A stretch of DNA of 64,000 nt from a virus. The position numbers and the translations under genes are program-made. The notes beneath the pieces were generated by a model that had not been told where the DNA came from, made no database searches, and was given only the letters and a program-made list of their open reading frames with translations. The stretch is from IMG/VR virus record IMGVR_UViG_3300034111_001607, positions 1 to 64,000 of that record. One strand, given 5' to 3'. Position 1 is the first letter of the stretch. The number at the start of each line of letters is the position of its first letter. Of this stretch, positions 1 to 64,000 are shown piece after piece.

Positions 1-1
1 A

Positions 2-439
2 GCCAAAATCATACATTACATATATAATGGAGAAGAAAAGAACCCTCCAAAAATAACCGAATACGAAGGTAAAAAATATGCCTCTTTTACCATTGAAGAA
101 AAAATTGCAGTGTGGAATAAAAAAGAGCAAAACAATGAATTTAAGAATCGTCAATGGAAATGCAAACTTTCAGGTTATGTAGCTGAACAGTTTGAAAAAG
201 AATACGATATGAACCCAAACACACAAACTCAAATTGTAATTACTATGTCAAAGTTAAAAAACACAGAGGAAGGTAAGATACCAGTTGGAGAATATAAATA
301 TAGTGCTTTTGCAGATGTAATTGAAGTGCAATCATTTTCATTGAAAAATATTGTAAAGAATGGCAACCAAAGTGAAAATGTTGAATCTCAAGTAGGAAGT
401 GAACCAAATGGAATAGAAGATATGGACATTCCCTTTTAG
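2..439 (+). CDS. ssb: single-stranded DNA-binding protein, C-terminal part
   Basis: The reading frame is open from the left edge, so the gene starts before the window. About 145 residues are visible. The protein ends in an acidic tail closing with EDMDIPF, the C-terminal signature of bacterial and phage SSB, which docks partner proteins. The middle (WKCKLSGYVAEQFEKEY, then IVITMSKLKN) fits the strands of an OB fold, although the fold itself is not provable by eye. Role: coats ssDNA during replication and recombination. It matches the recombination genes on the same strand at the right end of the window. A GTG at 110 is internal and should not be taken as the start. Confidence 0.8.
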   Translation, partial: AKIIHYIYNGEEKNPPKITEYEGKKYASFTIEEKIAVWNKKEQNNEFKNRQWKCKLSGYVAEQFEKEYDMNPNTQTQIVITMSKLKNTEEGKIPVGEYKYSAFADVIEVQSFSLKNIVKNGNQSENVESQVGSEPNGIEDMDIPF

Positions 440-446
440 AAAACAC

Positions 447-486
447 TTGACTTTTGATATATACCATTTTAACTATGATATAGTTA
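447..486 (+). promoter_or_regulatory. promoter with overlapping palindrome before the HNH-type gene
   Basis: TTGACT lies at 447-452 in the same cTTGACt context used across the window. The perfect inverted repeat AACTAT-GAT-ATAGTT (471-485) follows and contains a TATGAT at 474-479. The spacing to TATGAT is long (21 nt), so the -10 box is uncertain. The palindrome could be an operator. Confidence 0.4.
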
Positions 487-498
487 TAAATATTATGT

Positions 499-963
499 AT
501 GTATAAAAAATGTATTAAATGCAGTTTAGAGCTTCATATAGAGAAGTTTTATAAGCACAAGCAAATGGCAGACGGTCATCTTAATAAATGTAAGGAATGC
601 TGTAAAAATGATGTGCAAAAAAATTATGAAGTTAAAAAAGAATACTATCAAGAATATGATAAAAAGCGTGCAAAATTACCACATAGAGTAGAAGCAAGAA
701 AACAATATATACAAACTGAAGCTGGTAAAAAATCTCATTTCAAGGCAGTTAAAAAATTTAGAGAAAACAATAAAGAAAAGCGTATTGCACATTCTTTAAT
801 AAATAATAAATTACGATACAATAAAATAGAAAAGCCGATTATATGCACAATATGTAATAAAAAATCTGAAATAATACACGGACATCATAATGATTATACA
901 AAGCCATTAGAAGTAGTTTGGTGTTGTCCACAGTGTCACAAAGATATACATAATTGCCTATAA
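499..963 (+). CDS. zinc-binding HNH-like nuclease-type protein
   Basis: 154 residues. The N-terminus has two CxxC pairs (CIKC, CKECC), a small zinc knuckle. The middle is lysine-rich and helical. The C-terminus has CTICNKKSEIIHGHHNDYTK followed by CCPQCHKDIH, that is two further CxxC pairs around an HGHHxDY motif. This layout is common in phage HNH or zinc-ribbon proteins related to homing endonucleases. The catalytic HNH triad is not cleanly complete, so nuclease activity is an inference. It follows the SSB gene with its own promoter and is closed by a strong terminator. Confidence 0.6.
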   Translation: MYKKCIKCSLELHIEKFYKHKQMADGHLNKCKECCKNDVQKNYEVKKEYYQEYDKKRAKLPHRVEARKQYIQTEAGKKSHFKAVKKFRENNKEKRIAHSLINNKLRYNKIEKPIICTICNKKSEIIHGHHNDYTKPLEVVWCCPQCHKDIHNCL

Positions 964-971
964 GTTGCCAT

Positions 972-995
972 ACCATTTTAAAATGGTTTTTTTTA
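972..995 (+). terminator. intrinsic terminator
   Basis: A perfect palindrome ACCATTTTAAAATGGT (972-987) forms a six-base-pair stem with a TTAA loop. It is followed directly by a run of T. It lies 9 nt after the HNH-type gene stop and ends the plus-strand transcript just before the oppositely directed late region. Confidence 0.85.
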
Positions 996-1010
996 GTTTT
1001 TTTAAAATGC

Positions 1011-1096
1011 TTGACAAATAGACATTTATGAGTAACAATAACTTTGAATCGATCGGCGGGCGTCCTTCTGTTGGTACATCTAACAGGCTAGCCCGC
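1011..1096 (+). ncRNA. promoter-led GC-rich hairpin element
   Basis: TTGACA (1011-1016) is followed 17 nt later by AACAAT, a weak -10. A GC-rich nested hairpin comes next: GCGGGC (1056-1061) pairs with GCCCGC (1091-1096), and inside it CTGTT (1068-1072) pairs with AACAG (1082-1086). No T-run follows on either strand, so it is not a plain terminator. It lies between converging modules. It could be a small RNA or a DNA site used in packaging or regulation; no family was recognised. Confidence 0.4.
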
Positions 1097-1133
1097 ACTT
1101 TTGTGTATATATTTAAAAAACTTACTTTTTGAA

Positions 1134-1424
1134 TTACTTCCGAAATGCCTCAATTATACTAGGAAGAAATGCTTTATCATGTTGCGTTGTATAGTGGTAG
1201 TATGACAATATAATCAAACCTAGTACACAAAAGAATACTGCAAGTGAAATATAGATACCAATAAATACATATTCTAATGCAATCAATCTTTCCGTTGGAA
1301 TATTATAACATATTAACCAAGAAATAATAACATGTAATATAACGATGATAAACATTAATATTGAAGAACGCAGTGCAATTCTTCTTCTATATTTCCATAA
1401 TGACTGATTATCTTGTATTTGCAT
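1134..1424 (-). CDS. small two-TM membrane protein beside the endolysin
   Basis: 96 residues with two clear membrane segments (about residues 18-40 and 50-75) and basic residues before the first (KYRRRIALR). Its start codon overlaps the stop region of the amidase gene, so the two are translationally coupled. A second holin-like or antiholin-like role is possible from size, topology and position. No holin family motif was recognised, so the function is open. Confidence 0.6.
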   Translation of the reverse strand: MQIQDNQSLWKYRRRIALRSSILMFIIVILHVIISWLICYNIPTERLIALEYVFIGIYISLAVFFCVLGLIILSYYHYTTQHDKAFLPSIIEAFRK

Positions 1425-1963
1425 TAAATTCCCAAATAACCATTATTTAATTTTAGCACCCTTTTATAATCAAACACTGGGCAAGTTTTACTTGAAACTT
1501 CACAATGTCCATGAAATGTTATCTTTCCATTATATGCTTTATTAATTGCAATACAAAGCATTTTAAGTGCTTCCATTGATTGGTTAGTGTACTCCTTTGA
1601 ACCACTCACACAAATTGCAATAGAACCTGTATTATGCCCTTCCTGTGCGGCAGGAACATTTTCAATAGGTCTCCCATTTTCAATTTGACCACTTTTACGA
1701 ATAAAATAATGATAACCAACATCGTCAAACCCTCGTGCAATATGCCATTCACGCATTGTTTGAATATTATCGTGTGTTTGATTATCTGAATCGGAGCAGT
1801 GAATAAATACTTTTGAGATTTTTCTTTGAGGTTTTTGAAAGCCCACATCGGCAGGGGTTTTATCAATAGGAACGCTATTGACTGGGACTTTTTCATTTTC
1901 CTGCCCTGCCGTTGCTTTGATAACTAACGCTTGATTATTATTTTGTTCTTTTTCATTTGTCAA
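1424..1963 (-). CDS. endolysin, N-acetylmuramoyl-L-alanine amidase (Amidase_2/PGRP)
   Basis: 179 residues. After a polar, probably disordered 45-residue leader comes an Amidase_2 domain like T7 lysozyme. Zinc ligands match the family: His55 in VFIHCSDSD, His153 in HGHCEVSS and Cys161 in KTCPVF. The catalytic-site tyrosine (Tyr84, VGYHYFI) and Lys159 two residues before the cysteine are also conserved. It cleaves the bond between MurNAc and L-Ala in peptidoglycan to release virions. No signal peptide is visible, so a holin should be needed, and a holin-like gene lies directly upstream with a 4-nt overlap. Confidence 0.92.
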   Translation of the reverse strand: MTNEKEQNNNQALVIKATAGQENEKVPVNSVPIDKTPADVGFQKPQRKISKVFIHCSDSDNQTHDNIQTMREWHIARGFDDVGYHYFIRKSGQIENGRPIENVPAAQEGHNTGSIAICVSGSKEYTNQSMEALKMLCIAINKAYNGKITFHGHCEVSSKTCPVFDYKRVLKLNNGYLGI

Positions 1964-2556
1964 GTCTTTTTTTTTTGAATAATTTGCGAATAGCTTTGTG
2001 CTTCATCACTTTTTACAGCGAACCAATAACCAATCATAATAAAAATAATTGTTTCAAAATCGTGTAAAACAGCATTAACCATATTAATGGTTTCAGGGTT
2101 TACATTTTTAAAAGCAATTGCACAAACACAACTAAGTTTAATAATTAAATAAATGATAAAACCAATAAATGTGAGAAGTGGTCTAGTTGCACCACGAAAA
2201 AAATTTACTGCATTTATTGCCTTTGAATTATAATCGTTTTCATAAAATGTATCATTTTGTTGTAAAAGTTTAAGATATTCATTTTTAGAATTTTGCTCTT
2301 CAATTCTTAATTGAATTTTTTCTTTTTCTAATTCGATTAAAAGATTAGCATTTGTTGCTGAAGATATTATTTTTTGCGTTTCCAATTCTGCATTTTTAAT
2401 TTTTTCCTCGCTTACATTATTACTTCGTGCAATACAAATATCTTTAACAGTATCAAAACTTTTTGATAAAATATTTTTTAAAATTCCCAAACCAAAGCCA
2501 CCAACGCCAGTTGTTAAAAGTTCAATTATATTCATACTATTTATAAAAAGTTTCAA
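1960..2556 (-). CDS. probable holin, 3-TM type
   Basis: 198 residues: an amphipathic or glycine-rich N-terminus (VGGFGLGILKNIL), a long coiled coil (about 45-105), then two or three membrane segments from about residue 125. The segment RGATRPLLTFIGFI matches the R-x-x-x-RP entry to the first TM typical of the GTA-type 3-TM holin family. The gene overlaps the amidase gene by 4 nt, the expected place for a holin. It would form the inner-membrane lesion that lets the endolysin reach the wall. Confidence rests on motif plus context. Confidence 0.65.
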   Translation of the reverse strand: MKLFINSMNIIELLTTGVGGFGLGILKNILSKSFDTVKDICIARSNNVSEEKIKNAELETQKIISSATNANLLIELEKEKIQLRIEEQNSKNEYLKLLQQNDTFYENDYNSKAINAVNFFRGATRPLLTFIGFIIYLIIKLSCVCAIAFKNVNPETINMVNAVLHDFETIIFIMIGYWFAVKSDEAQSYSQIIQKKKT

Positions 2557-3371
2557 ACATTATATTCATTTAAAATCTTGTAAGTATCATTAAATACTTT
2601 TTCCATTTTTTCTTTTTCAATGCAATTATTTTTTGTATTTGTAAAAAATAATGTGATAAAACGAATCCTATTTACTTTTGGTTCATAAAGTGAATAAATA
2701 TACACTTGTACATCTGAAGTAATATTATATTTTCCAAGCATAACATTACCAAAAATATATCTTAAAAAATTATAAGTTTCAATTTCTTCTTTTGTAATAA
2801 TTTTTGGTTGAAAATGAGGTAAGGTATAAAAATAACTTTGCGATGTTGGGTCTATTCCACCAAGAGAAAAATTATAAGTTTGCGTATATATTGGGTTAAA
2901 ATCTTGTCTTTTAATAATATTTTCCGCTAAAAATGCAATATTACTTATATTATGCAATGCTTCTAATTGCACAGGGTCTTTTGTAATTGTATCTAAATGT
3001 GTCGCAAGAAATCTAGCTTGTTCTGTTAACATTTGATGATTTGACACTAATGCAATCCAAGTACCCTTGCGTTCATCTGAAGAAAAATAACTTAAATAAA
3101 CACCATCGTTACAATGTTCTTTTAATTTGCTTAATAATGCTTTATGTAAATCATTATTGTTAATAATAAGATTTACCACCAAATCTTTGCGTTCTGCACT
3201 AAAAGTAGATTTTAATGTATAAATTTCTTTTTGTTGATTATAAAGTTCTTTTTGCTGAATATAATTCCACAATGTAAGAATTGAAAAAAACGCCATTGTT
3301 AGCAAAGATATTACAATTTTTTGTAATACACTATATGTAATATTTTTAATAAATTTTTTTATAGATTCCAT
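2553..3371 (-). CDS. membrane-anchored protein of lysis region, unknown
   Basis: 272 residues. One N-terminal membrane segment (about 15-36, KIVISLLTMAFFSILTLW) is followed by a short coiled coil (QQKELYNQQKEIYTLK) and a large soluble domain of about 210 residues. The topology suggests an inner-membrane anchor with the rest outside the cytoplasm, or the reverse. The gene overlaps both neighbours by a few bases and belongs to the lysis/envelope operon. It is too large for a typical inner spanin, and I recognise no domain. Confidence 0.55.
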   Translation of the reverse strand: MESIKKFIKNITYSVLQKIVISLLTMAFFSILTLWNYIQQKELYNQQKEIYTLKSTFSAERKDLVVNLIINNNDLHKALLSKLKEHCNDGVYLSYFSSDERKGTWIALVSNHQMLTEQARFLATHLDTITKDPVQLEALHNISNIAFLAENIIKRQDFNPIYTQTYNFSLGGIDPTSQSYFYTLPHFQPKIITKEEIETYNFLRYIFGNVMLGKYNITSDVQVYIYSLYEPKVNRIRFITLFFTNTKNNCIEKEKMEKVFNDTYKILNEYNV

Positions 3372-3961
3372 TATATCAAAAAATAATTAACACTTATTCC
3401 AAACATTCTTTTTGTATTAAACTCTTTATTAGGTAAATAATATGTAAAAGAAATTGTTCCCTTATTCCCAAGCGGAGTTGCCAATCCAAACCCGTACATT
3501 GCAGTTAAACCTCTCGTAGTAAAGTTTAAGCCACTATTATAATATACTGTTGACTTGCTTTGAAGTCTTGAAGCAATAATAAATGGTAAAACTCTTTTAT
3601 GCACTGCGGTTGCAAGATATAAACTGTCTACTTCCGATTTTATATCAATTCTAACATTTTGTTTTGCAACAGTATCATAAACTTGTTGTTGAATAGGAAA
3701 GTTTATACCCCTATTCGTTCTTAAACCAATGTAAAATGGTTTGTCTTTTGTTATACGATATGAAGCATTCCAAGCAACCCTTGAAATAGTATGGTCAACA
3801 GGGTTATGTAATCCTTGGTATTTTTGAAATTTATATCTTTGTTCTTTATATTGGGTTTCAAATAAATCAAAACCAACACCCAAGTGAAAACGGTTTCCAA
3901 GTTCTTCTTGATTAAACGCAAAACTTGAAAAGATTGTAAGAAGTGGTAAAAGAAAAATCAT
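3371..3961 (-). CDS. predicted outer-membrane beta-barrel protein
   Basis: 196 residues. It has a hydrophobic signal peptide (about 1-16, LLPLLTIFSSFA) and alternating amphipathic strands with aromatic ends (FHLGVGFDLFETQY, TISFTYYLP). It closes on GISVNYFLI, an aromatic-rich final strand as in outer-membrane barrels, although the last residue is Ile and not Phe. The pattern implies export and insertion in the outer membrane. Such a protein could alter the receptor surface or help break the outer membrane at lysis. The function is inferred only from topology and its position beside lysis genes. Confidence 0.55.
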   Translation of the reverse strand: MIFLLPLLTIFSSFAFNQEELGNRFHLGVGFDLFETQYKEQRYKFQKYQGLHNPVDHTISRVAWNASYRITKDKPFYIGLRTNRGINFPIQQQVYDTVAKQNVRIDIKSEVDSLYLATAVHKRVLPFIIASRLQSKSTVYYNSGLNFTTRGLTAMYGFGLATPLGNKGTISFTYYLPNKEFNTKRMFGISVNYFLI

Positions 3962-4680
3962 TGATTTGTTAATAATTCCTTATCATACCATAAACATTCC
4001 TTATCATACCATAAACAAGAGCCATTCTCTATTTTTAATAATGGTTTTGGTGCATCTGCATTATAATTTTTAATTAAATAATTGCATAATTCTTCTGGAC
4101 TTGTTTGTATAGCAAGCTCACGGTCTATTTTTTGCTCCATAGCTTTTTGGATATTGATAAAATTTGAAGCAGAACAATGATTATATGTACTTACCTTTGT
4201 CTTTATATTGAATTTTTTATAAAACCATTTTCCGATTTTTGTTTCATCAAACGCACAAAAAATAGCACTACCTATTGTATATGGTTTTTTAAGATTATTG
4301 ATATTGTCTTTTGCTGCTGTAAGTAATTTAATGTTTTCAATAGGCTGAATAAAAACAGTTCCACTCCATTTTGTTTTTTTATCAAATAAACCATTTAATC
4401 TTTTTTCCAATTTTTCAACAATGTTGCCATAATTTTTATTTGATTCAAAAACATAAAAATTATTTTGTTTTATCTCTGTATAAGCGTGATTATCTCTTAC
4501 CATTTGTGTTTTTATATCTTGTGGAATTACTTGACAAACTGCACAATGCTCAAGATTTGATTTGGTAAAAATTTGTGTAATTAAACGAAATAAATATAAT
4601 GTTTTTGAGTTACCTTCTGAATATACACTTGACCAATATAAAAGTGCATATTTTGGAAATTTTTCTTTAATAGGTTGCAT
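3958..4680 (-). CDS. permuted NlpC/P60 (papain-like) family protein, probable
   Basis: 240 residues. A His-containing segment (SNLEHCAVCQVI, about 41-52) comes first and a Cys motif (YNHCSASNFINIQ, about 165-178) later. This order of His then Cys is that of circularly permuted papain-like enzymes (YiiX/LRAT type), whose Cys sits in a CSxxx helix. Members cut amide or ester bonds in cell-wall peptides or lipids. There is no signal peptide. The last 20 residues hold a duplicated heptapeptide (CLWYDKE twice) made by a 21-bp tandem repeat. Function by pattern only. Confidence 0.45.
   Translation of the reverse strand: MQPIKEKFPKYALLYWSSVYSEGNSKTLYLFRLITQIFTKSNLEHCAVCQVIPQDIKTQMVRDNHAYTEIKQNNFYVFESNKNYGNIVEKLEKRLNGLFDKKTKWSGTVFIQPIENIKLLTAAKDNINNLKKPYTIGSAIFCAFDETKIGKWFYKKFNIKTKVSTYNHCSASNFINIQKAMEQKIDRELAIQTSPEELCNYLIKNYNADAPKPLLKIENGSCLWYDKECLWYDKELLTNQ
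3975..4016. repeat. 21-bp perfect tandem duplication inside a coding end
   Basis: Two adjacent identical 21-bp units (3975-3995 and 3996-4016) lie in frame at the 3-prime end of the papain-like gene. Each adds seven residues. This looks like a recent slippage or duplication and could vary in copy number between relatives. Confidence 0.95.
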
Positions 4681-4692
4681 ATTATCTTTTAT

Positions 4693-5616
4693 TCATATAA
4701 ATTTTTCTATTAAATGAATTTCTCCGTTTTGTGTTCTATCTCTTATTAAATCTTTGATTTCTTGACTAACATTAATATCGTCAAGCATTTGAGTTGCCTT
4801 TGCACTTATATCAATTATTAATCCTTGTGGATTAATAAAGTTATAAGAAACGGCGTTTAATCCCTCAATTGTTTGTGAGTTTGTAATTCTAAATTTAGCA
4901 AAAGTGTACTCGCCTTCATTTTTGCTTCTTATTGATTCTTTAAATCCGCTTGACCTCTTAAATAAAAACAAATCATTAAATAAATATTGCCATACAAAAG
5001 GAACTAGGGATATTCTATATTGACAATTATTTTCAATATCATTTTGACGATATGTTAATACGGCATGATTTTGAGTTGTTTCGTTACTCACAAGCTCAAT
5101 ATTTTTCCAAAAGTGTTCACGCTCATTTGTATCGTGTTTTATTGTTATTGTTTCTCCATTTTGAATAACAATAACTTTTGAGGCGTTATAATCGTTTTGA
5201 AGTTGCGTTAAACGTTCTTTTTTTGCAATTTCCAAAGCTTCAATGCGTTCTTTTTCAAGTAAAATTTCACCTTTTTCCACATATTCCCAAGCTTGTAATT
5301 TGTTATTGAATTTTTGAATAGTGCCATTAAAAGCTTTTAGCGGTGGAATTTTAGTATATAAATCAATGTCTTTTTGAAAAACTGTATTAACCAATTCGCA
5401 ATTGTCTTTTTTATAAAAAATATCATTTATCTCTTTTTCAAATAAAACCCACTCTTCGTTTTCTAAAACTAAATATTGATTATTGTTTGGCAATACTGTT
5501 GGCAATATTTTTGTGCTGTTTGCTATTGTAAAATACTCTTCTCCAATTTTTGGTGCGTCAATGATTGCTTTAAAAACTTTTTTGTCATTAGTTATTTCAA
5601 AATCTGCAATTTTCAT
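4693..5616 (-). CDS. tail-fibre associated protein with DUF4376-like domain
   Basis: 307 residues. The N-terminal part looks like a small beta domain. A lysine/glutamate-rich helix follows (about 118-145, LLEKERIEALEIAKKERL), then YNASKVIVIQNGETI, resembling the DUF4376-type C-terminal region of phage tail-fibre assembly or fibre-tip proteins. It lies directly downstream of the giant tail-fibre gene. A chaperone or fibre-cap role fits. Family assignment is by eye and moderate. Confidence 0.5.
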   Translation of the reverse strand: MKIADFEITNDKKVFKAIIDAPKIGEEYFTIANSTKILPTVLPNNNQYLVLENEEWVLFEKEINDIFYKKDNCELVNTVFQKDIDLYTKIPPLKAFNGTIQKFNNKLQAWEYVEKGEILLEKERIEALEIAKKERLTQLQNDYNASKVIVIQNGETITIKHDTNEREHFWKNIELVSNETTQNHAVLTYRQNDIENNCQYRISLVPFVWQYLFNDLFLFKRSSGFKESIRSKNEGEYTFAKFRITNSQTIEGLNAVSYNFINPQGLIIDISAKATQMLDDINVSQEIKDLIRDRTQNGEIHLIEKFI

Positions 5617-5640
5617 ATATAATTTTTTATGTTAATTTGT

Positions 5641-8600
5641 TTATACACCAGTAAAAATGAATGTTGAACCGCCAAAAAGTGTCGGTTGCATAATGTTATG
5701 CACCATAGTGCCACCAGCTGATCCAGTATCTTGAATTGATGTACTTCTAAGCATATTTGTTGCATTTCCGTTAATATTTACATCTAGCAAAGTAGAATAT
5801 CTTGTATAAGAGTGGTTATGAGATGGCATTTCATTTTCTGTTAACAAGTGATCTTCTTGACCGACATTTATACCTAAAGTTCTGTTTGTTAATGTCACTG
5901 TTGCGGTGATAACACCAGTGCCTGTGGTTGTTAGATTAATATCTGACCCAGCATTAGCATTGGCCAAACTGCTCGCTACTCTAATAGTTGTAGCGGAAAC
6001 TTTTATAGCATAATATGTAGTGCCTGCTGTTAAGCCTGTTGGCACAGTGCCAGTTGAAGTAAATACAATAGGCGTTCCGGTATAAACATTATTTATTCCT
6101 GCTATAGTTATGATATCTGTTGCTATATCAACATTAGCAGGTGCAAAGGTGTAATTATTTATTTTCAGTCCGACATCTCCAAAAACACTGCTTCTAAAAT
6201 CTGGCAAAGTAAATGTAGTTGAGCCATCTCCAATTCCAAAAGAAGTGCCTATTGCAATAAATAATTTAGTATAAGTTGTTCTTGATATATCCTGACCGAT
6301 ACATTTTAACCAACCAAAACTTTCCGTAGTATTTGCAAATTTTCGATATTCACCTATTGAGGCATTAGCATCAACCCAAGTTGCACTTGCAGTATATTTT
6401 AAGAATTTGGATTCAGTTTTATTGTAAATAATGTCATCTGTAGTCCAGCTTAAAGAACTAACTTCAGTCGTTGTAAGAATTGCTATACTGCTACTACTTT
6501 TTGCAAAACTCTGTTTTTGTGCTGCAGTAGTTATAAGTCCAACAGACGTCAATGTGTCGTTAAGTGATATTAGTGCTTTACCTGTTGCACCACTTATATT
6601 TGTTGCATTAACATTACCGCCAGACGAAGGTGATAATGTTACATACTCAATATTACCACTTGCATTCACTTGTGGAAATTTACCATTGTCTGCAGGTGTT
6701 AATGCTACTGCACCAAATTTTACTAAAGTTTCAGGATTTGCAGTACTAGCGAGCGTTGTAAGTGTTGCACTTGAAGTTTGTTTGTCATTTAATTGAGTTT
6801 GTATATCGCTAGTAACATTGGCAAGATAGCTAAACTTAGTATTATCAACATTTCCACTACCAATCTTATTTGCATTAATACCAGCATTTGCTGCAATATT
6901 TGCGTCAGATATTTCAGATATTGTGTTGCTATCGCTTATATTGATTGTTGTGTTTTTTAATGTTTTTGTCGCTTCTGCATATAAAACATTGTTGATATAA
7001 TAATTTTTTCCGCTAACAACATTGATGTTTTCACTACTTGAAAAGTTACTAGGATTTGCACCTGCTGTATTAGTAAAAAGTATACTTTTATTTGTTGCAC
7101 CCTTAACGATTAAACCTCCTGCGTCTGCACTTGCATCGGTAGAGTTTGAAGAGTTTAATAAAATTGTTTTATCTTTTACATTTAAAGTTTGTATAGTTGC
7201 ACTTGTAATATCTGCAATTTTTGCAAAAACATTTGCAAATCTTTTAATTCTTGTGCTAGATATGTCAGTTCCGTTAATAGTAGATGTGGGGTCGTATTCG
7301 CAATTTTGTAAAGAATAATTAACTCCAGCTGGGATTGTTATAACCTGTGCCAAACCAGTAGCTGGGTTAATAAATTGCACATTATCAAATAGGAAGTTGA
7401 CACCAGAAGCACCAAAGACTGTATTAGCAGGGCAATAAATAATCATATTGCGTATAGCTAATGTTCCTGCCGTTAAAGAAATTGCACTAGTTGAAGATAA
7501 AGTCATAGCTCTACCTACGCCATTAAAAGACACGCTTACTAAAGCATTATTGATAGCTATAGTCCCATTTAATTCAAAATCTTCAAATACTTTAATTCCA
7601 GTTCCAGTAATAGACAAATTCCCAATATTTCCATTTTTATATTTTAAATAACCAGCTGAAGTATCATTTAATGTTCCAGTAATATTAACATTTTCTAAAT
7701 AAGCCTGCCCTGCACCAGTTTTAGTAAATGCACCAAAAACTAAATTACTATATCTTTGAGAGGAGCTTGCATTGGAGGATGTTACCGCTCCGCTTGTTCC
7801 AGTTGCAGCACCTTTGTTTGAATTGTCTCCCTTAATATCAACATTTAATTGGTTAAATGTTACATTGGTGGAAAATTGTCCTACAAGCCAAATAAGAGCC
7901 TCTCCAGTATTACCAAGTAATGTAGTTGCTTTATCTAAAGTTAAAAAAGCATTATTTGGAGAATAGCCATTATTACTATCGTTTCCATTAGTATTATGAA
8001 CATACCAATTTTTAACATTCTTATCTTTTGACAAAATATAACTTGCAACCGATGACATTGTAAACTTTATTTTGCTAAATAAGTTTGCACTATTCTCACC
8101 AAGAACAATATCTGTATCAATTAATGTAGCCTTGTTTGTCAAATTGTTAATTTCATTTGTTGTATTTTTATGTATAGCATCTTTTGCTTGGTATTGTATT
8201 TTGTTTAATGCTACATCAAGAGTGTCGCCATTAACAAGAGTATTTGTGTTATCTGTGAAAGTTGTTTGCTGTATTTTTGCACTATTAACGCCTGTTGCAA
8301 TTTTTTGGTCGGTAACATTATTATCTAAAATCTTATTTGTTGTTACCGCATTATTTGCCAATTTTGTAGCATCTATTGAACCATCTTTTACACTACCTTC
8401 CAAGTTAGAGTTAGAAAAGGTAAGGTCGATGGTAGTGGTATCGGTAACACTAATATTGTTTTGCTTTGTAATTGAAAGATTATCAATTCGACCTTCAGTT
8501 TTTTGTAAACCAACTTTTACTGTATCATTTGCTACAATCGCTGAATTTGTTGGAGTAAATGTGCCATCAATAATAACATTACTTGCTTTTGTAGTATCAA

Positions 8601-10296
8601 CATTTTCAACATTAGATAAACCTATGTCTGCTTTTGTAAGTTTAAAAGGTGTATGAATATGTGAGTCTATTTCGCCGTAAAATAATGTAAATAATACATT
8701 ACCTACCTCTGTTGTTTTGGCATAAACTTTCACAACTAATCTCGTTGTAGAAGTAATGTTAAGTTGTTGCTGTGTTAATACTGCATTAACCTCTATTTTA
8801 GATAAACTTGTAATGGATTCTGTTGTAACCGAGCTTATTAGAGTTTCGGTAAGACCATCTCTTGTGTATAGCTCAATAAATAAATTACTTACCTTGCCAC
8901 TAGTAGGACTGGTATTGATGCTACAAGAAAAGTTAAACTCCCAAAACCCACTATTAACAATTGTTCTGTTAAGAGCAGCTGTTGCAAATGATTTTAGTAA
9001 AACTTGGTTATTGTTTGCGGTTGCCGTAAATGTACCTGTCGTTGCAAAAGGCGATGTCTCCAATACATTGTATGTTGATATATCACTTGCAGTGTTACCC
9101 AAATAATAAGATATTCCGCTGCCACCTCCTTGCGGTAAATTTGCAAGTCTGTCTTCAATAGTTGACGATGAGTAAGTTTGTGTAGTACTTGCAACACCAT
9201 TATTAATAACAGCTTGTTGTGCTAAAGTTGTAATATCTGAGCTATTAGCTTTTGTATCAACTAAATCTTTTAATTGCTTACCAGCAGAAGTTGCCAACGC
9301 ATCAGTTGTAGAAGTGCTTGTTAAAGTATCTTTAACACTTGTTTTATCTAACTTGGTATCTTGTAAAACCTTACCTTGAGCAGCGGCTAAAGTATCCGTT
9401 GTTGATGTGCTTGTTAAAGTATTAACTACACTAGTTTTATCTAATTTTAAATTTAAGGCTGTATTGACATCTGTTGTATTTGGTTTTAATGCAAGTTGCG
9501 TATTTACATAAGTTAAATCTGCTTTAGCGGTATCGGAGGGGTGAATATGGTCTAGTCTAGCAAGACTATCTTCTGTACCAACCGCAGCAACGCCATTTTG
9601 TTTTAATTTACTTTCATCTGTGCCATAATTTTTATTAAATGCAGTATTTTTTGTTGTTATTACAGGCTCAAAATCACCTAATGACTTGTTGGATTTAAAT
9701 AAACTGCCATTTGCGTCCATTAATGGTATTTGATTTGCAACTGGATTGCTAATTTTAGTAATTTTTGTGTCCAATAATGTATCGGTAGCGGCTTTTTGGT
9801 ATACATCAATATTTTGTGCAGCTGTAGATTTTGCAGTTGGTGTGTTAAACTCACTTAAAAAGTTAGCAATTTTTAATGATGATAAATCACCACTACCTCC
9901 GCTATCAACCCAAACATTAGAAGTATTTACAAACCATTTTGTTCCAGTACTTAATACATCTGCCGTAGAACCAATATTTTGACTTGCAGCAGGGTATGTG
10001 CTTTCTAGTATTGCAGGCGTTGCGAATGTTCCTTTATAAACTTGCTGGTTATCACTTGCGGAACAAATCTCCCATTTTTCTATATCTTCATTAAAGTAAA
10101 TAATTGTATTTTTTGTAGTACCTGCTGGTACATTATCTATATTTGTAATTGTAGAATTGTTTACAATAACATAAGTTCCGCCACCTCTTTTACCAGACAC
10201 AACTTTGTTTGGCTCAAGCACTGGGTCCCATTGTAGAATGGCACCACCGCTACCCGAACCTTGTCCACCAAACATTTCATTTATTATCTCACTCAT
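5641..10296 (-). CDS. long tail fibre with C-terminal tail-collar domain
   Basis: 1551 residues, Thr/Ser/Asn/Gly-rich with short repeats, e.g. LTSTSTTDTLAAAQGK and LTSTSTTDALATSAGK (about 295-345), as in long phage fibres. From about residue 1313 there is a phage tail-collar domain: FIAIGTSFGIGDGSTTFTLP, then LTENEMPSHNHSY near 1473-1484. Collar domains trimerise and end short or long fibres near the receptor-binding tip. Between these two halves lies an inserted Ig-like module of about 90 residues (about 1382-1473). The start codon overlaps the stop of the upstream small gene (TAATG). Role: host adsorption. Confidence 0.9.
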   Translation of the reverse strand: MSEIINEMFGGQGSGSGGAILQWDPVLEPNKVVSGKRGGGTYVIVNNSTITNIDNVPAGTTKNTIIYFNEDIEKWEICSASDNQQVYKGTFATPAILESTYPAASQNIGSTADVLSTGTKWFVNTSNVWVDSGGSGDLSSLKIANFLSEFNTPTAKSTAAQNIDVYQKAATDTLLDTKITKISNPVANQIPLMDANGSLFKSNKSLGDFEPVITTKNTAFNKNYGTDESKLKQNGVAAVGTEDSLARLDHIHPSDTAKADLTYVNTQLALKPNTTDVNTALNLKLDKTSVVNTLTSTSTTDTLAAAQGKVLQDTKLDKTSVKDTLTSTSTTDALATSAGKQLKDLVDTKANSSDITTLAQQAVINNGVASTTQTYSSSTIEDRLANLPQGGGSGISYYLGNTASDISTYNVLETSPFATTGTFTATANNNQVLLKSFATAALNRTIVNSGFWEFNFSCSINTSPTSGKVSNLFIELYTRDGLTETLISSVTTESITSLSKIEVNAVLTQQQLNITSTTRLVVKVYAKTTEVGNVLFTLFYGEIDSHIHTPFKLTKADIGLSNVENVDTTKASNVIIDGTFTPTNSAIVANDTVKVGLQKTEGRIDNLSITKQNNISVTDTTTIDLTFSNSNLEGSVKDGSIDATKLANNAVTTNKILDNNVTDQKIATGVNSAKIQQTTFTDNTNTLVNGDTLDVALNKIQYQAKDAIHKNTTNEINNLTNKATLIDTDIVLGENSANLFSKIKFTMSSVASYILSKDKNVKNWYVHNTNGNDSNNGYSPNNAFLTLDKATTLLGNTGEALIWLVGQFSTNVTFNQLNVDIKGDNSNKGAATGTSGAVTSSNASSSQRYSNLVFGAFTKTGAGQAYLENVNITGTLNDTSAGYLKYKNGNIGNLSITGTGIKVFEDFELNGTIAINNALVSVSFNGVGRAMTLSSTSAISLTAGTLAIRNMIIYCPANTVFGASGVNFLFDNVQFINPATGLAQVITIPAGVNYSLQNCEYDPTSTINGTDISSTRIKRFANVFAKIADITSATIQTLNVKDKTILLNSSNSTDASADAGGLIVKGATNKSILFTNTAGANPSNFSSSENINVVSGKNYYINNVLYAEATKTLKNTTINISDSNTISEISDANIAANAGINANKIGSGNVDNTKFSYLANVTSDIQTQLNDKQTSSATLTTLASTANPETLVKFGAVALTPADNGKFPQVNASGNIEYVTLSPSSGGNVNATNISGATGKALISLNDTLTSVGLITTAAQKQSFAKSSSSIAILTTTEVSSLSWTTDDIIYNKTESKFLKYTASATWVDANASIGEYRKFANTTESFGWLKCIGQDISRTTYTKLFIAIGTSFGIGDGSTTFTLPDFRSSVFGDVGLKINNYTFAPANVDIATDIITIAGINNVYTGTPIVFTSTGTVPTGLTAGTTYYAIKVSATTIRVASSLANANAGSDINLTTTGTGVITATVTLTNRTLGINVGQEDHLLTENEMPSHNHSYTRYSTLLDVNINGNATNMLRSTSIQDTGSAGGTMVHNIMQPTLFGGSTFIFTGV

Positions 10297-10655
10297 TATA
10301 GATTTTGAACACTTGTTGCGCTATATTTTATTTTAATTCCACTAACATCAAACTCGATATTTGTTGAGCCTGTAGAATTTTGCACTGTTAGAATATACCA
10401 ACGGTCTTTTAAACTTGCACTGCGAGAATATTGCCCCGCTTGCGATATTTCAATTTGTGTTCCGTTTCCGTCTCTTAATGGGACTTGCCTCCCAATATCT
10501 CCGCCTATAGTTGTTAATGCTGTTGTTTCAATTAATGAAGCACCATTTGCAAATGTTCCTGCAATATTACAAGATAAAATATCTGTTTTATGTGAATCTG
10601 AACGAAATGCAATATATTGACCATTTTGAGTTAATATTATTTTTTGATATGCCAT
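10296..10655 (-). CDS. small protein between tailspike and tail fibre
   Basis: 119 residues, beta-rich and polar, without TM segment or signal. It starts with AYQKIILTQNGQYIAFRSD. It sits between two receptor-binding genes and is coupled by a TAATG overlap to the long fibre gene, so a virion baseplate or fibre-attachment role is likely. I recognise no family. Confidence 0.6.
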   Translation of the reverse strand: MAYQKIILTQNGQYIAFRSDSHKTDILSCNIAGTFANGASLIETTALTTIGGDIGRQVPLRDGNGTQIEISQAGQYSRSASLKDRWYILTVQNSTGSTNIEFDVSGIKIKYSATSVQNL

Positions 10656-10666
10656 ATATTATTAAA

Positions 10667-13048
10667 TTAACTTGCACATATTATAAATGTTAAAAGCTCT
10701 TCGTAACGAAGACCATAAATATAAGTTTTTTTATCTTCTTTTAAATCTTTACAAAACAAACCGTAACTTTCAGGGGTTAAACCATTATCAATAAAAACCT
10801 GTGCTACTTGTTGTGCAATAAAACCTGCGTGTAATCTTGCACTCTTACCCTTACTTTTAACTGCGTCTTTAAATTTAAACATACAACCCATTGTTTTTAG
10901 TGTTTGTGCAACTGTGATTTCAGTAGGGGTAAAACCTCTTATATCTTGTTTTGCATTTTCATCTGAAGTGTTGATTGCACCAGTTGTTGCAAAAACAGTA
11001 GTATATCTGCGTGCAGCCTCTCCAAGTGCAGTTGTATTGTCTACAATTGGACGTACTACGTTACCATTTCTTATTTGTATTCCACCACCGCTTGCAACCG
11101 CTATTGACAAGTCTCCAATACTTGAATTGGAAAAAGTTGTTGCAAGACCTGCACTACCTACAACTCTTAAAAGCCCACCATCTGTTGTTTTTAGCTCTTG
11201 ATGAATAAAAGGGTATCTACCACTATTTTTATAACCTAAGATACCTTGCATTTGTGGGTTGAAATCACCCAAGCTATTTCCTGTGAAAGTTCCACTTCCT
11301 GAAAAATTGATATTTGCAAATTCTCCATTTACACCCCAGCCACCATTGTTTATTGAACTTGCATTATTTGCATCAATAGTCGCACCATTAAATTGATAAA
11401 AGCCATGACTAATATTGCCATCTGCTATTACACTATCAGCATCAAGGTTTGCACCATCGGTGGCAGAATAACCATTTGCACCATTATTAAAAGATTTTGT
11501 ACTATCACATAACATTCTTGTTGTACCTCTTCCTTCGTACCCATTTGTTAAATTTCCAACTGCAATACTTGAAGCTACATTCAACATTGATAAACTTGTT
11601 GACCAGTAGCCATTTAACCCATTGCCACAAGAATAACCAAGTGAAAAAGCAGAATTACTACACTCATCTCCAATACAACCGTCCTCCCCATTGCCATTTG
11701 TAATTGAAAATTTTGCACGCATATTACTTGAACCTGAGGTATAAATACCTCTTTTTCTGTTCGCACAAGAAATAATAAAGTTCATTGAAGCAAAAGCAGA
11801 ACCTTCCATTGCAAAACCTTGTTCACCCCAACCATAAAGACATATATCAGCGTTTGTTCCAACTCCACCACCACCCATAGCAGTTGTATTTGAACTTGCA
11901 CCACCAATAATTCTTGGTGCATTAATAACTATACCGTGTGCTCCTTGTGTTCCAGTGCCTGCTAATACATCCCAGTCTCCAATAAATACTGCACCGCCTG
12001 AAAAATCAAAAAATGCTCCATTATGAAATGAAAAGCCATTATCTCCAGTCCATTGAATTTTTGTAGGTAATTTTTTAATAGTTACACCGGTTATTGACGC
12101 TAAACTTGGTGGGGTTGCACCGTGATATGTATTATTTACTGTTATTGTACTTGCGGTAACATTAGTCACTTTCCAACAACCTGTTACCCATACTACATTT
12201 GTTGTAGAAGGCACAAGCGTTCTTATTAATACAAAATCGTTAATTGCTAAACCTGTAGTGCTTGAAATACCACTAAAAGTAACTGCATAATTTTTTGCAC
12301 TTCCAGTATAAGAAGAACCTGTTGCACTATATGAAGTTCCACTTGTAAAAATAAATTTTAATGCGTTACCACTACAACCCTTAACATATCTTTCAGTGGT
12401 ATAGTTATAAGAACCAGCAGTTACTATAATTTCACAATCAACTGCTTGTATATGATGACCATCAAAAGGCGGTATTCCGTTGTATACATAACTTTTACTT
12501 ACTCCAAAATCAACATTTTTATTAAAAGCAATAGCATTATTAATTGCCGTTGTGTCATCTGTTACGCCATCGCCTACCGCTCCAAAATCTTGAACCGTTA
12601 TTTGATTTGAAGCATTATTTAAAAGCAAATAAGCCGTGCCGTTATATCTAACATAAGCATCTTTATTCGGTGAAAGTTCGCCACCAGTTAATGGAGTTCC
12701 GCCCTCTGTTAGTAAATTTACGGCAGTTTGTCCGCTGACTGAAATTGTTGAAGCACCTGTATTTGCATTTAATGGACGGAAGCGAATTAATCCGCCGTTG
12801 ATATTTTCATAAACTTCATAACGCCCACTATCTGCTATTAAATTATAAGCATTTACAATTCCAGTGTCTTCAAAAAAATCTGCTGCGTTAATGTATGTTG
12901 TTAAAAGGCTTGCGTTTTGCTCGTAATCTGTAGTTGATGAAATACCATTATTAACAGATTGCATCATTAATTCAAGTGTTTTTGGTGCATCATTGAAATT
13001 ATCCGTTGTAAGAGTAGTGCCGTTAGGAAGTGGATATTTATTAGCCAT
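10667..13048 (-). CDS. tailspike, pectate-lyase-like beta-helix with S74 chaperone
   Basis: 793 residues. After an N-terminal virion-binding part, residues about 151-172 carry VQDFGAVGDGVTDDTTAI, the start motif of pectate-lyase-superfamily beta-helices found in depolymerase tailspikes. The centre is a long Gly/Asn/Ser-rich right-handed helix region. The C-terminal 105 residues are a Peptidase_S74 intramolecular chaperone, NTSDENAKQDI, with the self-cleaving Ser695/Lys700 pair, and HAGFIAQQV. It trimerises the spike and then cuts itself off. Likely substrate: a host surface polysaccharide. The last residues (LRYEELLTFIICAS) are a little shorter than is usual after the LRYEEL motif. Confidence 0.9.
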   Translation of the reverse strand: MANKYPLPNGTTLTTDNFNDAPKTLELMMQSVNNGISSTTDYEQNASLLTTYINAADFFEDTGIVNAYNLIADSGRYEVYENINGGLIRFRPLNANTGASTISVSGQTAVNLLTEGGTPLTGGELSPNKDAYVRYNGTAYLLLNNASNQITVQDFGAVGDGVTDDTTAINNAIAFNKNVDFGVSKSYVYNGIPPFDGHHIQAVDCEIIVTAGSYNYTTERYVKGCSGNALKFIFTSGTSYSATGSSYTGSAKNYAVTFSGISSTTGLAINDFVLIRTLVPSTTNVVWVTGCWKVTNVTASTITVNNTYHGATPPSLASITGVTIKKLPTKIQWTGDNGFSFHNGAFFDFSGGAVFIGDWDVLAGTGTQGAHGIVINAPRIIGGASSNTTAMGGGGVGTNADICLYGWGEQGFAMEGSAFASMNFIISCANRKRGIYTSGSSNMRAKFSITNGNGEDGCIGDECSNSAFSLGYSCGNGLNGYWSTSLSMLNVASSIAVGNLTNGYEGRGTTRMLCDSTKSFNNGANGYSATDGANLDADSVIADGNISHGFYQFNGATIDANNASSINNGGWGVNGEFANINFSGSGTFTGNSLGDFNPQMQGILGYKNSGRYPFIHQELKTTDGGLLRVVGSAGLATTFSNSSIGDLSIAVASGGGIQIRNGNVVRPIVDNTTALGEAARRYTTVFATTGAINTSDENAKQDIRGFTPTEITVAQTLKTMGCMFKFKDAVKSKGKSARLHAGFIAQQVAQVFIDNGLTPESYGLFCKDLKEDKKTYIYGLRYEELLTFIICAS

Positions 13049-13091
13049 TTTTCTTTATATTTGTTATATAAAGACTTATACAATATCAAAT

Positions 13092-13147
13092 CCGCCATTC
13101 AATTTTTTAACCTGTATTGAAAAACAGGCGGACTTGTTGCCAAGTCC
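13092..13147 (-). terminator. paired hairpins between baseplate and tailspike genes
   Basis: On the minus strand a seven-base-pair stem GGACTTG-GCAA-CAAGTCC (13147-13130) with a GNRA-type loop is followed by two overlapping stems. CCTGT (13128-13124 side) pairs with ACAGG, and CCGCC pairs with GGCGG (13131-13127 with 13096-13092). No long T-run follows. It may be an attenuator, partial terminator or mRNA processing site splitting tailspike expression from the baseplate operon. Confidence 0.45.
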
Positions 13148-13177
13148 ATATAAGAAATAATTTACTCTTTTATAAAG

Positions 13178-13876
13178 TCAAGTAAAAATCGCAAAACCAT
13201 TGTCTGTTAATATTGAATACCCATCATCATTTGTTATTACATATTGGTATTCATTATCATTAAAAAATTGATATAATATTTGAACATGAGCAGGTTTTAA
13301 TTTATTAATCAAACATTTAATAGTTTCAAGCGTTGCATTCCCAAGTGTTGTTTGTCCTAAAATAGCAGTGCCAAGCGTGTCGCCTTTTAAATAAAATGGC
13401 AGTGTAATAATCATTGTATAATTAATGACTTCACTACTCAAAAGAATTATTCCTAAAATAGCATTCCCAAGTGTAGCCTGCTCCGAATTACTTTGAATTT
13501 CAAAATCTATAATTTCAAATAAATTTAAAATATATTCAACTTGTTTTTTAAAGTTTCCTTGCAACCACGCAAATTTGAGTAAAATATTTCTTCTTCTTAA
13601 TTCAATTGTATCCTCAATAGGCAAACAATCATCTGGTATTCCAACAAGGGTTTCATAAAAATCTAACAAAGCATTTGCCTTGTTAATATCCATTTCCGTT
13701 TCAAGCAATATCAAATTATTTCTAAAATCTAAAAATAAAGTTGCTAATGCTTGTAAAATTTGCCTTAATGGGTGTCCGTCAATATTTTTTCCTGAATGCA
13801 ATATATCATCACGCAAATATTGTGCTAAAATATTTACCTGCTCTTGTTTTGTTATTATTTTCAATTTTGTAGGCAT
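13178..13876 (-). CDS. baseplate protein, Mu gp48 / YmfQ (DUF2313)-like
   Basis: 232 residues. The segment NALLDFYETLVGIPDDCLP followed by IELRRRNILLKFAWLQGN matches YmfQ/gp48, where an aspartate/proline loop and an Arg-rich helix precede the second half. It sits directly after the gp47/J-like gene, exactly the Mu order. Role: baseplate wedge protein joining the J ring to the fibres. Its last 25 residues (ITNDDGYSILTDNGFAIF) form an extra Gly/Asp strand pair and may be the fibre contact. Start overlaps the upstream stop as TAATG. Confidence 0.8.
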   Translation of the reverse strand: MPTKLKIITKQEQVNILAQYLRDDILHSGKNIDGHPLRQILQALATLFLDFRNNLILLETEMDINKANALLDFYETLVGIPDDCLPIEDTIELRRRNILLKFAWLQGNFKKQVEYILNLFEIIDFEIQSNSEQATLGNAILGIILLSSEVINYTMIITLPFYLKGDTLGTAILGQTTLGNATLETIKCLINKLKPAHVQILYQFFNDNEYQYVITNDDGYSILTDNGFAIFT

Positions 13877-15213
13877 TATGGGAATGTAATAGTTCCAAGC
13901 ACTGGCATCTCACCATTATTTATTTGAATATTTGTTGCAGGAAAGGCTAATCTAAATGATTGAACGGTATTGGATTGAATATCTGTTGAGGTTGAAATTG
14001 GTATTTCATAATTGCTTCTACTAATATTAGTTTCAAACTCAGCATCATTTCTAAAAAAAGCTTTCAAGTTATTTGTAATAGCTTCTTGCATAATTGCAGT
14101 GTTTGGCGTCAATTCAGTAAATTGAAAATTTATAACTCTTGGCGTTGGTGCAAGCACTATGACATTGCTTGATGGAAGTTCGGCAGGTTTTATACCAGTA
14201 TCAGGGTCAATTAATGCGTTTTTAGTGTCAATAACTTGTTGTGATGTTGGTATATTATCCGTGTCCCCATCTCTTAAAAAATAAATTGTAACAAACCCAG
14301 CGGACGGCGTTGTTTCTTTTACATAAACTCTTGTAATGCCAGAAATCCCACTTAATTTTTCATCTTTTAAAAATGCTTTAATTCCACCAACATTAAAGCC
14401 AGTTGAAGGATTATTGAAATATTCTAATTTTCTATTAATAAAATCATCATCACTTTCCTCATCAAGCCCACCAGTAATACCATCAAAAACAGCATAAACC
14501 TCATCGTCTACATTAATGATTGGACTTGTTAAGCCTAAAATACTATCATTATTTAAGTTTTTATCACTTCCAACCTCACTTGAAATAATACCAACCGTAA
14601 CGCCATTATAATTCAAGAATAAAGTGCCTGTTGCAGGTGTTAAAGGGCTTCCACTAACTTCAAATGTAAAAGTAGTGGGACTTGTAATTGATATAGTTTG
14701 ATTTATAATATTATATTCCGTTTGTCCTGCCCCTGTAATACTTGCTAAAACGCTATTTGTCAAGTTGTGTTCCGTTGCCGTTTCAACAGTAGCGGTATCG
14801 CCAACTCTATTAATTGAAATAATTGAAATATTTTGCGTTGCAATAATGCCTTCCGCTTGCGTTGTATATTCAAGCCCATCAATGTTGTTTAATGTAGTGC
14901 CTACTGGAATCGTTCCGCCAACAGTTCCAGTAAATGTAACATTTCCACTTGCAAGCTCTGCATCATTTTTTGTTAATCCAAGTGTTATTTTTTCTAAAAA
15001 TAATTCAACTAACCCGTCCTCAACTTTTTGCAAATTTCTATTGTTATCATTCATTCCAAAGGAAAGTGAATCAACCAAACCCTTAATATAGCTATTTTTT
15101 TTTGTAGGGTCTATTTTCTTTGTAATGTCCGTTTGCCCAGTATTCACACTTTGTACAAGTGCGGTTGACATTTTCCGTTGCGTTTGTACCAGCGTGTCAA
15201 TTGGTATAGCCAT
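13876..15213 (-). CDS. baseplate protein J-like (Mu gp47)
   Basis: 445 residues. The Baseplate_J signature GGLDEESDDDFINRKLEYFN lies near residue 240, followed by the GFNVGGIKAFLKDE region and a C-terminal FRLAFPATNIQINNGEMPVL, all typical. J proteins ring the tail tip and hold fibres in contractile tails. Residues about 125-185 hold a small Ig-like insert (ATEHNLTNSVLASITGAG then TTFTFEVSG), also seen in other virion genes here. It lies between the gp46-like and gp48-like genes as in phage Mu. Confidence 0.92.
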   Translation of the reverse strand: MAIPIDTLVQTQRKMSTALVQSVNTGQTDITKKIDPTKKNSYIKGLVDSLSFGMNDNNRNLQKVEDGLVELFLEKITLGLTKNDAELASGNVTFTGTVGGTIPVGTTLNNIDGLEYTTQAEGIIATQNISIISINRVGDTATVETATEHNLTNSVLASITGAGQTEYNIINQTISITSPTTFTFEVSGSPLTPATGTLFLNYNGVTVGIISSEVGSDKNLNNDSILGLTSPIINVDDEVYAVFDGITGGLDEESDDDFINRKLEYFNNPSTGFNVGGIKAFLKDEKLSGISGITRVYVKETTPSAGFVTIYFLRDGDTDNIPTSQQVIDTKNALIDPDTGIKPAELPSSNVIVLAPTPRVINFQFTELTPNTAIMQEAITNNLKAFFRNDAEFETNISRSNYEIPISTSTDIQSNTVQSFRLAFPATNIQINNGEMPVLGTITFP

Positions 15214-15214
15214 A

Positions 15215-15640
15215 TTACACTATATTGAAAAAATCATAATTTTCTTTAATTCCAGTTTGTGTGTTTGTCAATTGAATATTTATATTGAGTTTATTTTGCT
15301 CACGGCTTGTTTCAACTTGAATATCACTTGCTAAATTATCATCAATTAACCATTGCAAGCCTTCTAAAATAGCATTTTCCATAGCTTGGGCATTTTGTGG
15401 TGTATTTTTCTGTTTTGAGTAATACCAAAACAAAGAACCAACTTCGTAATTTTGGTAAAATTCATTAACAGGGTCGCCCTCTCTATAAAATGGGTTTTCA
15501 ACAAGCCCTGCTTCCGCTCTTTTTTTACAAAAAATAGACATACAAACGGCAGGTTCTAAACTTTGTGTTAATTCAAAATCTCCATTTTTCCAATTCCAAG
15601 CAAAAACAGAATTTGCTTGAATTAAATTAATGTCTGCCAT
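15215..15640 (-). CDS. baseplate protein, Mu gp46-like (GP46 / gpW family)
   Basis: 141 residues. FELTQSLEPAVCMSIFCKKR followed by QNAQAMENAILEGLQWLIDD fits phage GP46, in which an acidic/aromatic N-terminus precedes a helix with LxTAVxxSLFxxRRA. GP46/gp25-like proteins bind the tail-tube end and start sheath assembly. Order next to J-like protein is conserved. It ends 1 nt before the J-like gene and faces the oppositely oriented spike gene at 15669. Confidence 0.8.
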   Translation of the reverse strand: MADINLIQANSVFAWNWKNGDFELTQSLEPAVCMSIFCKKRAEAGLVENPFYREGDPVNEFYQNYEVGSLFWYYSKQKNTPQNAQAMENAILEGLQWLIDDNLASDIQVETSREQNKLNINIQLTNTQTGIKENYDFFNIV

Positions 15641-15668
15641 ACATACAATATATATGTTATTTTCCTAA

Positions 15669-16301
15669 ATGTATAGTATAGTAAAAGGTAGTATTTTAAA
15701 AGTCAACAACGATAAACGAACAGTTCAAGTTCAAACCTCCGAAAGCACAGAGCCTTTTAATGTTAAATTGCATCAAATAATTGGAAGTGCGTTTATTCCA
15801 TTAATAAAAGATAGTTCATTATGTTATGTTTTTAAGATTAACGGAAGTAAATCAAACGCTTTTTGTATTCCATTTGATATTTTAGAACAAGAAGTAAATT
15901 TAGAGTTTGGTGAAAATGGAGACTTTGTTCAAGGAAATATATATTCAGGTTGCAAAATAACATACAAAGTTAATGGAGACATTGAAGTTCAAGCAACTGG
16001 TGAAAATCAACAAATATCAATAAATGGTAAAACGATTTCAATGAACGGTGAAAATATTGCAATAAATGGAAGTAATGAAATAAATCTTAATAGTGAAGTT
16101 TGTAATATTGAAAATCAAACTACAAATATTAATAGTAGTGCAATGGTTAATATTAATGGAATTATGGTTAATATAGCAGACGCAGTGAGTTTTGCATTAA
16201 ATCAAAATGCACAAATGCAAGTTGTTATTCCGAGTGGTAGTAGTGCTGGCACATACCCAGTTCAAATAATGAATGCAGGTCAGGTTAAAGTCAAAATTTA
16301 A
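15669..16301 (+). CDS. baseplate spike, gpV / Mu gp45-like
   Basis: 210 residues. An OB-like N-terminal half (GSILKVNNDKRTVQVQT) leads into a repetitive beta-helix (about 105-165) rich in short turns: QISINGKTISMNGENIAING, EINLNSEVCNIENQTTNINS. This is the layout of gp45/gpV spikes that form the membrane-piercing needle of contractile tails. In Mu, gp45 lies between gp44 and gp46. Here the gene occupies exactly that slot but on the opposite strand, so it is also covered antisense if the late minus-strand transcript reads through. Confidence 0.82.
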   Translation: MYSIVKGSILKVNNDKRTVQVQTSESTEPFNVKLHQIIGSAFIPLIKDSSLCYVFKINGSKSNAFCIPFDILEQEVNLEFGENGDFVQGNIYSGCKITYKVNGDIEVQATGENQQISINGKTISMNGENIAINGSNEINLNSEVCNIENQTTNINSSAMVNINGIMVNIADAVSFALNQNAQMQVVIPSGSSAGTYPVQIMNAGQVKVKI

Positions 16302-16351
16302 TTGACATTTTGTTATTTTCATTTAAAAAACATTAACTACATATAAAAAAA
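16302..16351 (+). promoter_or_regulatory. possible promoter before fibre gene
   Basis: TTGACA at 16302-16307 starts just after the spike stop codon. It is followed by an A/T-rich stretch and ATTAACTACAT before an A-run and the ATG at 16352, resembling the TAACTAAT leader seen elsewhere. No convincing -10 hexamer at 16-18 nt, so moderate to low confidence. Confidence 0.35.
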
Positions 16352-17581
16352 ATGGCAGATTTAGGTTATTTTGCAACTTTAAATGATTTAACAACGGCAC
16401 ACCCAACGGCAACGGTCGGTGATAATGCAATAGTCGGCGTTGATACCGCACAAACAATATATTTTTGGAGTGCAGCAGGCGGCGGTACTTGGTATGATGC
16501 TCTAAAAGTAAAAGGGATTCAAGCTTCAAGTTTTGGCTATGAAAACAATCCGTCATTCACCGATGAAGTGGGATATTTAAGAAAAGCAGATGGCTCTTCT
16601 CGTAGATTAACATTAAAAAAAGCATGGAAGGGTATAATGACACAAAAGGGAGACTTGACTACACTTGATGCAGATAATCAAACACCAATTAGAGTGCTAG
16701 CGGGTGCAAATGATACCGTTTTAAGATATGTTAATGGAGTGCCAACGCCATCTAACCTTGATGATTTGTATTATGCAATAGGTTCGCTACCAATATCAAG
16801 TGAAACAACACGAGGCATTATTGAAATTGCAACACAAACAGAATATTTTAACAAAGATAACACAAAAGCAATAACTGCTGAAAATATTGCAAATGATGTT
16901 AGACAAGCTTCATTTTCAATAGTAAATAAATCATATAATGGTGTTCAAGAAACAGACTTTGGCGATAGTGCAACTTGGCTACCAATTGCTGCACCACAAT
17001 TAATACCAACAGGCGATGAAACTTTGGACGGCACGGGGGTTTTTGTATCAGGTCTTAACCTTTTAGGCACTATGTTATCAGTGAACGAAGACAACACAGA
17101 TTTAGTGGATTATGCAGGTTTTGAATTTAAAGATACTGCAAACGCTTTATTAAATGGAAATGGAAAATGGTTTAATGATGCAGATAAGAAATGGCTTGCA
17201 CCAAGTCCATTAAACACTTTTAATCAAGGTTCTAACAAAAAATTATTTTTTAGAATAAGAATACCTGAATTTATGATTACAACGCAAAATGGATTTAATG
17301 GTAACGCAATATATCTATATATAAGGCTATTACGATATAATTTTAATGCACAAGATAGAAAAATAATATCCCAAATACCAATTGTACTGTCGGACATTAA
17401 TGCAACAAGTAATATACCATATACATTTTTATATTCAACTAATATTAAAGGTGAAACTGACCCTTTTGTGTCGGCAGGTAATGGTTTTTATATGGATATA
17501 ATTAAATCAAATAAAAGCTCTGCTGATGGTGGGAACCCAGTGTATTTAAGACATATAAGAATTGATATTGAAAGAAATTAA
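16352..17581 (+). CDS. tail fibre or baseplate-appendage protein
   Basis: 409 residues. The segment SSETTRGIIEIATQTEYFNK followed by KAITAENIANDVRQ matches the tail-fibre repeat ETTRGIVELAT...AVTPxNL. The N-terminal FATLNDLTTAHPTATVGDNA is a typical fibre-base domain. The C-terminal half is beta-rich and may bind the receptor. It follows the spike gene on the plus strand, and its stop codon overlaps the stop of the converging gp44-like gene. It is one of three fibre-like genes (with 5641 and 10667), suggesting several receptors or a branched apparatus. Confidence 0.75.
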   Translation: MADLGYFATLNDLTTAHPTATVGDNAIVGVDTAQTIYFWSAAGGGTWYDALKVKGIQASSFGYENNPSFTDEVGYLRKADGSSRRLTLKKAWKGIMTQKGDLTTLDADNQTPIRVLAGANDTVLRYVNGVPTPSNLDDLYYAIGSLPISSETTRGIIEIATQTEYFNKDNTKAITAENIANDVRQASFSIVNKSYNGVQETDFGDSATWLPIAAPQLIPTGDETLDGTGVFVSGLNLLGTMLSVNEDNTDLVDYAGFEFKDTANALLNGNGKWFNDADKKWLAPSPLNTFNQGSNKKLFFRIRIPEFMITTQNGFNGNAIYLYIRLLRYNFNAQDRKIISQIPIVLSDINATSNIPYTFLYSTNIKGETDPFVSAGNGFYMDIIKSNKSSADGGNPVYLRHIRIDIERN

Positions 17582-18690
17582 ATATAAATCTTGTCAATTT
17601 GTTGGCTTTTTGCAATTCTTTTTGTTGCACTTGCAATATCTTTTGTGAAAGTTCCTCTATTACACAAAACAAGGTCGGTAATAGTTCCGCCTCCTTCGTC
17701 TTTGCGGAAAACAACCTCGGTAATTAAAAACTCACTATCAATTTTTTGCAATTCATTTTGATAACGCACTAATGTATTTATACCCCACGGCATTTTATCA
17801 TCTCGTTTTCTTCTAAAGCCTTCTACTGTAATAGGTATTTTACCACTTTCGGCACGCTTCCTATTCATTATATATTTTGCAATATCATTTAAAGTTGCAT
17901 TATTTGATTGTGTTGTTGCCTGTTGTATGAGTTGAATATTATTACTTAAAAGCTCGTCAATAGCTTCGCCAGTTTGCAAAACACTATTTTTTGTGAAATC
18001 ATTCACATCACTTTCGGCAAATAATTTTATCTTTTTTGCACGCCTTATTGTTGAAAATGTTGAATTTTTAACATTATTTAAAATAGTGTTGCCATTTGCA
18101 ATTGAATAAAGTTCAACGCCCGAGCTTTCATTTGATTCATTTAAAAATACAAGGTTGCCTTTTGCATTTGTAATAATAGTTGTTTGAGTTTGAGAAGCGT
18201 ATCTTCCAATAAAATTTAAAATAGTCTCTCCAACCTCAAAAACAATATCTTCCTTTGTTGTAATTGGAATGTTGCCAATTTGATTGTCAATCTTAATATC
18301 TGTAAAACCATTGCCATCTAAAACCGCCCTAACAAGGCTTTCAAGCGTTCTTTGTTTATATGTTTTTGGCAGTCCATTACTTTCTTCCAAGTCCTTTGTT
18401 TTACTTGCAATATCTAAAGAATAGGATATACCATCACTGGTTTCAGTTACGGTTGCACTCCATATATACCCCGTCAATTGCAAAATATCATTTATGTAAA
18501 TTTGTACTTCACTTTCATTATTAACCTCAACTAACGCTCTTTTTTTACCGTCAATAATTAGTTGCCTTACAACACCTGTAACTGTGCAAGTGTTATAAAA
18601 ACTTGACAATGATTGAGTAAGTTGGAAAGTTTCAAATGTATTAAAGCCAATATCTGTGCCATTTACGAGTATTTTAACTAAGTCCGTCAT
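17578..18690 (-). CDS. baseplate hub, Mu gpP (gp44)-like
   Basis: 370 residues. The N-terminal VKILVNGTDIGFNTFETFQL and the later TYKQRTLESLVRAVLDGNGF and VGETILNFIGRYASQTQ match the gpP/gp27 hub family, four-domain proteins that adapt the six-fold tube to the three-fold spike. It overlaps the upstream gp43-like gene by 4 nt. The C-terminal half keeps the family pattern (WGINTLVRYQNE, then FLITEVVFRKDEGGGT). Confidence 0.85.
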   Translation of the reverse strand: MTDLVKILVNGTDIGFNTFETFQLTQSLSSFYNTCTVTGVVRQLIIDGKKRALVEVNNESEVQIYINDILQLTGYIWSATVTETSDGISYSLDIASKTKDLEESNGLPKTYKQRTLESLVRAVLDGNGFTDIKIDNQIGNIPITTKEDIVFEVGETILNFIGRYASQTQTTIITNAKGNLVFLNESNESSGVELYSIANGNTILNNVKNSTFSTIRRAKKIKLFAESDVNDFTKNSVLQTGEAIDELLSNNIQLIQQATTQSNNATLNDIAKYIMNRKRAESGKIPITVEGFRRKRDDKMPWGINTLVRYQNELQKIDSEFLITEVVFRKDEGGGTITDLVLCNRGTFTKDIASATKRIAKSQQIDKIYI

Positions 18691-19898
18691 ACCAACGCTA
18701 AAACTCCACCACTTAAAGAACTAACATCTTTTGTATTGTTAATGTTATCTATCAAATCAAGATTGTCAAGGTTGCCATATAATCCATATACAAATTTTGC
18801 AAGTGGTCTTTGTGTTATATTATAAGATTGTATCTTTGGAAGTTGCAATGTAATTAAATCAAGTGTTTTATTGGCAACCGTTCTTAATTCTATAAGAGTT
18901 TGATATAAATCCTCATCAAGTCTTTCAGCGTCAAGACTTTGGAATGTTTGCTCCAAAAATTCCCTATTTTCTTGTAAGTTATCAACACTTTGGTAATCAA
19001 TATTAACACTTGCAAAATAGCATAATGCAAGCGAGGTTGTTTTAACATTATCATTTATGATATTCCTATTTGTGTCAATAATTTCTTTTGTTGTAGAGTC
19101 TATATAATACGCATCATTGCTAACTTGAAAAGCAGTCATTTCCCTTGAAACACCAAACAACTCTAACGCCCCATCAAAAGCCGTTTCAAGACTAAAAAGA
19201 GAAGAGTTTAAACTATCAGCTAAAATAGATGGACTGCCTGCAAGAATGCCCGCATTTACATTAAAAACATTAAGTGTGCTTGTAAAGTCGCTAAACCCCG
19301 TTGCACTTCCTTGCACTGTTTTTGCACGCCTTAACATTTCATTACCAATATTAGGTATTATAAACATCGCATCTTTTGTTGCGGTTATATTTTTTGCAAT
19401 ATTCGGGTATTTTTTTGTTAATTCTGCCTTTTTATTGATTAATGCTTGAACATTTTGCGTAAAAACACGGTCTTTCAACCTTCTAATAAAACCTTTATTG
19501 ACATCATTGTTTGTTGAAGTTATAGTCGGTTCTGTTTGGTAAAATGTTAATGAATAATTCCATTTTCCAACCTCTGAAATAAGGTTGACATCTGGCGTTA
19601 TACCCTCACAAATCATTTTTGTGTATTTTTGCCTTCCAATAACTAAGTCACCAACCCCCTCCTGTGTTGTTATTTTTATTAATTCATTTATTGCATTGTC
19701 ATTTCTTGGAACATAAACCTCACCAGTAATTGAAATTGAAAGCCCTTTTAAACCCAACTCTTCTACATAAGCACGGTCTCTATTTGGAAACTCATGAACT
19801 TTTATTTTTTTTAAAAGTGGTGCAGTTTGTGTAATAACACGCCCCAGTGAAACACCCTTATAAGTTGCTTCCTGAAAGTTGCCAGTGTTAATAGACAT
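18687..19898 (-). CDS. DNA circularisation / tail protein, Mu gpN (gp43)-like
   Basis: 403 residues. ATYKGVSLGRVITQT, KKIKVHEFPNRDRAYVEELG, then ITGEVYVPRNDNAINELI match the conserved N-terminal domain of gpN, in which a fish-hook beta domain ends in an EDLG motif. GpN sits between tape measure and gpP in Mu and forms the distal tail-tube ring. The order here is the same. The name DNA circularisation protein comes from Mu annotation; the structural role is the more likely one. Confidence 0.85.
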   Translation of the reverse strand: MSINTGNFQEATYKGVSLGRVITQTAPLLKKIKVHEFPNRDRAYVEELGLKGLSISITGEVYVPRNDNAINELIKITTQEGVGDLVIGRQKYTKMICEGITPDVNLISEVGKWNYSLTFYQTEPTITSTNNDVNKGFIRRLKDRVFTQNVQALINKKAELTKKYPNIAKNITATKDAMFIIPNIGNEMLRRAKTVQGSATGFSDFTSTLNVFNVNAGILAGSPSILADSLNSSLFSLETAFDGALELFGVSREMTAFQVSNDAYYIDSTTKEIIDTNRNIINDNVKTTSLALCYFASVNIDYQSVDNLQENREFLEQTFQSLDAERLDEDLYQTLIELRTVANKTLDLITLQLPKIQSYNITQRPLAKFVYGLYGNLDNLDLIDNINNTKDVSSLSGGVLALV

Positions 19899-19900
19899 AT

Positions 19901-21475
19901 TTAAAATCCTAAGTTATAATTAGTTGCAACACTCATTCCATTTGGAATATTATTTGCTTTTGTTTTTACTTCACTTCCCTTTGGAATACCATTTACATTT
20001 AAGTCAATACCTATTTGTGAATTTGTTGTTGTATTGTTATTGACTGTTTGGGTTTGCATAAGTCGTTGCAATGGGGATGCCTGCGGTAGACTGTCATTTA
20101 TTTTGCTTTGTGGCAATTGTAATGTAGTTTCTAAACTTTGACCACCAGTAAAAAAATCACCAATTTTACTTGCTATATTTGTTAAACCTTCAAATTTTGA
20201 TATAAAACTTGTCAACATATCCGAAAGCCATTGTATTTTATCTCCAACCCAGTTAAAAATTGGTTTTATTATGTTTTCCATTATAAAACCAAGCCCAGAC
20301 CATTTATAAATAAATTCTCCAGTTATCATTAACATATCCCATATTTGTTTTCTAAAGGCATATAATGCTACGCCAGCAGCAGTAATAAGAATTGGTATTG
20401 CAACCCAAGGCGATAATAATAAAGCCACTCCTGTAGCCATAATTCCTATTAAAGACGATATTAAACCAAGTGTAATTAATATCGGTGGTAATGTTATAAC
20501 AAGAAGTGTAAAATAAGTCCAGAATTTTTTTGCCTGTGGTGAAAGATTATCAATCGTTACCTTGAGTTTTGCAAAAAAATCAGCAAGATTATTAATCATC
20601 TTACTAACTCCGCCAGTATCTAACATTTCACCAAAAGAAATCTTAAATTGCTTATATGTTTCCCCCAATCTATCCATAGCACCACTTGATGATTGTGCAT
20701 ATCTTGTTATAGAATCAGCATATTTTGGGTCAAGTGCAAACTTTTTCATAGTGTCTTGTAACATTTTTGGTGTTATACCAGCACCACCTTTTTCTGAAAT
20801 CATATTCATAACATCCGCAGTGGTCACTCCTAATGTTTCAGCAATCATTTTTTTAATTGGTAAGCCCCATGATTCTATTACTTTAATATCCACTAATTCA
20901 AATTTGCCCTTACCAAGACCTTGTTTAATTTGTTCTGTAATGGCATCAAAGTTCTTACCTGCACCCATACCATACAATGCGGTTGTATAATCTTCAATGA
21001 AAGGCATAATTTCTTCCGTTCCCATTCCAACTGATTGTTTTAATGAAGTCATTAAACCAAAAACCTGTTCTGTACTTAGAGCAGTTTTCATTGCAAAGTC
21101 TTGTCCAGATTTTGTCATTTTATCAGAATTTTCTTGAAATGAAACTGCCATTCTTGTTTGTAGTTGCTCAAATTCTGCAAAATCTTGATATGCACTTTTA
21201 GCAAATAACCCAGTTGGAATTGAAGCAAACAAACCTTTTGTTCCAAATGAACGCATATTACTACCAGCATTATTCATATTATCACCCATTTTTTTTGTCT
21301 TTTGTATCAACATATCCATTTTTGAAATGGTTTTTTGCGTTGATTCTTGCATTTTTTCTTGACCGCGAACAAAAGCCCTTTCCATTTTGTCAATCTGCCC
21401 TGCCATTTTATTGATTGTAGGGCTTATCTTATCAATCAGCGTAAAAAGGTATTCGTATGTTATTTGATTTGCCAT
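19901..21475 (-). CDS. tail tape-measure protein
   Basis: 524 residues. Helical N-terminus with KISPTINKMAGQIDKMERAF, a middle with the lytic/TMP pattern (LSTEQVFGLMTSLKQSVGMG, YTTALYGMGAGKNFDAITEQ), and two hydrophobic segments at about 325-370 typical of tape measures. It sits after the tail assembly chaperone and before gpN, as expected. Tape-measure length sets tail length at roughly 0.15 nm per residue, so a short-to-medium tail of about 80 nm is an inference. It starts 1 nt after the frameshifted chaperone stop. Confidence 0.9.
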   Translation of the reverse strand: MANQITYEYLFTLIDKISPTINKMAGQIDKMERAFVRGQEKMQESTQKTISKMDMLIQKTKKMGDNMNNAGSNMRSFGTKGLFASIPTGLFAKSAYQDFAEFEQLQTRMAVSFQENSDKMTKSGQDFAMKTALSTEQVFGLMTSLKQSVGMGTEEIMPFIEDYTTALYGMGAGKNFDAITEQIKQGLGKGKFELVDIKVIESWGLPIKKMIAETLGVTTADVMNMISEKGGAGITPKMLQDTMKKFALDPKYADSITRYAQSSSGAMDRLGETYKQFKISFGEMLDTGGVSKMINNLADFFAKLKVTIDNLSPQAKKFWTYFTLLVITLPPILITLGLISSLIGIMATGVALLLSPWVAIPILITAAGVALYAFRKQIWDMLMITGEFIYKWSGLGFIMENIIKPIFNWVGDKIQWLSDMLTSFISKFEGLTNIASKIGDFFTGGQSLETTLQLPQSKINDSLPQASPLQRLMQTQTVNNNTTTNSQIGIDLNVNGIPKGSEVKTKANNIPNGMSVATNYNLGF

Positions 21476-21476
21476 T

Positions 21477-21719
21477 TTATTTTCTTTTTTTACTTTCTGC
21501 TTCTAATTTTTTTGAATACTCTATCAAGCTATCAATTCTTGGGTTTAGCAACGGAAGCTCAAACTCTAAAAATTCAATGTATGGCATATTTTCATAGTCT
21601 TTAATTGCAAAATAGCCTTGACAATTTGTTTGGAAAAATAAAAGCCTATCATATATTTCTAAAAATCTTATATAGGCTTCCTCAAAACATTTTACTTGTA
21701 AAGTTCCGAGAAAAAACCC
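21477..21719 (-). CDS. T-like extension of tail assembly chaperone made by -1 frameshift
   Basis: In the -1 frame relative to the chaperone gene the sequence is open from the slippery site to the TAA at 21477-21479. It encodes about 79 residues (GTLQVKCFEEAYIRFLEIYD, then YFAIKDYENMPYIEFLEFEL, ending in a basic tail). It has no start codon at its beginning and ends one base before the tape-measure ATG. This is the G/GT arrangement of lambda and the equivalent chaperones of Mu and P2: a small fraction of ribosomes slip and make the fusion that loads tail-tube protein on the tape measure. Confidence 0.8.
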   Translation of the reverse strand, partial: GFFLGTLQVKCFEEAYIRFLEIYDRLLFFQTNCQGYFAIKDYENMPYIEFLEFELPLLNPRIDSLIEYSKKLEAESKKRK

Positions 21720-22198
21720 AAAAAACTTAAAATCAATTCATCTTTTGTTTTAACACCAAGCGTTGCCAAAAATTCTTGTTTTGTAGAGTGTGTAATACCG
21801 TCTTCGCTTTTCAATGATGAAGTTTTTACAAGTATCTTGTCAACTTCATTTTCAAACTCTTCAAAAAGTTCTGCATCGTAAAGTATATCAATCAAATCGG
21901 CAGGCGTTGTTTCTATTTTTTTTACTTCCTCCGTTTTTACACTATTCTTATAAGATTGCTGTACTTCTACAAAATTCTTACCAAGTGCACGAGCCATTGT
22001 TTCTATGTGGTTTTGTTGAAGTTTAGATTGACTTTTCTTGATATATTGTACAACCTTTCTAACATAAGTTCTTACCGTTCCAACATCAATGTCGCCAAAC
22101 TCAATTGAGATAATTGCAATATCCTCAAACTCTTTTTCTTTTTGAACTCTAAAAGAAATTGGTTTTGAAAAATGAAAAATCTTTTTTTCTTCTTGCAT
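21692..22198 (-). CDS. tail assembly chaperone, Mu gp41-like
   Basis: 168 residues. Located between tail tube and tape measure, the invariant position of the tail assembly chaperone. FHFSKPISFRVQKEKEFEDI resembles gp41-type N-termini (a short beta domain describing a tail-assembly E family). The C-terminus is acidic and helical and ends LGFFSELYK. The last codons hold three candidate slippery heptamers, so it should be made both alone and as a longer fusion. Confidence 0.8.
   Translation of the reverse strand: MQEEKKIFHFSKPISFRVQKEKEFEDIAIISIEFGDIDVGTVRTYVRKVVQYIKKSQSKLQQNHIETMARALGKNFVEVQQSYKNSVKTEEVKKIETTPADLIDILYDAELFEEFENEVDKILVKTSSLKSEDGITHSTKQEFLATLGVKTKDELILSFLGFFSELYK
21710..21725 (-). 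promoter_or_regulatory. programmed -1 ribosomal frameshift site
   Basis: Read on the minus strand in the chaperone frame, the codons AGT TTT TTG GGT TTT TTC contain T-TTT-TTG, G-GGT-TTT and T-TTT-TTC. All fit X-XXY-YYZ. G-GGT-TTT and T-TTT-TTC lie 19 and 16 nt before the in-frame stop, and both lead into the open -1 frame. A downstream stimulatory structure was not evident by eye. Confidence 0.8.
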
Positions 22199-22211
22199 AA
22201 AACTTTATTAA

Positions 22212-22595
22212 TTACACTTTTAAAAGCGGGTCAGCACTACATTCAAGAGTAATGTCGTCTTTACCAAACTCAACACTACCAAAGTTATCAACACCAAAAT
22301 TTACGAAATCATAAGACTGGTCGTTATCATCAAATACAGATGCGGTAAAAGAGCCATTGTTTGGGCTACCAGCGACTTCTTTTGCATATTTTTCAGCACG
22401 AGCAGTAGGTTTAAAGGTTATCATTATTTTTGAATAATGCTCATCAACATTTTGCGTTCTATTGACCGTACCATTTACATTACCCGAAACATCAAATGTT
22501 ATGCTACCATAAGTTATTTTACAATCAATTAAATCAGGGAAAAGACCCTTGCCACCAATATTGATTTTTTTAATTACAATGTTTCCACCTGCCAT
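22212..22595 (-). CDS. tail tube protein, Mu gpM-like
   Basis: 127 residues, follows the sheath gene and precedes the chaperone gene, the conserved tube slot. GNIVIKKINIGGKGLFPDLI then ITFKPTARAEKYAKEVAGSP fits a single-domain tube subunit with alternating strands. Many copies form the inner tube through which DNA passes. Confidence 0.82.
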   Translation of the reverse strand: MAGGNIVIKKINIGGKGLFPDLIDCKITYGSITFDVSGNVNGTVNRTQNVDEHYSKIMITFKPTARAEKYAKEVAGSPNNGSFTASVFDDNDQSYDFVNFGVDNFGSVEFGKDDITLECSADPLLKV

Positions 22596-22607
22596 ATATT
22601 ATTTTAA

Positions 22608-24116
22608 TTAAATTTTTACCACAAATGTTATATCGATAAATCTAACTTGCCCAACAAGATATAATCTTAATGTTGTTGCATAAGAACCAGCACCAAGATC
22701 AATTACTGCCGTTTGGTCAATAACATTTTCAACATCTGTGAATAAATTATTGTCGTCAATCAGTATACCATATTCCTGTGCTAACTGCTTATAAAGTCGC
22801 ATAATAGCAGATTTCATTGTTCCATAACTTGCAAGCCTATCACCAGCAACACCAGTGGTTAATTTATACCTTTGGAATTGGCTTTGTAATGATTTCAAGA
22901 TAAACCTTCTTGAATATGTAACGCCGTCAACAGTTGATTGGTATTTGAAAGTATCATTATCAATACCTAAATCGTCTTTTACCGAGCCAGTAAATAATTC
23001 ACCAAGAAGAACTGCGGTATTACTTTCATTATTGTAAAAAGTAAAACTTCCAAGACCATCAAGAACTTCATTTTCTTCTTTTGAAAAACCAGTGCCTGTT
23101 GGAAGTGGCTGTATATCATTAAAAACAAGTTGTGCGTATGGCAAACCAATATTTTTAATTGCACCTTTTGTAATATCTTGTGCGAAGTCAACATCAGCGT
23201 CTGGTGTTAAAAATAAACTTAATTTTGATGCAAGTTGTGCCGACATAACATCAGGGTTTTCAACTAAGAAATCAGGGTGCAGTCTTCCTCTTAAAACCGC
23301 CTTATCTGTTGGGTAAAGTGCATATAATGCAGAAAGATTTGAATATGTATCTACCTTTGTTTGAATTGCAGTACTGTATTTTAAGCCCCTTGTTACATTG
23401 AAGTTGTCATTTGTGTAATCGCTAATAAACTCATAATTATAAGTTGCAGGATATACAATAAACTTAAATGACTGGTCAGCAATAACATCAAACAAGCCAG
23501 TCAAAACTGGGTCTGTTGCACCGCTTGCTAAATAATCGGCACTTTTTGCAACTGTTAAACCTGCAACACTGCCTTCAAAATCAAGCAATATTGTATTACC
23601 GTTCGTTCCTGCGTTTAATGCTGTAATGGTAACCGTTCCAGTTGTATTTGAAGCTGAATAATTTCTGTTAAGGTAGTTTGTAACCGCAGTTTGAAGTTTT
23701 GCACCTACTTGGGTTGCTGTTTCACCACTTAAAACATCAATTGCAAACTTTCCATTTGTTTTACTATCTACATAAAAAATCAATGTGCCTTGCTCTGTTG
23801 CTGTGCCCGTTATCGTAAAAGTTCCCGTTGCCTTAGTGATGCCATTGTCTGCCAATGAAATTGCACTTAGTTTTGACTTTACAGTAGACTTATTAAAATC
23901 TTTTAAAACTGCACGCAAAAGCTTTGCAATATGTGAAGTTCTTCCAAAATATGTATTAACCTCACTTTCACTAATAATATTTTCTATTAATGCACCAGCT
24001 GTTGCCGTTCCCCCTATTTTTTGCCCTACAACAAGAACATCAAAATTATTAAGACCGCCTACTTGTGCTTGCTGAACGATTGTGCCTCGTGTTGCTGGAA
24101 ATGGTTTATTTATCAT
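22608..24116 (-). CDS. contractile tail sheath, Mu gpL-like
   Basis: 502 residues. FPATRGTIVQQAQVGGLNNF at the start, a variable central domain (about 100-230) with repeated beta strands, then TKGAIKNIGLPYAQLVFNDI and the C-terminal DLGAGSYATTLRLYLVGQVR, which matches sheath handshake strands. It defines the phage as a contractile-tailed myophage. The size is in the usual 480-520 range. Confidence 0.9.
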   Translation of the reverse strand: MINKPFPATRGTIVQQAQVGGLNNFDVLVVGQKIGGTATAGALIENIISESEVNTYFGRTSHIAKLLRAVLKDFNKSTVKSKLSAISLADNGITKATGTFTITGTATEQGTLIFYVDSKTNGKFAIDVLSGETATQVGAKLQTAVTNYLNRNYSASNTTGTVTITALNAGTNGNTILLDFEGSVAGLTVAKSADYLASGATDPVLTGLFDVIADQSFKFIVYPATYNYEFISDYTNDNFNVTRGLKYSTAIQTKVDTYSNLSALYALYPTDKAVLRGRLHPDFLVENPDVMSAQLASKLSLFLTPDADVDFAQDITKGAIKNIGLPYAQLVFNDIQPLPTGTGFSKEENEVLDGLGSFTFYNNESNTAVLLGELFTGSVKDDLGIDNDTFKYQSTVDGVTYSRRFILKSLQSQFQRYKLTTGVAGDRLASYGTMKSAIMRLYKQLAQEYGILIDDNNLFTDVENVIDQTAVIDLGAGSYATTLRLYLVGQVRFIDITFVVKI

Positions 24117-24517
24117 TTGTCTTTTTTATTAATTTCTTCTTGTTGTTTTTTAATATTTTCTATTAATTCTTTATGTTCTTTTAACAAAGCTTCAGTACTT
24201 TTCAATGTTTTTTTATCATCATCACTTCTATCTTTTTCATTCATTGCTTTGATATTTTTTAGAGTTGTTTCTAACATCTCACTAAAAATATTTGAACTTT
24301 CAAAAAATTTATCAAATTGCAATGTTTGTGCAAAATATTCACACTTTTCTTTTACACACAGTGCATGAACGCAGTTGTCTTTTATAGCGTCTTTTAACCT
24401 TGCACGCCAAAACTTGTCAAGTGGAACTCCTTGATTGTCTTTAATTTCTATGATTTGACCTTCCTCAAATTTATTTTTATTCAAATCAAGAAATGGTGTA
24501 TTGATTTTTAAAAGCAT
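24113..24517 (-). CDS. small tail protein, DUF2635 / Mu gp38-like with coiled-coil tail
   Basis: 134 residues. The first 45 (GQIIEIKDNQGVPLDKFWRA, then RLKDAI) resemble DUF2635, where a G..V....Y/FWRRRL motif is conserved, and the gene lies just before the sheath gene as gp38 does in Mu. A helical acidic extension (about 75-134) is added. The start overlaps neither neighbour, but its stop overlaps the sheath ATG by 4 nt. Function in Mu is not well defined. Confidence 0.55.
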   Translation of the reverse strand: MLLKINTPFLDLNKNKFEEGQIIEIKDNQGVPLDKFWRARLKDAIKDNCVHALCVKEKCEYFAQTLQFDKFFESSNIFSEMLETTLKNIKAMNEKDRSDDDKKTLKSTEALLKEHKELIENIKKQQEEINKKDK

Positions 24518-24571
24518 ATGTAACTAACTAACAGTTAAAAATAATTATGTTTTTTCACTTGTCAAGTGTTT

Positions 24572-25666
24572 TTATATATCATCTGTAACACTTGCCAATA
24601 ATTCATTGTTTTGATTTTCAAATGTCAATGATATTTCTTTAAATGGCACGCCTTCGTATGGAGTAAATTTGTCTTGATATGTTACATATCCTAACGCTAC
24701 AAAATTATAAACATGTATATACCTTTTTCCACTTTCATCGGATTCTCCATCGTGGCTTGATAAAACAAGTCTATTAGTTTTACCACTTGCATAAACGCTT
24801 GAAAATTTTGCATTACATAATGATTTTTCTAAAATCCACGCAAATTCATTCATTGCTAAATCTTTTACTGCATAAGGTTTGGTATTATTATCAATTTCAA
24901 AGGAAACAACAATTGAAAACTCTGTTTTTTGTTGTATAACTTGCTCATTGCTTAAATTTTCTACCTGCTGGGCATCTGTGAACTCTATACCATTGTTTGA
25001 ATTAACAACAGAATTAACAATTGCGTACATTGAAGTTTCAAGGCTTTGGTCGCCGTTTAAATACCTACGCAACCTTTCAATTGAAATAAACGGAATAATT
25101 TTTGTTTTTTTGTAATCAATAACCGTTGGAGTACCCCCTATAATTGTATTTGTGGTTTTTAATTGGTATGTAAATGTGTTTGCATTGACAACGTTCACTT
25201 TCTTAACTCCGTTGACATTGTCTGTATCTTGCGTTAAAATTTGACCATTTACCGTTGCAAGTGCTGGTGCGGTATTGATTTTATAAAAAAATGTGTAATC
25301 ATCAACAACTTGGAATATTTCAAACAAACCGTTATATTCAGTAGGTGTGCAACCTGCTATTTTTACATATTTGTCCGTTGCCGTGTTTATAAAGTGCATT
25401 TCATCTGTTATCACCTTTACAAGACCGTTGCCATTATATTTTAAGGAGTTTATTTGAACTGCATTGAAGGCGTTTGTTATAATAACTTCTTGACCATTTA
25501 TAAAGCCATGTGGGTTTGTTGTAATAAATGTTACCAAGCCTGTATTTACTGTAAAGGAGTTTAATGGTATTGTATTGGCAAAATATGTTAATAAACTTGG
25601 GTAGTAATACTGTGCTATTTTTGGAAACCACTCTCTTAAATGGTTAGAAATGTCAACTGTTTTCAT
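24572..25666 (-). CDS. tail terminator/completion protein, Mu gp37-like with Ig-like insert
   Basis: 364 residues. Its place between the gp10-like gene and gp38-like gene is that of Mu gp37 (DUF1834). The terminal parts (LAMNEFAWILEKSLCNAKFS, YNFVALGYVTYQDKFTPYEG) fit a tail completion fold. Residues about 35-165 are an added module with PHGFINGQEVIITNAFNAVQ and NGLFEIFQVVDDYTFFYKI, the repeated Ig-like domain of phage virion proteins. That makes it about twice the usual length. Role: caps the tail and joins it to the head. Confidence 0.65.
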   Translation of the reverse strand: MKTVDISNHLREWFPKIAQYYYPSLLTYFANTIPLNSFTVNTGLVTFITTNPHGFINGQEVIITNAFNAVQINSLKYNGNGLVKVITDEMHFINTATDKYVKIAGCTPTEYNGLFEIFQVVDDYTFFYKINTAPALATVNGQILTQDTDNVNGVKKVNVVNANTFTYQLKTTNTIIGGTPTVIDYKKTKIIPFISIERLRRYLNGDQSLETSMYAIVNSVVNSNNGIEFTDAQQVENLSNEQVIQQKTEFSIVVSFEIDNNTKPYAVKDLAMNEFAWILEKSLCNAKFSSVYASGKTNRLVLSSHDGESDESGKRYIHVYNFVALGYVTYQDKFTPYEGVPFKEISLTFENQNNELLASVTDDI

Positions 25667-26142
25667 ACTTTCCTCACTAAAATACCTTTTGATTTCAACG
25701 CACTATTGATTTGATTTTCAACATTCGTTTCAACTCTTTTTTCATTTGTTTTTGCTGTTCTTTCTAAAAAGTGCCTTGTTTCTTCTAAGTCTTTTGCGTA
25801 ATCAATATTGCTATTTCCTGCCCCTATAACAAGCTTTCTTGACCCTTGCGTTTTTGAGTTTATTGTTTTTACAAGACCACCAGTTCTAACTGCTGGAAAG
25901 TCTGTATTACTTCTATTTTCTGCACTCGTTGGACTTGACGCTCTAACATTTTGACCCTTACGCAAACCACTTGTAACTGGGTATATAACACCAGTTTTTA
26001 CGCCATTAAACATTGCATTTTTAATATAACCAGTCAACTGTTGTCCACTTTGTTGCATACCTCTTGACATACCAGCCTTTGCAAGTTCTAATATTTCTTT
26101 TACATCGGGGCGTTTGCCAGTTATCTTTTTTTGAATAGTCAT
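25663..26142 (-). CDS. HK97 gp10-like minor virion protein
   Basis: 159 residues. ASSPTSAENRSNTDFPAVRT followed by a helical DLEETRHFLERTAKTNEKRV fits the HK97 gp10 / virion morphogenesis family, where the C-terminal helix carries an RPFLxPA-like segment. These proteins sit at the head-tail interface. It overlaps both neighbours by 4 nt within the connector block. Confidence 0.7.
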   Translation of the reverse strand: MTIQKKITGKRPDVKEILELAKAGMSRGMQQSGQQLTGYIKNAMFNGVKTGVIYPVTSGLRKGQNVRASSPTSAENRSNTDFPAVRTGGLVKTINSKTQGSRKLVIGAGNSNIDYAKDLEETRHFLERTAKTNEKRVETNVENQINSALKSKGILVRKV

Positions 26143-26435
26143 AAATTTAATAGTATTGCCAATTGATACGCAACTTCCAACATTTGCTCTTTTCTATCAA
26201 ATTTCCATACAACTGAACGCCCCTCTGTTGTTAAAAATACTATTGTATCATAAGTGATTTCTTTTTCTTCAATTTGTGTAGGTTTTATTTCTACAATATT
26301 TGGTATATATACATTACTATAAGAATGTTCCGATTTTGCATTTAATGAAAGACTGTTATATTTTGTAATTTTTACAATAAAATCTCTTTTAGGTATAATG
26401 TTGGCAATGGTGTTGCTAGTAGCTTTTATTAACAT
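26139..26435 (-). CDS. small protein of head-tail connector block
   Basis: 98 residues, beta-rich, no TM. A promoter-like sequence lies just upstream, with the TAACTAAA leader ending 8 nt before its ATG, so transcription may restart here. No family recognised. Position suggests a tail or connector component. Confidence 0.55.
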   Translation of the reverse strand: MLIKATSNTIANIIPKRDFIVKITKYNSLSLNAKSEHSYSNVYIPNIVEIKPTQIEEKEITYDTIVFLTTEGRSVVWKFDRKEQMLEVAYQLAILLNL

Positions 26436-26485
26436 ATATTTTTTTTAGTTATAAATATACTTATATTATTATTTTAGAAAGTCAA
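26436..26485 (-). promoter_or_regulatory. internal late-operon promoter
   Basis: TTGACT (plus 26485-26480) overlaps the 3-prime end of the preceding gene. It is followed by an A/T stretch with TAATAT/TAAGTA boxes and the leader TTATAACTAAA 8 nt before the ATG at 26435. The layout matches the other cassettes in the window. Confidence 0.5.
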
Positions 26486-26877
26486 AATTTATTTGCTTCA
26501 ATATCATCTTCCCCCCTTTCAACAGTTGTAAATTTGATATACTTATCTTCTTCGTTTATGTTTTCAATATTTCTAACCTTGAAATTCTTATTTTTGAATT
26601 TAATGTAATATGACTTTGTATCATCAAAAGTTGCACGCCATCTTATTGTAAAAACAGTGGTTATCGTATCACCAAGATTTACACCGTTGTCAAAATTCCT
26701 TGTTGTTTTAGTTTTAATATTTGCTTCCGCACTTAAAACCAGTGTATGAATTTTTTCAGGCACGCCATCAATTGTATTCGGTAATTCAACGCTTACGGTG
26801 TAAATTCCAATAAGTTTGTCAAAAATCAAGCCGTCTTCGGGAATTTGTGAACCAATACAACATTTGGGTTTCCACAT
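26482..26877 (-). CDS. head-tail joining/stopper protein
   Basis: 131 residues. TVFTIRWRATFDDTKSYYIK followed by NKNFKVRNIENINEEDKYI is the pattern of phage head-tail adaptor proteins of the SPP1 gp16 / HK97 type (FxIRWRxxIDxxxRI, YxIxxIxxxxExxxYI). It would close the connector channel after DNA packaging. The neighbours are a gp6-like connector and a gp10-like gene, the expected context. Confidence 0.75.
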   Translation of the reverse strand: MWKPKCCIGSQIPEDGLIFDKLIGIYTVSVELPNTIDGVPEKIHTLVLSAEANIKTKTTRNFDNGVNLGDTITTVFTIRWRATFDDTKSYYIKFKNKNFKVRNIENINEEDKYIKFTTVERGEDDIEANKF

Positions 26878-26880
26878 ACA

Positions 26881-27531
26881 TTAAAGTAAATCTTTTATTC
26901 TTGAATATTTATTGATTGTTTGCGAAATCCAACCATCGTGAAAACCCGAACAGTCGCATAGATTTTTTCTTATATCAACAATATCTGCTGAATACATTTT
27001 TAAGGCTTCAATTATGTCTATTGGTAAATTTGTAAAATCGTTGTCCTCAAAACCACCAGCATAAGAGGTTTGAATATTGTTTTGAACTTCATAAAAAGAA
27101 AGGTAGCAACTTTTTAAGTTAAAAATGTATGGTGTGTTGCTTTGTTCTGTGGTAAAGTAGTAATTTTCAGTATCAAGTACTGTTTTTGCATCTGTGTTAT
27201 TCCAGTCACAAGGGTGGTATAAAACATCATTAACACTTCTTATGTTCAAATGTATTAACTCCGCTTGAAATGTCTCGTATATAGGGCTTTGTAGGCTTCG
27301 TATTGATGCTTGAAATGTTTGGTCAAGTATAAGATAACCTGAAACGGCTTCAAACTGTTCAACTGCCTTTGGTATCACAAAGTTTTCAATCCAAGTATCA
27401 AGGCTTGTATCTGTTGGGCTTGCTTCAAACCATTTTGAATACTCCTTGACATCGACAAGTGTAATAGGGTAGCTTGTTTGGTTGTAAGTTAATCTTTTTA
27501 CATTGCCAAAACTGAATTTCATTTTAACCAA
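26881..27531 (-). CDS. head-tail connector, gp6-like
   Basis: 216 residues. TLVDVKEYSKWFEASPTDTS, LDTWIENFVIPKAVEQFEAV and SGYLILDQTF match the gp6-like connector family (LxEVKxYLR, DDxxLxxLIxxA...). These proteins form the ring below the portal. It overlaps the upstream gene by 13 nt. Confidence 0.75.
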   Translation of the reverse strand: MVKMKFSFGNVKRLTYNQTSYPITLVDVKEYSKWFEASPTDTSLDTWIENFVIPKAVEQFEAVSGYLILDQTFQASIRSLQSPIYETFQAELIHLNIRSVNDVLYHPCDWNNTDAKTVLDTENYYFTTEQSNTPYIFNLKSCYLSFYEVQNNIQTSYAGGFEDNDFTNLPIDIIEALKMYSADIVDIRKNLCDCSGFHDGWISQTINKYSRIKDLL

Positions 27532-27971
27532 GTAATAGCTTCTTTGTCAAATAATTCTTGAATATCAAGACCTGCTTCTTTTATTTCAGTTTCCGTGTAA
27601 ATTGAGTTTTTACGGAATGCTGAACCGTCTTTTTGTTTATATCCACTTGTTTCAAAACGGTATTGAGTTTCTTGAATTTCCTCCTGTGGTTCAATTTCAA
27701 GTTCTTGAATTTGTTGTAATGTAATTATTGGTGTTTTAATTTCCGCATTTGCAATAATTTTGAACGCATCTTTTTGTTTTGTGCAAGTTAAAGTGAAGTG
27801 GTTAATAACCGTTCCAACACTTTTTGCAAATTCTATTGAGTAGATATTGTCTTTTTTAAATTCAAAAGCCCCTGCTTGTTTTTTATAATCTTGCAAACAT
27901 AAAACCGCTATATGTTTGTCAATTTCAAAAGCTTGGTTTGAAATGTGAATTATTGAATTTATATCTATCAT
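27519..27971 (-). CDS. virion-region protein, unknown
   Basis: 150 residues with two halves: an N-terminal part (1-90) with mixed strands, and a C-terminal repeat-like pattern GSAFRKNSIYTETEIKEAGL. It lies between the capsid genes and the connector genes, the Mu gp35 position. Mu gp35 is also of unclear function, and I could not show similarity. Confidence 0.55.
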   Translation of the reverse strand: MIDINSIIHISNQAFEIDKHIAVLCLQDYKKQAGAFEFKKDNIYSIEFAKSVGTVINHFTLTCTKQKDAFKIIANAEIKTPIITLQQIQELEIEPQEEIQETQYRFETSGYKQKDGSAFRKNSIYTETEIKEAGLDIQELFDKEAITWLK

Positions 27972-27984
27972 ATATTTTTTAAAA

Positions 27985-28013
27985 AGTTAAAGGCGTGGGG
28001 TTTATTCCACGCC
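27985..28013 (-). terminator. hairpin terminator after capsid-region genes
   Basis: GGCGTGG and CCACGCC form a perfect seven-base-pair stem (plus 27992-28013). On the minus strand it is followed by TTTAACTTTTT. It should terminate or attenuate transcription after the capsid and decoration genes and so lower expression of the connector and tail genes, as is common after major capsid genes. Confidence 0.75.
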
Positions 28014-28020
28014 GTATCAA

Positions 28021-28485
28021 CTAAGCTTGTACTGGGCTAATTGGTGCTTCTGTTTCAAGTTTTTCAACAATAACGAAAGCAGACAATGCAACCGTTCCGC
28101 CAACAGTAACAATTCTTGGACGAACGAATGCTTGCCCATTTACACCCAATGAACGGAAATGAATTGCTTTAATTCCATTTGCATTCAAAAGCGTTTGAGT
28201 GAAGGCGTCAACAGTAGAAGAGCGGTCATTTCCAAGCACTTGCTCAGGATTTGAACTTGCACTAAATGTTGAAACATTAACGCTAAAAGCGTTGTCATCT
28301 GCAACTTGCAAATCTTGAATTTGTGCCGTTCCATTTGTTCTTGAATAAACAACAAGAGACATTTTGTAAGAGACACCTTTTTCAAGTGAAATTGGTAAAC
28401 CGTTTGTAACAGTAGCGGAGTTTAGTGCAACTGGCAAAAGTGCAACCACTGTTCTCGTGCCGTAAAAATAATCTGTATTAGTCAT
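28021..28485 (-). CDS. candidate capsid decoration protein
   Basis: 154 residues, Ala/Thr/Val/Ser-rich, beta-type, no TM. It directly follows the major capsid gene and is followed by a strong terminator, the usual setting of an abundant head decoration or stabilising protein. No family recognised by sequence; the call is from context and composition. Confidence 0.5.
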   Translation of the reverse strand: MTNTDYFYGTRTVVALLPVALNSATVTNGLPISLEKGVSYKMSLVVYSRTNGTAQIQDLQVADDNAFSVNVSTFSASSNPEQVLGNDRSSTVDAFTQTLLNANGIKAIHFRSLGVNGQAFVRPRIVTVGGTVALSAFVIVEKLETEAPISPVQA

Positions 28486-28511
28486 TTTATTATAAAAAAA
28501 GTTATTAATTA

Positions 28512-29915
28512 TTAAGATATGTAACCAACTACAATCCCTTCTTGACGGACGATGTTACCACCAATGTAGTCAATCATACCATACACATTGAGCCCATCAA
28601 CAAGTCTGTCTTTGAAGCTATCATCAAGCCCCACTTCCCTTGTTGTTGTTCTTGTAAGCGTATAAGCATCACGGAAGTTTGCAAATACTGCATAAGCCTT
28701 ACCTGTATTTGTACCATCAATGATATAACCTTCGTTAATATCACCTGCCGCACTTGGGAAAGATTTATAGCCTGCAAAACCATCGTGTTGAGACGCTGGC
28801 ACAGACGCTGGGAAACTTTGAACACCAATTAATGGGAAAGTTCCATCAGCAGTTCTAATTCTTGCAATACCGTTTGTGTAATCAAAGTATTCAATTTTCA
28901 AGTGTCCATCAGAAGCAGGCTCGTTGTATATTTGTTGCAACGCTTGTCTGTCAATTAAACAAACCGCACCACGAAGATACTCACTTTTCAAGCGTGAAAC
29001 AAGAAGTGATACATCTGTCAAAGACAATGTATCCGCTACTTGCGTTGGAACAACTTGATTGGCTGGGAAAGTTAGTGCTTTTGGTAAAATACCTTGGATA
29101 CCTTTACCAGATACTACTTTACCATTTAAAATCTTCCTTGCAATTTGTTTAGATAGTTGTACATCTAATGCACGCAATTCAGCGTCAATTGGATTTGAAC
29201 GGTATTCACCTGCACGAATGCCGTGTATAACTGTGTCTGTGATGTAATTCCAAGCCTTAACTTTTTCAGGTTGAATATCAATTTGTCCCCTTTTGATAAC
29301 ATCTTTTTTTTGCTCAACAGACATACCTTCAAGAACTTCTTGCGGTGGTAGAACACTTATGTCAATTGTATCATATACAACACCTTTAATAGAAGAGGCA
29401 GTTACTATATTTACAAGGTTCACAACAGGGGAGGAAGTTTGCAGGTTAATATCAATTTCACCAAGATTTCTCATTTCACGCTGTAATGCACCAACACTTG
29501 TATTGTTATAAGAAACCAAAGATTTAAATACATCGCAGTCAATTTGTGCTTTTTCACCACTAATTGATTTTGCAATAGCGTCTTTTACTTCTGCTTTTTC
29601 CAAAATTGAAGTGTTTTCTCCACCACTCATCTTGCCTTGTGTCCTGCTTGATTTCTCAATTTCTTGAAATCTCAAGTCGTGTTCTTGCAATTTTTCATTG
29701 TTAGACTTTTGAATTTCAGCAACCTTAGCAACCTTTGCTTCCATTTTTTCTTCCATTGATTTTTCAATTTCTTCTTTTGATTTTGCAATTTCAGCGTTTT
29801 TTACTTGAAATTCAACAAGTTTAGAAACTGATTTTGTTAGCTCAGCTTGGCTTTCCATTAATGCTGGAATTTGTGCCAAATGTTCTGCCACTTTTTGTGG
29901 TATCATTTCGGACAT
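28512..29915 (-). CDS. major capsid protein, HK97 fold, with N-terminal scaffold domain
   Basis: 467 residues. The first about 105 form a charged coiled coil (KEEIEKSMEEKMEAKVAKVA), the delta domain that acts as internal scaffold and is removed by the protease. The rest is HK97-type: ARKILNGKVVSGKGIQGILP, VSLLVSRLKSEYLRGAVCLI, and a C-terminal TLTRTTTREVGLDDSFKDRL. The cleavage point is probably in the stretch around residues 95-125. Gene order protease, capsid is standard. Confidence 0.9.
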   Translation of the reverse strand: MSEMIPQKVAEHLAQIPALMESQAELTKSVSKLVEFQVKNAEIAKSKEEIEKSMEEKMEAKVAKVAEIQKSNNEKLQEHDLRFQEIEKSSRTQGKMSGGENTSILEKAEVKDAIAKSISGEKAQIDCDVFKSLVSYNNTSVGALQREMRNLGEIDINLQTSSPVVNLVNIVTASSIKGVVYDTIDISVLPPQEVLEGMSVEQKKDVIKRGQIDIQPEKVKAWNYITDTVIHGIRAGEYRSNPIDAELRALDVQLSKQIARKILNGKVVSGKGIQGILPKALTFPANQVVPTQVADTLSLTDVSLLVSRLKSEYLRGAVCLIDRQALQQIYNEPASDGHLKIEYFDYTNGIARIRTADGTFPLIGVQSFPASVPASQHDGFAGYKSFPSAAGDINEGYIIDGTNTGKAYAVFANFRDAYTLTRTTTREVGLDDSFKDRLVDGLNVYGMIDYIGGNIVRQEGIVVGYIS

Positions 29916-29930
29916 ATAGTTTATAAATAA

Positions 29931-30695
29931 TTATTTTTTTGTTAAAAGATTGTCAACTTCACTCCAAAAGGAAGCTTCGTTGTTTTGAACCTGTGCAGGC
30001 TCTTTAGATTGGCAGTCCTGTGCAGGACTTGAATTTCTTTTTTCAATAACACCTTGATATGCTCTTAAAAATTCTGTGCATTGACTTTGTGTTAAATTTG
30101 TGTTTTTACGCAAAAACTCTTCGGCTCTTGAAAACGAAGTTATGTTTTTTAAAATATTATCAAAGTCTTCCATATTTTTCATAATATCTGCCCTTGCTTT
30201 CAAGTTGGCAGGGTTTTTTGTTGTTGAAAATTCTTTCATTATACCTTTGTGTATGATAAAACGACCTCCCTCAAGTGGTGTTGTCATTGCTTTTTGAATA
30301 CCAACTGAAAAGCCAAGCTCTCCGTCTTTGTATAATTGTGGTAGTTTTTCCCAAGTGCTTTTGTGAATTTCTTTTGCTTCGTTTGCAACCTGAAACAAAC
30401 CATAAACACCTTTATTGGTATCTTTTATTTCAATAGGCTCTGCAGATAAAACAATATAAGGGTTGTGTTCGTGGAACACTGAAATTGTTTTTTCTTTGTT
30501 GTAAAATTTTTCAATATCTTCGGCAAACGCACCTTTTTTAATAATATCTCCTTGACGGTCTTTATTTTCATAGTATGCTACATATCCACCAAAAACACCT
30601 TTAATCTTGTCAAATTCATCTAAAGAAATTCCTTGACTTTTATTAATATACTCAACTTCTTGAAATTGCATATTTTCTGCCACTTTATAAAACAA
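29931..30695 (-). CDS. prohead protease, HK97 U35 family
   Basis: 254 residues. FGGYVAYYENKDRQGDIIKK near the start, then VFHEHNP (His75/His77) and GELGFSVGIQ (Ser130) provide the catalytic His and Ser of the family; KEFSTTKNPANLKARAD follows as usual. It trims the capsid scaffold domain and itself before packaging. The last 60 residues are low-complexity and probably self-cleaved. The gene opens the minus-strand late operon and faces a plus-strand unit across a symmetrical promoter region. Confidence 0.9.
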   Translation of the reverse strand: MFYKVAENMQFQEVEYINKSQGISLDEFDKIKGVFGGYVAYYENKDRQGDIIKKGAFAEDIEKFYNKEKTISVFHEHNPYIVLSAEPIEIKDTNKGVYGLFQVANEAKEIHKSTWEKLPQLYKDGELGFSVGIQKAMTTPLEGGRFIIHKGIMKEFSTTKNPANLKARADIMKNMEDFDNILKNITSFSRAEEFLRKNTNLTQSQCTEFLRAYQGVIEKRNSSPAQDCQSKEPAQVQNNEASFWSEVDNLLTKK

Positions 30696-30697
30696 AC

Positions 30698-30741
30698 TTG
30701 ACTTTTACTAAAGTAAATATAATAATTATTTGATTTGTCAA
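30698..30741. promoter_or_regulatory. overlapping divergent promoters for capsid and portal units
   Basis: Plus strand TTGACT (30698-30703) with TAATAA/AATAAT 16-17 nt on; minus strand TTGACA (30741-30736) with TATTTA about 16 nt on. The two -35 boxes sit at opposite ends and point toward each other, so the promoters overlap face to face. Polymerases could not occupy both at once, which would couple protease/capsid and portal expression. Confidence 0.55.
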
Positions 30742-30749
30742 GCAAAATT

Positions 30750-31109
30750 GTGAAAACCAATATTTTAAAAAGCCTATTTTCTAAAAATATATCTTTTGCA
30801 ACACTATATATTACCAATTGGAAGGGTTCTTGTTTGTTGCTTTACTTTGTTACATCTTACTTATTTTTACTGTTTTCGGCTTTTATTCAGCAATACATTA
30901 GAATGCTTCCACAGCCATTATTCTTAAATATTATTATCAGTGCAATTTTAATAATAACAATGGCTTTTAAAAGTTATACAGACTATATGTTATCAAAAAA
31001 CTTTATCGTAAATGAAAAACAAGCATTCGGTGGGTTTGTATTTGCAATACATTTCGTAGTAAACTTCCTTAATATAATATTTCACTGTATAACAACTTAT
31101 GTTTCTTAA
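30750..31109 (+). CDS. small three-TM membrane protein before portal
   Basis: 119 residues from the GTG at 30750; a TTG at 30735 lies inside the promoter region and is less likely. Three membrane segments are visible (about 25-48, 60-75, 95-115). Its last codons overlap the portal start by 11 nt, so they are coupled. A membrane protein in front of a portal gene is unusual; superinfection exclusion is one possibility. No family recognised. Confidence 0.5.
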   Translation: MKTNILKSLFSKNISFATLYITNWKGSCLLLYFVTSYLFLLFSAFIQQYIRMLPQPLFLNIIISAILIITMAFKSYTDYMLSKNFIVNEKQAFGGFVFAIHFVVNFLNIIFHCITTYVS

Positions 31110-32610
31110 AGAAATTGAAACCATCACTACAAAAAACATCAACAAAAGTGTATTGCAAGGAGGGTGGAATAATGGCACTCCAACCGTTTCATTTATGTAT
31201 AACAATGCAACTGGTAGCATACTTGGTACACCAAGATATAAAACATTTCAAGACGAAATACATATCAATCCAACAATACAAACTATAATCAACAAACAAA
31301 CATCAATTATCACCGAAGCAGATTTAAGATTAATGGAAAGGGTAAATGGAAAAGATGTTGATGTAAAAAACACAGAAATAAAAAAGCTTTTAGATATATT
31401 GCTAAGTCCAAACACTGCCCCTGCAATGTTGTCTTGGAATCAAATTGTAACATATTTTTTCCAAAGATATTTTTATTATGGAATTGGGGCTTTGGTATTT
31501 ACCTATAACGAAGACTTAGAAAGAGATGAACAAGGGAGGATTTTAAGAAGACAAATAATTGAAAGTTACGATAGTGAAGAAGAAAAGCAAAGAAAAATGC
31601 GTGCAAATTTACGGTATTTACGCAACTTAAATATTGATAACATACAACCTGCAAAAACCGTTCAATATTCAGATACATTTGGTAAAATAGAATATAAGAT
31701 TTCATTATATGAACAGTATACTCAAGAGCTTTCATTCACGCAAGACAAAGAATTGCAAGGATTTTATACAGCAAGGGCAAACGGAAAATATTATATTGCA
31801 TTAATCTTTGGAAATTATGATTTTTACACTTGTAAATATCAAACTTTTTTAGAACATATTAAGCCTTCCATTTTGCTTGAAAATCATATTGCAAGTACAC
31901 ATCAAAGCTTTTACCAAAACGCTTGCATGCCTTCTTCTATTATTGAGGTAATGCCATCATCAAATAACGAAGATGTAATTAAATACTTTTTTTCCAAGTT
32001 TGGAACTGCAAACGATGATAGTGAGAAATTCAAGGAAGACATGCGTGAAATTGAAAAACAATTAAAAGGCAGTGCCAATGCAGGTAAAACAATTGTTTCA
32101 AAAGACCCTCGTGTTAAATTCAATGTCATACCACTACAAATCACACCTGATGCAAATAATGCTGAAAAGTTAGTTGGAATGGCAAAGAATGATATATATT
32201 CCTTTTTTGCAGGTGGTAGCCGTACAGCATTTGAAGGTCAAACCGAATATGCAAATAATGCACAAACTAAAATCAAGGAGCTTTATGATGGTGCTATTGG
32301 ATTTATAAACAGCAATTTAATTGATGAGCTTGATAACTTCCTAAAACTTTACTTAAATGTTTTTAAAATAGTTCCACTCACTCAATTAAACAATTACTAT
32401 TTTTCATTAGATACTTCACAAATTCAATTCTATAAAGAATATAAAAAAGAAGAATTAAATCTAATGTATTCACAAAATCAATTGACTTTGAATGAAATAA
32501 GGCAGAAAAAAGGATTGCTTGACGACAACCTATCCGATTTAACCGATTTACCAAATGGAGATAAAATTTTAATTGAGCTTGGTAAAAATACAGGAATAGG
32601 TGGGGCTTAA
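31099..32610 (+). CDS. portal protein, HK97-type phage portal
   Basis: 503 residues. YFFQRYFYYGIGALVFTYNE, the long central clip/stem region, KLVGMAKNDIYSFFAGGSRT, and the C-terminal LMYSQNQLTLNEIRQKKGLL (LTxNEIRxxxGL is a family hallmark) identify a portal. Twelve copies form the DNA channel at one capsid vertex. It is on the plus strand, whereas protease, capsid and both terminase genes are on minus, which is unusual for a packaging module. Confidence 0.87.
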   Translation: MFLKEIETITTKNINKSVLQGGWNNGTPTVSFMYNNATGSILGTPRYKTFQDEIHINPTIQTIINKQTSIITEADLRLMERVNGKDVDVKNTEIKKLLDILLSPNTAPAMLSWNQIVTYFFQRYFYYGIGALVFTYNEDLERDEQGRILRRQIIESYDSEEEKQRKMRANLRYLRNLNIDNIQPAKTVQYSDTFGKIEYKISLYEQYTQELSFTQDKELQGFYTARANGKYYIALIFGNYDFYTCKYQTFLEHIKPSILLENHIASTHQSFYQNACMPSSIIEVMPSSNNEDVIKYFFSKFGTANDDSEKFKEDMREIEKQLKGSANAGKTIVSKDPRVKFNVIPLQITPDANNAEKLVGMAKNDIYSFFAGGSRTAFEGQTEYANNAQTKIKELYDGAIGFINSNLIDELDNFLKLYLNVFKIVPLTQLNNYYFSLDTSQIQFYKEYKKEELNLMYSQNQLTLNEIRQKKGLLDDNLSDLTDLPNGDKILIELGKNTGIGGA

Positions 32611-32804
32611 GGTAACTGAATAATCTTACTTTTTGTAAGTCCATTATGTGTAACAAAGATTTTTTGATTGCCTTCACTTAATATTTCTATTTCATATTTT
32701 GCATCAGGTCTTTTTGTTATAAATGGTTTACCATTTCTCCAATTCAAAAGTTCGCTTTCAAAATCTTGTAAAAATTCTTCACAGTTTATTTCATTTTCAT
32801 TCAT
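32607..32804 (-). CDS. small hypothetical protein
   Basis: 65 residues, acidic N-terminus then a basic beta part. The stop overlaps the portal stop on the other strand by 4 nt. First of three to four short minus-strand genes. No TM and no known motif. Confidence 0.5.
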   Translation of the reverse strand: MNENEINCEEFLQDFESELLNWRNGKPFITKRPDAKYEIEILSEGNQKIFVTHNGLTKSKIIQLP

Positions 32805-32809
32805 ATACT

Positions 32810-33010
32810 TTACTTCTTAAATAATTCATTAACCTCCTCTTTTCTTTTAACTACCCACATTTGTGCATCGGATATTTTAACTTTTGGATTGTCTATGTTA
32901 TCCCACATAAGATGACAATATTTTCCTTGTGCGGTTTCATTTGAGGGTTTGCTTTGACCCTTTTTCCAACCGAGTAAGATAAAAAGATTTTCAAGTGTTG
33001 GTTTTTTCAT
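32810..33010 (-). CDS. small hypothetical protein
   Basis: 66 residues with one Cys and two Trp (KYCHLMWDNIDNPKVKI), lysine-rich C-terminus. It follows the next gene upstream by 9 nt in one operon. Nothing recognised. Confidence 0.5.
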   Translation of the reverse strand: MKKPTLENLFILLGWKKGQSKPSNETAQGKYCHLMWDNIDNPKVKISDAQMWVVKRKEEVNELFKK

Positions 33011-33019
33011 ATACTATGT

Positions 33020-33607
33020 TTATTTTACAGTAACAACTTGAACATTATCCAAAACTCCACACGCATCAAAACACTCTTCGAGTATCGACTCCATATTATT
33101 ATCAAGAAAATCTTGTAATTCCTCTACAAAGGAGTTCATTTCGTCATGTTTGTTAATAAAAGCGTGGTGTTCTTCTGGTGTTAGAAGTGTAGTGCTATGA
33201 TATTGTTTCAAAATTGTGGTCAATTCGCTATCTTCATTCACCCTTTTATACAATTCTTCATAATTTATACTTTTATAGCTCTGTATTTTCGTTTCGGGAT
33301 ATTTATGCTGTATCACATTGAATAGCTCTGAGATATTAATTCTGTCGTATACACTACCTCCATAAATACGGTCTAATGGGTATTTTTTATTTATCTCCGA
33401 AGTTAGAAAGTCTTTTGTTTTTTCAACAGCACCACGAATTACTTCCCTTGACCAACCAAGTATATCATGAGGCAAGCTCTCTCGTAGGTAGTGTGCGGCA
33501 ATTTTTTTAAAATTCTCTTTGTTTACTATACATTCCCTTGATACGACGCTGTCTTTATCTCTCACGAGTTGGTATCTTATATAAATATCTTTATCATTGT
33601 TTGTCAT
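33020..33607 (-). CDS. hypothetical protein, 195 residues
   Basis: The start is taken at the ATG at 33607 (MTNNDKDIYIRYQ), not an ATG 30 nt upstream. The leader ACAACTAAT lies 12 nt before 33607, close to the 8-10 nt spacing seen at several other starts. Soluble, charged, mostly helical; contains NISELFNVIQHKYPETK and a helical acidic C-terminus. No family recognised. Unrelated in appearance to virion genes, so probably an early accessory protein. Confidence 0.6.
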   Translation of the reverse strand: MTNNDKDIYIRYQLVRDKDSVVSRECIVNKENFKKIAAHYLRESLPHDILGWSREVIRGAVEKTKDFLTSEINKKYPLDRIYGGSVYDRINISELFNVIQHKYPETKIQSYKSINYEELYKRVNEDSELTTILKQYHSTTLLTPEEHHAFINKHDEMNSFVEELQDFLDNNMESILEECFDACGVLDNVQVVTVK

Positions 33608-33626
33608 ATTATTTTGTATTAGTTGT

Positions 33627-33794
33627 TTATATATCAAAAATTTTGCATAAAACCTTATGTATGTCGTGCATTATAACGCCACCAATGGCAATGTAAAAAG
33701 TATGGGAACTTTCTACTTGGAAGAAGTGTTTCACTGTTATAAGTAATATAACCCATAGCGGTATACAAATCAAAAATCGTAATAATATTTTCAT
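33627..33794 (-). CDS. small membrane protein, 55 residues
   Basis: Starts at the ATG at 33794 (MKILLRFLICIPLWVILLIT), 10 nt after an ATAGTTATT leader and 22 nt after a -10 box. One strong N-terminal TM or signal segment, possibly a second weaker one (FYIAIGGVIM). First gene of its operon. Function unknown. Confidence 0.55.
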   Translation of the reverse strand: MKILLRFLICIPLWVILLITVKHFFQVESSHTFYIAIGGVIMHDIHKVLCKIFDI

Positions 33795-33816
33795 ATATTT
33801 TATAATAACTATATTC

Positions 33817-33846
33817 AATATATAAACATACTTTTTAAAATGTCAA
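33817..33846 (-). promoter_or_regulatory. promoter TTGACA-N18-TATATT
   Basis: Minus-strand -35 at 33846-33841 and -10 TATATT at 33822-33817, exactly 18 nt apart. The spacer is nearly the same as at 54070-54123 (TTTAAAAAGTATGTT), well beyond the hexamers. It drives the small-gene operon 33794-32607. Confidence 0.8.
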
Positions 33847-33849
33847 GTC

Positions 33850-33872
33850 TTTTTTACAATATTTGTAAAAAA
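33850..33872. repeat. A/T inverted repeat between divergent promoters
   Basis: TTTTTTACAA and TTGTAAAAAA pair perfectly around a 3-nt loop. It lies between the minus promoter (-35 at 33846) and a plus TTGACA at 33887. It could be a bidirectional terminator, insulating the two units, or an operator. Confidence 0.6.
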
Positions 33873-33924
33873 AGTCCGGAGAATTTGACATTTATTGTAA
33901 ATTCAGCCCCAAACTGTTTATAAC

Positions 33925-33970
33925 TTGACATTTCCTGCATCGGAAGTTATAAGAAGTTATCGGAAGTTAT
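33925..33970 (+). promoter_or_regulatory. promoter with three phased 10-bp repeats
   Basis: TTGACA (33925-33930), 17 nt, TATAAG (33948-33953). Three direct repeats CGGAAGTTAT, AAGAAGTTAT, CGGAAGTTAT occupy 33941-33970 without gaps, from the -10 box to 7 nt before the ATG. One repeat per helix turn would place a protein on one face of DNA, so this is a strong operator candidate for head gene 33978. Confidence 0.7.
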
Positions 33971-33977
33971 CGGGAAT

Positions 33978-34973
33978 ATGCAACAAGGTGCGAACTTCAT
34001 TCGTGAAATAGATAAAACAAAACAAATAATTGAAGCAAGATATACAAGAGAGTTTATCCGTCTTTACAAACGCATCGGAAACGACTTGATTAACTTATTG
34101 CAGAAAAACCAATCAATAAACTTTCAAGAGACTTTCAAGAACTACACGCCAGATTATGTATATCTTTTTAGAAATATCTTTAATGATACCAAAAAAGAGC
34201 TTGGTTATGGAATAAGAACGAAATTGAACTTCAACCTTTCAAATCAAGTGCTTTTAAAAAGCGTTGTAGTGAGTGAAACAGAACAGGAAAAAGTAAATGA
34301 TTTATTTGATGAAAAATACACGCTCCTTCTTAACAATAGAACTGAAGAGCTTGCAAATAATAATTTTACAAACAGTGAAGCAAATTACTTTGAAAATCTA
34401 TACACAAAATCAATAGGAATGTATGATAATTTTATTGCAGGTCAAAGACAAGAACAGTCTACACTTGGAACTGAACTTTTGGGACTTCTTTTAATTACAA
34501 ATCCATCTAAAGCAGAAAAAACACGCATAAAGTATTTACAAAGACGAACGGAAACACTAAAGCAAAATACAGAAATGCTTGTTGAGAAACGCAATAAAAC
34601 GGTTTTAAACTACTTCAAAGACAACCTTGAGGAAAAAATACCAGTTCGTTCGCAAAGCAACGCAGAATACGGCACAGGGCAAGCCTCAAGTGAGGTTAGA
34701 GAGGTAGAATATAATGCCATAAAAGAAAGCAACGCACAAACAAGCTCAGGGGTACTGGTCGCCAGTCTTATAAAAAAAGTTTGGTGGGAGCGTTCGCAGT
34801 TTATAAGAGGTGCAAGTCCAAGAATAAACCACCTTGCATTAAGTGGAAGTCAATCAAATTCGCAAGGAAACTTTTATGTTGGTGGTTATGAAGTGCCAAG
34901 CCCAAGACACTATAATTTACCAGCCGAAGAAAGTGCAAGGTGTAGGTGTGAGGTTGAATATATGATTAATTAA
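33978..34973 (+). CDS. head morphogenesis protein, Mu gpF / SPP1 gp7-like
   Basis: 331 residues. The C-terminal region has the family pattern VWWERSQFIRGASPRINHLA, a YVGGYEVPSPRHYN loop and SARCRCEVEY, the CRC cluster conserved in the Phage_Mu_F domain. The N-terminal two thirds are helical. Such proteins act with the portal in procapsid assembly and DNA ejection. On the plus strand, separated from the portal by four minus-strand genes, and under its own operator-bearing promoter. Confidence 0.8.
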   Translation: MQQGANFIREIDKTKQIIEARYTREFIRLYKRIGNDLINLLQKNQSINFQETFKNYTPDYVYLFRNIFNDTKKELGYGIRTKLNFNLSNQVLLKSVVVSETEQEKVNDLFDEKYTLLLNNRTEELANNNFTNSEANYFENLYTKSIGMYDNFIAGQRQEQSTLGTELLGLLLITNPSKAEKTRIKYLQRRTETLKQNTEMLVEKRNKTVLNYFKDNLEEKIPVRSQSNAEYGTGQASSEVREVEYNAIKESNAQTSSGVLVASLIKKVWWERSQFIRGASPRINHLALSGSQSNSQGNFYVGGYEVPSPRHYNLPAEESARCRCEVEYMIN

Positions 34974-35436
34974 GGTTTAGCTCGTAAATCATATAACCAT
35001 TTTCACTTTTCATTATAGCTACTTCGCCGTTTTTAGTTTTAGTTGTAGCGTTGATAAAGTTAAGATTATAATAAATGTCTGGGTTGCCCTTGCTTAATGT
35101 TACAATTTTACTACACTTTTTATTGCATTTAACATACTCTATCAAGTGTGTTCTTAACTTGTTAGCAATTCCACGCCTTCTGTATTTTTTATTAACAAAT
35201 AGGCTCCAAATTCTAAAACAATTGCTATTTTTAAAACGATCGTGAAGCCAAACCCCGCCGTATATATAAGCAATTGGTTTGTTATTTTTAAAATAGATAA
35301 AACACGGATCACTATTTAATGTGGAAATATGCAGTGGTACGAATGCCCCAGTCTCTTTACAAAAAGCCCGTGCCATACCATAAATTCTTTTTTTAGTTTT
35401 TTTGGTAAATTCACTATCTTGACTACTTAATATCAT
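34966..35436 (-). CDS. GNAT-family N-acetyltransferase
   Basis: 156 residues. The acetyl-CoA binding motif A is LFVNKKYRRRGIANKLRTHL (RxxGxA, about 96-115), preceded by the beta4 strand CFRIWSLFV and followed by a NLNFINATTK segment at the typical motif-B position. Acetylates an amine or protein; the substrate is unknown. Phage GNATs can modify host or defence proteins. Overlaps the converging gpF-like stop by 8 nt. Confidence 0.8.
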   Translation of the reverse strand: MILSSQDSEFTKKTKKRIYGMARAFCKETGAFVPLHISTLNSDPCFIYFKNNKPIAYIYGGVWLHDRFKNSNCFRIWSLFVNKKYRRRGIANKLRTHLIEYVKCNKKCSKIVTLSKGNPDIYYNLNFINATTKTKNGEVAIMKSENGYMIYELNLN

Positions 35437-35690
35437 ACCGTTTTCATCAACTCAATGGGAGGCTCTTCACTGCCAAGACTAATCTCGCTTACTTTAATCA
35501 TTTCTAAAACTTTTTTATAAACTTCTTGTCTTTCTTCTTTGGTTGGAAATTCCCACCAACAAACACGCATATTTTCGCTATAAAACTCTATTATGTATGA
35601 CATACCATAACATTCTTTTTGCTCGTGAAATCTAATACAATATATCAGGAAGGTATTAATTGGCGGTTGGCTTTTGTATTTTATAAACAT
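35433..35690 (-). CDS. hypothetical protein, 85 residues
   Basis: Starts at 35690, 9 nt after ATAACTAAT. Contains MRVCWWEFPTKEERQEVYKK, a mixed alpha/beta small protein. Coupled to the acetyltransferase by a 4-nt overlap, so perhaps related in role. No family recognised. Confidence 0.55.
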   Translation of the reverse strand: MFIKYKSQPPINTFLIYCIRFHEQKECYGMSYIIEFYSENMRVCWWEFPTKEERQEVYKKVLEMIKVSEISLGSEEPPIELMKTV

Positions 35691-35712
35691 ATAATTTGTA
35701 TTAGTTATACAT

Positions 35713-35742
35713 CATATAAACACACTATTTTTAAAAAGTCAA
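35713..35742 (-). promoter_or_regulatory. promoter TTGACT-N18-TATATG
   Basis: -35 at 35742-35737, -10 at 35718-35713, 18-nt spacer, then GATGTATAACTAAT and the ATG at 35690. It drives the acetyltransferase operon and matches the cassettes at 33841, 45450 and 54118. Confidence 0.78.
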
Positions 35743-35806
35743 GAAGTTTTTTATTATTTAATTATATATTGTTGCGGTAAAATATTATTATTTAATTAAA
35801 CAAAAC

Positions 35807-35860
35807 TTGACATTTAAATTTTTGCTTTATAAAAAAGTATATGACTAATATATTTTATAA
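35807..35860 (+). promoter_or_regulatory. divergent plus-strand promoter
   Basis: TTGACA at 35807-35812, then an A/T spacer with ATAAAA/TTTATA boxes at about 16 nt, and TATATGACTAATATA before the ATG at 35870. It pairs back-to-back with the promoter at 35742. No gene lies between; the 60 bp between the -35 boxes are A/T-only apart from one GTTGCGG. Confidence 0.6.
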
Positions 35861-35869
35861 AAAAACTTA

Positions 35870-36097
35870 ATGAAGCAAAATAAATATAGAAGAATAGCTC
35901 ACAAAATGGGCTATTATAAAAACTTTGAAAATAGATATTCAAAAACCCCACCAGAAAAAACGGGCTTGCAAGGCGTTGCTATATATTTACTTGATGAAAT
36001 AGAAAGCATAAATGAAAGGCGTGCAAATAAGGGTATTTTAGATGAATACGAGCTTATGAAAAACTTTTTTAATGAAATGAAAAACTATTATAAATAA
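35870..36097 (+). CDS. hypothetical protein, 75 residues
   Basis: Basic N-terminus (KQNKYRRIAHKMGYYKNFEN) and helical C-terminus. It contains GLQGVAIYLLDEIESINERR. No motif recognised. First of a two-gene plus-strand unit ending at the convergent terminase gene. Confidence 0.5.
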   Translation: MKQNKYRRIAHKMGYYKNFENRYSKTPPEKTGLQGVAIYLLDEIESINERRANKGILDEYELMKNFFNEMKNYYK

Positions 36098-36099
36098 TT

Positions 36100-36471
36100 A
36101 TGTTTAAATGTCTTAAAATTAAAAAGCTGCGTAAGCTGAGGTTAAATAAACAATACCAATGGTGTAAAAAAGAATACCAAACTTTAAATGAAGCAGGTAA
36201 AACAGCCTTTTCAACATTTAAGGAATATGCAATAAAATACAAATACCAACACTATTTGAATAACTCTTTTGTTTTTGACACTCTTGAAGCTAAAACAAGA
36301 AGAAATTATGCAACCCCGTTGCGTTCATTTTATTTACATTCTAAGTGGGTAGGATATCACACAAAGGACTTAAATAGTGCAGAATATATGGCAACACAAA
36401 TAGACAATTATATTGATTGGGCTACTGCTATAAAATTAAAGCCATCTTATCACACTTGTTGCAAAAAATAA
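36100..36471 (+). CDS. hypothetical protein, 123 residues
   Basis: Basic, Tyr/Lys-rich protein with four Cys dispersed and no CxxC pair except terminal HTCCKK. Could bind nucleic acid, but this is composition only. It starts 2 nt after the preceding stop and ends 1 nt before the terminase stop on the other strand. Confidence 0.5.
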   Translation: MFKCLKIKKLRKLRLNKQYQWCKKEYQTLNEAGKTAFSTFKEYAIKYKYQHYLNNSFVFDTLEAKTRRNYATPLRSFYLHSKWVGYHTKDLNSAEYMATQIDNYIDWATAIKLKPSYHTCCKK

Positions 36472-36472
36472 T

Positions 36473-38179
36473 TCAACCAAAAATACCTGAGAAGTTCATA
36501 TTGAATTGAGGTTTTGTTGAAAGTATATAGCAGGCATCAATTAATGTGTCTACCATATCATCATTTTCATAATCACTTTCTTCTTCGGTAAAAGCCTCAC
36601 ACTCGTCTAAAAATGGCTCTACAAATGATTTTGCAATTCCACCATTTCTAACCATTATATCATTATTCGGTAAGTACACACGCCCCTTGCCATTTGCATT
36701 GCAGATAACAAACTGTACCTCATAAAACCTTAATATTTTGCTTTTTGTTCTTGGAATTGGTTTTATTAAATAAGAAAATGGGCTGTTTGAATGTTCCATA
36801 ATATCAAGTGTTTGTGCGTTTCCGCTTTTTTCAAGGTAAATACCTGAAATTGTAGTATTTGGTATTGCATTATTCCAAACTTGATGGACGGTTTCAAGCT
36901 TTTTAAAGTATGCAGTTCCACGCCCCTTAAAACGGTGCAAGTCAAGTAAATATAAATTCCTTAACTTGTTTATCCCCCATACTGCAATAACACTATAATC
37001 ACTCTTTTTGTTATCTGTATAAGCAAGGTCAACTGTAATAAATACATCGTCAAACTGTTGTGTTAAATCTTCCTCAGAATATCTATTGAACATATTCCTT
37101 GACATAAGAATGCTATCGGCAAGCATTGGTTTTCCCTGCATTTGAGCATTAAAGTCTTTTAAAGACATTTGAGAGCGTGCTTGTAGTATTTTCCTTTGTG
37201 TAAGTGTTCCTGCCTCTGTATAAGCTCCCTGTGGGGCATTATAAGTTGTACCACTCTTTGGAAAAATATAACTTGTTGCTTTTTCTTGAATTGATGGAAT
37301 ATTTACCCAAGTTGTATTCATTTTTACACCCGCCTCTTCCATTTTTTCTATAATGTCGCCAACAATATAACAAAAATCTTTTGGGAAAAGTCTTTGCATT
37401 GCAATCATAAGCCTTGGTTCTTTTGTTTTAACAACGCCGTCTTTTTGTAATTCTTCCGTAAGTCTCGCTTGTTTTATAGCATCGTTTTTTTGCGACTTTG
37501 TAAGTTGTTGAAAATATTCGCCTTCAAAATCACTACTTGAATAAGAGTAGTCAACTGTTCTTATGGCTCTTAAAAGTCCATTAATAAAGAAATTTTCAAG
37601 CGTTCTTCTTTTTGCTTCACTTCGGTAATGTTCTTGAGTTTGCGGGTCGTCAATTATAGCAAGTGTTAAATCTGAACCAACGGAAGAGGAAAGACAAGAA
37701 CCAACACGCCTATACCCTTTTTGCGGTGTTTTGAAAATCAAAGCATTGTATTCCGTCTTTATTTCATTAATGAATGTTTTACTAAAATCTAAGTTAAGAA
37801 TGTCGTGTGCTTGATTATGCCATAGCTTTGCATCTTCTGTTAAGGCTCTTGAATAGCAACCAATACGCTCCGAAGGGTCTCTAAGTAACGCCCACGCACT
37901 TGCAAGAACTGAAATAAAAACAGACTTCCCCCAACCCCTTGGAAAGTTATAAATACCCCACTGGAAATAGCCTTTTATGTTATACTCAATATGTTCGCAA
38001 GCAAGCTGTGTTGTATAGTGTGGCTTGTATGGAGTGCCAAAGGCTTCTTGGAATACATCTTTTACAAATGAATGGAAGTCGTCTTTATAAAACTCACGCA
38101 TTAATGCAAGTTTATATTGATATTCTTGCTCTGGTGAAAGTGTTGTCTTTGTATTTGATATTTCTTGAATAAGGTTCAT
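36473..38179 (-). CDS. terL: terminase large subunit
   Basis: 568 residues. Walker A-like FPRGWGKS (79-86) and Walker B LAIIDDPQT (about 173-181) form the packaging ATPase. The nuclease half carries VFITVDLAYTDNKKSDYSVI, the first catalytic Asp, and a late DDMVDTLIDACYIL with the second acidic pair. The Walker B ends in DD instead of the usual DE, a variant also known in Mu-like/XTMF terminases. It packages DNA into the prohead through the portal. The ATG overlaps the TerS stop by 4 nt. Confidence 0.92.
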   Translation of the reverse strand: MNLIQEISNTKTTLSPEQEYQYKLALMREFYKDDFHSFVKDVFQEAFGTPYKPHYTTQLACEHIEYNIKGYFQWGIYNFPRGWGKSVFISVLASAWALLRDPSERIGCYSRALTEDAKLWHNQAHDILNLDFSKTFINEIKTEYNALIFKTPQKGYRRVGSCLSSSVGSDLTLAIIDDPQTQEHYRSEAKRRTLENFFINGLLRAIRTVDYSYSSSDFEGEYFQQLTKSQKNDAIKQARLTEELQKDGVVKTKEPRLMIAMQRLFPKDFCYIVGDIIEKMEEAGVKMNTTWVNIPSIQEKATSYIFPKSGTTYNAPQGAYTEAGTLTQRKILQARSQMSLKDFNAQMQGKPMLADSILMSRNMFNRYSEEDLTQQFDDVFITVDLAYTDNKKSDYSVIAVWGINKLRNLYLLDLHRFKGRGTAYFKKLETVHQVWNNAIPNTTISGIYLEKSGNAQTLDIMEHSNSPFSYLIKPIPRTKSKILRFYEVQFVICNANGKGRVYLPNNDIMVRNGGIAKSFVEPFLDECEAFTEEESDYENDDMVDTLIDACYILSTKPQFNMNFSGIFG

Positions 38180-38904
38180 TTTGCTATTTTTTTACAAAAC
38201 TCTTGGAATGCTTCTTGCTCTGATATTTTAGAAAACTGTGTTTCAACTTTTATGTCTGTATTGTTATTCTGCTGAGCGTTTGTGTTGTTGACTTGCATTG
38301 CTACCGTTGGTGTAGTTTGTAAAACCCCCAACCCATAAAGTGTTTTGATTATCATTTCACTTGCACGCACTACTTCGGGTATTTTATGCTCCTCAACTGT
38401 TTTAGTTTGTTTTTTCTCACCTGTTTTCACGCCACCAAAAGACACAATATCCTCCTCAACCATTTTTGCAGTTCGTCCTTTTTTAACAAGGTCAAGAATG
38501 TATTGATTGACAATATAAGCATTTTCAAGCGTTTCCTTTGTGAGTTTATTGCGTTCTTTTTCAAGATTTACCAAAACTATTGCTTCTTGCGTTGCATCTA
38601 CTGTTGCTTGTTTTGTTATAATATCGTCTTTTATTTGCTCCTCTTGTTTTTTAAACTGTTTCATAATCTTTTCTTTATGCACTATTTTTTGTGCATCGTA
38701 AATTCTATTTTCGGAAGGGTTTCTTATTTGCCAAACATCATTTGCGTCTTCGTTAATCCATTTTGCAAGCGTTTGCCTTGATACTGAACCACCACTTTTT
38801 TTAATAGCTTCGCAAATTTCTTCCAGTGTATATTTACCCAACTCAAATAATGCTCTTGCTTGTAGTTTCACTTTTAATGTTTGTTCCCTTGAGGCTTTTG
38901 GCAT
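38176..38904 (-). CDS. terS: terminase small subunit
   Basis: 242 residues. The N-terminal helix-turn-helix is LFELGKYTLEEICEAIKKSG followed by GSVSRQTLAKWINED, the DNA-recognition domain typical of small terminases. A long helical oligomerisation region follows (about 80-150). It sits directly upstream of TerL with a 4-nt overlap. It selects the packaging site; no pac/cos site can be assigned here. Confidence 0.82.
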   Translation of the reverse strand: MPKASREQTLKVKLQARALFELGKYTLEEICEAIKKSGGSVSRQTLAKWINEDANDVWQIRNPSENRIYDAQKIVHKEKIMKQFKKQEEQIKDDIITKQATVDATQEAIVLVNLEKERNKLTKETLENAYIVNQYILDLVKKGRTAKMVEEDIVSFGGVKTGEKKQTKTVEEHKIPEVVRASEMIIKTLYGLGVLQTTPTVAMQVNNTNAQQNNNTDIKVETQFSKISEQEAFQEFCKKIAK

Positions 38905-38907
38905 AAA

Positions 38908-39882
38908 TTATAATAATGTATTTTCTTGATAACTTACCTTGTGTTTTACATCACTTTCAAAATCCATAACACCCCTTTCGTTCAACCATTTGTCTTGCCG
39001 TTCAAGGTCTTCTTTCCAGTTTGCAAGACGGTCATTAGCTATTTTTATATACCCTTCGTCTCGTTCACAACAAAGGAAGTTTCTACCCTCTTGAATACTT
39101 GCTAAAGCAGTTGTTCCACTCCCTGAAAAACAATCTAAAATAGTGTCGCCTTGCTGTGTAAAAAGTTTGATTAATCTTCTAAAAAGTAAAGTTGGTTTAA
39201 CAGTAGGATGTGTGATGTTATGGTTTGAACGATGCATTTGATTTTCTTTGCAAAAAGACCATATACTTGGAAGATTGATATTTTCTTCAAAGCGACCTTT
39301 ACTTCTTGGAATGTTGTTTTTATCAAAATTATAGAATTCATCATTTTTGTTTGAAGTTTCTAAAATTTGTGGCTTTTCTTTTCCTGATTTTAAAAAAGCG
39401 ATATATCTCTTTATTGTTTCAAAATTTGCTATTCCGTGGAACGCATTGTCCACTGTAATATCCTCAAAAGGTGCCTTGTTTGCATAAGTTTGTGGCTTTC
39501 CTTTTTGAAATACAAAAATATTTTCGTGTATTCTTGCAAGCTTTTGAAATGGACTTGATAAAATTCGTTTACACCATACAATTTCATTACACATTTGCCA
39601 AGGTTTAAATCTTACCTCCATTGTTATTCTTCCAAAATCCCACGCTGATGGAAACTGCCCAAAAAAAATAAACCAACCATCTTGTTTCAATACCCGCATT
39701 GCTTCAATTCTTACTTGTTTTGCAATATCAAGATTATATCCTTCTTCTATTTTATGCCCCTTGAGTAGCATATAAGGTTCATCAATAAGCACGCATTCTG
39801 TGCATTCATCAGGAAGGCTTTTAAGATATTCCAAGCAGTCCATTTGAATTATCTTATTTAACTTACTCCCTAATTCTTGCAT
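38908..39882 (-). CDS. DNA methyltransferase (N6/N4, beta class) with DEPY motif
   Basis: 324 residues. Motif IV is VLIDEPYMLL (34-37) and motif I DCFSGSGTTALAS (250-262), with HPTVKP at 225-230. This order (IV before I) is the beta class of DNA-amino methyltransferases. Motif IV normally reads D/N/S-PP-Y/F; here the first Pro is Glu. That is unusual and could lower activity or change specificity. It may protect phage DNA from restriction or mark it for packaging. It shares an operon with terminase and has a promoter carrying four repeats. Confidence 0.82.
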   Translation of the reverse strand: MQELGSKLNKIIQMDCLEYLKSLPDECTECVLIDEPYMLLKGHKIEEGYNLDIAKQVRIEAMRVLKQDGWFIFFGQFPSAWDFGRITMEVRFKPWQMCNEIVWCKRILSSPFQKLARIHENIFVFQKGKPQTYANKAPFEDITVDNAFHGIANFETIKRYIAFLKSGKEKPQILETSNKNDEFYNFDKNNIPRSKGRFEENINLPSIWSFCKENQMHRSNHNITHPTVKPTLLFRRLIKLFTQQGDTILDCFSGSGTTALASIQEGRNFLCCERDEGYIKIANDRLANWKEDLERQDKWLNERGVMDFESDVKHKVSYQENTLL

Positions 39883-39886
39883 TAAA

Positions 39887-39955
39887 TGTTAAATAAAAAA
39901 GTTTTATGTTAAATAAAATGTTAAATAAACTTAAAATGTCAAGTGTTATTTAACA
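39887..39955 (-). promoter_or_regulatory. methyltransferase/terminase promoter with four TTTATTTAACA repeats
   Basis: The minus strand carries -35 TTGACA at 39942-39937. The 11-mer TTTATTTAACA occurs downstream three times (39929-39919, 39917-39907, 39897-39887). An inverted copy of its core lies at 39946-39955, just upstream of the -35. The first two are 12 nt apart and the third 20 nt apart. The repeats span the core promoter up to 5 nt before the ATG, so a repressor site is likely. Confidence 0.7.
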
Positions 39956-40000
39956 TTGCTATTTCTTAAACCATTGTAGATATATTTGATGTGAAAGTTG

Positions 40001-40025
40001 TGCCAAGGGAGAGAGCCCCTTGGCA
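40001..40025 (-). terminator. GC-rich hairpin after gene 40049
   Basis: TGCCAAGGG (40001-40009) pairs with CCCTTGGCA (40017-40025), nine base pairs with a 7-nt loop. It lies 24 nt beyond the stop of gene 40049 and before the methyltransferase promoter. The T-run is weak, but position and stability fit a terminator separating the accessory operon from the methyltransferase/terminase operon. Confidence 0.65.
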
Positions 40026-40048
40026 AGCTGTTTGTAAAGTATAACTAG

Positions 40049-40564
40049 CTATATTTCCAATTCAAGCTTAAAATTACTGTTTGTAAAGTTTATAAAAAGC
40101 ATTTTCTTGCAAGTAAGGTATCCTGTGGAAATATCTTTAATTTCAAAAGAAAATCTTGAGAAATCTTTTATGTTTTTATTTTGTGCAAAATGTTTGCAAA
40201 TTCCACGCAATGTGTTATGATAAAAACCATAAAATGGACTTCGGAAATTATATTCAATATCCATATCAAATACATTTCCTAAAAAGTTTATCATTCTATA
40301 ATGTGCATGTTTTGTATTTAACTTACATTCAACAGAAACCATTTGTGTCAAGTAGTTTGGATGTTCTTTATCCTGCGTTCCTCCGTCTTTTATTTTTACA
40401 CTCTTATAAAAATAATGTCCGTGCTTTTCTTTGCGTTCAAAAAACTCTTGTAATGTCATATCTACTTTTATAATTTTTTCGTGTTCAATTTTTCTCCAGT
40501 CAAGTTTATTCATTATTTTTGCAAACTGCTGAAGTTTTTTAATGTCAATATTTTCGCATTTCAT
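40049..40564 (-). CDS. hypothetical protein, 171 residues
   Basis: Charged, soluble protein with a conserved-looking KHGHYFYKSVKIKDGGT stretch, aromatic-rich middle (FRSPFYGFYHNTLRGIC) and Lys/Phe-rich C-terminus. No known motif. Last gene of its operon before a strong hairpin. Confidence 0.5.
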   Translation of the reverse strand: MKCENIDIKKLQQFAKIMNKLDWRKIEHEKIIKVDMTLQEFFERKEKHGHYFYKSVKIKDGGTQDKEHPNYLTQMVSVECKLNTKHAHYRMINFLGNVFDMDIEYNFRSPFYGFYHNTLRGICKHFAQNKNIKDFSRFSFEIKDISTGYLTCKKMLFINFTNSNFKLELEI

Positions 40565-40579
40565 ATAGTAAGATAAAAA

Positions 40580-40924
40580 TTAATTATTAGAATTAACCCT
40601 ATAGTTGTAAACTCTTTGTACGCTTCCAAACTCTAAGAAACATATAATTTCATTGTGTTTACAAGCCAGCTTGACAATGTTTTTTAAATTTATAAAATCA
40701 CCCTCATTTTTCATATAAGATGAGGGTATAAGCATTGTGCGTGCATTGTAGCTTTTTCCATCAAAAATAACATTACTTGCCTCTGTTATAAAATAACACT
40801 CCATCTTGCGTGCAATATAGTCCACTGTTTTTGTGTAAAACATATCAAAATCTTGCAATAAAAATGTTATCTTAACTGGTGAGGTTAAAGTTAAGTTAAA
40901 AGCTGGTTTTTGAATAATAGACAT
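40580..40924 (-). CDS. hypothetical protein, 114 residues
   Basis: Beta-rich small protein (FNLTLTSPVKITFLLQDFDM). No TM segment and no known motif. Spaced 15 nt from the next gene and preceded by a GC-rich hairpin. Confidence 0.5.
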   Translation of the reverse strand: MSIIQKPAFNLTLTSPVKITFLLQDFDMFYTKTVDYIARKMECYFITEASNVIFDGKSYNARTMLIPSSYMKNEGDFINLKNIVKLACKHNEIICFLEFGSVQRVYNYRVNSNN

Positions 40925-40955
40925 AAAAAATATAAAAAATTAACATAAATACAAG

Positions 40956-40982
40956 GGGCGGTTCACCACTCCGCCCTTTTTT
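40956..40982. terminator. GC-rich hairpin, T-run on plus strand
   Basis: GGGCGG (40956-40961) pairs with CCGCCC (40971-40976), followed on plus by TTTTTT; on minus it is followed by CCTTGTATTT. It looks like an intrinsic terminator facing plus, but both flanking genes are on minus. It could work as a bidirectional terminator or only as mRNA protection. Confidence 0.55.
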
Positions 40983-40987
40983 AACAA

Positions 40988-41305
40988 TTAAAAAAACTTC
41001 ATTTCATTGTTAATGATAACAGCAATACACTCTTGATTGTATTTTTCTTTTACTTCTAAAACAAAATCAAAAAATGGAGTTAAGTTGGTATCAAACTTTG
41101 TGTATGAAGTAATTGAAACATTTTGTTCATACATCATTTTGCCACATTCCATAACATAACAACCATCTTGAACGGTGCTTGAGGTTGCACCGCCAAAAAT
41201 ATTGCCCATTACTGTTAAGCATTCTTGTTTATTTCTTGCTAAAGAAAGCCTTTCGCCGTCTTTTGTTTTTGAGGGAACTATTAAAGTAATTTGTAAATTT
41301 AACAT
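40988..41305 (-). CDS. hypothetical protein, 105 residues
   Basis: LIVPSKTKDGERLSLARNKQ, then GNIFGGATSSTVQDGCYVME and HNEX-like charged C-terminus. The pattern of a PSxxxDG strand, a helix with a GGxT turn and a Glu-rich end recalls small plasmid and phage proteins of unknown function. No function can be assigned. Has its own promoter at 41358-41385. Confidence 0.5.
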   Translation of the reverse strand: MLNLQITLIVPSKTKDGERLSLARNKQECLTVMGNIFGGATSSTVQDGCYVMECGKMMYEQNVSITSYTKFDTNLTPFFDFVLEVKEKYNQECIAVIINNEMKFF

Positions 41306-41357
41306 AGATTTTTAAAAAAATTAACTTAGATTTTTCAAGTGGTGAACTTGATATATA

Positions 41358-41385
41358 TTTATATACTATGTTTTCAAAAAGTCAA
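41358..41385 (-). promoter_or_regulatory. promoter TTGACT-N16-TATAAA
   Basis: -35 at 41385-41380 lies inside the 3-prime end of the nuclease gene 41374; -10 TATAAA at 41363-41358, 16 nt away. It reads into gene 40988 and on to 40049. Confidence 0.65.
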
Positions 41386-41895
41386 GCAATTTCCTTGTAT
41401 TTTCTTAATTTTTTCCTGTTCTTTCAGGTCTATTGCAAGATTATATTTTCCCTTAATGTGTAACCATTTTGCAATATACTCGCAAATATACTCTTTATGT
41501 GGTGGTAGCCATTCCGCAGGGTCTTTGTCGCTTTTTTGTCTGTTTAATGATTTGTTAACCGCAATAAGATTTTCATAATCATTTGCAAAGACTTCCCTTT
41601 GTTTTGCTGTCCATTTATCCGCTCCGCTTTCCCAAGCCTCGTGAAGTGGTACAATATGGTCAATGTCAAGACTTGAAGGTTGTGTGTAAAACTGCCCGCC
41701 ATAATCATCATACCATTTTCCTTGAATAACACGGCAATCTTGAATTTTAACAGGTTTTAAACTGTCTTTTTGTAACACCTCTTGTCTTGTATTCAAACAG
41801 TCTCCGTCATCATCAATCCAGTGTTTGAAAGAACTTCTTGTATAACTTGCAAAAGCTATTTGTGAAAGAAGAAGGGTTATGAGGAGGGTTTTCAT
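41374..41895 (-). CDS. exported HNH nuclease (DUF1524-like)
   Basis: 173 residues. The N-terminal 16 (KTLLITLLLSQIAFA) form a signal peptide with an AxA-type end. The rest has SLDIDHIVPLHEAWESGADK, the HNH core with His in DHIVPL, then ANDYENLIAVNKSLNRQKSD (the NL-x-N of HNH) and PAEWLPP. This is the DUF1524/GmrSD-C-like HNH family, many of which are secreted DNases. Exported phage nuclease could degrade DNA outside the cytoplasm or exclude competitors entering through the periplasm. Substrate unknown. Confidence 0.75.
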   Translation of the reverse strand: MKTLLITLLLSQIAFASYTRSSFKHWIDDDGDCLNTRQEVLQKDSLKPVKIQDCRVIQGKWYDDYGGQFYTQPSSLDIDHIVPLHEAWESGADKWTAKQREVFANDYENLIAVNKSLNRQKSDKDPAEWLPPHKEYICEYIAKWLHIKGKYNLAIDLKEQEKIKKIQGNCLTF

Positions 41896-41903
41896 ATTTT
41901 TGG

Positions 41904-42089
41904 TTAAAAATTATTTTTCATATCATTTAATTCATTCCATTTTTTCAAAAACTCTTGCATTGCAATATAAGGATTTTCTATTTGAAGTAAATCAAAATAT
42001 TCGTGTGCGAGTTTGCTTGCTGGTTTTTTTGTGTAATAGTTATCATAAACTGCTAAATTAATTAATTTTTTGTTAAATAGTTGTTTTTC
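41904..42089 (-). pseudogene. open frame with coding look but no normal start
   Basis: On minus, a 61-codon stretch is open up to TAA at 41904-41906 and encodes NLAVYDNYYTKKPASKLAHE then PYIAMQEFLKKWNELND. It looks like real protein but has no ATG, GTG or TTG until an internal ATG near its end. It lies in the +1 frame directly after the stop of gene 42073. It may be a truncated gene, a frameshifted tail of that gene, or use an unusual start. Confidence 0.35.
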
Positions 42090-42678
42090 TTATATAGTTT
42101 ATGTAATTAAGGCAATGTTTTATTGCAGTATCGTATTTATATTCATGAGTATAATCGGTAGGCACTAGTTTTTCATATCCATAATTTCCCTTACTCCATT
42201 CCTCATACTCCATAGCAGGCACAAAAACATAGCCTCCTGCATCAATAACATAAGTACAAAATACCTGATACAATATTTCTCTTAGTTCATTTATAAATAT
42301 TTGTTTTGGTGTTTGTAAAATTTTAATGCTATAAATAATAAATTCAGCTTTAATATTATTTTGTGTTGAAAAATTTTGTATTATTATTTTTTTACATTTT
42401 TCAAAATATTGTATTTCTTTATTCGACCATATAAATACAAATTCATGTACTTTTTCCTGTTCAGGAATTTGACATAAAACTTTAACTTCATATTTTGTAT
42501 AGTATGAAATATTCTGTAATTTTGATTTTATGTTAAATTGAAAACCAAACTCAGTTTTTGATTTTTCTTTTTTCATTGCACGATAAAGACCTTTTAACTG
42601 CTGTAAGTTAAACTTTCTCAATTCTATTTTTACCAAACCTTCATTGTAAAATAATGGTTCTTTAATTTCAACTTTCAT
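42073..42678 (-). CDS. hypothetical protein, 201 residues
   Basis: Lys/Ile-rich, mostly soluble, alpha/beta (PTDYTHEYKYDTAIKHCLNY at the C-terminus). No TM or known motif. It follows hisG by 14 nt and shares its operon. An open frame without start follows its stop. Confidence 0.5.
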   Translation of the reverse strand: MKVEIKEPLFYNEGLVKIELRKFNLQQLKGLYRAMKKEKSKTEFGFQFNIKSKLQNISYYTKYEVKVLCQIPEQEKVHEFVFIWSNKEIQYFEKCKKIIIQNFSTQNNIKAEFIIYSIKILQTPKQIFINELREILYQVFCTYVIDAGGYVFVPAMEYEEWSKGNYGYEKLVPTDYTHEYKYDTAIKHCLNYINYIRKTTI

Positions 42679-42692
42679 ATAGTTTAAAAAAA

Positions 42693-43538
42693 TTAAATTA
42701 CTTTTTCTGGGCTTGTTATAATAATGTCTTTTGCACCAATCTTGCTTAATGTTTTTAGAACTTTAAAAAGCTCTTTTTCATCACAAAGGGCATGTATTGC
42801 AACCATATCATCTTGAACGAGTGGCAAAATTGTCGGCGTGTGGCTTGGTAAATAATGACATATTAACTCAATACTTTTCTTTTCACAGTTTAACATAACA
42901 TATTTCTTGTTTTTAGCGTTTTCAGTGGCTTCTATTTTAAACAGAATGTCTTTTATAACATCACTATTTGAACCGATTAAAACTGCTTGTGAGTGCATTA
43001 ATGTTTCCCCTTCTACCAGTCCGCTTTTTCTTAGAGTTTCGCCAGTTTCCACTATATCAAAAATAGCATCTGCAATTCCAAGCTCAATAGCGTGTTCTAC
43101 TGAGCCAGTTAAATCAATAACATTAAGAAGATAGTCAGGAAAGTTAATATTATTATACAATATATTTTGATAAGAAGTTGCAACTTTGATGTATTGTAAA
43201 TCATTGCGTTTTAAGTATGTCTTACCTGCAATAGAAAGTCTACAATGTCCAAAAGGTAGTTTTTGAATTAATGGTATTACATCTTTTAATGCCATAGCAT
43301 AGTAATTAAACGATTCCAGTGTATTTTGTCCACATATACCATTATTTACACCTTTTTCTTCAAGTAGAAGCGGTATATCTTTTTCACGCATTAAAACTAA
43401 ATCAAAGTCTCCATTTATACATTGTAATTGAAAACCTGTGTTGTCTTTTTTAAATTCAAAACCTGCTTCGGTAAAACATTTTAAAGTATCATTATGTAAC
43501 CTACCGTTTTTTGGTATTGCTATTTTTATTCTGTTCAT
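42693..43538 (-). CDS. hisG: ATP phosphoribosyltransferase, long form
   Basis: 281 residues; first enzyme of histidine synthesis, joining ATP and PRPP to give phosphoribosyl-ATP. It aligns with E. coli HisG throughout: IAIPKNGRL, MREKDIPLLLEEKG, NNGICGQNTLE, FGHCRLSIA, KVATSYQNIL, and GIADAIFDIVETGETLRKSG with the PRPP loop (161-169, DIVETGETL). Residues about 206-281 (KKYVMLNC, TPTILPLVQDDMVAIHA) form the regulatory ACT-like domain that mediates histidine feedback in long-form HisG. No other his genes are in the window. It is flanked by phage genes in the same operon and shows no sign of decay. Confidence 0.9.
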   Translation of the reverse strand: MNRIKIAIPKNGRLHNDTLKCFTEAGFEFKKDNTGFQLQCINGDFDLVLMREKDIPLLLEEKGVNNGICGQNTLESFNYYAMALKDVIPLIQKLPFGHCRLSIAGKTYLKRNDLQYIKVATSYQNILYNNINFPDYLLNVIDLTGSVEHAIELGIADAIFDIVETGETLRKSGLVEGETLMHSQAVLIGSNSDVIKDILFKIEATENAKNKKYVMLNCEKKSIELICHYLPSHTPTILPLVQDDMVAIHALCDEKELFKVLKTLSKIGAKDIIITSPEKVI

Positions 43539-43546
43539 ATATTTTT

Positions 43547-43972
43547 TTAAATTCTTCTATAATTATTATTTATTTTACACCATTCAAAAGTATAGTTATA
43601 GAATTTTTGTGTATTTAAGATTACCCGTGCTTTTGCAAGCTCAGTTTGCATTTTTTTTGCATCATTTTTATAAAATTCTTGAATTTCTTTAAATTGTTTA
43701 AGTCTTTTTATTTTGAGTATATTTGCAAATATATAAACATTTGGATCATTTTTTTTTATAGTGCTAGATATTACTTTTGCTGCTTTTTTTTCATTTACAA
43801 TCCGCAAATATTCTTCTTCAGATATCATTGAAAATTTATAATGTGGACTATCAAAACCATTTAACCCACGACTAACAGTCGATACAACAACATTCATTTT
43901 ATTAGCAAGTTTTCCTATACTGTCTGCAACAAAAACTGTATTATGTCCTCGTAAAATTCCTTTGTAAAACAT
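43547..43972 (-). CDS. NUMOD1-like DNA-binding protein, possible homing remnant
   Basis: 141 residues. The N-terminal GILRGHNTVFVADSIGKLAN followed by KMNVVVSTVSRGLNG resembles NUMOD1 modules (FxSIxxAAKxLGxSxxTISxxLNG) found at the ends of homing endonucleases. No nuclease domain is joined here. The C-terminal half is helical and basic. It may bind DNA alone. It starts directly upstream of hisG (8-nt gap). Confidence 0.5.
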   Translation of the reverse strand: MFYKGILRGHNTVFVADSIGKLANKMNVVVSTVSRGLNGFDSPHYKFSMISEEEYLRIVNEKKAAKVISSTIKKNDPNVYIFANILKIKRLKQFKEIQEFYKNDAKKMQTELAKARVILNTQKFYNYTFEWCKINNNYRRI

Positions 43973-43987
43973 ATTATTTTCTAAAAA

Positions 43988-44602
43988 TTAATCCATTTTT
44001 AATGCCATCTCTATTTGATATGGATCGTACCATTGCACTTGATTTTCTTTAAATTTTACCTTTTGTATCTTATCATAAAAACACCATTTTTTTCCATCAC
44101 CACGCCAACACACATTTGAAAATAACATTGAATGATTATGGTCTGTGAGATATTTGTGCCATTTTGTAAAATTACCGCCAAAAGTTGGTATTTTATAAGG
44201 CTCGTAAACACAATAAACTAATTTCATTTTATCATATAAATTTTGGTATGTTTCAGCATCATAATATGTTGCTGGCGGAAACACTTCATACCTACCTGTT
44301 TTACAATCAGAATACTCTTCTTGAAAATCTTTAATAAGATTCTTAATTTTTATATTTTCTAAAATATCAACCAAGTCGCCACTACTTACTTTGATAATTT
44401 CTTTTTGGTGTAATGTTTCTGTCTTTTTTCGTGTTCTTTTTAATTCTTTTTCATTATATAACCCAACAACACTTGTATGATGAAACATTGCATCATTATC
44501 TGCTTCTTTACTTCTCAATTGATATTTTGGATATAATATGTGAATAGTATCTACCGGTTGTTTTTCTCGCTCTAAATATAATTCTAATTCTTTTGTAAGC
44601 AT
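43988..44602 (-). CDS. hypothetical protein, 204 residues
   Basis: Starts with a helical segment LELYLEREKQPVDTIHILYP. Its C-terminus (FSNVCWRGDGKKWCFYDKIQ) has two Cys and several Trp. No TM and no recognised domain. In the hisG operon. Confidence 0.5.
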   Translation of the reverse strand: MLTKELELYLEREKQPVDTIHILYPKYQLRSKEADNDAMFHHTSVVGLYNEKELKRTRKKTETLHQKEIIKVSSGDLVDILENIKIKNLIKDFQEEYSDCKTGRYEVFPPATYYDAETYQNLYDKMKLVYCVYEPYKIPTFGGNFTKWHKYLTDHNHSMLFSNVCWRGDGKKWCFYDKIQKVKFKENQVQWYDPYQIEMALKMD

Positions 44603-44616
44603 ATATATTTTTACAA

Positions 44617-44931
44617 TTAATCTTTTTTCAATGCTTCTTTTACATTATTTATTATTGAATGCCTATATTCGGGGTTTTTCAAAAGATATTTCCAATATAC
44701 TTCATTGTTATGAAGTTTAAAGACATGTGTTTTTATAAATAATGGAAATTTATCTAATATTTTAAATACAAAATCGTATTGTCTTTTCTTTTTCATTTTA
44801 AATATAGTTTGTATTTCATACTCTTCGCCATCAAAAGTACCTATATCTTTTATCTTTAATGAACATTTATTGCGTTTGGGTTCAATATAACGCCAGCAGT
44901 CGCCTAATTTTTTTAAAAACTCTTCATTCAT
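44617..44931 (-). CDS. hypothetical protein, 104 residues
   Basis: Basic protein with Lys/Phe-rich middle (KKRQYDFVFKILDKFPLFIK). Its ATG is preceded at 9 nt by TTAACTAAT, although no -10 box lies upstream here, so the element may act in translation too. Function unknown. Confidence 0.5.
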   Translation of the reverse strand: MNEEFLKKLGDCWRYIEPKRNKCSLKIKDIGTFDGEEYEIQTIFKMKKKRQYDFVFKILDKFPLFIKTHVFKLHNNEVYWKYLLKNPEYRHSIINNVKEALKKD

Positions 44932-44945
44932 ATAATTGTTATTAG

Positions 44946-45230
44946 TTAATCTTTTTGAAGTGCTTCCTCAATTGCTTTTTGGTTTTCAAGAAAAGCCTCT
45001 GCATGCATTGCAATCTGGTCTTGAAAGCTTTGGTTGTCTAAAAGCCAGTCAATAAACTCTTGCATATTTTCATCACATACACCACCAACTTTTGCTTGCG
45101 ATGAAAGGTTTGTAGTTGTTTGATGGCAAAACAGTAGATATCTACCAATAGACATTTCCAGTAATGAAGCTTGTGATTTTATTTGATTATGTTCGCCTTT
45201 TTCAATATCAATTCCAATTCTTTTTTTCAT
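44946..45230 (-). CDS. CopG/ribbon-helix-helix-like small protein
   Basis: 94 residues. KGEHNQIKSQASLLEMSIGR-YLLFC resembles the RHH pattern (xxLKxxAxxxGxSxxxYL) that binds DNA as a dimer. The remaining half is acidic and helical. It could be a regulator of this operon. Overlaps the upstream gene by 4 nt. Confidence 0.5.
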   Translation of the reverse strand: MKKRIGIDIEKGEHNQIKSQASLLEMSIGRYLLFCHQTTTNLSSQAKVGGVCDENMQEFIDWLLDNQSFQDQIAMHAEAFLENQKAIEEALQKD

Positions 45231-45403
45231 AAAGCTTTAATAAAATTTTGAGTTTCGTTAAAATTTCCAATAGATAGAAAATTATTTACACCTTCAAGGG
45301 TTATTGTGAAAGTGTTTTCACCATGTTGTTCTATTTCTGCATTTAATCTTTTTTTATTTAGTAATTTTTGTAAAAAATTTAATTCCCAAGAAATTATTTT
45401 CAT
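45227..45403 (-). CDS. small hypothetical protein, 58 residues
   Basis: Start at 45403 (MKIISWELNFLQKLLN) is chosen because ATAACTAAT ends 9 nt before it; a further in-frame ATG at 45448 lies within the promoter. First gene of the operon that includes hisG. Function unknown. Confidence 0.55.
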   Translation of the reverse strand: MKIISWELNFLQKLLNKKRLNAEIEQHGENTFTITLEGVNNFLSIGNFNETQNFIKAL

Positions 45404-45425
45404 ATTTTGTATATTAGTTATACAC

Positions 45426-45455
45426 AATATAATATCATTGTTTTTCAAATGTCAA
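45426..45455 (-). promoter_or_regulatory. promoter TTGACA-N18-TATATT of the hisG operon
   Basis: -35 at 45455-45450, -10 at 45431-45426, 18-nt spacer, then GTGTATAACTAAT and the ATG at 45403. One of four nearly identical promoters. It should drive genes 45403 down through hisG to about 42073. Confidence 0.8.
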
Positions 45456-45502
45456 GTGTTTTTTTACATTTTTTACATTTTTGTATTTTTTTACTTTTTT
45501 AC

Positions 45503-45530
45503 TTGACTTTTTGATTTTATACTTTATACA
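45503..45530 (+). promoter_or_regulatory. promoter TTGACT-N16-TATACA
   Basis: -35 at 45503-45508, -10 TATACA at 45525-45530, followed by CATATAACTAAT and the ATG at 45553, 8 nt after the element. Divergent from the hisG operon promoter; the about 50 bp between them are T-rich on the plus strand. Confidence 0.75.
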
Positions 45531-45552
45531 TTCATATAACTAATTTATTTTT

Positions 45553-45792
45553 ATGAAAAAACTTTTAAATTATTACTTAACAGACAAAGAACTCTTTGCT
45601 GTATTTCCTATATTATTTGTAGTAATTTTAATTATATGGTCTGTATTATTTCCAAGGAATGCAAACGCTGGTGATTTTAATTGGCATGAAAAAGATTTTG
45701 CATTAATTTTAAATGAAGACGGTGAATTACATTGTATTGACAAAGAAAACAATAAAAGAGTGCATTTAAAAAACTGCCCAGAAATTTTTTAA
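45553..45792 (+). CDS. small single-TM protein, 79 residues
   Basis: One TM or signal-anchor segment (about 14-33, ELFAVFPILFVVILIIWSVL), then a polar domain with two Cys (LHCID, LKNCPEIF). Likely an inner-membrane protein with an exported domain. First gene of a four-gene plus-strand unit. Function unknown. Confidence 0.55.
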   Translation: MKKLLNYYLTDKELFAVFPILFVVILIIWSVLFPRNANAGDFNWHEKDFALILNEDGELHCIDKENNKRVHLKNCPEIF

Positions 45793-45798
45793 ATATAT

Positions 45799-46182
45799 AT
45801 GAAAAAAGAAAACTTTATACAAGTATGTTTAAATACCGCAGAAATTCTTGAAAACTTAAAAAATGAATTGCTAAATGTTGATAATTTTGATTATCAATTG
45901 ACTAAATTAATTCAGCAAATCAATCAACATAATTATCGGATTGAAATACAAAGTATTGACAATAATGGTATTTGTTTTGTTGCAAGAAATCAAAATAGGA
46001 TTAAATATCCAAAAATGATTATTACTTTTTGGGAAAAAGCTATTAAAAAAGATATGCTTATAGTGTATAAAGACAATACTATTATGTATAAAAATGAATA
46101 TTATGATAAAGATTATTCAATTGATGATATTATTGAGGCTGTAGAATTACAGCAAACCAACTGTTATGGAACTACAATTTAA
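45799..46182 (+). CDS. hypothetical protein, 127 residues
   Basis: Soluble and acidic; helical N-terminus and beta middle (YRIEIQSIDNNGICFVARNQ). No motif. Starts 6 nt after the previous stop with leader ATATATATG. Confidence 0.5.
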   Translation: MKKENFIQVCLNTAEILENLKNELLNVDNFDYQLTKLIQQINQHNYRIEIQSIDNNGICFVARNQNRIKYPKMIITFWEKAIKKDMLIVYKDNTIMYKNEYYDKDYSIDDIIEAVELQQTNCYGTTI

Positions 46183-46192
46183 TTTATAATTT

Positions 46193-46321
46193 ATGAAAAA
46201 TATACCTTTGTTGACAGCAATCATTGTTGCTTTTTCAATTTTTTTTGGAGCTAAATGGTGTTCAGATAATTTAGATAAAAATTATGAAAAATATCATATT
46301 AGCAACAACAGTAATCAGTAG
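46193..46321 (+). CDS. small membrane protein, 42 residues
   Basis: ATG at 46193; encodes one hydrophobic segment (LLTAIIVAFSIFFGA) followed by a short polar tail. It overlaps the next gene by 38 nt in another frame. Nested overlapping small membrane genes recall spanin pairs, but no lipobox is present. Low support beyond frame and composition. Confidence 0.4.
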   Translation: MKNIPLLTAIIVAFSIFFGAKWCSDNLDKNYEKYHISNNSNQ

Positions 46322-46526
46322 TCTTTTTTGTTTTTCAGGAAAAAATATTATAAATTATTCCCATAAACACAAAAATGTGGGTGTAAAAAATTTAAAAGAT
46401 TATTTCCCAAAAACATTTTCTACACATCAAACACCTAGATTAACACAGCCTAGAGAATTAACAGCAAAAGAACATAAAGAAGTTTTAGAGTATGTTAATT
46501 CTCTTGTTGATGTAATTGAAACTTAA
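46284..46526 (+). CDS. small exported protein, 80 residues
   Basis: A short signal-like N-terminus (ILATTVISSLFCFSG) is followed by a basic domain. The Cys is not in a standard lipobox, since Phe precedes it. Overlaps the upstream small gene and, at its 3-prime end, the converging gene 46495 by 32 nt. Function unknown. Confidence 0.45.
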   Translation: MKNIILATTVISSLFCFSGKNIINYSHKHKNVGVKNLKDYFPKTFSTHQTPRLTQPRELTAKEHKEVLEYVNSLVDVIET

Positions 46527-46839
46527 GCATTGTTTGTTTATTTATTTCTTCTTGGTCCATTTTTACTTTATCATAATCAAACCCTTGTAAATATTTTTTT
46601 TTAGAAATTTCATAATGCGATTTCCAGTAAATACCCCAAGCACGGCTTGCAAGATCTTTTAACTGCTTTTTTTCAATTTCAATAGCAAATTTTTCTTGAA
46701 TTTCAATTGGAAGTTCTGCTAATAATGTTTCTACTATTTCAATATACCCGTCTGGTAAAGTTGAAATAAATTCATTAATCAATGATATGATGTTGTCATC
46801 TGGAGAAATTAAAGTGTCGCCTCGTTCATTAGTTTGCAT
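46495..46839 (-). CDS. hypothetical protein after nrdA, 114 residues
   Basis: Acidic helical protein (EIVETLLAELPIEIQEKFAI) with a basic central stretch. It starts 15 nt after the nrdA stop, so it is co-transcribed. It is too short and lacks the iron ligands to be NrdB. Confidence 0.5.
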   Translation of the reverse strand: MQTNERGDTLISPDDNIISLINEFISTLPDGYIEIVETLLAELPIEIQEKFAIEIEKKQLKDLASRAWGIYWKSHYEISKKKYLQGFDYDKVKMDQEEINKQTMLKFQLHQQEN

Positions 46840-46854
46840 AAAGTTATAATAAAA

Positions 46855-48834
46855 TTATTGACAAGCTAAACATTCATCATTTGCATTCAAGCCACCAATT
46901 CCAACTTCTTTTTGTGTAGAAGGCAACTCTTCCGTTTTTGGTTCATTGGTTTTTTCTGCTCTTTGAATTGATGCAGAACGACAGTAGTAAAGGCTTTTTA
47001 TACCTTTTTTCCAAGCTTGAAAGTGAATTTTGTGAAGCTCCGCTTTGGCAACATTTGACGGAACAAAAATATTTAAAGATTGTGCTTGGTCAATAAATGG
47101 TTGACGGTCAGCGGCGTGGTCAATTAACCACATTTGATTTAATTCCATTGCAGTTTTGAAAACATCTTTTTCTTCTGGCGTTAAAAAATCTAAGTGCATA
47201 ATAGAACCTTCATTCATTGAAATTGAACTCCACACTTCACTTGTATTTTTACCTTTGCTTTCAAGAAGTTTTGCAAGGTGCTTATTCCTTACAATAAATG
47301 TTCCAGAAAGCGTTTTGTGTGTATAGCAGTTTGCAATAAATGGCTCAATACCAGGGCTTGAATTTCCACAAATAATTGAAATTGAGGCGGTCGGTGCAAT
47401 TGCAGTGCAATTTGAAAATCTTAAATTAAGTCCCAAATCTTTTGCATCTGGGCAAGCCTCCCTTTGTCTTTCCCAGTCATTTGCAAGCTTTTCATTTGCT
47501 AAATCGCATTTTTCTTTTATATGTTTAAAAATTATTTTATTCCAAGATTTTGCCGCAACTCCTTCAAACGGTGTATTTTTGCTTTGAAGGAAAGAGTGAA
47601 AACCCATAACGCCCAAGCCAACCGAACGCTCACGCATTGCAGAATATTTTGCTTTTTCCATTGTGTCAGGTGCTCTATTAATGAAATCCGTCAATACATT
47701 ATCAAGGAAACGCATAATGTCTTCAATAAAAAGTTCATTGTCTTTCCACTCTTCAAAATATTCAAGGTTTAAACTTGAAAGGCAACACACGGCGGTTCTT
47801 TCTTTTTGTAATTGGTCAAGTCCAGTAAATAGGGTAATTTCCGAACACAAATTTGATGTCTTTGGCTTCATACCGTATTTTTCTTCCATTGCTTGATAAA
47901 CGGGGCTTTTATTCTTTTGCATATTACCCTCGTAAAGAATGTATGGCTCGCCCGTCTCAACCCTTGCTGAAAGGATTTTTATCCACAAATCTCGTGCTGA
48001 AACTTCCGCAATAGCCTTATTATCTTTTGGGCTTCTAAACCAATAAGTGCTACCATTTTCTACTGCTTTCATAAAATCATCTGTTAAAACAACACCGTGG
48101 TGAAGGTTTAAACATCGGCGGTTTGGGTCTCCACCAGTTGGGCGGCGAATATCAATAAATTCTTCAGTTTCAGGGTGTGAAATAGGAAGGTATGCAGCAC
48201 TGCTTCCCCTACGAATACCAGACTGTGTGTCTGCTAAAATCATTGAATCTTGAACTTTCATTTGTGGAACAATGCCAAGGGCGTCTCCTCTCTTACCTAT
48301 TTTTGAGCCCATTTCACGCACATTCCCCCAGTATGTTCCAATTCCTCCTCCAGATGTTGCCAAATAACCATTTTCCGTGCGTAATTTTGCAATTTGCTCC
48401 GATGAAAGAACTATTTCATCAATATCGTGAAGTAAATTGTTATTTTCTACATTGTTTGAAAATATATTTGTAATGGTTCCAACTGTTGCCCCCTCTTCCC
48501 TTGCATTTATAACATTTACAAGTTTATCAAGAACTTCATTCAAGTAGCAAGAAATAGGCAATGAATGGCTGTCTTTTAACCCTCCATTTGCAAGAACTGG
48601 TGTTGCAGGCATAAACCAGCATTTTGACATATAATCATAAATGCGTTGACCGTGTGCATCATCGTCTTTGTACGCTTCGGCAACTCTTTTGAAAAGTTCT
48701 TGAAAGGTTTCGTCTTCTTGAATAATATTACCTTCCTCGTCTTTTATTTCTTTTAAAAGGTATCTATCTTCTAATATTGCCTTACTAAAATCTGTTAAAT
48801 TGGCGTCTCGACTGTTGTCTATTTGTATTGTCAT
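46855..48834 (-). CDS. nrdA: ribonucleoside-diphosphate reductase, large (alpha) subunit
   Basis: 659 residues. Catalytic residues match class I NrdA: Cys96 (ISCYL), Asn328-Cys330-Glu332 (SNLCSEI), Cys350 (AVCCLSS), a Tyr pair in SLYYCRS and the C-terminal CLAC (655-658) that reduces the active-site disulphide. Substrate region APTASISIICGNSSPGIEP is typical. There is no N-terminal ATP cone. Residues about 104-150, between Cys96 and the TSGGGIGTYWGNVR strand, form an extra segment of roughly 35-40 residues. It makes deoxynucleotides for phage DNA. No small subunit (NrdB) is in the window, so it may use a host NrdB or one encoded elsewhere. Confidence 0.92.
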   Translation of the reverse strand: MTIQIDNSRDANLTDFSKAILEDRYLLKEIKDEEGNIIQEDETFQELFKRVAEAYKDDDAHGQRIYDYMSKCWFMPATPVLANGGLKDSHSLPISCYLNEVLDKLVNVINAREEGATVGTITNIFSNNVENNNLLHDIDEIVLSSEQIAKLRTENGYLATSGGGIGTYWGNVREMGSKIGKRGDALGIVPQMKVQDSMILADTQSGIRRGSSAAYLPISHPETEEFIDIRRPTGGDPNRRCLNLHHGVVLTDDFMKAVENGSTYWFRSPKDNKAIAEVSARDLWIKILSARVETGEPYILYEGNMQKNKSPVYQAMEEKYGMKPKTSNLCSEITLFTGLDQLQKERTAVCCLSSLNLEYFEEWKDNELFIEDIMRFLDNVLTDFINRAPDTMEKAKYSAMRERSVGLGVMGFHSFLQSKNTPFEGVAAKSWNKIIFKHIKEKCDLANEKLANDWERQREACPDAKDLGLNLRFSNCTAIAPTASISIICGNSSPGIEPFIANCYTHKTLSGTFIVRNKHLAKLLESKGKNTSEVWSSISMNEGSIMHLDFLTPEEKDVFKTAMELNQMWLIDHAADRQPFIDQAQSLNIFVPSNVAKAELHKIHFQAWKKGIKSLYYCRSASIQRAEKTNEPKTEELPSTQKEVGIGGLNANDECLACQ

Positions 48835-48849
48835 TTTGTTTTTAAAAAA

Positions 48850-49065
48850 TTAATAAATAATAAATGTATAGCCAGATAAAGTATATTTTTCAATACCTCT
48901 TTTAGTATACTTTAAAACATAATGCACTGCTTCCTCTGTAATATTAGCAACTTCACTTGCTTTGCTAATAGTCGGGAATACACCAATAAATATTTTTTTA
49001 CTTCCTTCTTTTTTATATACTTTTGTTGGCGTTCCTAAAAGGCGTTTGTCTATTTTTTGTTGCAT
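48850..49065 (-). CDS. NUMOD1-like small DNA-binding protein
   Basis: 71 residues. VYKKEGSKKIFIGVFPTISK then ASEVANITEEAVHYVLK and a YTLSGYTF end follow the NUMOD1 module, a helix-turn-helix usually attached to HNH or GIY-YIG homing nucleases. Here it stands alone. It lies 15 nt upstream of the nrdA start. This is interesting because RNR genes are frequent homing sites. Confidence 0.5.
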   Translation of the reverse strand: MQQKIDKRLLGTPTKVYKKEGSKKIFIGVFPTISKASEVANITEEAVHYVLKYTKRGIEKYTLSGYTFIIY

Positions 49066-49072
49066 AAATCAT

Positions 49073-49426
49073 TCAATGAATTTTTTTCAATATTTTATTC
49101 ATTTTATTACTACTATTCGGCATATTGCTTTCTATAATCTTAAGAAATAATCTTAATTTCTTAAAAGCTAATTCGCAATGCTTCCACGAAGTGCCATTTG
49201 TAGGATTGTAATGTGCAAGAAAAAATGACGCAATTTGATTATAATAATGACTCATATTTCTTGCAATTGGTTCATAGACCTCACGACTGTATTGCACTGC
49301 AAGTTCTTTATCCTTAAGATTAAGTTTTGTTAATATTTTTGCTGATGCTCTCTCTTTTTCGAGTGCAATAAAATAAAAACGCAATGAAAGAAATAATCGT
49401 TGTTTTATACTATTTTTGATATACAT
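49073..49426 (-). CDS. hypothetical protein, 117 residues
   Basis: Basic helical protein (KKLRLFLKIIESNMPNSSNK) with hydrophobic stretch near residue 10-20 (LFLSLRFYFIALE) that could be a weak membrane helix. No motif. In the nrdA operon, 7 nt before the NUMOD1-like gene. Confidence 0.45.
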   Translation of the reverse strand: MYIKNSIKQRLFLSLRFYFIALEKERASAKILTKLNLKDKELAVQYSREVYEPIARNMSHYYNQIASFFLAHYNPTNGTSWKHCELAFKKLRLFLKIIESNMPNSSNKMNKILKKIH

Positions 49427-49439
49427 TTTTTTGAATTAC

Positions 49440-50189
49440 TTAATTATTTTCCTTCAAATACTCCTCAAATATTTCCTTAGCGTCAATAACTTGTAAGCGG
49501 TCATTACCGTCAACTGGTAAAATACCTGTGGAGTTTGTTGTTATGATTTTGTTGATTACCCATTTATTTTTAAATCCCAAACCACAGACATAATCACATT
49601 TACTAAAATCAATATACCGTTCAAAACAATGCAACACACACACATTCACTTCCAAAACTCCATATTTTTCTTTTAGTTCTTTTGCTACTTTATTTGCTTT
49701 TTGAAATTCGGATTGTGTGCCGTGAGGGAGGAAGATGGTTATTGCTTTCCAGTCTCTTATGTCCATTTCAGAGTTTAATTCTCTTTTGGGAAAATCTTTT
49801 TGATATAAAAACCACGCATCACAATCGTTGGCACATTTGTCAGCTTCCTCCTCACTCAAAAACAAAACCGCATTGTCTTCTGGTATGTATTTTGAGAGGT
49901 TGACATTACTTGACTCCTCGCCATCTAAAACATCGTTTAAAGTTACAAGTGGCGTTTGCGGACTTATTCCATCACGCCAGCCTAAATTCCAAATTGGTGT
50001 GAATATTCTTGCTTTGATACCAAGCCATGAAAGTTTATGTGAAAGTGCAAAAATTGGCGTGCAATCTCCATTCAGTCCGTCAATATACAAATTCTTTGCA
50101 TTCGTAAAGTCAAAAGCCTCTGTGCATTCCTTATCTTGGTAAAACTCAATTTCAAGGAGTTCGTTTTTTTTGTGGTGTATTTGTTGCAT
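49440..50189 (-). CDS. PRPP-synthetase-like phosphoribosyltransferase-fold protein
   Basis: 249 residues. The segments follow E. coli Prs in order: LSWLGIKARIFTPIWNLGWRD resembles the PYFGYARQDR region; VAKELKEKYGVLEVNVCVLH resembles ALKERGA...ATH; and VINKIITTNSTGILP plus LQVIDAKEIFEEYL resemble the C-terminal VIDEVVVxxT...LAEAI. The acidic PRPP loop (DDMIDTGGT in Prs) is replaced by LPHGTQSEFQKA, so catalysis may be lost or changed. It may bind PRPP or nucleotides. Similarity is weak and by eye. Its presence with HisG hints at PRPP metabolism. Confidence 0.45.
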   Translation of the reverse strand: MQQIHHKKNELLEIEFYQDKECTEAFDFTNAKNLYIDGLNGDCTPIFALSHKLSWLGIKARIFTPIWNLGWRDGISPQTPLVTLNDVLDGEESSNVNLSKYIPEDNAVLFLSEEEADKCANDCDAWFLYQKDFPKRELNSEMDIRDWKAITIFLPHGTQSEFQKANKVAKELKEKYGVLEVNVCVLHCFERYIDFSKCDYVCGLGFKNKWVINKIITTNSTGILPVDGNDRLQVIDAKEIFEEYLKENN

Positions 50190-50204
50190 ATATTTAAGTT
50201 TAGT

Positions 50205-50420
50205 TTAAAAAAATAATTCAGAATAAAATTCCTCTTTTTCTTTTATTCTTTGTTTTTTGTTTTCATTAAAACAGGAGCAACGAAACTGGTGTGTTAATAT
50301 TTCAATTTCAACAAGTGCTTCACAATAATGACGGAGTAAAGTTTTTACACGATTTGTCAAAATTTCATTTTCCTTCTGAAGCTCTCTGTTACTTCTAATA
50401 TATTTTTTTATATTTTGCAT
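50205..50420 (-). CDS. coiled-coil protein, 71 residues
   Basis: A heptad-like helix (NRELQKENEILTNRVKTLLR) fills the first half; two adjacent Cys motifs (FRCSCFNEN) follow; charged tail. Function unknown. Confidence 0.5.
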   Translation of the reverse strand: MQNIKKYIRSNRELQKENEILTNRVKTLLRHYCEALVEIEILTHQFRCSCFNENKKQRIKEKEEFYSELFF

Positions 50421-50427
50421 AAATCAA

Positions 50428-50964
50428 TCAATTAAATAAATTAGCTATTTTCTCCCAAGTTTCAGGGGTTTGTTCTTCTAAAAGGTTTGTGTTAAAATCA
50501 CAAAACTTTCCAACTGGAAGTATATGAATTATTTGGTGTATTTCTAAACCTTTTGCAATATAAATATGGTCTTTTTTGTTTGTATTTAGTAAATTAAGAA
50601 CATCAAAAAGTGTTATTGGTCTGCCAAGAATTTGAAAATCTATTACCTTGCCGTGGTTTTGTCGTATTTTATCGGTTAAATACAATTGCATATTCCCCCA
50701 GTATTCTGTTACAAAAACTTGTTTATACACATCGTTATAATTAGTCGGTTTACTCGCTCCACAAGCAATACCGATTGCTGAACCATTTATAAAATCTCCT
50801 TTAAAATTTACATAGACTCTACATAAATTACCTGCATCGGTATTGCCAAAATTAAAAAACTCCCTCTCCAAAGCCTCATCTAAGGTTTTTGCCGTGGGGT
50901 TATTATTCATAATTACTTTTTCCCATATCTTTTTGTAGTGTGGGTTTTGTAGTGCGTTTTGCAT
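50428..50964 (-). CDS. hypothetical protein, paralogue of 50968
   Basis: 178 residues. It shares its ends with the next gene: YKKIWEKVIMN at the start, LGRPITLFDVLNLL in the middle and EEQTPETWEKIANLF at the end. GRPITLxDVLxLL is a recurrent phage motif of unknown function, usually followed by a Trp/Asp-rich end. The central part differs between the two copies. Direct DNA repeats of about 50 bp (50420 and 50960 areas) cover the 3-prime ends, so this is a tandem duplication that then diverged. Confidence 0.6.
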   Translation of the reverse strand: MQNALQNPHYKKIWEKVIMNNNPTAKTLDEALEREFFNFGNTDAGNLCRVYVNFKGDFINGSAIGIACGASKPTNYNDVYKQVFVTEYWGNMQLYLTDKIRQNHGKVIDFQILGRPITLFDVLNLLNTNKKDHIYIAKGLEIHQIIHILPVGKFCDFNTNLLEEQTPETWEKIANLFN

Positions 50965-50967
50965 AAA

Positions 50968-51426
50968 TCAATCAATTAAATTAGCTATTTTCTCCCAAGT
51001 TTCAGGTGTTTGTTCTTCAATTAAATTACTTTTATTGTTTATATCGCATATCTTTTTTACAAAATATTGGAATATATCATTAGAAGTATTGCGTGTGACA
51101 TCAATATTACACAACACAACACAGTTGGTCATTAACGCAAACTCACCGTTCTCTATATTTTTTTGTAACAATTTTAAAACATCAAAAAGAGTTATTGGTC
51201 TTCCTAAGATATTATAGGTTTTGTCGTAAATTTTTCCCATCTTATTAGACATATCAAAATTTACAATATTTATATGTGACGTCGTCTTTGTTAAACCATA
51301 ATAACACCCAACTTGTGAAAATTCTAATACCAAAGCCTCCTCCAAAGACTCCGCCTCTGGGTGTCTATTCATTATTACTTTTTCCCAAATCTTTTTGAAG
51401 TGGAGGTTGTTAAGTGCTTCTTGCAT
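50968..51426 (-). CDS. hypothetical protein, paralogue of 50428
   Basis: 152 residues with the same start (FKKIWEKVIMNRHPEAESLE), GRPITLFDVLKLL and EEQTPETWEKIANLI elements. It lacks part of the central region of the other copy. The two genes are 3 nt apart and co-transcribed. Function unknown. Confidence 0.6.
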   Translation of the reverse strand: MQEALNNLHFKKIWEKVIMNRHPEAESLEEALVLEFSQVGCYYGLTKTTSHINIVNFDMSNKMGKIYDKTYNILGRPITLFDVLKLLQKNIENGEFALMTNCVVLCNIDVTRNTSNDIFQYFVKKICDINNKSNLIEEQTPETWEKIANLID

Positions 51427-51441
51427 AATATTTTTGATTAA

Positions 51442-51510
51442 TTATTTTCTTAAAGTGATTGGTATCATTTCAGAGCAAAGGATTTTTATTTCTTGTTTTA
51501 TCATAAACAT
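51442..51510 (-). CDS. possible micro-ORF, 22 residues
   Basis: ATG at 51510 to TAA at 51442 encodes MFMIKQEIKILCSEMIPITL-RK. It fills the 94-nt gap between two genes of the operon. Too short for confidence. Confidence 0.25.
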   Translation of the reverse strand: MFMIKQEIKILCSEMIPITLRK

Positions 51511-51520
51511 ATTAAATAGT

Positions 51521-51835
51521 TTAACCTTGTTTGTTGGTGTAATATTTAGCTCCTTTTTCAGAACAAAATGTTTTTATAAAATTTTTTTCATTAACTTGTT
51601 TAGTCATATATGCTTCATAAGTTGTAGTATCATAACAACATTTACCAAGAAATAATTGATTGGGTGCATACCTTTTACAGTTATTCATATATTCTTCAGA
51701 TAAAACACAATTATTTATTTGTGGCTTTTCATTACTATTGTTAGTAGTTCCATTTAAAAAATACATTATAAGAGCTGTTATTATAGTACCCACTATTGCA
51801 CCTATTAAAGCATATATTTCAGGTTCTCTGTTCAT
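51521..51835 (-). CDS. single-TM protein with Cys-rich exported domain
   Basis: 104 residues. TM at about 8-28 (ALIGAIVGTIITALIMYFLN), then a domain with five Cys (NNCVL, NNCKRY, KCCYD, FCSEK). Cysteines in an exported domain may form disulphides in the periplasm. Function unknown. Confidence 0.55.
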   Translation of the reverse strand: MNREPEIYALIGAIVGTIITALIMYFLNGTTNNSNEKPQINNCVLSEEYMNNCKRYAPNQLFLGKCCYDTTTYEAYMTKQVNEKNFIKTFCSEKGAKYYTNKQG

Positions 51836-51839
51836 ATAG

Positions 51840-52007
51840 TTATTTATAAATTAATGATTGTTTAGATTTTAAACATACTTCTGCGTATGATTCTAGGTGC
51901 TGCAAACTAAGTTCTTGTAATTCTTTTATACAGTCTACTGAAGCCTGCAAACCTGCTAATTTTGCATCTTGCTCAATCTTATACATATAGTTAGTAAATT
52001 GTTCCAT
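51840..52007 (-). CDS. small helical protein, 55 residues
   Basis: ATG at 52007 (MEQFTNYMYKIEQDAKLAGL) to TAA at 51840; helical with two Cys and no TM. It fits tightly in the operon, 4 nt before the next gene start and 6 nt after the preceding stop. Confidence 0.6.
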   Translation of the reverse strand: MEQFTNYMYKIEQDAKLAGLQASVDCIKELQELSLQHLESYAEVCLKSKQSLIYK

Positions 52008-52013
52008 ATAATT

Positions 52014-52220
52014 TTAATAAATTCCATCTTCATCTGTTTGCTTGAAACCATTGCCAAAAATACCTTGCATACTTTGTACAAACATATCTTCATCTTTGTT
52101 TTCTTTTTGGTTTTGAAAGCTTTCTTGTAATTTTTTTTGGTTTATAGCAAAATCTTTTTGTGATTGAATAAATTCAGGACTGTTGATTATCTCATCTAAA
52201 AAAGTTTGAAAGTTTTTCAT
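52014..52220 (-). CDS. small helical hypothetical protein, 68 residues
   Basis: Gln/Lys-rich helix (SQKDFAINQKKLQESFQNQK) and an acidic end. First gene after a promoter; TAACTAAC lies 10 nt before its ATG. Function unknown. Confidence 0.5.
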   Translation of the reverse strand: MKNFQTFLDEIINSPEFIQSQKDFAINQKKLQESFQNQKENKDEDMFVQSMQGIFGNGFKQTDEDGIY

Positions 52221-52244
52221 ATTTTTTTTTGTTAGTTATATATA

Positions 52245-52272
52245 TTTATATAGTGTGTTTTTTAAAAGTCAA
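52245..52272 (-). promoter_or_regulatory. promoter TTGACT-N16-TATAAA
   Basis: -35 at 52272-52267 overlaps the stop of gene 52269; -10 at 52250-52245; leader ATATATAACTAAC before the ATG at 52220. It probably drives the operon down to nrdA. Confidence 0.7.
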
Positions 52273-52308
52273 GTATTTTCTTTGTTTTTTTCTTTGTTTT
52301 TTTCTTGC
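52269..52308. repeat. direct repeat, copy A (T-rich 40-mer)
   Basis: About 40 nt (GTCAAGTATTTTC, two CTTTGTTTTTTT units and CTTG) also occur at 54119-54158 with one mismatch. Copy A codes the Lys/Asn/Glu-rich C-terminus of gene 52269; copy B separates two divergent promoters. See finding. Confidence 0.85.
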
Positions 52309-52691
52309 ATTATTTGGTATATATTATCAAAATATTTCATATCATTTTCACGCAACTTTTCAAGCATTTCCCACCCAAGTAATGCAACACCTTTTTTTGG
52401 CTTTTTTACTTTATCAATAATAAATCCATTTCCATTTAAAAATCCTGCAATATCACCGCCATATTCAATACGAATTGCGTCTCTCAAGCCATTTAGTCTG
52501 TTTTGATTTTGCATTAGAATAGCATAAAGTATATCAATACACACACTACCGATGCCATTTTCATACGACCTGTTATACCAATCTGTTTTAAATCTATATG
52601 GAGTAGTTTGAATATATTTGTTATCTTTTAAGATTTTATAAAGACCATCAAGATATTCTGTTAATTTGTGTTTTTGTGTGCTATGGTGCAT
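52269..52691 (-). CDS. hypothetical protein, 140 residues
   Basis: Soluble, with GLRDAIRIEYGGDIAGFLNG and KKPKKGVALLGWEMLEKLRE. The last residues (EKNKEKNKENT) come from the T-rich repeat and look like an accretion. It follows the YqaJ exonuclease gene by 7 nt, so it may be a recombination accessory. Confidence 0.5.
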   Translation of the reverse strand: MHHSTQKHKLTEYLDGLYKILKDNKYIQTTPYRFKTDWYNRSYENGIGSVCIDILYAILMQNQNRLNGLRDAIRIEYGGDIAGFLNGNGFIIDKVKKPKKGVALLGWEMLEKLRENDMKYFDNIYQIMQEKNKEKNKENT

Positions 52692-52698
52692 ATTATTT

Positions 52699-53388
52699 TT
52701 ATAAATTAATTTGCTTCTTGATATCGTTTTTAATTTTTATTATTTGATATAATGAATTTGCAAACTTTTCAATATCTTCCTCATTTCGTTCAATTCTGAA
52801 AATTGAAAAGCGTTCATCAATGTTTTTAAAACTTGCCGTGTGAATTATGTAATCACAAAACTTGAATTTCTTCTCAACAAAAAAGCCCATTAAAATTTGT
52901 GTATAATACTCTTCATCAATTAAAAAATTCATAATTCCATCACGCTTAACTTTTAAATGCTTCCCTGCATTAATTGTTTTTATTTCAATAAATCCATCTT
53001 TAACCAAACCATCTGGACTAAACCCAAAATTATTACATTCACTTTCAATAAACCCACATTTTTCAACATTTACTAAATTTTGCTCTTCATAAAAATTAAT
53101 TGCATCTTGCTCACCTGCATAACCTCGCTCCTGTGCATAAGATGGAATGCGTGGAAACTCTAAAATATCATTTTCATCATAAACTACACGCTCTTGACCT
53201 ATTAATTTAAAAACTTCATCATAAACTGATTGTGCAATTTCCGTTGTTTTACGAACGCTTTTTACCGTCAATTCAGTTTGTTTGATAAATTTTTTTGCAA
53301 TAGAACCCGTTATTTTACCGCAACGAATTTCAAACCATTCTTGTGTTCCTTGTTGCATTATTTTGTGTTGTATTGCTTTGTGTTGCAT
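52699..53388 (-). CDS. YqaJ-like viral recombinase / exonuclease
   Basis: 229 residues. QGTQEWFEIRCGKITGS (family start), PSYAQERGYAGEQDAINFYE, FGFSPDGLVKDGFIEIKTI with the PD-(D/E)xK residues Asp-Glu-Lys, and YYTQILMGFFVEKK match YqaJ/lambda Exo proteins. It degrades dsDNA 5-to-3 to make ssDNA for annealing. An in-frame ATG at 53355 (MQQGTQEW) may be the real start. Works with the neighbouring gene and SSB. Confidence 0.88.
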   Translation of the reverse strand: MQHKAIQHKIMQQGTQEWFEIRCGKITGSIAKKFIKQTELTVKSVRKTTEIAQSVYDEVFKLIGQERVVYDENDILEFPRIPSYAQERGYAGEQDAINFYEEQNLVNVEKCGFIESECNNFGFSPDGLVKDGFIEIKTINAGKHLKVKRDGIMNFLIDEEYYTQILMGFFVEKKFKFCDYIIHTASFKNIDERFSIFRIERNEEDIEKFANSLYQIIKIKNDIKKQINL

Positions 53389-53395
53389 AAAATTG

Positions 53396-54070
53396 TTAAT
53401 TACCTTCTTTTTCTTCGTTTACTTTTTGTTGGTTCATCTTTTCTGTTGCAATTTGCACTAATCTTGTTTTTACACCCTCAAACTTTTCAACAGACAAATC
53501 ATTTAAGCTTTTAACTTTGTATGCGTTACTAATATCCAACTCGCTTTTTCCTGCACTTTTGCAAAGGTTTTGAAGTTCGGTATATTGTTCATTTGTGATT
53601 TTTACTACATTTGGCAATGTTATATTTGCAATTCTAATTCCACCAGAAACATCTTTACCTATTTTTACAGTTTCATCGTAAAATATTTCAATTACAAATC
53701 CAATGTTTTGTTTCATATCAAGTTTTCCCGTTTTTGATAAAATATGTTTTGCGTTTGTTGTATTTAAAGCCAAAGGTAAAGACCAAACCTCTTTTTCTTC
53801 TGTGTTACCGTTTTTGAAAATGTAAAAATATTTTTCTTTAAAGTGTAAAACCCATTGTTTTTTTTGGCTTGTTTTTTTATCTATTGGGTTAATATATGTA
53901 TTTATACGCATTTCAACATTTTGTATAGTTAAACAAACACTTGCCATTTTACCTGTGCGGGTGTCAACTGGTAATTGTTCTTTTCTAATAAGACCGTCAT
54001 CTGTTTTTTTATAATCAGGGCGTGGTGTATAATGTTGTCTTTCATTGTCATTGTATACCATTGTTTCCAT
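53396..54070 (-). CDS. putative ssDNA-binding/annealing partner of the exonuclease
   Basis: 224 residues. It precedes the exonuclease gene by 7 nt. WSLPLALNTTNAKHILSKTG followed by IGFVIEIFYDETVKIGKDVS and GGIRIANI follows a pattern common in phage recombination modules (LNxTNAKxIxKxxG...VxGIRI), of likely OB-type fold. The middle is beta-rich. Function as annealing or single-strand binding protein is inferred from context only. Confidence 0.5.
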   Translation of the reverse strand: METMVYNDNERQHYTPRPDYKKTDDGLIRKEQLPVDTRTGKMASVCLTIQNVEMRINTYINPIDKKTSQKKQWVLHFKEKYFYIFKNGNTEEKEVWSLPLALNTTNAKHILSKTGKLDMKQNIGFVIEIFYDETVKIGKDVSGGIRIANITLPNVVKITNEQYTELQNLCKSAGKSELDISNAYKVKSLNDLSVEKFEGVKTRLVQIATEKMNQQKVNEEKEGN

Positions 54071-54093
54071 AATGTTATATATTAGTTATACTC

Positions 54094-54123
54094 AATATAA
54101 CAACATACTTTTTTAAATGTCAA
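54094..54123 (-). promoter_or_regulatory. promoter TTGACA-N18-TATATT of recombination operon
   Basis: -35 at 54123-54118, -10 TATATT at 54099-54094, spacer 18 nt, then GAGTATAACTAAT and the ATG at 54070 (10 nt after). Divergent from the promoter at 54156. Confidence 0.82.
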
Positions 54124-54158
54124 GTAATTTCTTTGTTTTTTTCTTTGTTTTTTTCTTG
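54119..54158. repeat. direct repeat, copy B (T-rich 40-mer)
   Basis: Same T-rich sequence as 52269-52308 with one difference. It spans from the minus -35 box to the plus -35 box of the divergent promoters, so the duplicated piece is promoter spacer DNA. Confidence 0.85.
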
Positions 54159-54184
54159 ACTTTATAAAAACAATAATTTAATAC
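54156..54184 (+). promoter_or_regulatory. promoter TTGACT-N17-TAATAC
   Basis: -35 at 54156-54161, -10 at 54179-54184, then TTCATAACTAAT and the ATG at 54208. It drives the plus-strand early module. Confidence 0.78.
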
Positions 54185-54207
54185 TTTCATAACTAATGCT
54201 GAATAAT

Positions 54208-54780
54208 ATGCAAAATATGAAACTTTTAGATTTACAAACAGGTAAATATCTTGAACTTGGGAAAGATTTTTTATACGGTGGAGGGTATATTACTATATGT
54301 GATGGTGCAATGGATATTGCTTGTGGGCAAATTAAAAACCAACCGAATAAATTAAACTTTATACAAGAATATTTTCATGTATATAAACAATCCGAACCAC
54401 AAGAACCACTTAAAACCCTTTGTGAAAAAACTGGTGCTGTTATATATGGTGGAAGGTATGTTTTGATGGATAAGATGGATGGAACTGTAATGCAAGAAAC
54501 TCAATATTTTTATAAGAAGCCCAATATAACTTCAAAAAGTAAATCTACTGTAAAATATTATTTGAATAACAATTCTTGTTTTAAAGTGTTTTGTAGTACA
54601 TGGCAAGAATTAAGATGGATATGTAATGATGAAGAAGCGAAATTTATTAAAGATGGATATATATTTTGTAAAACATCCGATAATGTAATTGTTGAATACG
54701 GAAATATCTTTGAAGAATACTCTAAACAACTCCGGAACGAACCAAATAAATTTGAGGAATTAATGGCACTTATTAAATAA
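54208..54780 (+). CDS. hypothetical protein, 190 residues
   Basis: ATG at 54208 chosen: it lies 10 nt after ATAACTAAT; an ATG at 54196 sits inside that element. Soluble, Cys-containing (CDGAMDIACG, TLCEKTGAVIYGGRY). No motif. Its TAA abuts the next ATG with no gap, so NinG is coupled. Confidence 0.55.
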   Translation: MQNMKLLDLQTGKYLELGKDFLYGGGYITICDGAMDIACGQIKNQPNKLNFIQEYFHVYKQSEPQEPLKTLCEKTGAVIYGGRYVLMDKMDGTVMQETQYFYKKPNITSKSKSTVKYYLNNNSCFKVFCSTWQELRWICNDEEAKFIKDGYIFCKTSDNVIVEYGNIFEEYSKQLRNEPNKFEELMALIK

Positions 54781-55242
54781 ATGAAACTCAAACAATGTAA
54801 ATCTTGCAAGCAGGAATTTACACCCCATAAATACGCTATTTGTAAAACAAAGTGTAAAGATTGTATATTTGTGAAGCACAAGCAAAGGTTGTGCATTTAC
54901 GCCAAAAAACAAGCAGAAAAACCAAAAAAACCTCAATCTGGCTCCGCCCCAAAAATAGACAAAAAATGGATTGAACTTTCAAAAGCCATTAAAAAACGAG
55001 ATGCAGGGCTTCCTTGTATATCTTGTGGAAAATTTATGCAAGAATATGAAATACAAGCAGGGCATTATATAGCAAGAGGAAAAAGTGTAAAGTTGAAATA
55101 CGAACCGAGGAATATTCATGCACAGTGTTGGAACTGTAATAATAACCACCAAATGCAACAACAAATGCAAGAGGGGTTTACAAAAGGCTTGATTGCACGG
55201 TATGGTTTGGAATATGTGGAGTGGTTGGAAAATAATAAATAA
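54781..55242 (+). CDS. ninG: NinG/Rap-like recombination endonuclease
   Basis: 153 residues. The N-terminal zinc knuckle CKSCKQEFTPHKYAICKTKC (two Cys pairs) is followed by LPCISCGKFMQEYEIQAGHY, YIARGKSVKLKYEPRNIHAQ and HAQCWNCNNNH. This is the lambda NinG (Rap) pattern: CISC, AGHY, NxxxQCxxCN, an HNH-like fold that cuts branched recombination intermediates. It belongs to the recombination module here. Confidence 0.87.
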   Translation: MKLKQCKSCKQEFTPHKYAICKTKCKDCIFVKHKQRLCIYAKKQAEKPKKPQSGSAPKIDKKWIELSKAIKKRDAGLPCISCGKFMQEYEIQAGHYIARGKSVKLKYEPRNIHAQCWNCNNNHQMQQQMQEGFTKGLIARYGLEYVEWLENNK

Positions 55243-55245
55243 AAA

Positions 55246-55524
55246 ATGATAACAGAAAAACAAGTAGAGAATTTTTTTGATATTCATTGTGTAGAATATG
55301 ATTATAAACAATATCAATTTACATTTACACATAGAAAGAAAAGGAGAGCAATTGCTATCATTGCTTATTCAGCAAGTTGTTACACTCAAAGTGAAATAGA
55401 AAAATGTATAAAGAAAGCAATAAGATTATTTCATAGACAATATATTTTAAAAGAAAAATGTTATTTTATTAATTACCGTAATATTTCAAAAATTTTGCCG
55501 AAACCTCGTTTTATTCACTATTAA
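55246..55524 (+). CDS. hypothetical protein, 92 residues
   Basis: Basic, Tyr/Lys/Ile-rich (FTHRKKRRAIAIIAYSASCY). No motif. It is the last gene before the non-coding block 55525-56010. Function unknown. Confidence 0.45.
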   Translation: MITEKQVENFFDIHCVEYDYKQYQFTFTHRKKRRAIAIIAYSASCYTQSEIEKCIKKAIRLFHRQYILKEKCYFINYRNISKILPKPRFIHY

Positions 55525-55710
55525 GTTATGTGGGTTTTGTAATAAGCAAAGTATAGCCCCACTTACTCTAATTTAACAAAATGTTAAAACCCCAAAGGCA
55601 AAACCTAAGACTTCAATTAGGTAAAGCTATACAACCGCCTCCAGCCCGAGTTTCCACATTTCAAGAATGTGGCAGGTTAAGCCTACGCTTCCCACGGTTT
55701 GATTTACAAT
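55525..55710 (-). ncRNA. structured non-coding RNA candidate, co-directional with tRNA
   Basis: The 486-nt gap 55525-56010 has no good gene and holds, left to right, this structure, a tRNA, its promoter and a paired-hairpin leader. Here GTATAGC (55551-55557) pairs with GCTATAC (55626-55632) around two hairpins, TTTAAC/GTTAAA (55572-55588) and ACCTAA/TTAGGT (55603-55622), a three-way junction. CCACATT/AATGTGG (55654-55672) is a third hairpin. GTGGG (55530) pairs CCCAC (55691) and TTGTAA (55537) pairs TTACAA (55704) in interleaved order, a pseudoknot. The sigma-70 promoter at 55859 points this way, so minus is the likely strand. No known family recognised. Confidence 0.5.
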
Positions 55711-55747
55711 TAAGAAACCTTAAAATGCTAGCAATTGCGATATAATA

Positions 55748-55820
55748 TTCACAGGCTGGATTTGAACCAGCGTCATTAAGTTATTACCCCTAATATGCTT
55801 CCAGACTACACCACTGTCAA
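55748..55820 (-). tRNA. tRNA with 8-nt anticodon loop, isotype unclear
   Basis: 73 nt on minus. The acceptor TTGACAG pairs with CTGTGAA except one G-G mismatch at the third pair. D arm has a 4-bp stem and A14, G15, GG18-19 and A21. The T arm is GCTGG-TTCAAAT-CCAGC, canonical. Anticodon stem TTAGG/CTTAA encloses an 8-nt loop GGTAATAA; counted from the 3-prime side, U33 and purine 37 fit and the anticodon would read AAU, which is odd for bacteria. No CCA is encoded. Body is clearly tRNA; decoding is uncertain. Confidence 0.75.
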
Positions 55821-55830
55821 TATCTTGGAT

Positions 55831-55859
55831 ATTATAAGATTCTACTTTTTTAATGTCAA
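55831..55859 (-). promoter_or_regulatory. consensus sigma-70 promoter of the tRNA
   Basis: Perfect TTGACA (55859-55854) and TATAAT (55836-55831) with a 17-nt spacer on minus. It ends 10 nt before the tRNA 5-prime end. It is the only perfect consensus in the window, and suggests host RNA polymerase with a normal sigma-70. Confidence 0.9.
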
Positions 55860-55870
55860 CTTTTTTTTTC

Positions 55871-55896
55871 TTGACTTTTTAAAATTATAAAATATT
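55871..55896 (+). promoter_or_regulatory. plus promoter before paired-hairpin leader
   Basis: TTGACT (55871-55876) followed about 16-18 nt later by TATTCA/ATTCAT. It would start a transcript about 100 nt upstream of gene 56011 and through the hairpins. Divergent from the tRNA promoter. Confidence 0.45.
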
Positions 55897-55921
55897 CATA
55901 TTCATAATTCTTGCAAGGAAT

Positions 55922-55989
55922 TGTACCATAATCAAAAGTTATGGTACACCCTCTTTTTCAATAGAGGTTAAAAAATTGGAAGGGTGTAC
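55922..55989 (+). promoter_or_regulatory. mutually exclusive hairpins in the leader of gene 56011
   Basis: Segment 1 TGTACCATAA (55922-55931) pairs perfectly with segment 2 TTATGGTACA (55939-55948). Segment 2 extended, GTACACCCT (55944-55952), also pairs perfectly with segment 3 AGGGTGTAC (55981-55989). Only one of the two can form. CCTCT/AGAGG is nested in the second. The ATG at 56011 lies 22 nt further. This is the layout of an attenuator or RNA switch acting on translation. Confidence 0.6.
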
Positions 55990-56010
55990 TATTAACTTAT
56001 ATAAACGATT

Positions 56011-56466
56011 ATGTCAAAAGATATTGATTTTTCTTTTCAAAAAGAACTAAGGCGGGATATAACAAAACTTCAACAAGAACTTGAACGCAAGCAGAGTATT
56101 TTAAATAAATACCGAAATGAAATGCCAACATTAAATCTTAATGAATTTGAATACTTATATTTCACAGATGAATTTGTACTTGAAAAAACAAAAAGAGCAG
56201 GATTTTGGTTAAGATGTGAAAAAGCACAAAAAATAATATACGATTTAAAAGATATGTATAATATTGACGGTGTGTTGAAATTAGACAAATTTTCAAAAAC
56301 TAAAATGTTTTCAGGACTATATTTACATTATGCAGAGTGGCTTGGAGAAGAGTATTACAAGTCTGCAAAAATACAAATATTTGAAGTATTGCGTAAGCAT
56401 TCTCTTGAATTAGAATGTTATGTAACAACTTATGGAGATATTGCTACTATACTTGGTGTAATTTAA
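56011..56466 (+). CDS. coiled-coil hypothetical protein with switch-like leader
   Basis: 151 residues. Helical N-terminus (LRRDITKLQQELERKQSILN) then a mixed domain with aromatic residues (FSGLYLHYAEWLGEEYYKSA). No motif. The 90-nt leader with competing hairpins suggests controlled expression. Confidence 0.55.
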   Translation: MSKDIDFSFQKELRRDITKLQQELERKQSILNKYRNEMPTLNLNEFEYLYFTDEFVLEKTKRAGFWLRCEKAQKIIYDLKDMYNIDGVLKLDKFSKTKMFSGLYLHYAEWLGEEYYKSAKIQIFEVLRKHSLELECYVTTYGDIATILGVI

Positions 56467-56478
56467 TACTAAAAATTT

Positions 56479-56541
56479 ATGAACAAAACGATTATGCCAA
56501 ATCTTGAAAAAGAGTGGGAGAAAAAAGAAATATCAAAATAA
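56479..56541 (+). CDS. possible micro-ORF, 20 residues
   Basis: ATG 56479 to TAA 56539-56541, Lys/Glu-rich (LEKEWEKKEISK). Precedes the next promoter. Could be a leader peptide or chance. Confidence 0.25.
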   Translation: MNKTIMPNLEKEWEKKEISK

Positions 56542-56544
56542 TGG

Positions 56545-56580
56545 TTGACTTTTTGGGAAAAGGCTTTTTAAAAATATTAA
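56545..56580 (+). promoter_or_regulatory. possible promoter before the antirepressor gene
   Basis: TTGACT (56545-56550), then TTTTGGGAAAAGGC and TAAAAA at about 17 nt. The -10 is weak. Placed 46 nt before the antirepressor ATG. Confidence 0.4.
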
Positions 56581-56595
56581 ACCTATTGAATTTAT

Positions 56596-57312
56596 ATGTC
56601 AGATATTATTAATTTTACCTTTTCTGAAAAAAACTCAAATGTTCGGATTGTTTTAATAAATGCACAGCCATACTTTTCCTTGCAAGATGTTTGTAATATT
56701 TTAAAGATTAACAATATTACAACGCTACGAGAAAGGCTTGACCAAAAAGGGGTTATGTCAAAACTAACCCCTACAAATGGAGGTGAGCAAAAAATGTATT
56801 TTATAAATGAAAAGAATTTATATAAGTGTATTTTTAAATCCAAGAAAAAAGAAGCAGAGAAATTTCAAGATTGGGTATTTGAAGATGTTTTGCCAACCAT
56901 TCGTAAAACAGGAAAATATGATATAAGTAAATCAAATTATTTTTTACAACAAACCGAACGCACTACGCAAGTTGAAAATTCAAAAAATATTAATTCAATG
57001 CAATATCGTAATGGAGGCGTTGAAAATATAAAAGAGTATAATAGATTGAATTGTATTCTTCATTCAAAAAAAACACCATCACAATTAAAAAAAGAAGGTA
57101 AAGAGCGTGGCTTAAAATCTACACAAATAGCAAGTGGTAAAGAAGTATTGAGAAATATACAGCCTGAGGTTGCTTGCAGTATGAGTTTAGCAGATGATAT
57201 TGTGTTAAATGGTGCTTCATTATGGCAAGCATACGAAATTACAAAAGACACACTACCAATTTATGCAAAGCTTTTAAAATTGGGTATAGATATTAATGAA
57301 CTAAAAAAATAA
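56596..57312 (+). CDS. BRO-N family antirepressor
   Basis: 238 residues. BRO-N domain in residues about 5-108: FTFSEKNSNVRIVLINAQPY, FSLQDVCNILKINN, YFINEKNLYKCIFKSKKKEA, FQDWVFEDVLPTIRKTGKYD. The C-terminal half differs from KilA-C and has ASGKEVLRNIQPEVACSMSL. Such proteins bind DNA or repressors and switch prophages toward lysis. Presence hints at a temperate or once-temperate phage, although no integrase is seen. Confidence 0.87.
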   Translation: MSDIINFTFSEKNSNVRIVLINAQPYFSLQDVCNILKINNITTLRERLDQKGVMSKLTPTNGGEQKMYFINEKNLYKCIFKSKKKEAEKFQDWVFEDVLPTIRKTGKYDISKSNYFLQQTERTTQVENSKNINSMQYRNGGVENIKEYNRLNCILHSKKTPSQLKKEGKERGLKSTQIASGKEVLRNIQPEVACSMSLADDIVLNGASLWQAYEITKDTLPIYAKLLKLGIDINELKK

Positions 57313-57316
57313 ATTT

Positions 57317-57601
57317 ATGAACGAAATGCAAGAAAAATATATAGAAGAAATTCAGATAAAAATAACAGAAGCTTTCGTAAAAAAGTATTTTAATAAAGAT
57401 GCAACATATTGGTGGGTAAATGATAAAGTGGGAACTGTATTTTTCATTAATGATTTTTGGGTCGATTGGGAAGTGATATTATTTTGTATTTGTAAAAATA
57501 TTTCAAGCAAGAAGTTTTTCCAATGTTATTCAAGGTTTGAAGAAAATATTGATATAACAAGCCAATTAGAGTCAAAGCCATTAATTGAATTTTTAAAATA
57601 A
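57317..57601 (+). CDS. hypothetical protein, 94 residues
   Basis: Trp/Phe-rich alpha/beta protein (YWWVNDKVGTVFFINDFWVD, CICKN). Translation starts 4 nt after the antirepressor stop. No motif. Confidence 0.5.
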   Translation: MNEMQEKYIEEIQIKITEAFVKKYFNKDATYWWVNDKVGTVFFINDFWVDWEVILFCICKNISSKKFFQCYSRFEENIDITSQLESKPLIEFLK

Positions 57602-57604
57602 AAT

Positions 57605-58711
57605 ATGAAGGATAGAGTCCATAAAAAACATACCACAAAATTTACAACAACGAGCAATAAAATATTGCAAGATAGCAGGCTTTCTTACGAAGCAATAGGA
57701 GTTTTTATGTATTTATGGTCAATGCCAGATGATTGGCAAGTTATGGTAAAACAAGTTATGAAACATAACAATTCAAGTGAATATAGTGTAAGAAAAGCTC
57801 TCCGTGAACTGCGTGATTTTGGTTATATGAAGTGGATAAGAACGCAGGGGTATTTTATATATGATATGTGTGAAGATGGAACTTTTCACTGTGGCGATAT
57901 TCAACATAATGAAAGTCATTATAGTGATAGTCAACACAATGATATATATATACAAAACAATAACATTAACAAAACAATAAATGAAACAAACACCGCAAGC
58001 GGTTTTTCTTCTTCTCAAAGTAGTTATTCCGAAATTCCTAATAGCTCAGTTTGTAAGGAAAGCTTACATACTCAAGAGCAAAAAAATGAAGAGTTTAATC
58101 AATTTTGGGAAGAGTACGGTAAAAAAGTAAAAAAACTAAAGGCGGAGGAAAGTTTTAAAAAAGCACTTTCCAAAGCGTCTTTTGAGGAAATTATGCACGG
58201 AGTAAAAGAATACCAAAGATATTTGAAAGTTGCAAATGAAAAAAAGCAATGGCTAGGGAAAGCTGAACCGCACAAATGGTTAAATGAAGAGCGTTGGAAT
58301 GATGATTATGAAGATTTGATAAAACAAGAGTATAAGAAGAACAATAAAACCCCACCAGTCGCACAGAAAAGCCCCGAGAAGCAACAAGAGGAGGTTAAAA
58401 TGAATGAAGACAAACAAAAGAAGCGTGAAAGCGTTATAAAGCATTTAAACAGTGATGAGACGCAATTTATGAACTATATTAAAGAAGTATTAAAACCATA
58501 CTTTACAGAGTTACATAAATCTTGGATTAATGATTTTGTTTTTTCTTGTAGAAATAAAGTTGCATATTTTGGCTTTACCGAGCAAAAAAATATTGACACG
58601 GTAGATAGAAATTTTGTAAAATTTGAACAAATTATTCTGCGTGAAATTGCAAGCACGGAGCTGGTAAAACAAGGGGGCAATTTAAAAATAGAATTGAAAT
58701 TAATTGATTGA
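57605..58711 (+). CDS. replication-initiation-like protein with N-terminal winged helix
   Basis: 368 residues. KFTTTSNKILQDSRLSYEAI followed by VFMYLWSMPDDWQV and SVRKALRELRDFGYMKWIRT is the winged-helix entry of phage replication initiators (RxLSxxAxGLLxYLxSxPxxW). A Gln/Ser/Asn linker follows, then the C-terminal helical part (EEFNQFWEEYGKKVKKLKAE), like the DnaT/DnaD-type helicase-loading region. No ATPase is present. Probable role: recognises the phage origin and loads the host helicase. Confidence 0.72.
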   Translation: MKDRVHKKHTTKFTTTSNKILQDSRLSYEAIGVFMYLWSMPDDWQVMVKQVMKHNNSSEYSVRKALRELRDFGYMKWIRTQGYFIYDMCEDGTFHCGDIQHNESHYSDSQHNDIYIQNNNINKTINETNTASGFSSSQSSYSEIPNSSVCKESLHTQEQKNEEFNQFWEEYGKKVKKLKAEESFKKALSKASFEEIMHGVKEYQRYLKVANEKKQWLGKAEPHKWLNEERWNDDYEDLIKQEYKKNNKTPPVAQKSPEKQQEEVKMNEDKQKKRESVIKHLNSDETQFMNYIKEVLKPYFTELHKSWINDFVFSCRNKVAYFGFTEQKNIDTVDRNFVKFEQIILREIASTELVKQGGNLKIELKLID

Positions 58712-58714
58712 AAT

Positions 58715-58990
58715 ATGAGTATATTTTGTAGACACAATTATGTATTGTTAAGAAAAACAACACTAAATCATTATGAAAATACATTACCATATTATCAGAT
58801 TTCATATCAAATCAAAATTATATGTGAAAAATGTGGAAAAGTTAAAATATTTGAAACAAAGAGAATAATAACTGAACCTTATTATAGCATAGGTGGATAT
58901 ACTTTAAATGATGAACAACAAATACAATTTAAAATCAACAAAAATATTATAATACAAAAAGTAAAAAAATACGGTATAACTATTGATTGA
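58715..58990 (+). CDS. small protein with zinc-binding-like Cys/His
   Basis: 91 residues with FCRHNY near the start and CEKCGKVKIFETKR near the middle, a candidate four-ligand zinc site. Basic. Stop overlaps nothing; next ATG is 3 nt on. Function unknown. Confidence 0.5.
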   Translation: MSIFCRHNYVLLRKTTLNHYENTLPYYQISYQIKIICEKCGKVKIFETKRIITEPYYSIGGYTLNDEQQIQFKINKNIIIQKVKKYGITID

Positions 58991-58993
58991 AAT

Positions 58994-59224
58994 ATGAAAA
59001 AATATAGTGCTATATTTTGCATTATGCAATGCAGTCCATGGATAATATTAAATATTAATGGAGAAGAACAAAATCTTCGCCCTCAGTCAACTAATTTACA
59101 GTCTGAATTTAATCGTATTAATGAAATAATGAGAAAGATGAAATTGCCACAATTTAAAAATTTTAATAAATCTAAAATTGAATATTATATTGTAAAAACT
59201 AAAAATTACAGATATTTTTACTAA
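58994..59224 (+). CDS. hypothetical protein, 76 residues
   Basis: Mixed; begins MKKYSAIFCIMQCSPWIILN. No TM of full length and no motif. Part of a tightly spaced run of small genes. Confidence 0.45.
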   Translation: MKKYSAIFCIMQCSPWIILNINGEEQNLRPQSTNLQSEFNRINEIMRKMKLPQFKNFNKSKIEYYIVKTKNYRYFY

Positions 59225-59227
59225 ACT

Positions 59228-59440
59228 ATGGAAAAGATAACAATTGAAAACACTTCGCTTGCAAAAGCTTATGATGATGCAGTGAAGAAGTGGAGATTTA
59301 AAGATAGAGAAGCAATGCTGAAATATGCAGTTGCAGTTATGCTAGAGGCGGATGTGAGTACTTTAATAATTAAAAAGCGTAATGATTTTGGATTACACGA
59401 CCGCTTTGAATACGACCCATCTGATGATTTAATTGAATGA
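59228..59440 (+). CDS. hypothetical protein, 70 residues
   Basis: Helical, KAYDDAVKKWRFKDREAMLK and a hydrophobic AVAVMLEADV segment, with an acidic end. Small helical pattern resembles RHH-like or antitoxin-like proteins but no motif is firm. Confidence 0.5.
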   Translation: MEKITIENTSLAKAYDDAVKKWRFKDREAMLKYAVAVMLEADVSTLIIKKRNDFGLHDRFEYDPSDDLIE

Positions 59441-59443
59441 TAT

Positions 59444-59614
59444 ATGGCAAGAATTAAAGAACTTAAAGAATACCTTTCACAATTCCCAGATGATATGGAA
59501 ACAGATATTGATATTGTAAAACTTGAACCGTGGAGACTTGAACTTTTGGAATTAATGGAAAAGACCGGATATAATAAGAAATTGGAAAAATATAATCAAA
59601 AAATAACTTTTTAA
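59444..59614 (+). CDS. small helical protein, 56 residues
   Basis: ATG 59444 to TAA 59612-59614 (MARIKELKEYLSQFPDDMET). Charged, helical. It starts 3 nt after the preceding stop and is in the operon. Confidence 0.6.
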   Translation: MARIKELKEYLSQFPDDMETDIDIVKLEPWRLELLELMEKTGYNKKLEKYNQKITF

Positions 59615-59621
59615 ATATAAA

Positions 59622-60137
59622 ATGCAAAACATTATTGAAAATCTTAACGAAAAAGAACTTGAATTTGCACTTCAAAATGCAAAACAACAGGTTGAAGTTA
59701 TTAATGAAAATTTAAAACTGATGGAAAGCCGTACAAAGCTTTTAATTGCATTTCTTGTTGTGTCAATTATTTTTTACATAGGAATACTACTGTTGCAAGA
59801 TATATCATTATATGTTAAAATATGTGTAGATGTTGCAATATTATTTTACACTTTTATAATATCAATTATTGTGCATTGTTATTTTTCCAAAGCGTTGCCA
59901 TCGCAAGCTCCAAAAACGGAAAGCATATTGGAATTTATAAGATATTACAAACAAATTAACAATGAACAGCCACTGTTTTTAACAAAAAAAGATGTTTTAG
60001 AAACAATACTTTATACAACAATTCCTGAACTTGAAAAACTCAAACGGAAAAGAGCAAATATTTTCAATTATTCCATAAAAACTGTTTTTGCATTTTTTGC
60101 AATTACAAATATTGCTATATGTATATTAACTTTTTAA
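59622..60137 (+). CDS. coiled-coil plus TM protein
   Basis: 171 residues: N-terminal helix (LEFALQNAKQQVEVINENLK), two TMs (about 43-62 and 66-88), a soluble 50-residue part and a third hydrophobic helix at the end (AFFAITNIAICILTF). The coil plus TM layout recalls SLATT or Pycsar effector-type membrane proteins, but there is no sequence proof. A superinfection or defence-related role is possible. Confidence 0.5.
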   Translation: MQNIIENLNEKELEFALQNAKQQVEVINENLKLMESRTKLLIAFLVVSIIFYIGILLLQDISLYVKICVDVAILFYTFIISIIVHCYFSKALPSQAPKTESILEFIRYYKQINNEQPLFLTKKDVLETILYTTIPELEKLKRKRANIFNYSIKTVFAFFAITNIAICILTF

Positions 60138-60144
60138 ACTCAAA

Positions 60145-60423
60145 ATGAAAAAAACTACAAATAAGAAAAAACTAAAAAATAATGTTATAAATAAAAACTA
60201 CGAAGCATTCGTAAAAATATTGCCACAACTTATACAATTATATTATGGTAAATTTGCTCTGTTACGAGATGAAAAAATAATTAAAATTTTTGATACATTA
60301 CCAGATGCTTACGAAACTGGGAAATTATTATATAATGATGGTTTATTTTCTGTACAAGAAATTAAACATAACACAGCTACGAATCTTGGATTTTTTGCTA
60401 GCATTTTACATGCAAATGTATGA
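60145..60423 (+). CDS. hypothetical protein, DUF5678-like pattern
   Basis: 92 residues. ILPQLIQLYYGKFALLRDEK, FDTLPDAYETGKLLYNDGLF then SVQEIKH and LGFFASI follow a small widespread pattern (LP.L....YALLRDGEI...F.T...A......F.D..FSVQEV...LGFFS). Function unknown. It is followed by a TGATG-coupled micro-ORF. Confidence 0.55.
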   Translation: MKKTTNKKKLKNNVINKNYEAFVKILPQLIQLYYGKFALLRDEKIIKIFDTLPDAYETGKLLYNDGLFSVQEIKHNTATNLGFFASILHANV

Positions 60424-60500
60424 TGTTTATTGCAACTGGAAAGCTTTTAGAAAGCAATAATCATCACATTGTTTTGAAACAACAAAGAAAAAATACTTAA
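60423..60500 (+). CDS. translationally coupled micro-ORF, 25 residues
   Basis: ATG shares bases with the preceding stop (TGATG), and TAA is at 60498. Encodes MFIATGKLLESNNHHIVLKQ and a basic tail. Coupling supports translation; no function known. Confidence 0.35.
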   Translation: MFIATGKLLESNNHHIVLKQQRKNT

Positions 60501-60541
60501 AAAATTAAAAGAATATTACCAAAAAAATATAACAAAAAAAT

Positions 60542-61009
60542 ATGAAATTTGAAGTGCCAATACACCAAAAACCAATTATCTATAATAAAGATATTATAAA
60601 AGATGTTATCTTAGTTATGCAAAAACCCCAAGAGACTTATATCCAACAGTCTTGCAAGGTAATATTTGATAGAACAAAACTTGAAATGCGAGACAAGTTT
60701 GAAATGGACTTTATGCAGGTAGATAACGGCGGAAAGCAAACGCAGGGTGGCAAGTTTAGAAAAAAAGCAGAAGGCACTATAAAAGGTGCTTCCGATGTGC
60801 AATTATGGTTTCACTGTAAAAAAACTGGATTTTCAAAAATGGTTTTGTGTGAATTTAAGCGTATTGGAACGCCGTCTCAAATTGATATTAAAGATGAGCA
60901 GGTTTCCTTTCAAGAGCGGTGGAAAGCATTTTATAATTGCGAAGGCTTTATTACTAACAACCCACTTTATTTTGAGTGGAAAATATATGATATTTTAAAA
61001 AACTTTTGA
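60542..61009 (+). CDS. VRR-NUC-type nuclease
   Basis: 155 residues. ETYIQQSCKVIFDR, a Gly-rich GGKFRKKAEGTIKGASDVQL and MVLCEFKRIGTPSQIDIKDE then QVSFQERWKAF follow the VRR-NUC layout, a PD-(D/E)xK relative with Asp in ASDV, Glu-x-Lys in EFKR and a conserved Gln later. VRR-NUC enzymes process branched DNA. Fits the recombination set. Confidence 0.75.
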   Translation: MKFEVPIHQKPIIYNKDIIKDVILVMQKPQETYIQQSCKVIFDRTKLEMRDKFEMDFMQVDNGGKQTQGGKFRKKAEGTIKGASDVQLWFHCKKTGFSKMVLCEFKRIGTPSQIDIKDEQVSFQERWKAFYNCEGFITNNPLYFEWKIYDILKNF

Positions 61010-61016
61010 AAAGTGC

Positions 61017-61059
61017 TTGATATAGTGCAAAAAATATGTTATAGTTAAATATAACTAAT
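61017..61059 (+). promoter_or_regulatory. promoter TTGATA-N17-TATAGT with TAACTAAT leader
   Basis: -35 TTGATA (61017-61022), -10 TATAGT (61040-61045), then AAATATAACTAAT (61047-61059) and the ATG at 61069 after 9 nt. Confidence 0.7.
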
Positions 61060-61068
61060 ACAAATTTT

Positions 61069-61779
61069 ATGCAAAAACTAACACAACTACAAAAGTTAAA
61101 TACTTTTCACAAAATTATTCAAAGAAATTTTGGATACCATTTAAAAAAGTATGATTACAATTCATACAAAGATTTTCAATTAGCGTCAAATTTAATTATT
61201 GAAAATATACAATATTCAGCACTTCAAAGATATTTACCAGTACATGAGCTTGATATTACAAATGAAGCACAAGTAAAAGAATTTTTTAAAAATCCTGATA
61301 ATTTCGAAAAATTAAAAGATGCTTTTGCTTATATAGCTAAAAATAATGACAAAGTTGACAATATTGGTTATCATAAAGTATACAATGATAATTTTGATTT
61401 TATTGGAAATGCTGGGTTTATTATTCACAAAGCAGAAAATGGAAAAGCTTCATATATTGAAAGAGGTATTCACTTGGATGAAAAAACACGAAATTCACAA
61501 GATGGCAAAAGCAAAAAACAAGGTTCACAAATAATGCGTTTGGTTGTTGAAAATTTAGAAGATAATCTAGACAAAGTTGATATGAATGGTACAATACTTT
61601 CGTCAATTTTAAAAAGTAATACAAGAAGTCAAAACTTTACACTAAAACATAAGTTGAATATAGGAAATCCAACAAGTGAAGATGATTTAACTTATAAATG
61701 GGAACAACCAATTAAAAGTTTTGTTTCAAGAATGAGTGAAATTAAAAAATCATTAGACAATGATATTCGTAAAATGTGA
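61069..61779 (+). CDS. possible GNAT-fold protein
   Basis: 236 residues. YNDNFDFIGNAGFIIHK then YIERGIHLDEKTRN, a GSQIMRLVVENLEDNL helix and LSSILKSNTRSQNFTLKHKL follow the order of GNAT strands, pyrophosphate-binding helix and NxxS...KLGF. The RxxGxG motif is degenerate, so activity is doubtful. Own promoter. Moderately uncertain. Confidence 0.45.
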   Translation: MQKLTQLQKLNTFHKIIQRNFGYHLKKYDYNSYKDFQLASNLIIENIQYSALQRYLPVHELDITNEAQVKEFFKNPDNFEKLKDAFAYIAKNNDKVDNIGYHKVYNDNFDFIGNAGFIIHKAENGKASYIERGIHLDEKTRNSQDGKSKKQGSQIMRLVVENLEDNLDKVDMNGTILSSILKSNTRSQNFTLKHKLNIGNPTSEDDLTYKWEQPIKSFVSRMSEIKKSLDNDIRKM

Positions 61780-61801
61780 AATAATATTATTAAATCTCAG
61801 G

Positions 61802-61836
61802 GCGTCCAGAGTGTTCTAGAGTTGGAAACTGGACGC
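61802..61836. other. GC-rich hairpin in intergenic block
   Basis: GCGTCCAG (61802-61809) pairs with CTGGACGC (61829-61836), eight base pairs, with a 19-nt loop. No T-run on either side. It stands out in AT-rich DNA. Part of the 240-nt gap between 61779 and 62021, which otherwise holds the candidate RNA on minus and divergent promoters. Confidence 0.6.
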
Positions 61837-61849
61837 AAAAATACAAGAG

Positions 61850-61940
61850 ACTAAAAAACAGCTTATATGAAAATATTAACTCGTAAGAGATGAACTGTGT
61901 AAGCTCGATAATTGAATATACTGTAATTTATAAAAGTCAA
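61850..61940 (-). ncRNA. candidate short RNA divergent from the Cro-like gene
   Basis: On minus, TTGACT (61940-61935) is followed at 16 nt by TATTCA. The transcript would contain AGCTTA (61905-61900) pairing with TAAGCT (61865-61860), which is followed directly by GTTTTTT. This is a promoter-to-terminator unit of about 60-70 nt with no ORF. The long loop makes the terminator weak. Confidence 0.4.
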
Positions 61941-61972
61941 GGAAAATTATTTTAAATATAATAAAAAAGTTC

Positions 61973-62000
61973 TTGACTTTAGAAAGTTAATTATTATTAT
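61973..62000 (+). promoter_or_regulatory. promoter TTGACT-N16-TATTAT of the Cro-like gene
   Basis: -35 at 61973-61978, -10 at 61995-62000, then AATATAACAACA and the ATG at 62021. Inverted relative to the promoter at 61940, with cTTGACt boxes as an inverted pair about 32 nt apart. Confidence 0.65.
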
Positions 62001-62020
62001 TGATTGTTAATATAACAACA

Positions 62021-62236
62021 ATGCGTAAAATACTTAAAAAAAAAATTGAAATTTATTGTGCTGAAAATGAAATTACACAAGCACAACTTTGTAAAAAAGT
62101 AGGAATTTCACACTCAACATTAATACGCTGGTGTAATGAAAAACAGTTAAGTAATATTGATAATTTATTAAGTTTGATGATTGAACTTAAATTACAGCCA
62201 AAAGATTTTGAAATAGTTAATAATTTAGAAAAATAA
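62021..62236 (+). CDS. Cro/C1-type helix-turn-helix regulator
   Basis: 71 residues. IEIYCAENEITQAQLCKKVG then ISHSTLIRWCNEKQLSNIDN is a classic HTH (QxxLxxxxGxSxxTIxRWxxG), ending in LLSLMIELKL. The TTG at 62000 is not used; the ATG at 62021 follows the leader. It likely represses one or more promoters here. It is a candidate reader of the palindromes and repeats in other promoters. Confidence 0.8.
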   Translation: MRKILKKKIEIYCAENEITQAQLCKKVGISHSTLIRWCNEKQLSNIDNLLSLMIELKLQPKDFEIVNNLEK

Positions 62237-62237
62237 T

Positions 62238-62675
62238 ATGCAACAAAATTTAGATAAGCTTCAGTTTAGAGTTTGGGATAAGGGAAGTTCAAATGTAAAA
62301 GCACAGATGATTTATTGCTCTGGCTTTAGTGTACTTGATGGTAATATTATAAGACTGTACGACGAATATGGACACATTATTGATTCTTGTTGTGCTACAA
62401 TACAAAACCTTATGCAATCTACAGGCTTAAAAGACAAAAATGGAAAGTTAGTTTTTGAGGGAGATGTTGTTCAAGAAAAATACGAAAATCATTTAGGGAA
62501 TATTGAATACGAAAATCATCTTGTAATCTTTAAAAACAGTTGTTTTCAATTCGCAATACAAGGGGATTTAGATAATCTTGAAATAATGTGCAGTATGAAA
62601 GAGCAAGAAGATGAAAATCTTGATGTTGAAATTATCGGAAATATTTACGAACATAGTTTTTTACTTGACAAATAA
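62238..62675 (+). CDS. YopX family protein
   Basis: 145 residues. KLQFRVWDKGSSNVKAQMIY at the start, NLMQSTGLKDKNGKLVFEGD in the middle and EIIGNIYEHSFLLDK at the end are the three hallmarks of YopX (FRxWD, LMQxTGLxDKNGxxIYEGD, GNIYEN). Function of the family is unknown, found widely in phages. The promoter for the next gene lies inside its 3-prime end. Confidence 0.9.
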   Translation: MQQNLDKLQFRVWDKGSSNVKAQMIYCSGFSVLDGNIIRLYDEYGHIIDSCCATIQNLMQSTGLKDKNGKLVFEGDVVQEKYENHLGNIEYENHLVIFKNSCFQFAIQGDLDNLEIMCSMKEQEDENLDVEIIGNIYEHSFLLDK

Positions 62676-62694
62676 TTCTGTATTTATATATATT
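62665..62694 (+). promoter_or_regulatory. promoter TTGACA-N18-TATATT inside the YopX 3-prime end
   Basis: -35 TTGACA at 62665-62670 overlaps the YopX stop codon; -10 TATATT at 62689-62694, 18-nt spacer as in the other cassettes. It drives the HNH gene at 62722. Confidence 0.75.
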
Positions 62695-62721
62695 TATATT
62701 ATAAAAATCTTAATATATTGT

Positions 62722-63297
62722 ATGGCTAGAATAAAAGGAAAAACTGGTTTCCCATTGTCAGAAGAAACAAAAAAGAAAATTGGTTTGGCAAATAAAGGAG
62801 TGTGGATTAAATATAATTGTGATTATTGTAATCAAGAAAATGAAGAAAAAGAATCACATTACAAAAAAAAGAAAAGGCACTTTTGTAATATAAAATGTTA
62901 TGGATTATTTAGAAAAGAAAAAATGCACTTTACCGAACAACCTTCATATAAAGGTGTGAGAAAAATAGATGATACTAAACAGATTTATCATCAAAATTAT
63001 TGCAAGAAAAAGCCAAACATTATTGCTCATTTAAAAGCAAGAAGGTATGCAAAAGAAAGAAATGCAGAAGGCAAACATACATTAGAAGAGTGGGAAATGT
63101 TAAAAGACAGTTATGGGAACGCATGTGCATTTTGTAAAAAAAATATAAAACTCACAAAAGACCATATTATACCATTAAGCAAAAATGGTACTGATTATAT
63201 AGAGAATATTCAACCATTATGTCATTCATGTAATAGTAAAAAACATAACAAAGAAAAATACATTTACGAAACACCACAACTCTTAAAAAAAATATGA
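62722..63297 (+). CDS. HNH homing-type endonuclease with NUMOD3-like start
   Basis: 191 residues from the ATG at 62722; an upstream ATG at 62611 lies within YopX and before the promoter. The N-terminal FPLSEETKKKIGLANKGVWI resembles the NUMOD3 repeat. Cys pairs in YNCDYCNQ and FCNIKCYG form a zinc knuckle. The C-terminal CAFCKKNIKLTKDHIIPLSK followed by NIQPLCHSCNSKKHNK is a complete HNH with zinc-binding Cys pairs and DHIIPL. Likely a free-standing homing enzyme. Confidence 0.85.
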   Translation: MARIKGKTGFPLSEETKKKIGLANKGVWIKYNCDYCNQENEEKESHYKKKKRHFCNIKCYGLFRKEKMHFTEQPSYKGVRKIDDTKQIYHQNYCKKKPNIIAHLKARRYAKERNAEGKHTLEEWEMLKDSYGNACAFCKKNIKLTKDHIIPLSKNGTDYIENIQPLCHSCNSKKHNKEKYIYETPQLLKKI

Positions 63298-63524
63298 TAG
63301 AACAACTATTTCCACAAATTTATACATACCAAGGTAAAAGATACCGCACTAAGATAATAGAAGATAAAACAGAAAGTGATGGAATATTGTTGGTTATTTT
63401 AAATAACTATGTAGCTTATGAAACAATAAATCAAGATAACCAAAATGTAGATGGTAGGGTATATTTTAGATGCCGTTATGATTTTGAGGAAAAATTTAAA
63501 AAAGAAATAATTAATCAAAAATAG
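63294..63524 (+). CDS. hypothetical protein, 76 residues
   Basis: IYTYQGKRYRTKIIEDKTES then a hydrophobic LLVILNNYVAYETI and RVYFRCRYDFEEKFKKEI. This looks like a small beta-barrel (SH3-like or DUF1653-like) protein, but not enough to name. Start overlaps the HNH stop by 4 nt. Confidence 0.5.
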   Translation: MIEQLFPQIYTYQGKRYRTKIIEDKTESDGILLVILNNYVAYETINQDNQNVDGRVYFRCRYDFEEKFKKEIINQK

Positions 63525-63525
63525 T

Positions 63526-64000
63526 ATGAAACTGAACTTTACAATTTTAGAAAAAAGCCGTAAAATAATAAAGTTTTTTTATATAATAGGACAAGAGCCT
63601 TTGTTTCAAGCCAGTGGTATAATATTAGCATTTGCTATACCAAATAATACAGTTAAAATAATAGTATTATTGATAACATTAGCCCTACTTCTTAGAAATA
63701 AACAAAGTGTAGTTAATAACAATAATTTCCACCTCAAAGAGCCAATGCGTGTAAATCATTTAATGTTTAGTAATAATGAAGTTTTACAAAAAGCATTAAA
63801 TAGACAACTTGACAACGGATATAAAGTGAATATGATTTTAGAGCTTATTGAAAACGATGATGTTTCTTCGTGGGAAGATGATGAGTTGCAGACATTGATA
63901 GACTTATATGAGAAGGCAAGGTGGAATTGTTTTAAACAAAGAGATACGCGAGATTACGAAACAAAAGAAATTACAAAAACGGAAACTAAAACAGAAGAAG
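63526..64000 (+). CDS. membrane protein, 3-prime truncated by window end
   Basis: The frame starts at ATG 63526, one base after the previous stop, and stays open to the right edge (about 158 codons). Two membrane helices (about 27-42 and 45-60, FQASGIILAFAIP and IIVLLITLALLL) are followed by a soluble acidic region with MILELIENDDVSSWEDDELQ. No family recognised. Real end lies outside the window. Confidence 0.55.
   Translation, partial: MKLNFTILEKSRKIIKFFYIIGQEPLFQASGIILAFAIPNNTVKIIVLLITLALLLRNKQSVVNNNNFHLKEPMRVNHLMFSNNEVLQKALNRQLDNGYKVNMILELIENDDVSSWEDDELQTLIDLYEKARWNCFKQRDTRDYETKEITKTETKTEE

Follow-up and report, generated by a model that had tools for sequence, protein, structure and literature searches.

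HisG, the ATP phosphoribosyltransferase, catalyzes the first, controlling step of histidine synthesis. The pathway it opens yields AICAR in amounts equimolar to histidine (PMC5852967), and residues important to its feedback control and catalysis have been described in several bacteria: (i) in Escherichia coli, the E271K change in HisG removes feedback (PMC5852967); (ii) in Mycobacterium tuberculosis, Thr238 of HisG holds histidine (PMC5415358) and inhibition by histidine occurs in the micromolar range (PMC5545217); and (iii) for P. arcticus HisG, residue roles have been assigned, with Arg32 found to matter for catalysis (PMC9734150). Among phages, a precedent is offered by the Lak megaphages (MK250024, MK250029, and relatives), which encode short HisGs of 212 and 217 aa that score above the TIGR00070 cut-off. 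Neither HisZ nor HisE was detectable in two Lak genomes, and the operon that carries hisG (Lak-B5 4864-9089; Lak-C1) includes RNA ligase, Ham1-family, CoaD-like nucleotidyltransferase, and weakly SAICAR-synthetase-like genes. Two main Lak papers contain no mention of histidine or of hisG in their text (PMC6784885, PMC8346664), and text searches of the set of papers covered found no description of a phage HisG. An earlier note on the DNA analyzed here had known of no described phage HisG; this agrees with the literature searched, but the Lak megaphages do encode a short-form HisG.

A long-form hisG in a closed phage genome

The window, i.e., the whole 64,000-nucleotide stretch that was analyzed, belongs to a virus record of 64,879 bp that begins and ends with the same 127 bases. 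A second IMG/VR contig (3300034062_006852; 53,146 bp) was found to be 100% identical with other break points, to span the end junction of the first contig, and to cover the whole genome except positions 7,156-18,761, with the hisG locus included. Based on the identical ends and the second contig running across the end junction, the genome is closed or circularly permuted; hisG does not sit on an assembly join, barring one error common to both assemblies. The assembly junction once feared at the flanks of hisG is, thus, excluded by a second, identical contig that breaks elsewhere. Matches to terminase, portal, tail sheath, baseplate J, tape measure, and anti-repressor proteins identified a contractile-tailed phage, and no integrase domain was found. 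A host-type metabolic gene, hisG, therefore resides inside a genuine phage genome, which is the arrangement expected of an auxiliary metabolic gene (AMG). Searches of IMG/VR for related phages with terminase, ribonucleotide reductase (RNR), and an additional protein recovered nothing but this virus itself and a distant RNR at 42%.

The hisG open reading frame has an ATG start and is frameshift-free (Table 1). Its product was matched to PF01634 (5e-32, 111.5 bits; cut-off 25.5), PF08029 (6e-18, 65.2 bits; cut-off 23.5), the TIGR00070 hisG equivalog (131 bits; cut-off 75.75), and the TIGR03455 C-terminal equivalog domain (75 bits; cut-off 40.05). Alignment with the solved long HisGs 7dah, 4yb5, 1h3d, and 2vd3 spanned phage residues 2 or 3 to 280 or 281. 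The equivalog and Pfam matches together with this end-to-end alignment place the protein in the HisG family far beyond chance. The prior description of a complete long-form HisG was borne out in that both equivalog cut-offs were exceeded and solved hexameric HisGs aligned over the full length; the PRPP loop and regulatory C-terminal domain it had listed were also located, the former as DIVETGETL, which fits the pattern D-x-V-x-T-G-x-T-L, and the latter by TIGR03455 and PF08029 matches above cut-off. AlphaFold models of the protein (mean pLDDT 40 and 49) were too poor for use.

Table 1. Features of the hisG locus and its surroundings (positions in the window)
Feature	Position	Strand	Basis or remark
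hisG-like gene, long-form ATP phosphoribosyltransferase, 281 aa	42693..43538	-	ORF, family matches, structure alignment
Catalytic domains I/II, residues 4-188	42975..43529	-	TIGR00070
PRPP-binding loop DIVETGETL, residues 161-169 (E. coli 169-177 DLVSTGATL)	43032..43058	-	alignment
Regulatory HisG_C domain, residues 208-276, with Thr236 and Glu254	42711..42917	-	family matches, alignment
Gene immediately upstream of hisG, 141 aa, no family match, 8-bp gap	43547..43972	-	
Gene immediately downstream of hisG, 201 aa, no family match, 14-bp gap	42073..42678	-	
Four small co-directional genes upstream in the hisG run, function unassigned	43988-44602, 44617-44931, 44946-45230, 45227-45403	-	
GmrSD_C/HNH endonuclease-like gene, co-directional, downstream of hisG	41374..41895	-	PF07510 2.6e-18
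RNR alpha subunit, upstream; nearest recognizable nucleotide-metabolism gene	46855..48834	-	
Promoter-like element CTTGACA-N18-TATATT upstream of the hisG-containing run	45404..45489	-	promoter function inferred

An orphan gene in a phage operon

The immediate neighbors of hisG lie on the same strand at distances of 8 and 14 bp, and a promoter-like element stands upstream of the run, in agreement with the proposal that hisG is part of a phage operon under a phage-type promoter. This intergenic element of 86 nt contains CTTGAC(A) together with a TATA box; it was detected in four copies (33795-33880, 35691-35776, 45404-45489, and 54072-54157), each upstream of a gene run, and is likely a phage promoter with a conserved leader, sigma-70-like by appearance. 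Further upstream, the RNR alpha subunit was found to be class I-type (PRK09102 match, 861 bits), and no RNR beta subunit was found anywhere in the virus record. A pair of tandem related genes of unassigned function (50428-50964 and 50968-51426) shared DNA stretches of 77-93% identity.

Shine-Dalgarno motifs were no commoner in the window (4 of 77 genes) than expected from shuffled sequence (3.0), and a T/A-rich pattern was apparent at -18 to -10. A Bacteroidota host, as suggested by the missing Shine-Dalgarno sites, conflicts with the CTTGACA promoters and the PRK09102-type RNR alpha, and these features together point to no single host group with confidence. A tRNA-Ile with anticodon AAT, which is unusual for a bacterial tRNA-Ile, was predicted at 55746-55821.

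Searches of the whole 64,879-bp record found neither HisE/PRA-PH nor HisI/PRA-CH domains, with the same searches detecting HisE in 14 and HisI in 13 of the 14 control genomes. No HisZ-type domain was found in the second contig (the genome minus 7,156-18,761), and the family listing for 71 proteins of the window added no further his gene. The view of hisG as an orphan with no other his gene is upheld by these absences of HisE and HisI from the record and of a HisZ-type domain from the second contig. Two other assignments were dismissed: (i) a bacterial histidine operon, as the close neighbors match no his family and the record is devoid of HisE and HisI; and (ii) a short-form HisGS, as the C-terminal domain is present and the second contig has no HisZ-type domain. 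As the virus record has neither HisE nor HisI, completion of any histidine pathway falls to the host.

Possible role during infection

We lean, at slightly better than even confidence, toward a working, self-regulating, presumably hexameric long-form HisG that is kept as an AMG and feeds the histidine/AICAR pathway of the host, and flux support to that pathway is judged the most likely role. During infection, the phage HisG would, by the established enzymology, join host ATP and PRPP to form phosphoribosyl-ATP (PR-ATP); host HisI/HisE and the later enzymes would then convert this product to histidine and an equal amount of AICAR, which would re-enter the purine pool. The retained regulatory domain suggests that abundant histidine would still slow the phage enzyme. 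As HisG catalyzes the first and controlling step, a single added enzyme may be enough to raise flux, and retention of the regulatory domain favors supply rather than drain. The tight operon with its repeated promoter-like element was also counted for the AMG explanation, as was the finding that the unrelated Lak group keeps an orphan HisG. This explanation depends on the host having a histidine pathway; in a host without one, the HisG product could be taken no further.

Alternatively, an active HisG may serve in host takeover by draining PRPP/ATP or by accumulating PR-ATP/AICAR, thereby shifting nucleotide regulation or countering a dependent defense. The orphan state of this first enzyme, with no HisE/HisI partner, is consistent with such a use, as are the Lak phages, in which an orphan HisG is likewise retained and neither HisZ nor HisE was detected, and the description of AICAR in PMC5852967 and PMC5798407 as an AMP analogue with regulatory effects. 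Nonetheless, we consider takeover unlikely, as the phage HisG keeps a regulatory domain and marks of histidine control that are needless for a pure drain, and HisG and its close neighbors had no defense or counter-defense family match except a weak Cas2-like match (0.0082) and HNH matches. A broader speculation, to which we give comparably low credence, is that the contractile-tailed phage and Lak independently took up an orphan HisG as a takeover tool that would turn PRPP/ATP into PR-ATP and AICAR and so tie histidine control to the supply of nucleotides for phage DNA, instead of merely providing histidine.

Catalytic and regulatory residues

Conservation of the phage HisG was assessed over 43 near-invariant columns, defined as those at least 93% conserved among 15 long HisGs. 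The phage protein retains 35 of these 43 at about 33% overall identity, and such retention at roughly one-third identity points to long-lasting purifying selection as a HisG-family enzyme. According to our reading of the alignment, Arg13 and Cys99 correspond to Arg32 and Cys115 in the P. arcticus enzyme, and Glu164 supplies an acidic residue at the likely Asp179 position; Glu148 and Asp161 are also kept. The main exception among the near-invariant columns is Asn65, a position occupied by Asp in each of the 17 bacterial HisGs compared. In addition, the phage HisG carries a Gly62Lys change, and Thr34-Gly35 replaces the basic Arg56/Lys57 pair of P. arcticus HisG at a position where most HisGs are basic, although one Bacillota HisG (Bacil_G197) also lacks the pair. 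Catalysis could be reduced in view of Asp65Asn and the missing basic residues. A complete loss of catalysis, with the protein instead binding a ligand (e.g., histidine or a nucleotide) or joining and altering host HisG hexamers, would fit these two changes and Gly62Lys but is improbable when the PRPP loop, Arg13, Cys99, Glu148, Asp161, and 35 of the 43 near-invariant columns are all kept.

The regulatory domain was examined for the residues implicated in histidine feedback. By alignment, Glu254 of the phage HisG corresponds to Glu271 in E. coli and Thr236 to Thr238 in M. tuberculosis, and both are unchanged; a Pro conserved in HisGs is replaced by Glu at phage position 219. The enzyme is, by these residues, probably still histidine-responsive. 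The earlier suggestion that the phage protein might override host feedback finds no support, given an intact C-terminal domain in which Glu254 and Thr236 are both kept. A histidine-insensitive enzyme that escapes host control and floods the pathway would be in keeping with the high divergence of the phage HisG (end branch 2.07) and with the Pro-to-Glu change at position 219; we nevertheless regard it as quite improbable, since HisG_C scores above its equivalog cut-off and neither Thr236 nor Glu254, the residue whose E. coli counterpart abolishes feedback when changed to Lys (PMC5852967), has been altered. Overall, the phage HisG appears to be a member of an ordinary enzyme family, with nothing to suggest that it has gained a new activity or escaped control.

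Origin of the gene and occurrence in other viruses

In the sets searched, the highest full-length identities to the phage HisG came from Deinococcus (34%), Bacteroides (33%), and Gammaproteobacteria (about 32%). A tree built from 29 HisGs placed the phage protein beside the long forms of Bacteroidota, Gamma/Epsilonproteobacteria, and Deinococcus with support of 93/95, although its end branch, at 2.07 changes per column, is so long that the placement is unsure, and the tree samples Bacteroidota thinly and is without Flavobacteria and many other groups. Codon usage of hisG ranked 29 of 68 phage genes, and its GC content was 0.307 versus a phage median of 0.3075; these phage-typical values suggest that hisG has long been resident in the phage. 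A recent transfer from a sampled bacterium was rejected on the basis of identities no higher than about 34% and the phage-typical codons. The genome loci recovered by a single-protein scan were short HisGs, and the three with surroundings read sit in normal his operons.

HisG-like matches were found in 24 of 50,697 phage records, including records of Listeria, Acinetobacter, and Staphylococcus phages; the surroundings were read for MT835496, MT835663, OR851143, and Lak. MT835496, MT835663, and OR851143 were rejected as phage HisGs since bacterial genes surround HisG in each, and the IMG/VR contigs 3300035365_000225 and 2225789004_000224 were likewise set aside as bacterial his operons in viral-labeled contigs. 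Records labeled as phage or viral that hold bacterial his operons or housekeeping genes lead to HisGs being wrongly annotated as phage proteins. Four IMG/VR scans (by protein and by alignments A2, A3, and A6), which rest on short exact peptide patterns, found no other genuine viral HisG. That HisG genes are very rare in viruses is well supported, and uniqueness is not claimed given the reliance of the scans on short peptide patterns. Although several of these phage or viral HisG records proved to be his operons or bacterial housekeeping loci, a passenger or assembly artefact, in which bacterial his DNA was joined to a phage contig, is hardly credible for the hisG described here, as the genome is closed, the second contig is identical over the hisG locus and end junction, hisD does not adjoin the gene, codon usage and GC content are phage-like, and no bacterial HisG in the sets searched was clearly above 34% full-length identity.

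Comparison with known systems

What is new here is an intact, long-resident, long-form phage HisG as a rare AMG, with the short-form HisG of Lak as precedent. If flux support is its true role, a single phage gene would control amino-acid synthesis at a committed, feedback-regulated step; the node so controlled would also spend ATP and PRPP and return AICAR to purines; and histidine synthesis would join the steps known to be phage-steered. The retained regulatory domain poses the testable question of why a phage keeps the brake.

The HisG of Lak is likewise a phage-encoded orphan above the TIGR00070 cut-off; however, it is a short form without the regulatory domain, is only about 21-23% identical to the window HisG, belongs to a different operon, and is not its sister in the tree of 29 HisGs. 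The Lak case shows at least two uptakes of HisG by phages. With the long-form hexameric HisGL of E. coli (1h3d), C. jejuni (4yb5), and M. thermautotrophicus (2vd3), the phage HisG has in common the catalytic domains, C-terminal domain, and PRPP loop. It differs from these enzymes in being phage-encoded and alone without hisD/hisI, in sharing no more than about 34% identity with them, and in the Asp65Asn change and the lack of a basic pair at the Arg56/Lys57 position. Mobile elements of another kind, Nocardia plasmids (L047 and L049; hisG at 14007-14867 in each), also carry a single complete HisG outside a his operon, yet this hisG is of an actinobacterial clade and lies near EgtB-like, methyltransferase, and glycosyltransferase genes, neighbors by which it perhaps supplies histidine for a histidine-derived natural product. 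The plasmid hisG also has a dGTPase gene and a very long gene related to helicases in its vicinity, and the EgtB-like genes lie further on. The phage AMGs of nucleotide metabolism (e.g., phage RNR) are comparable in that a host-type enzyme of a controlling step is carried in a phage operon and needs host partners, and the RNR alpha of the hisG phage is, like its orphan HisG, without its partner, the beta subunit. Unlike these nucleotide-metabolism AMGs, the phage HisG acts in amino-acid synthesis.
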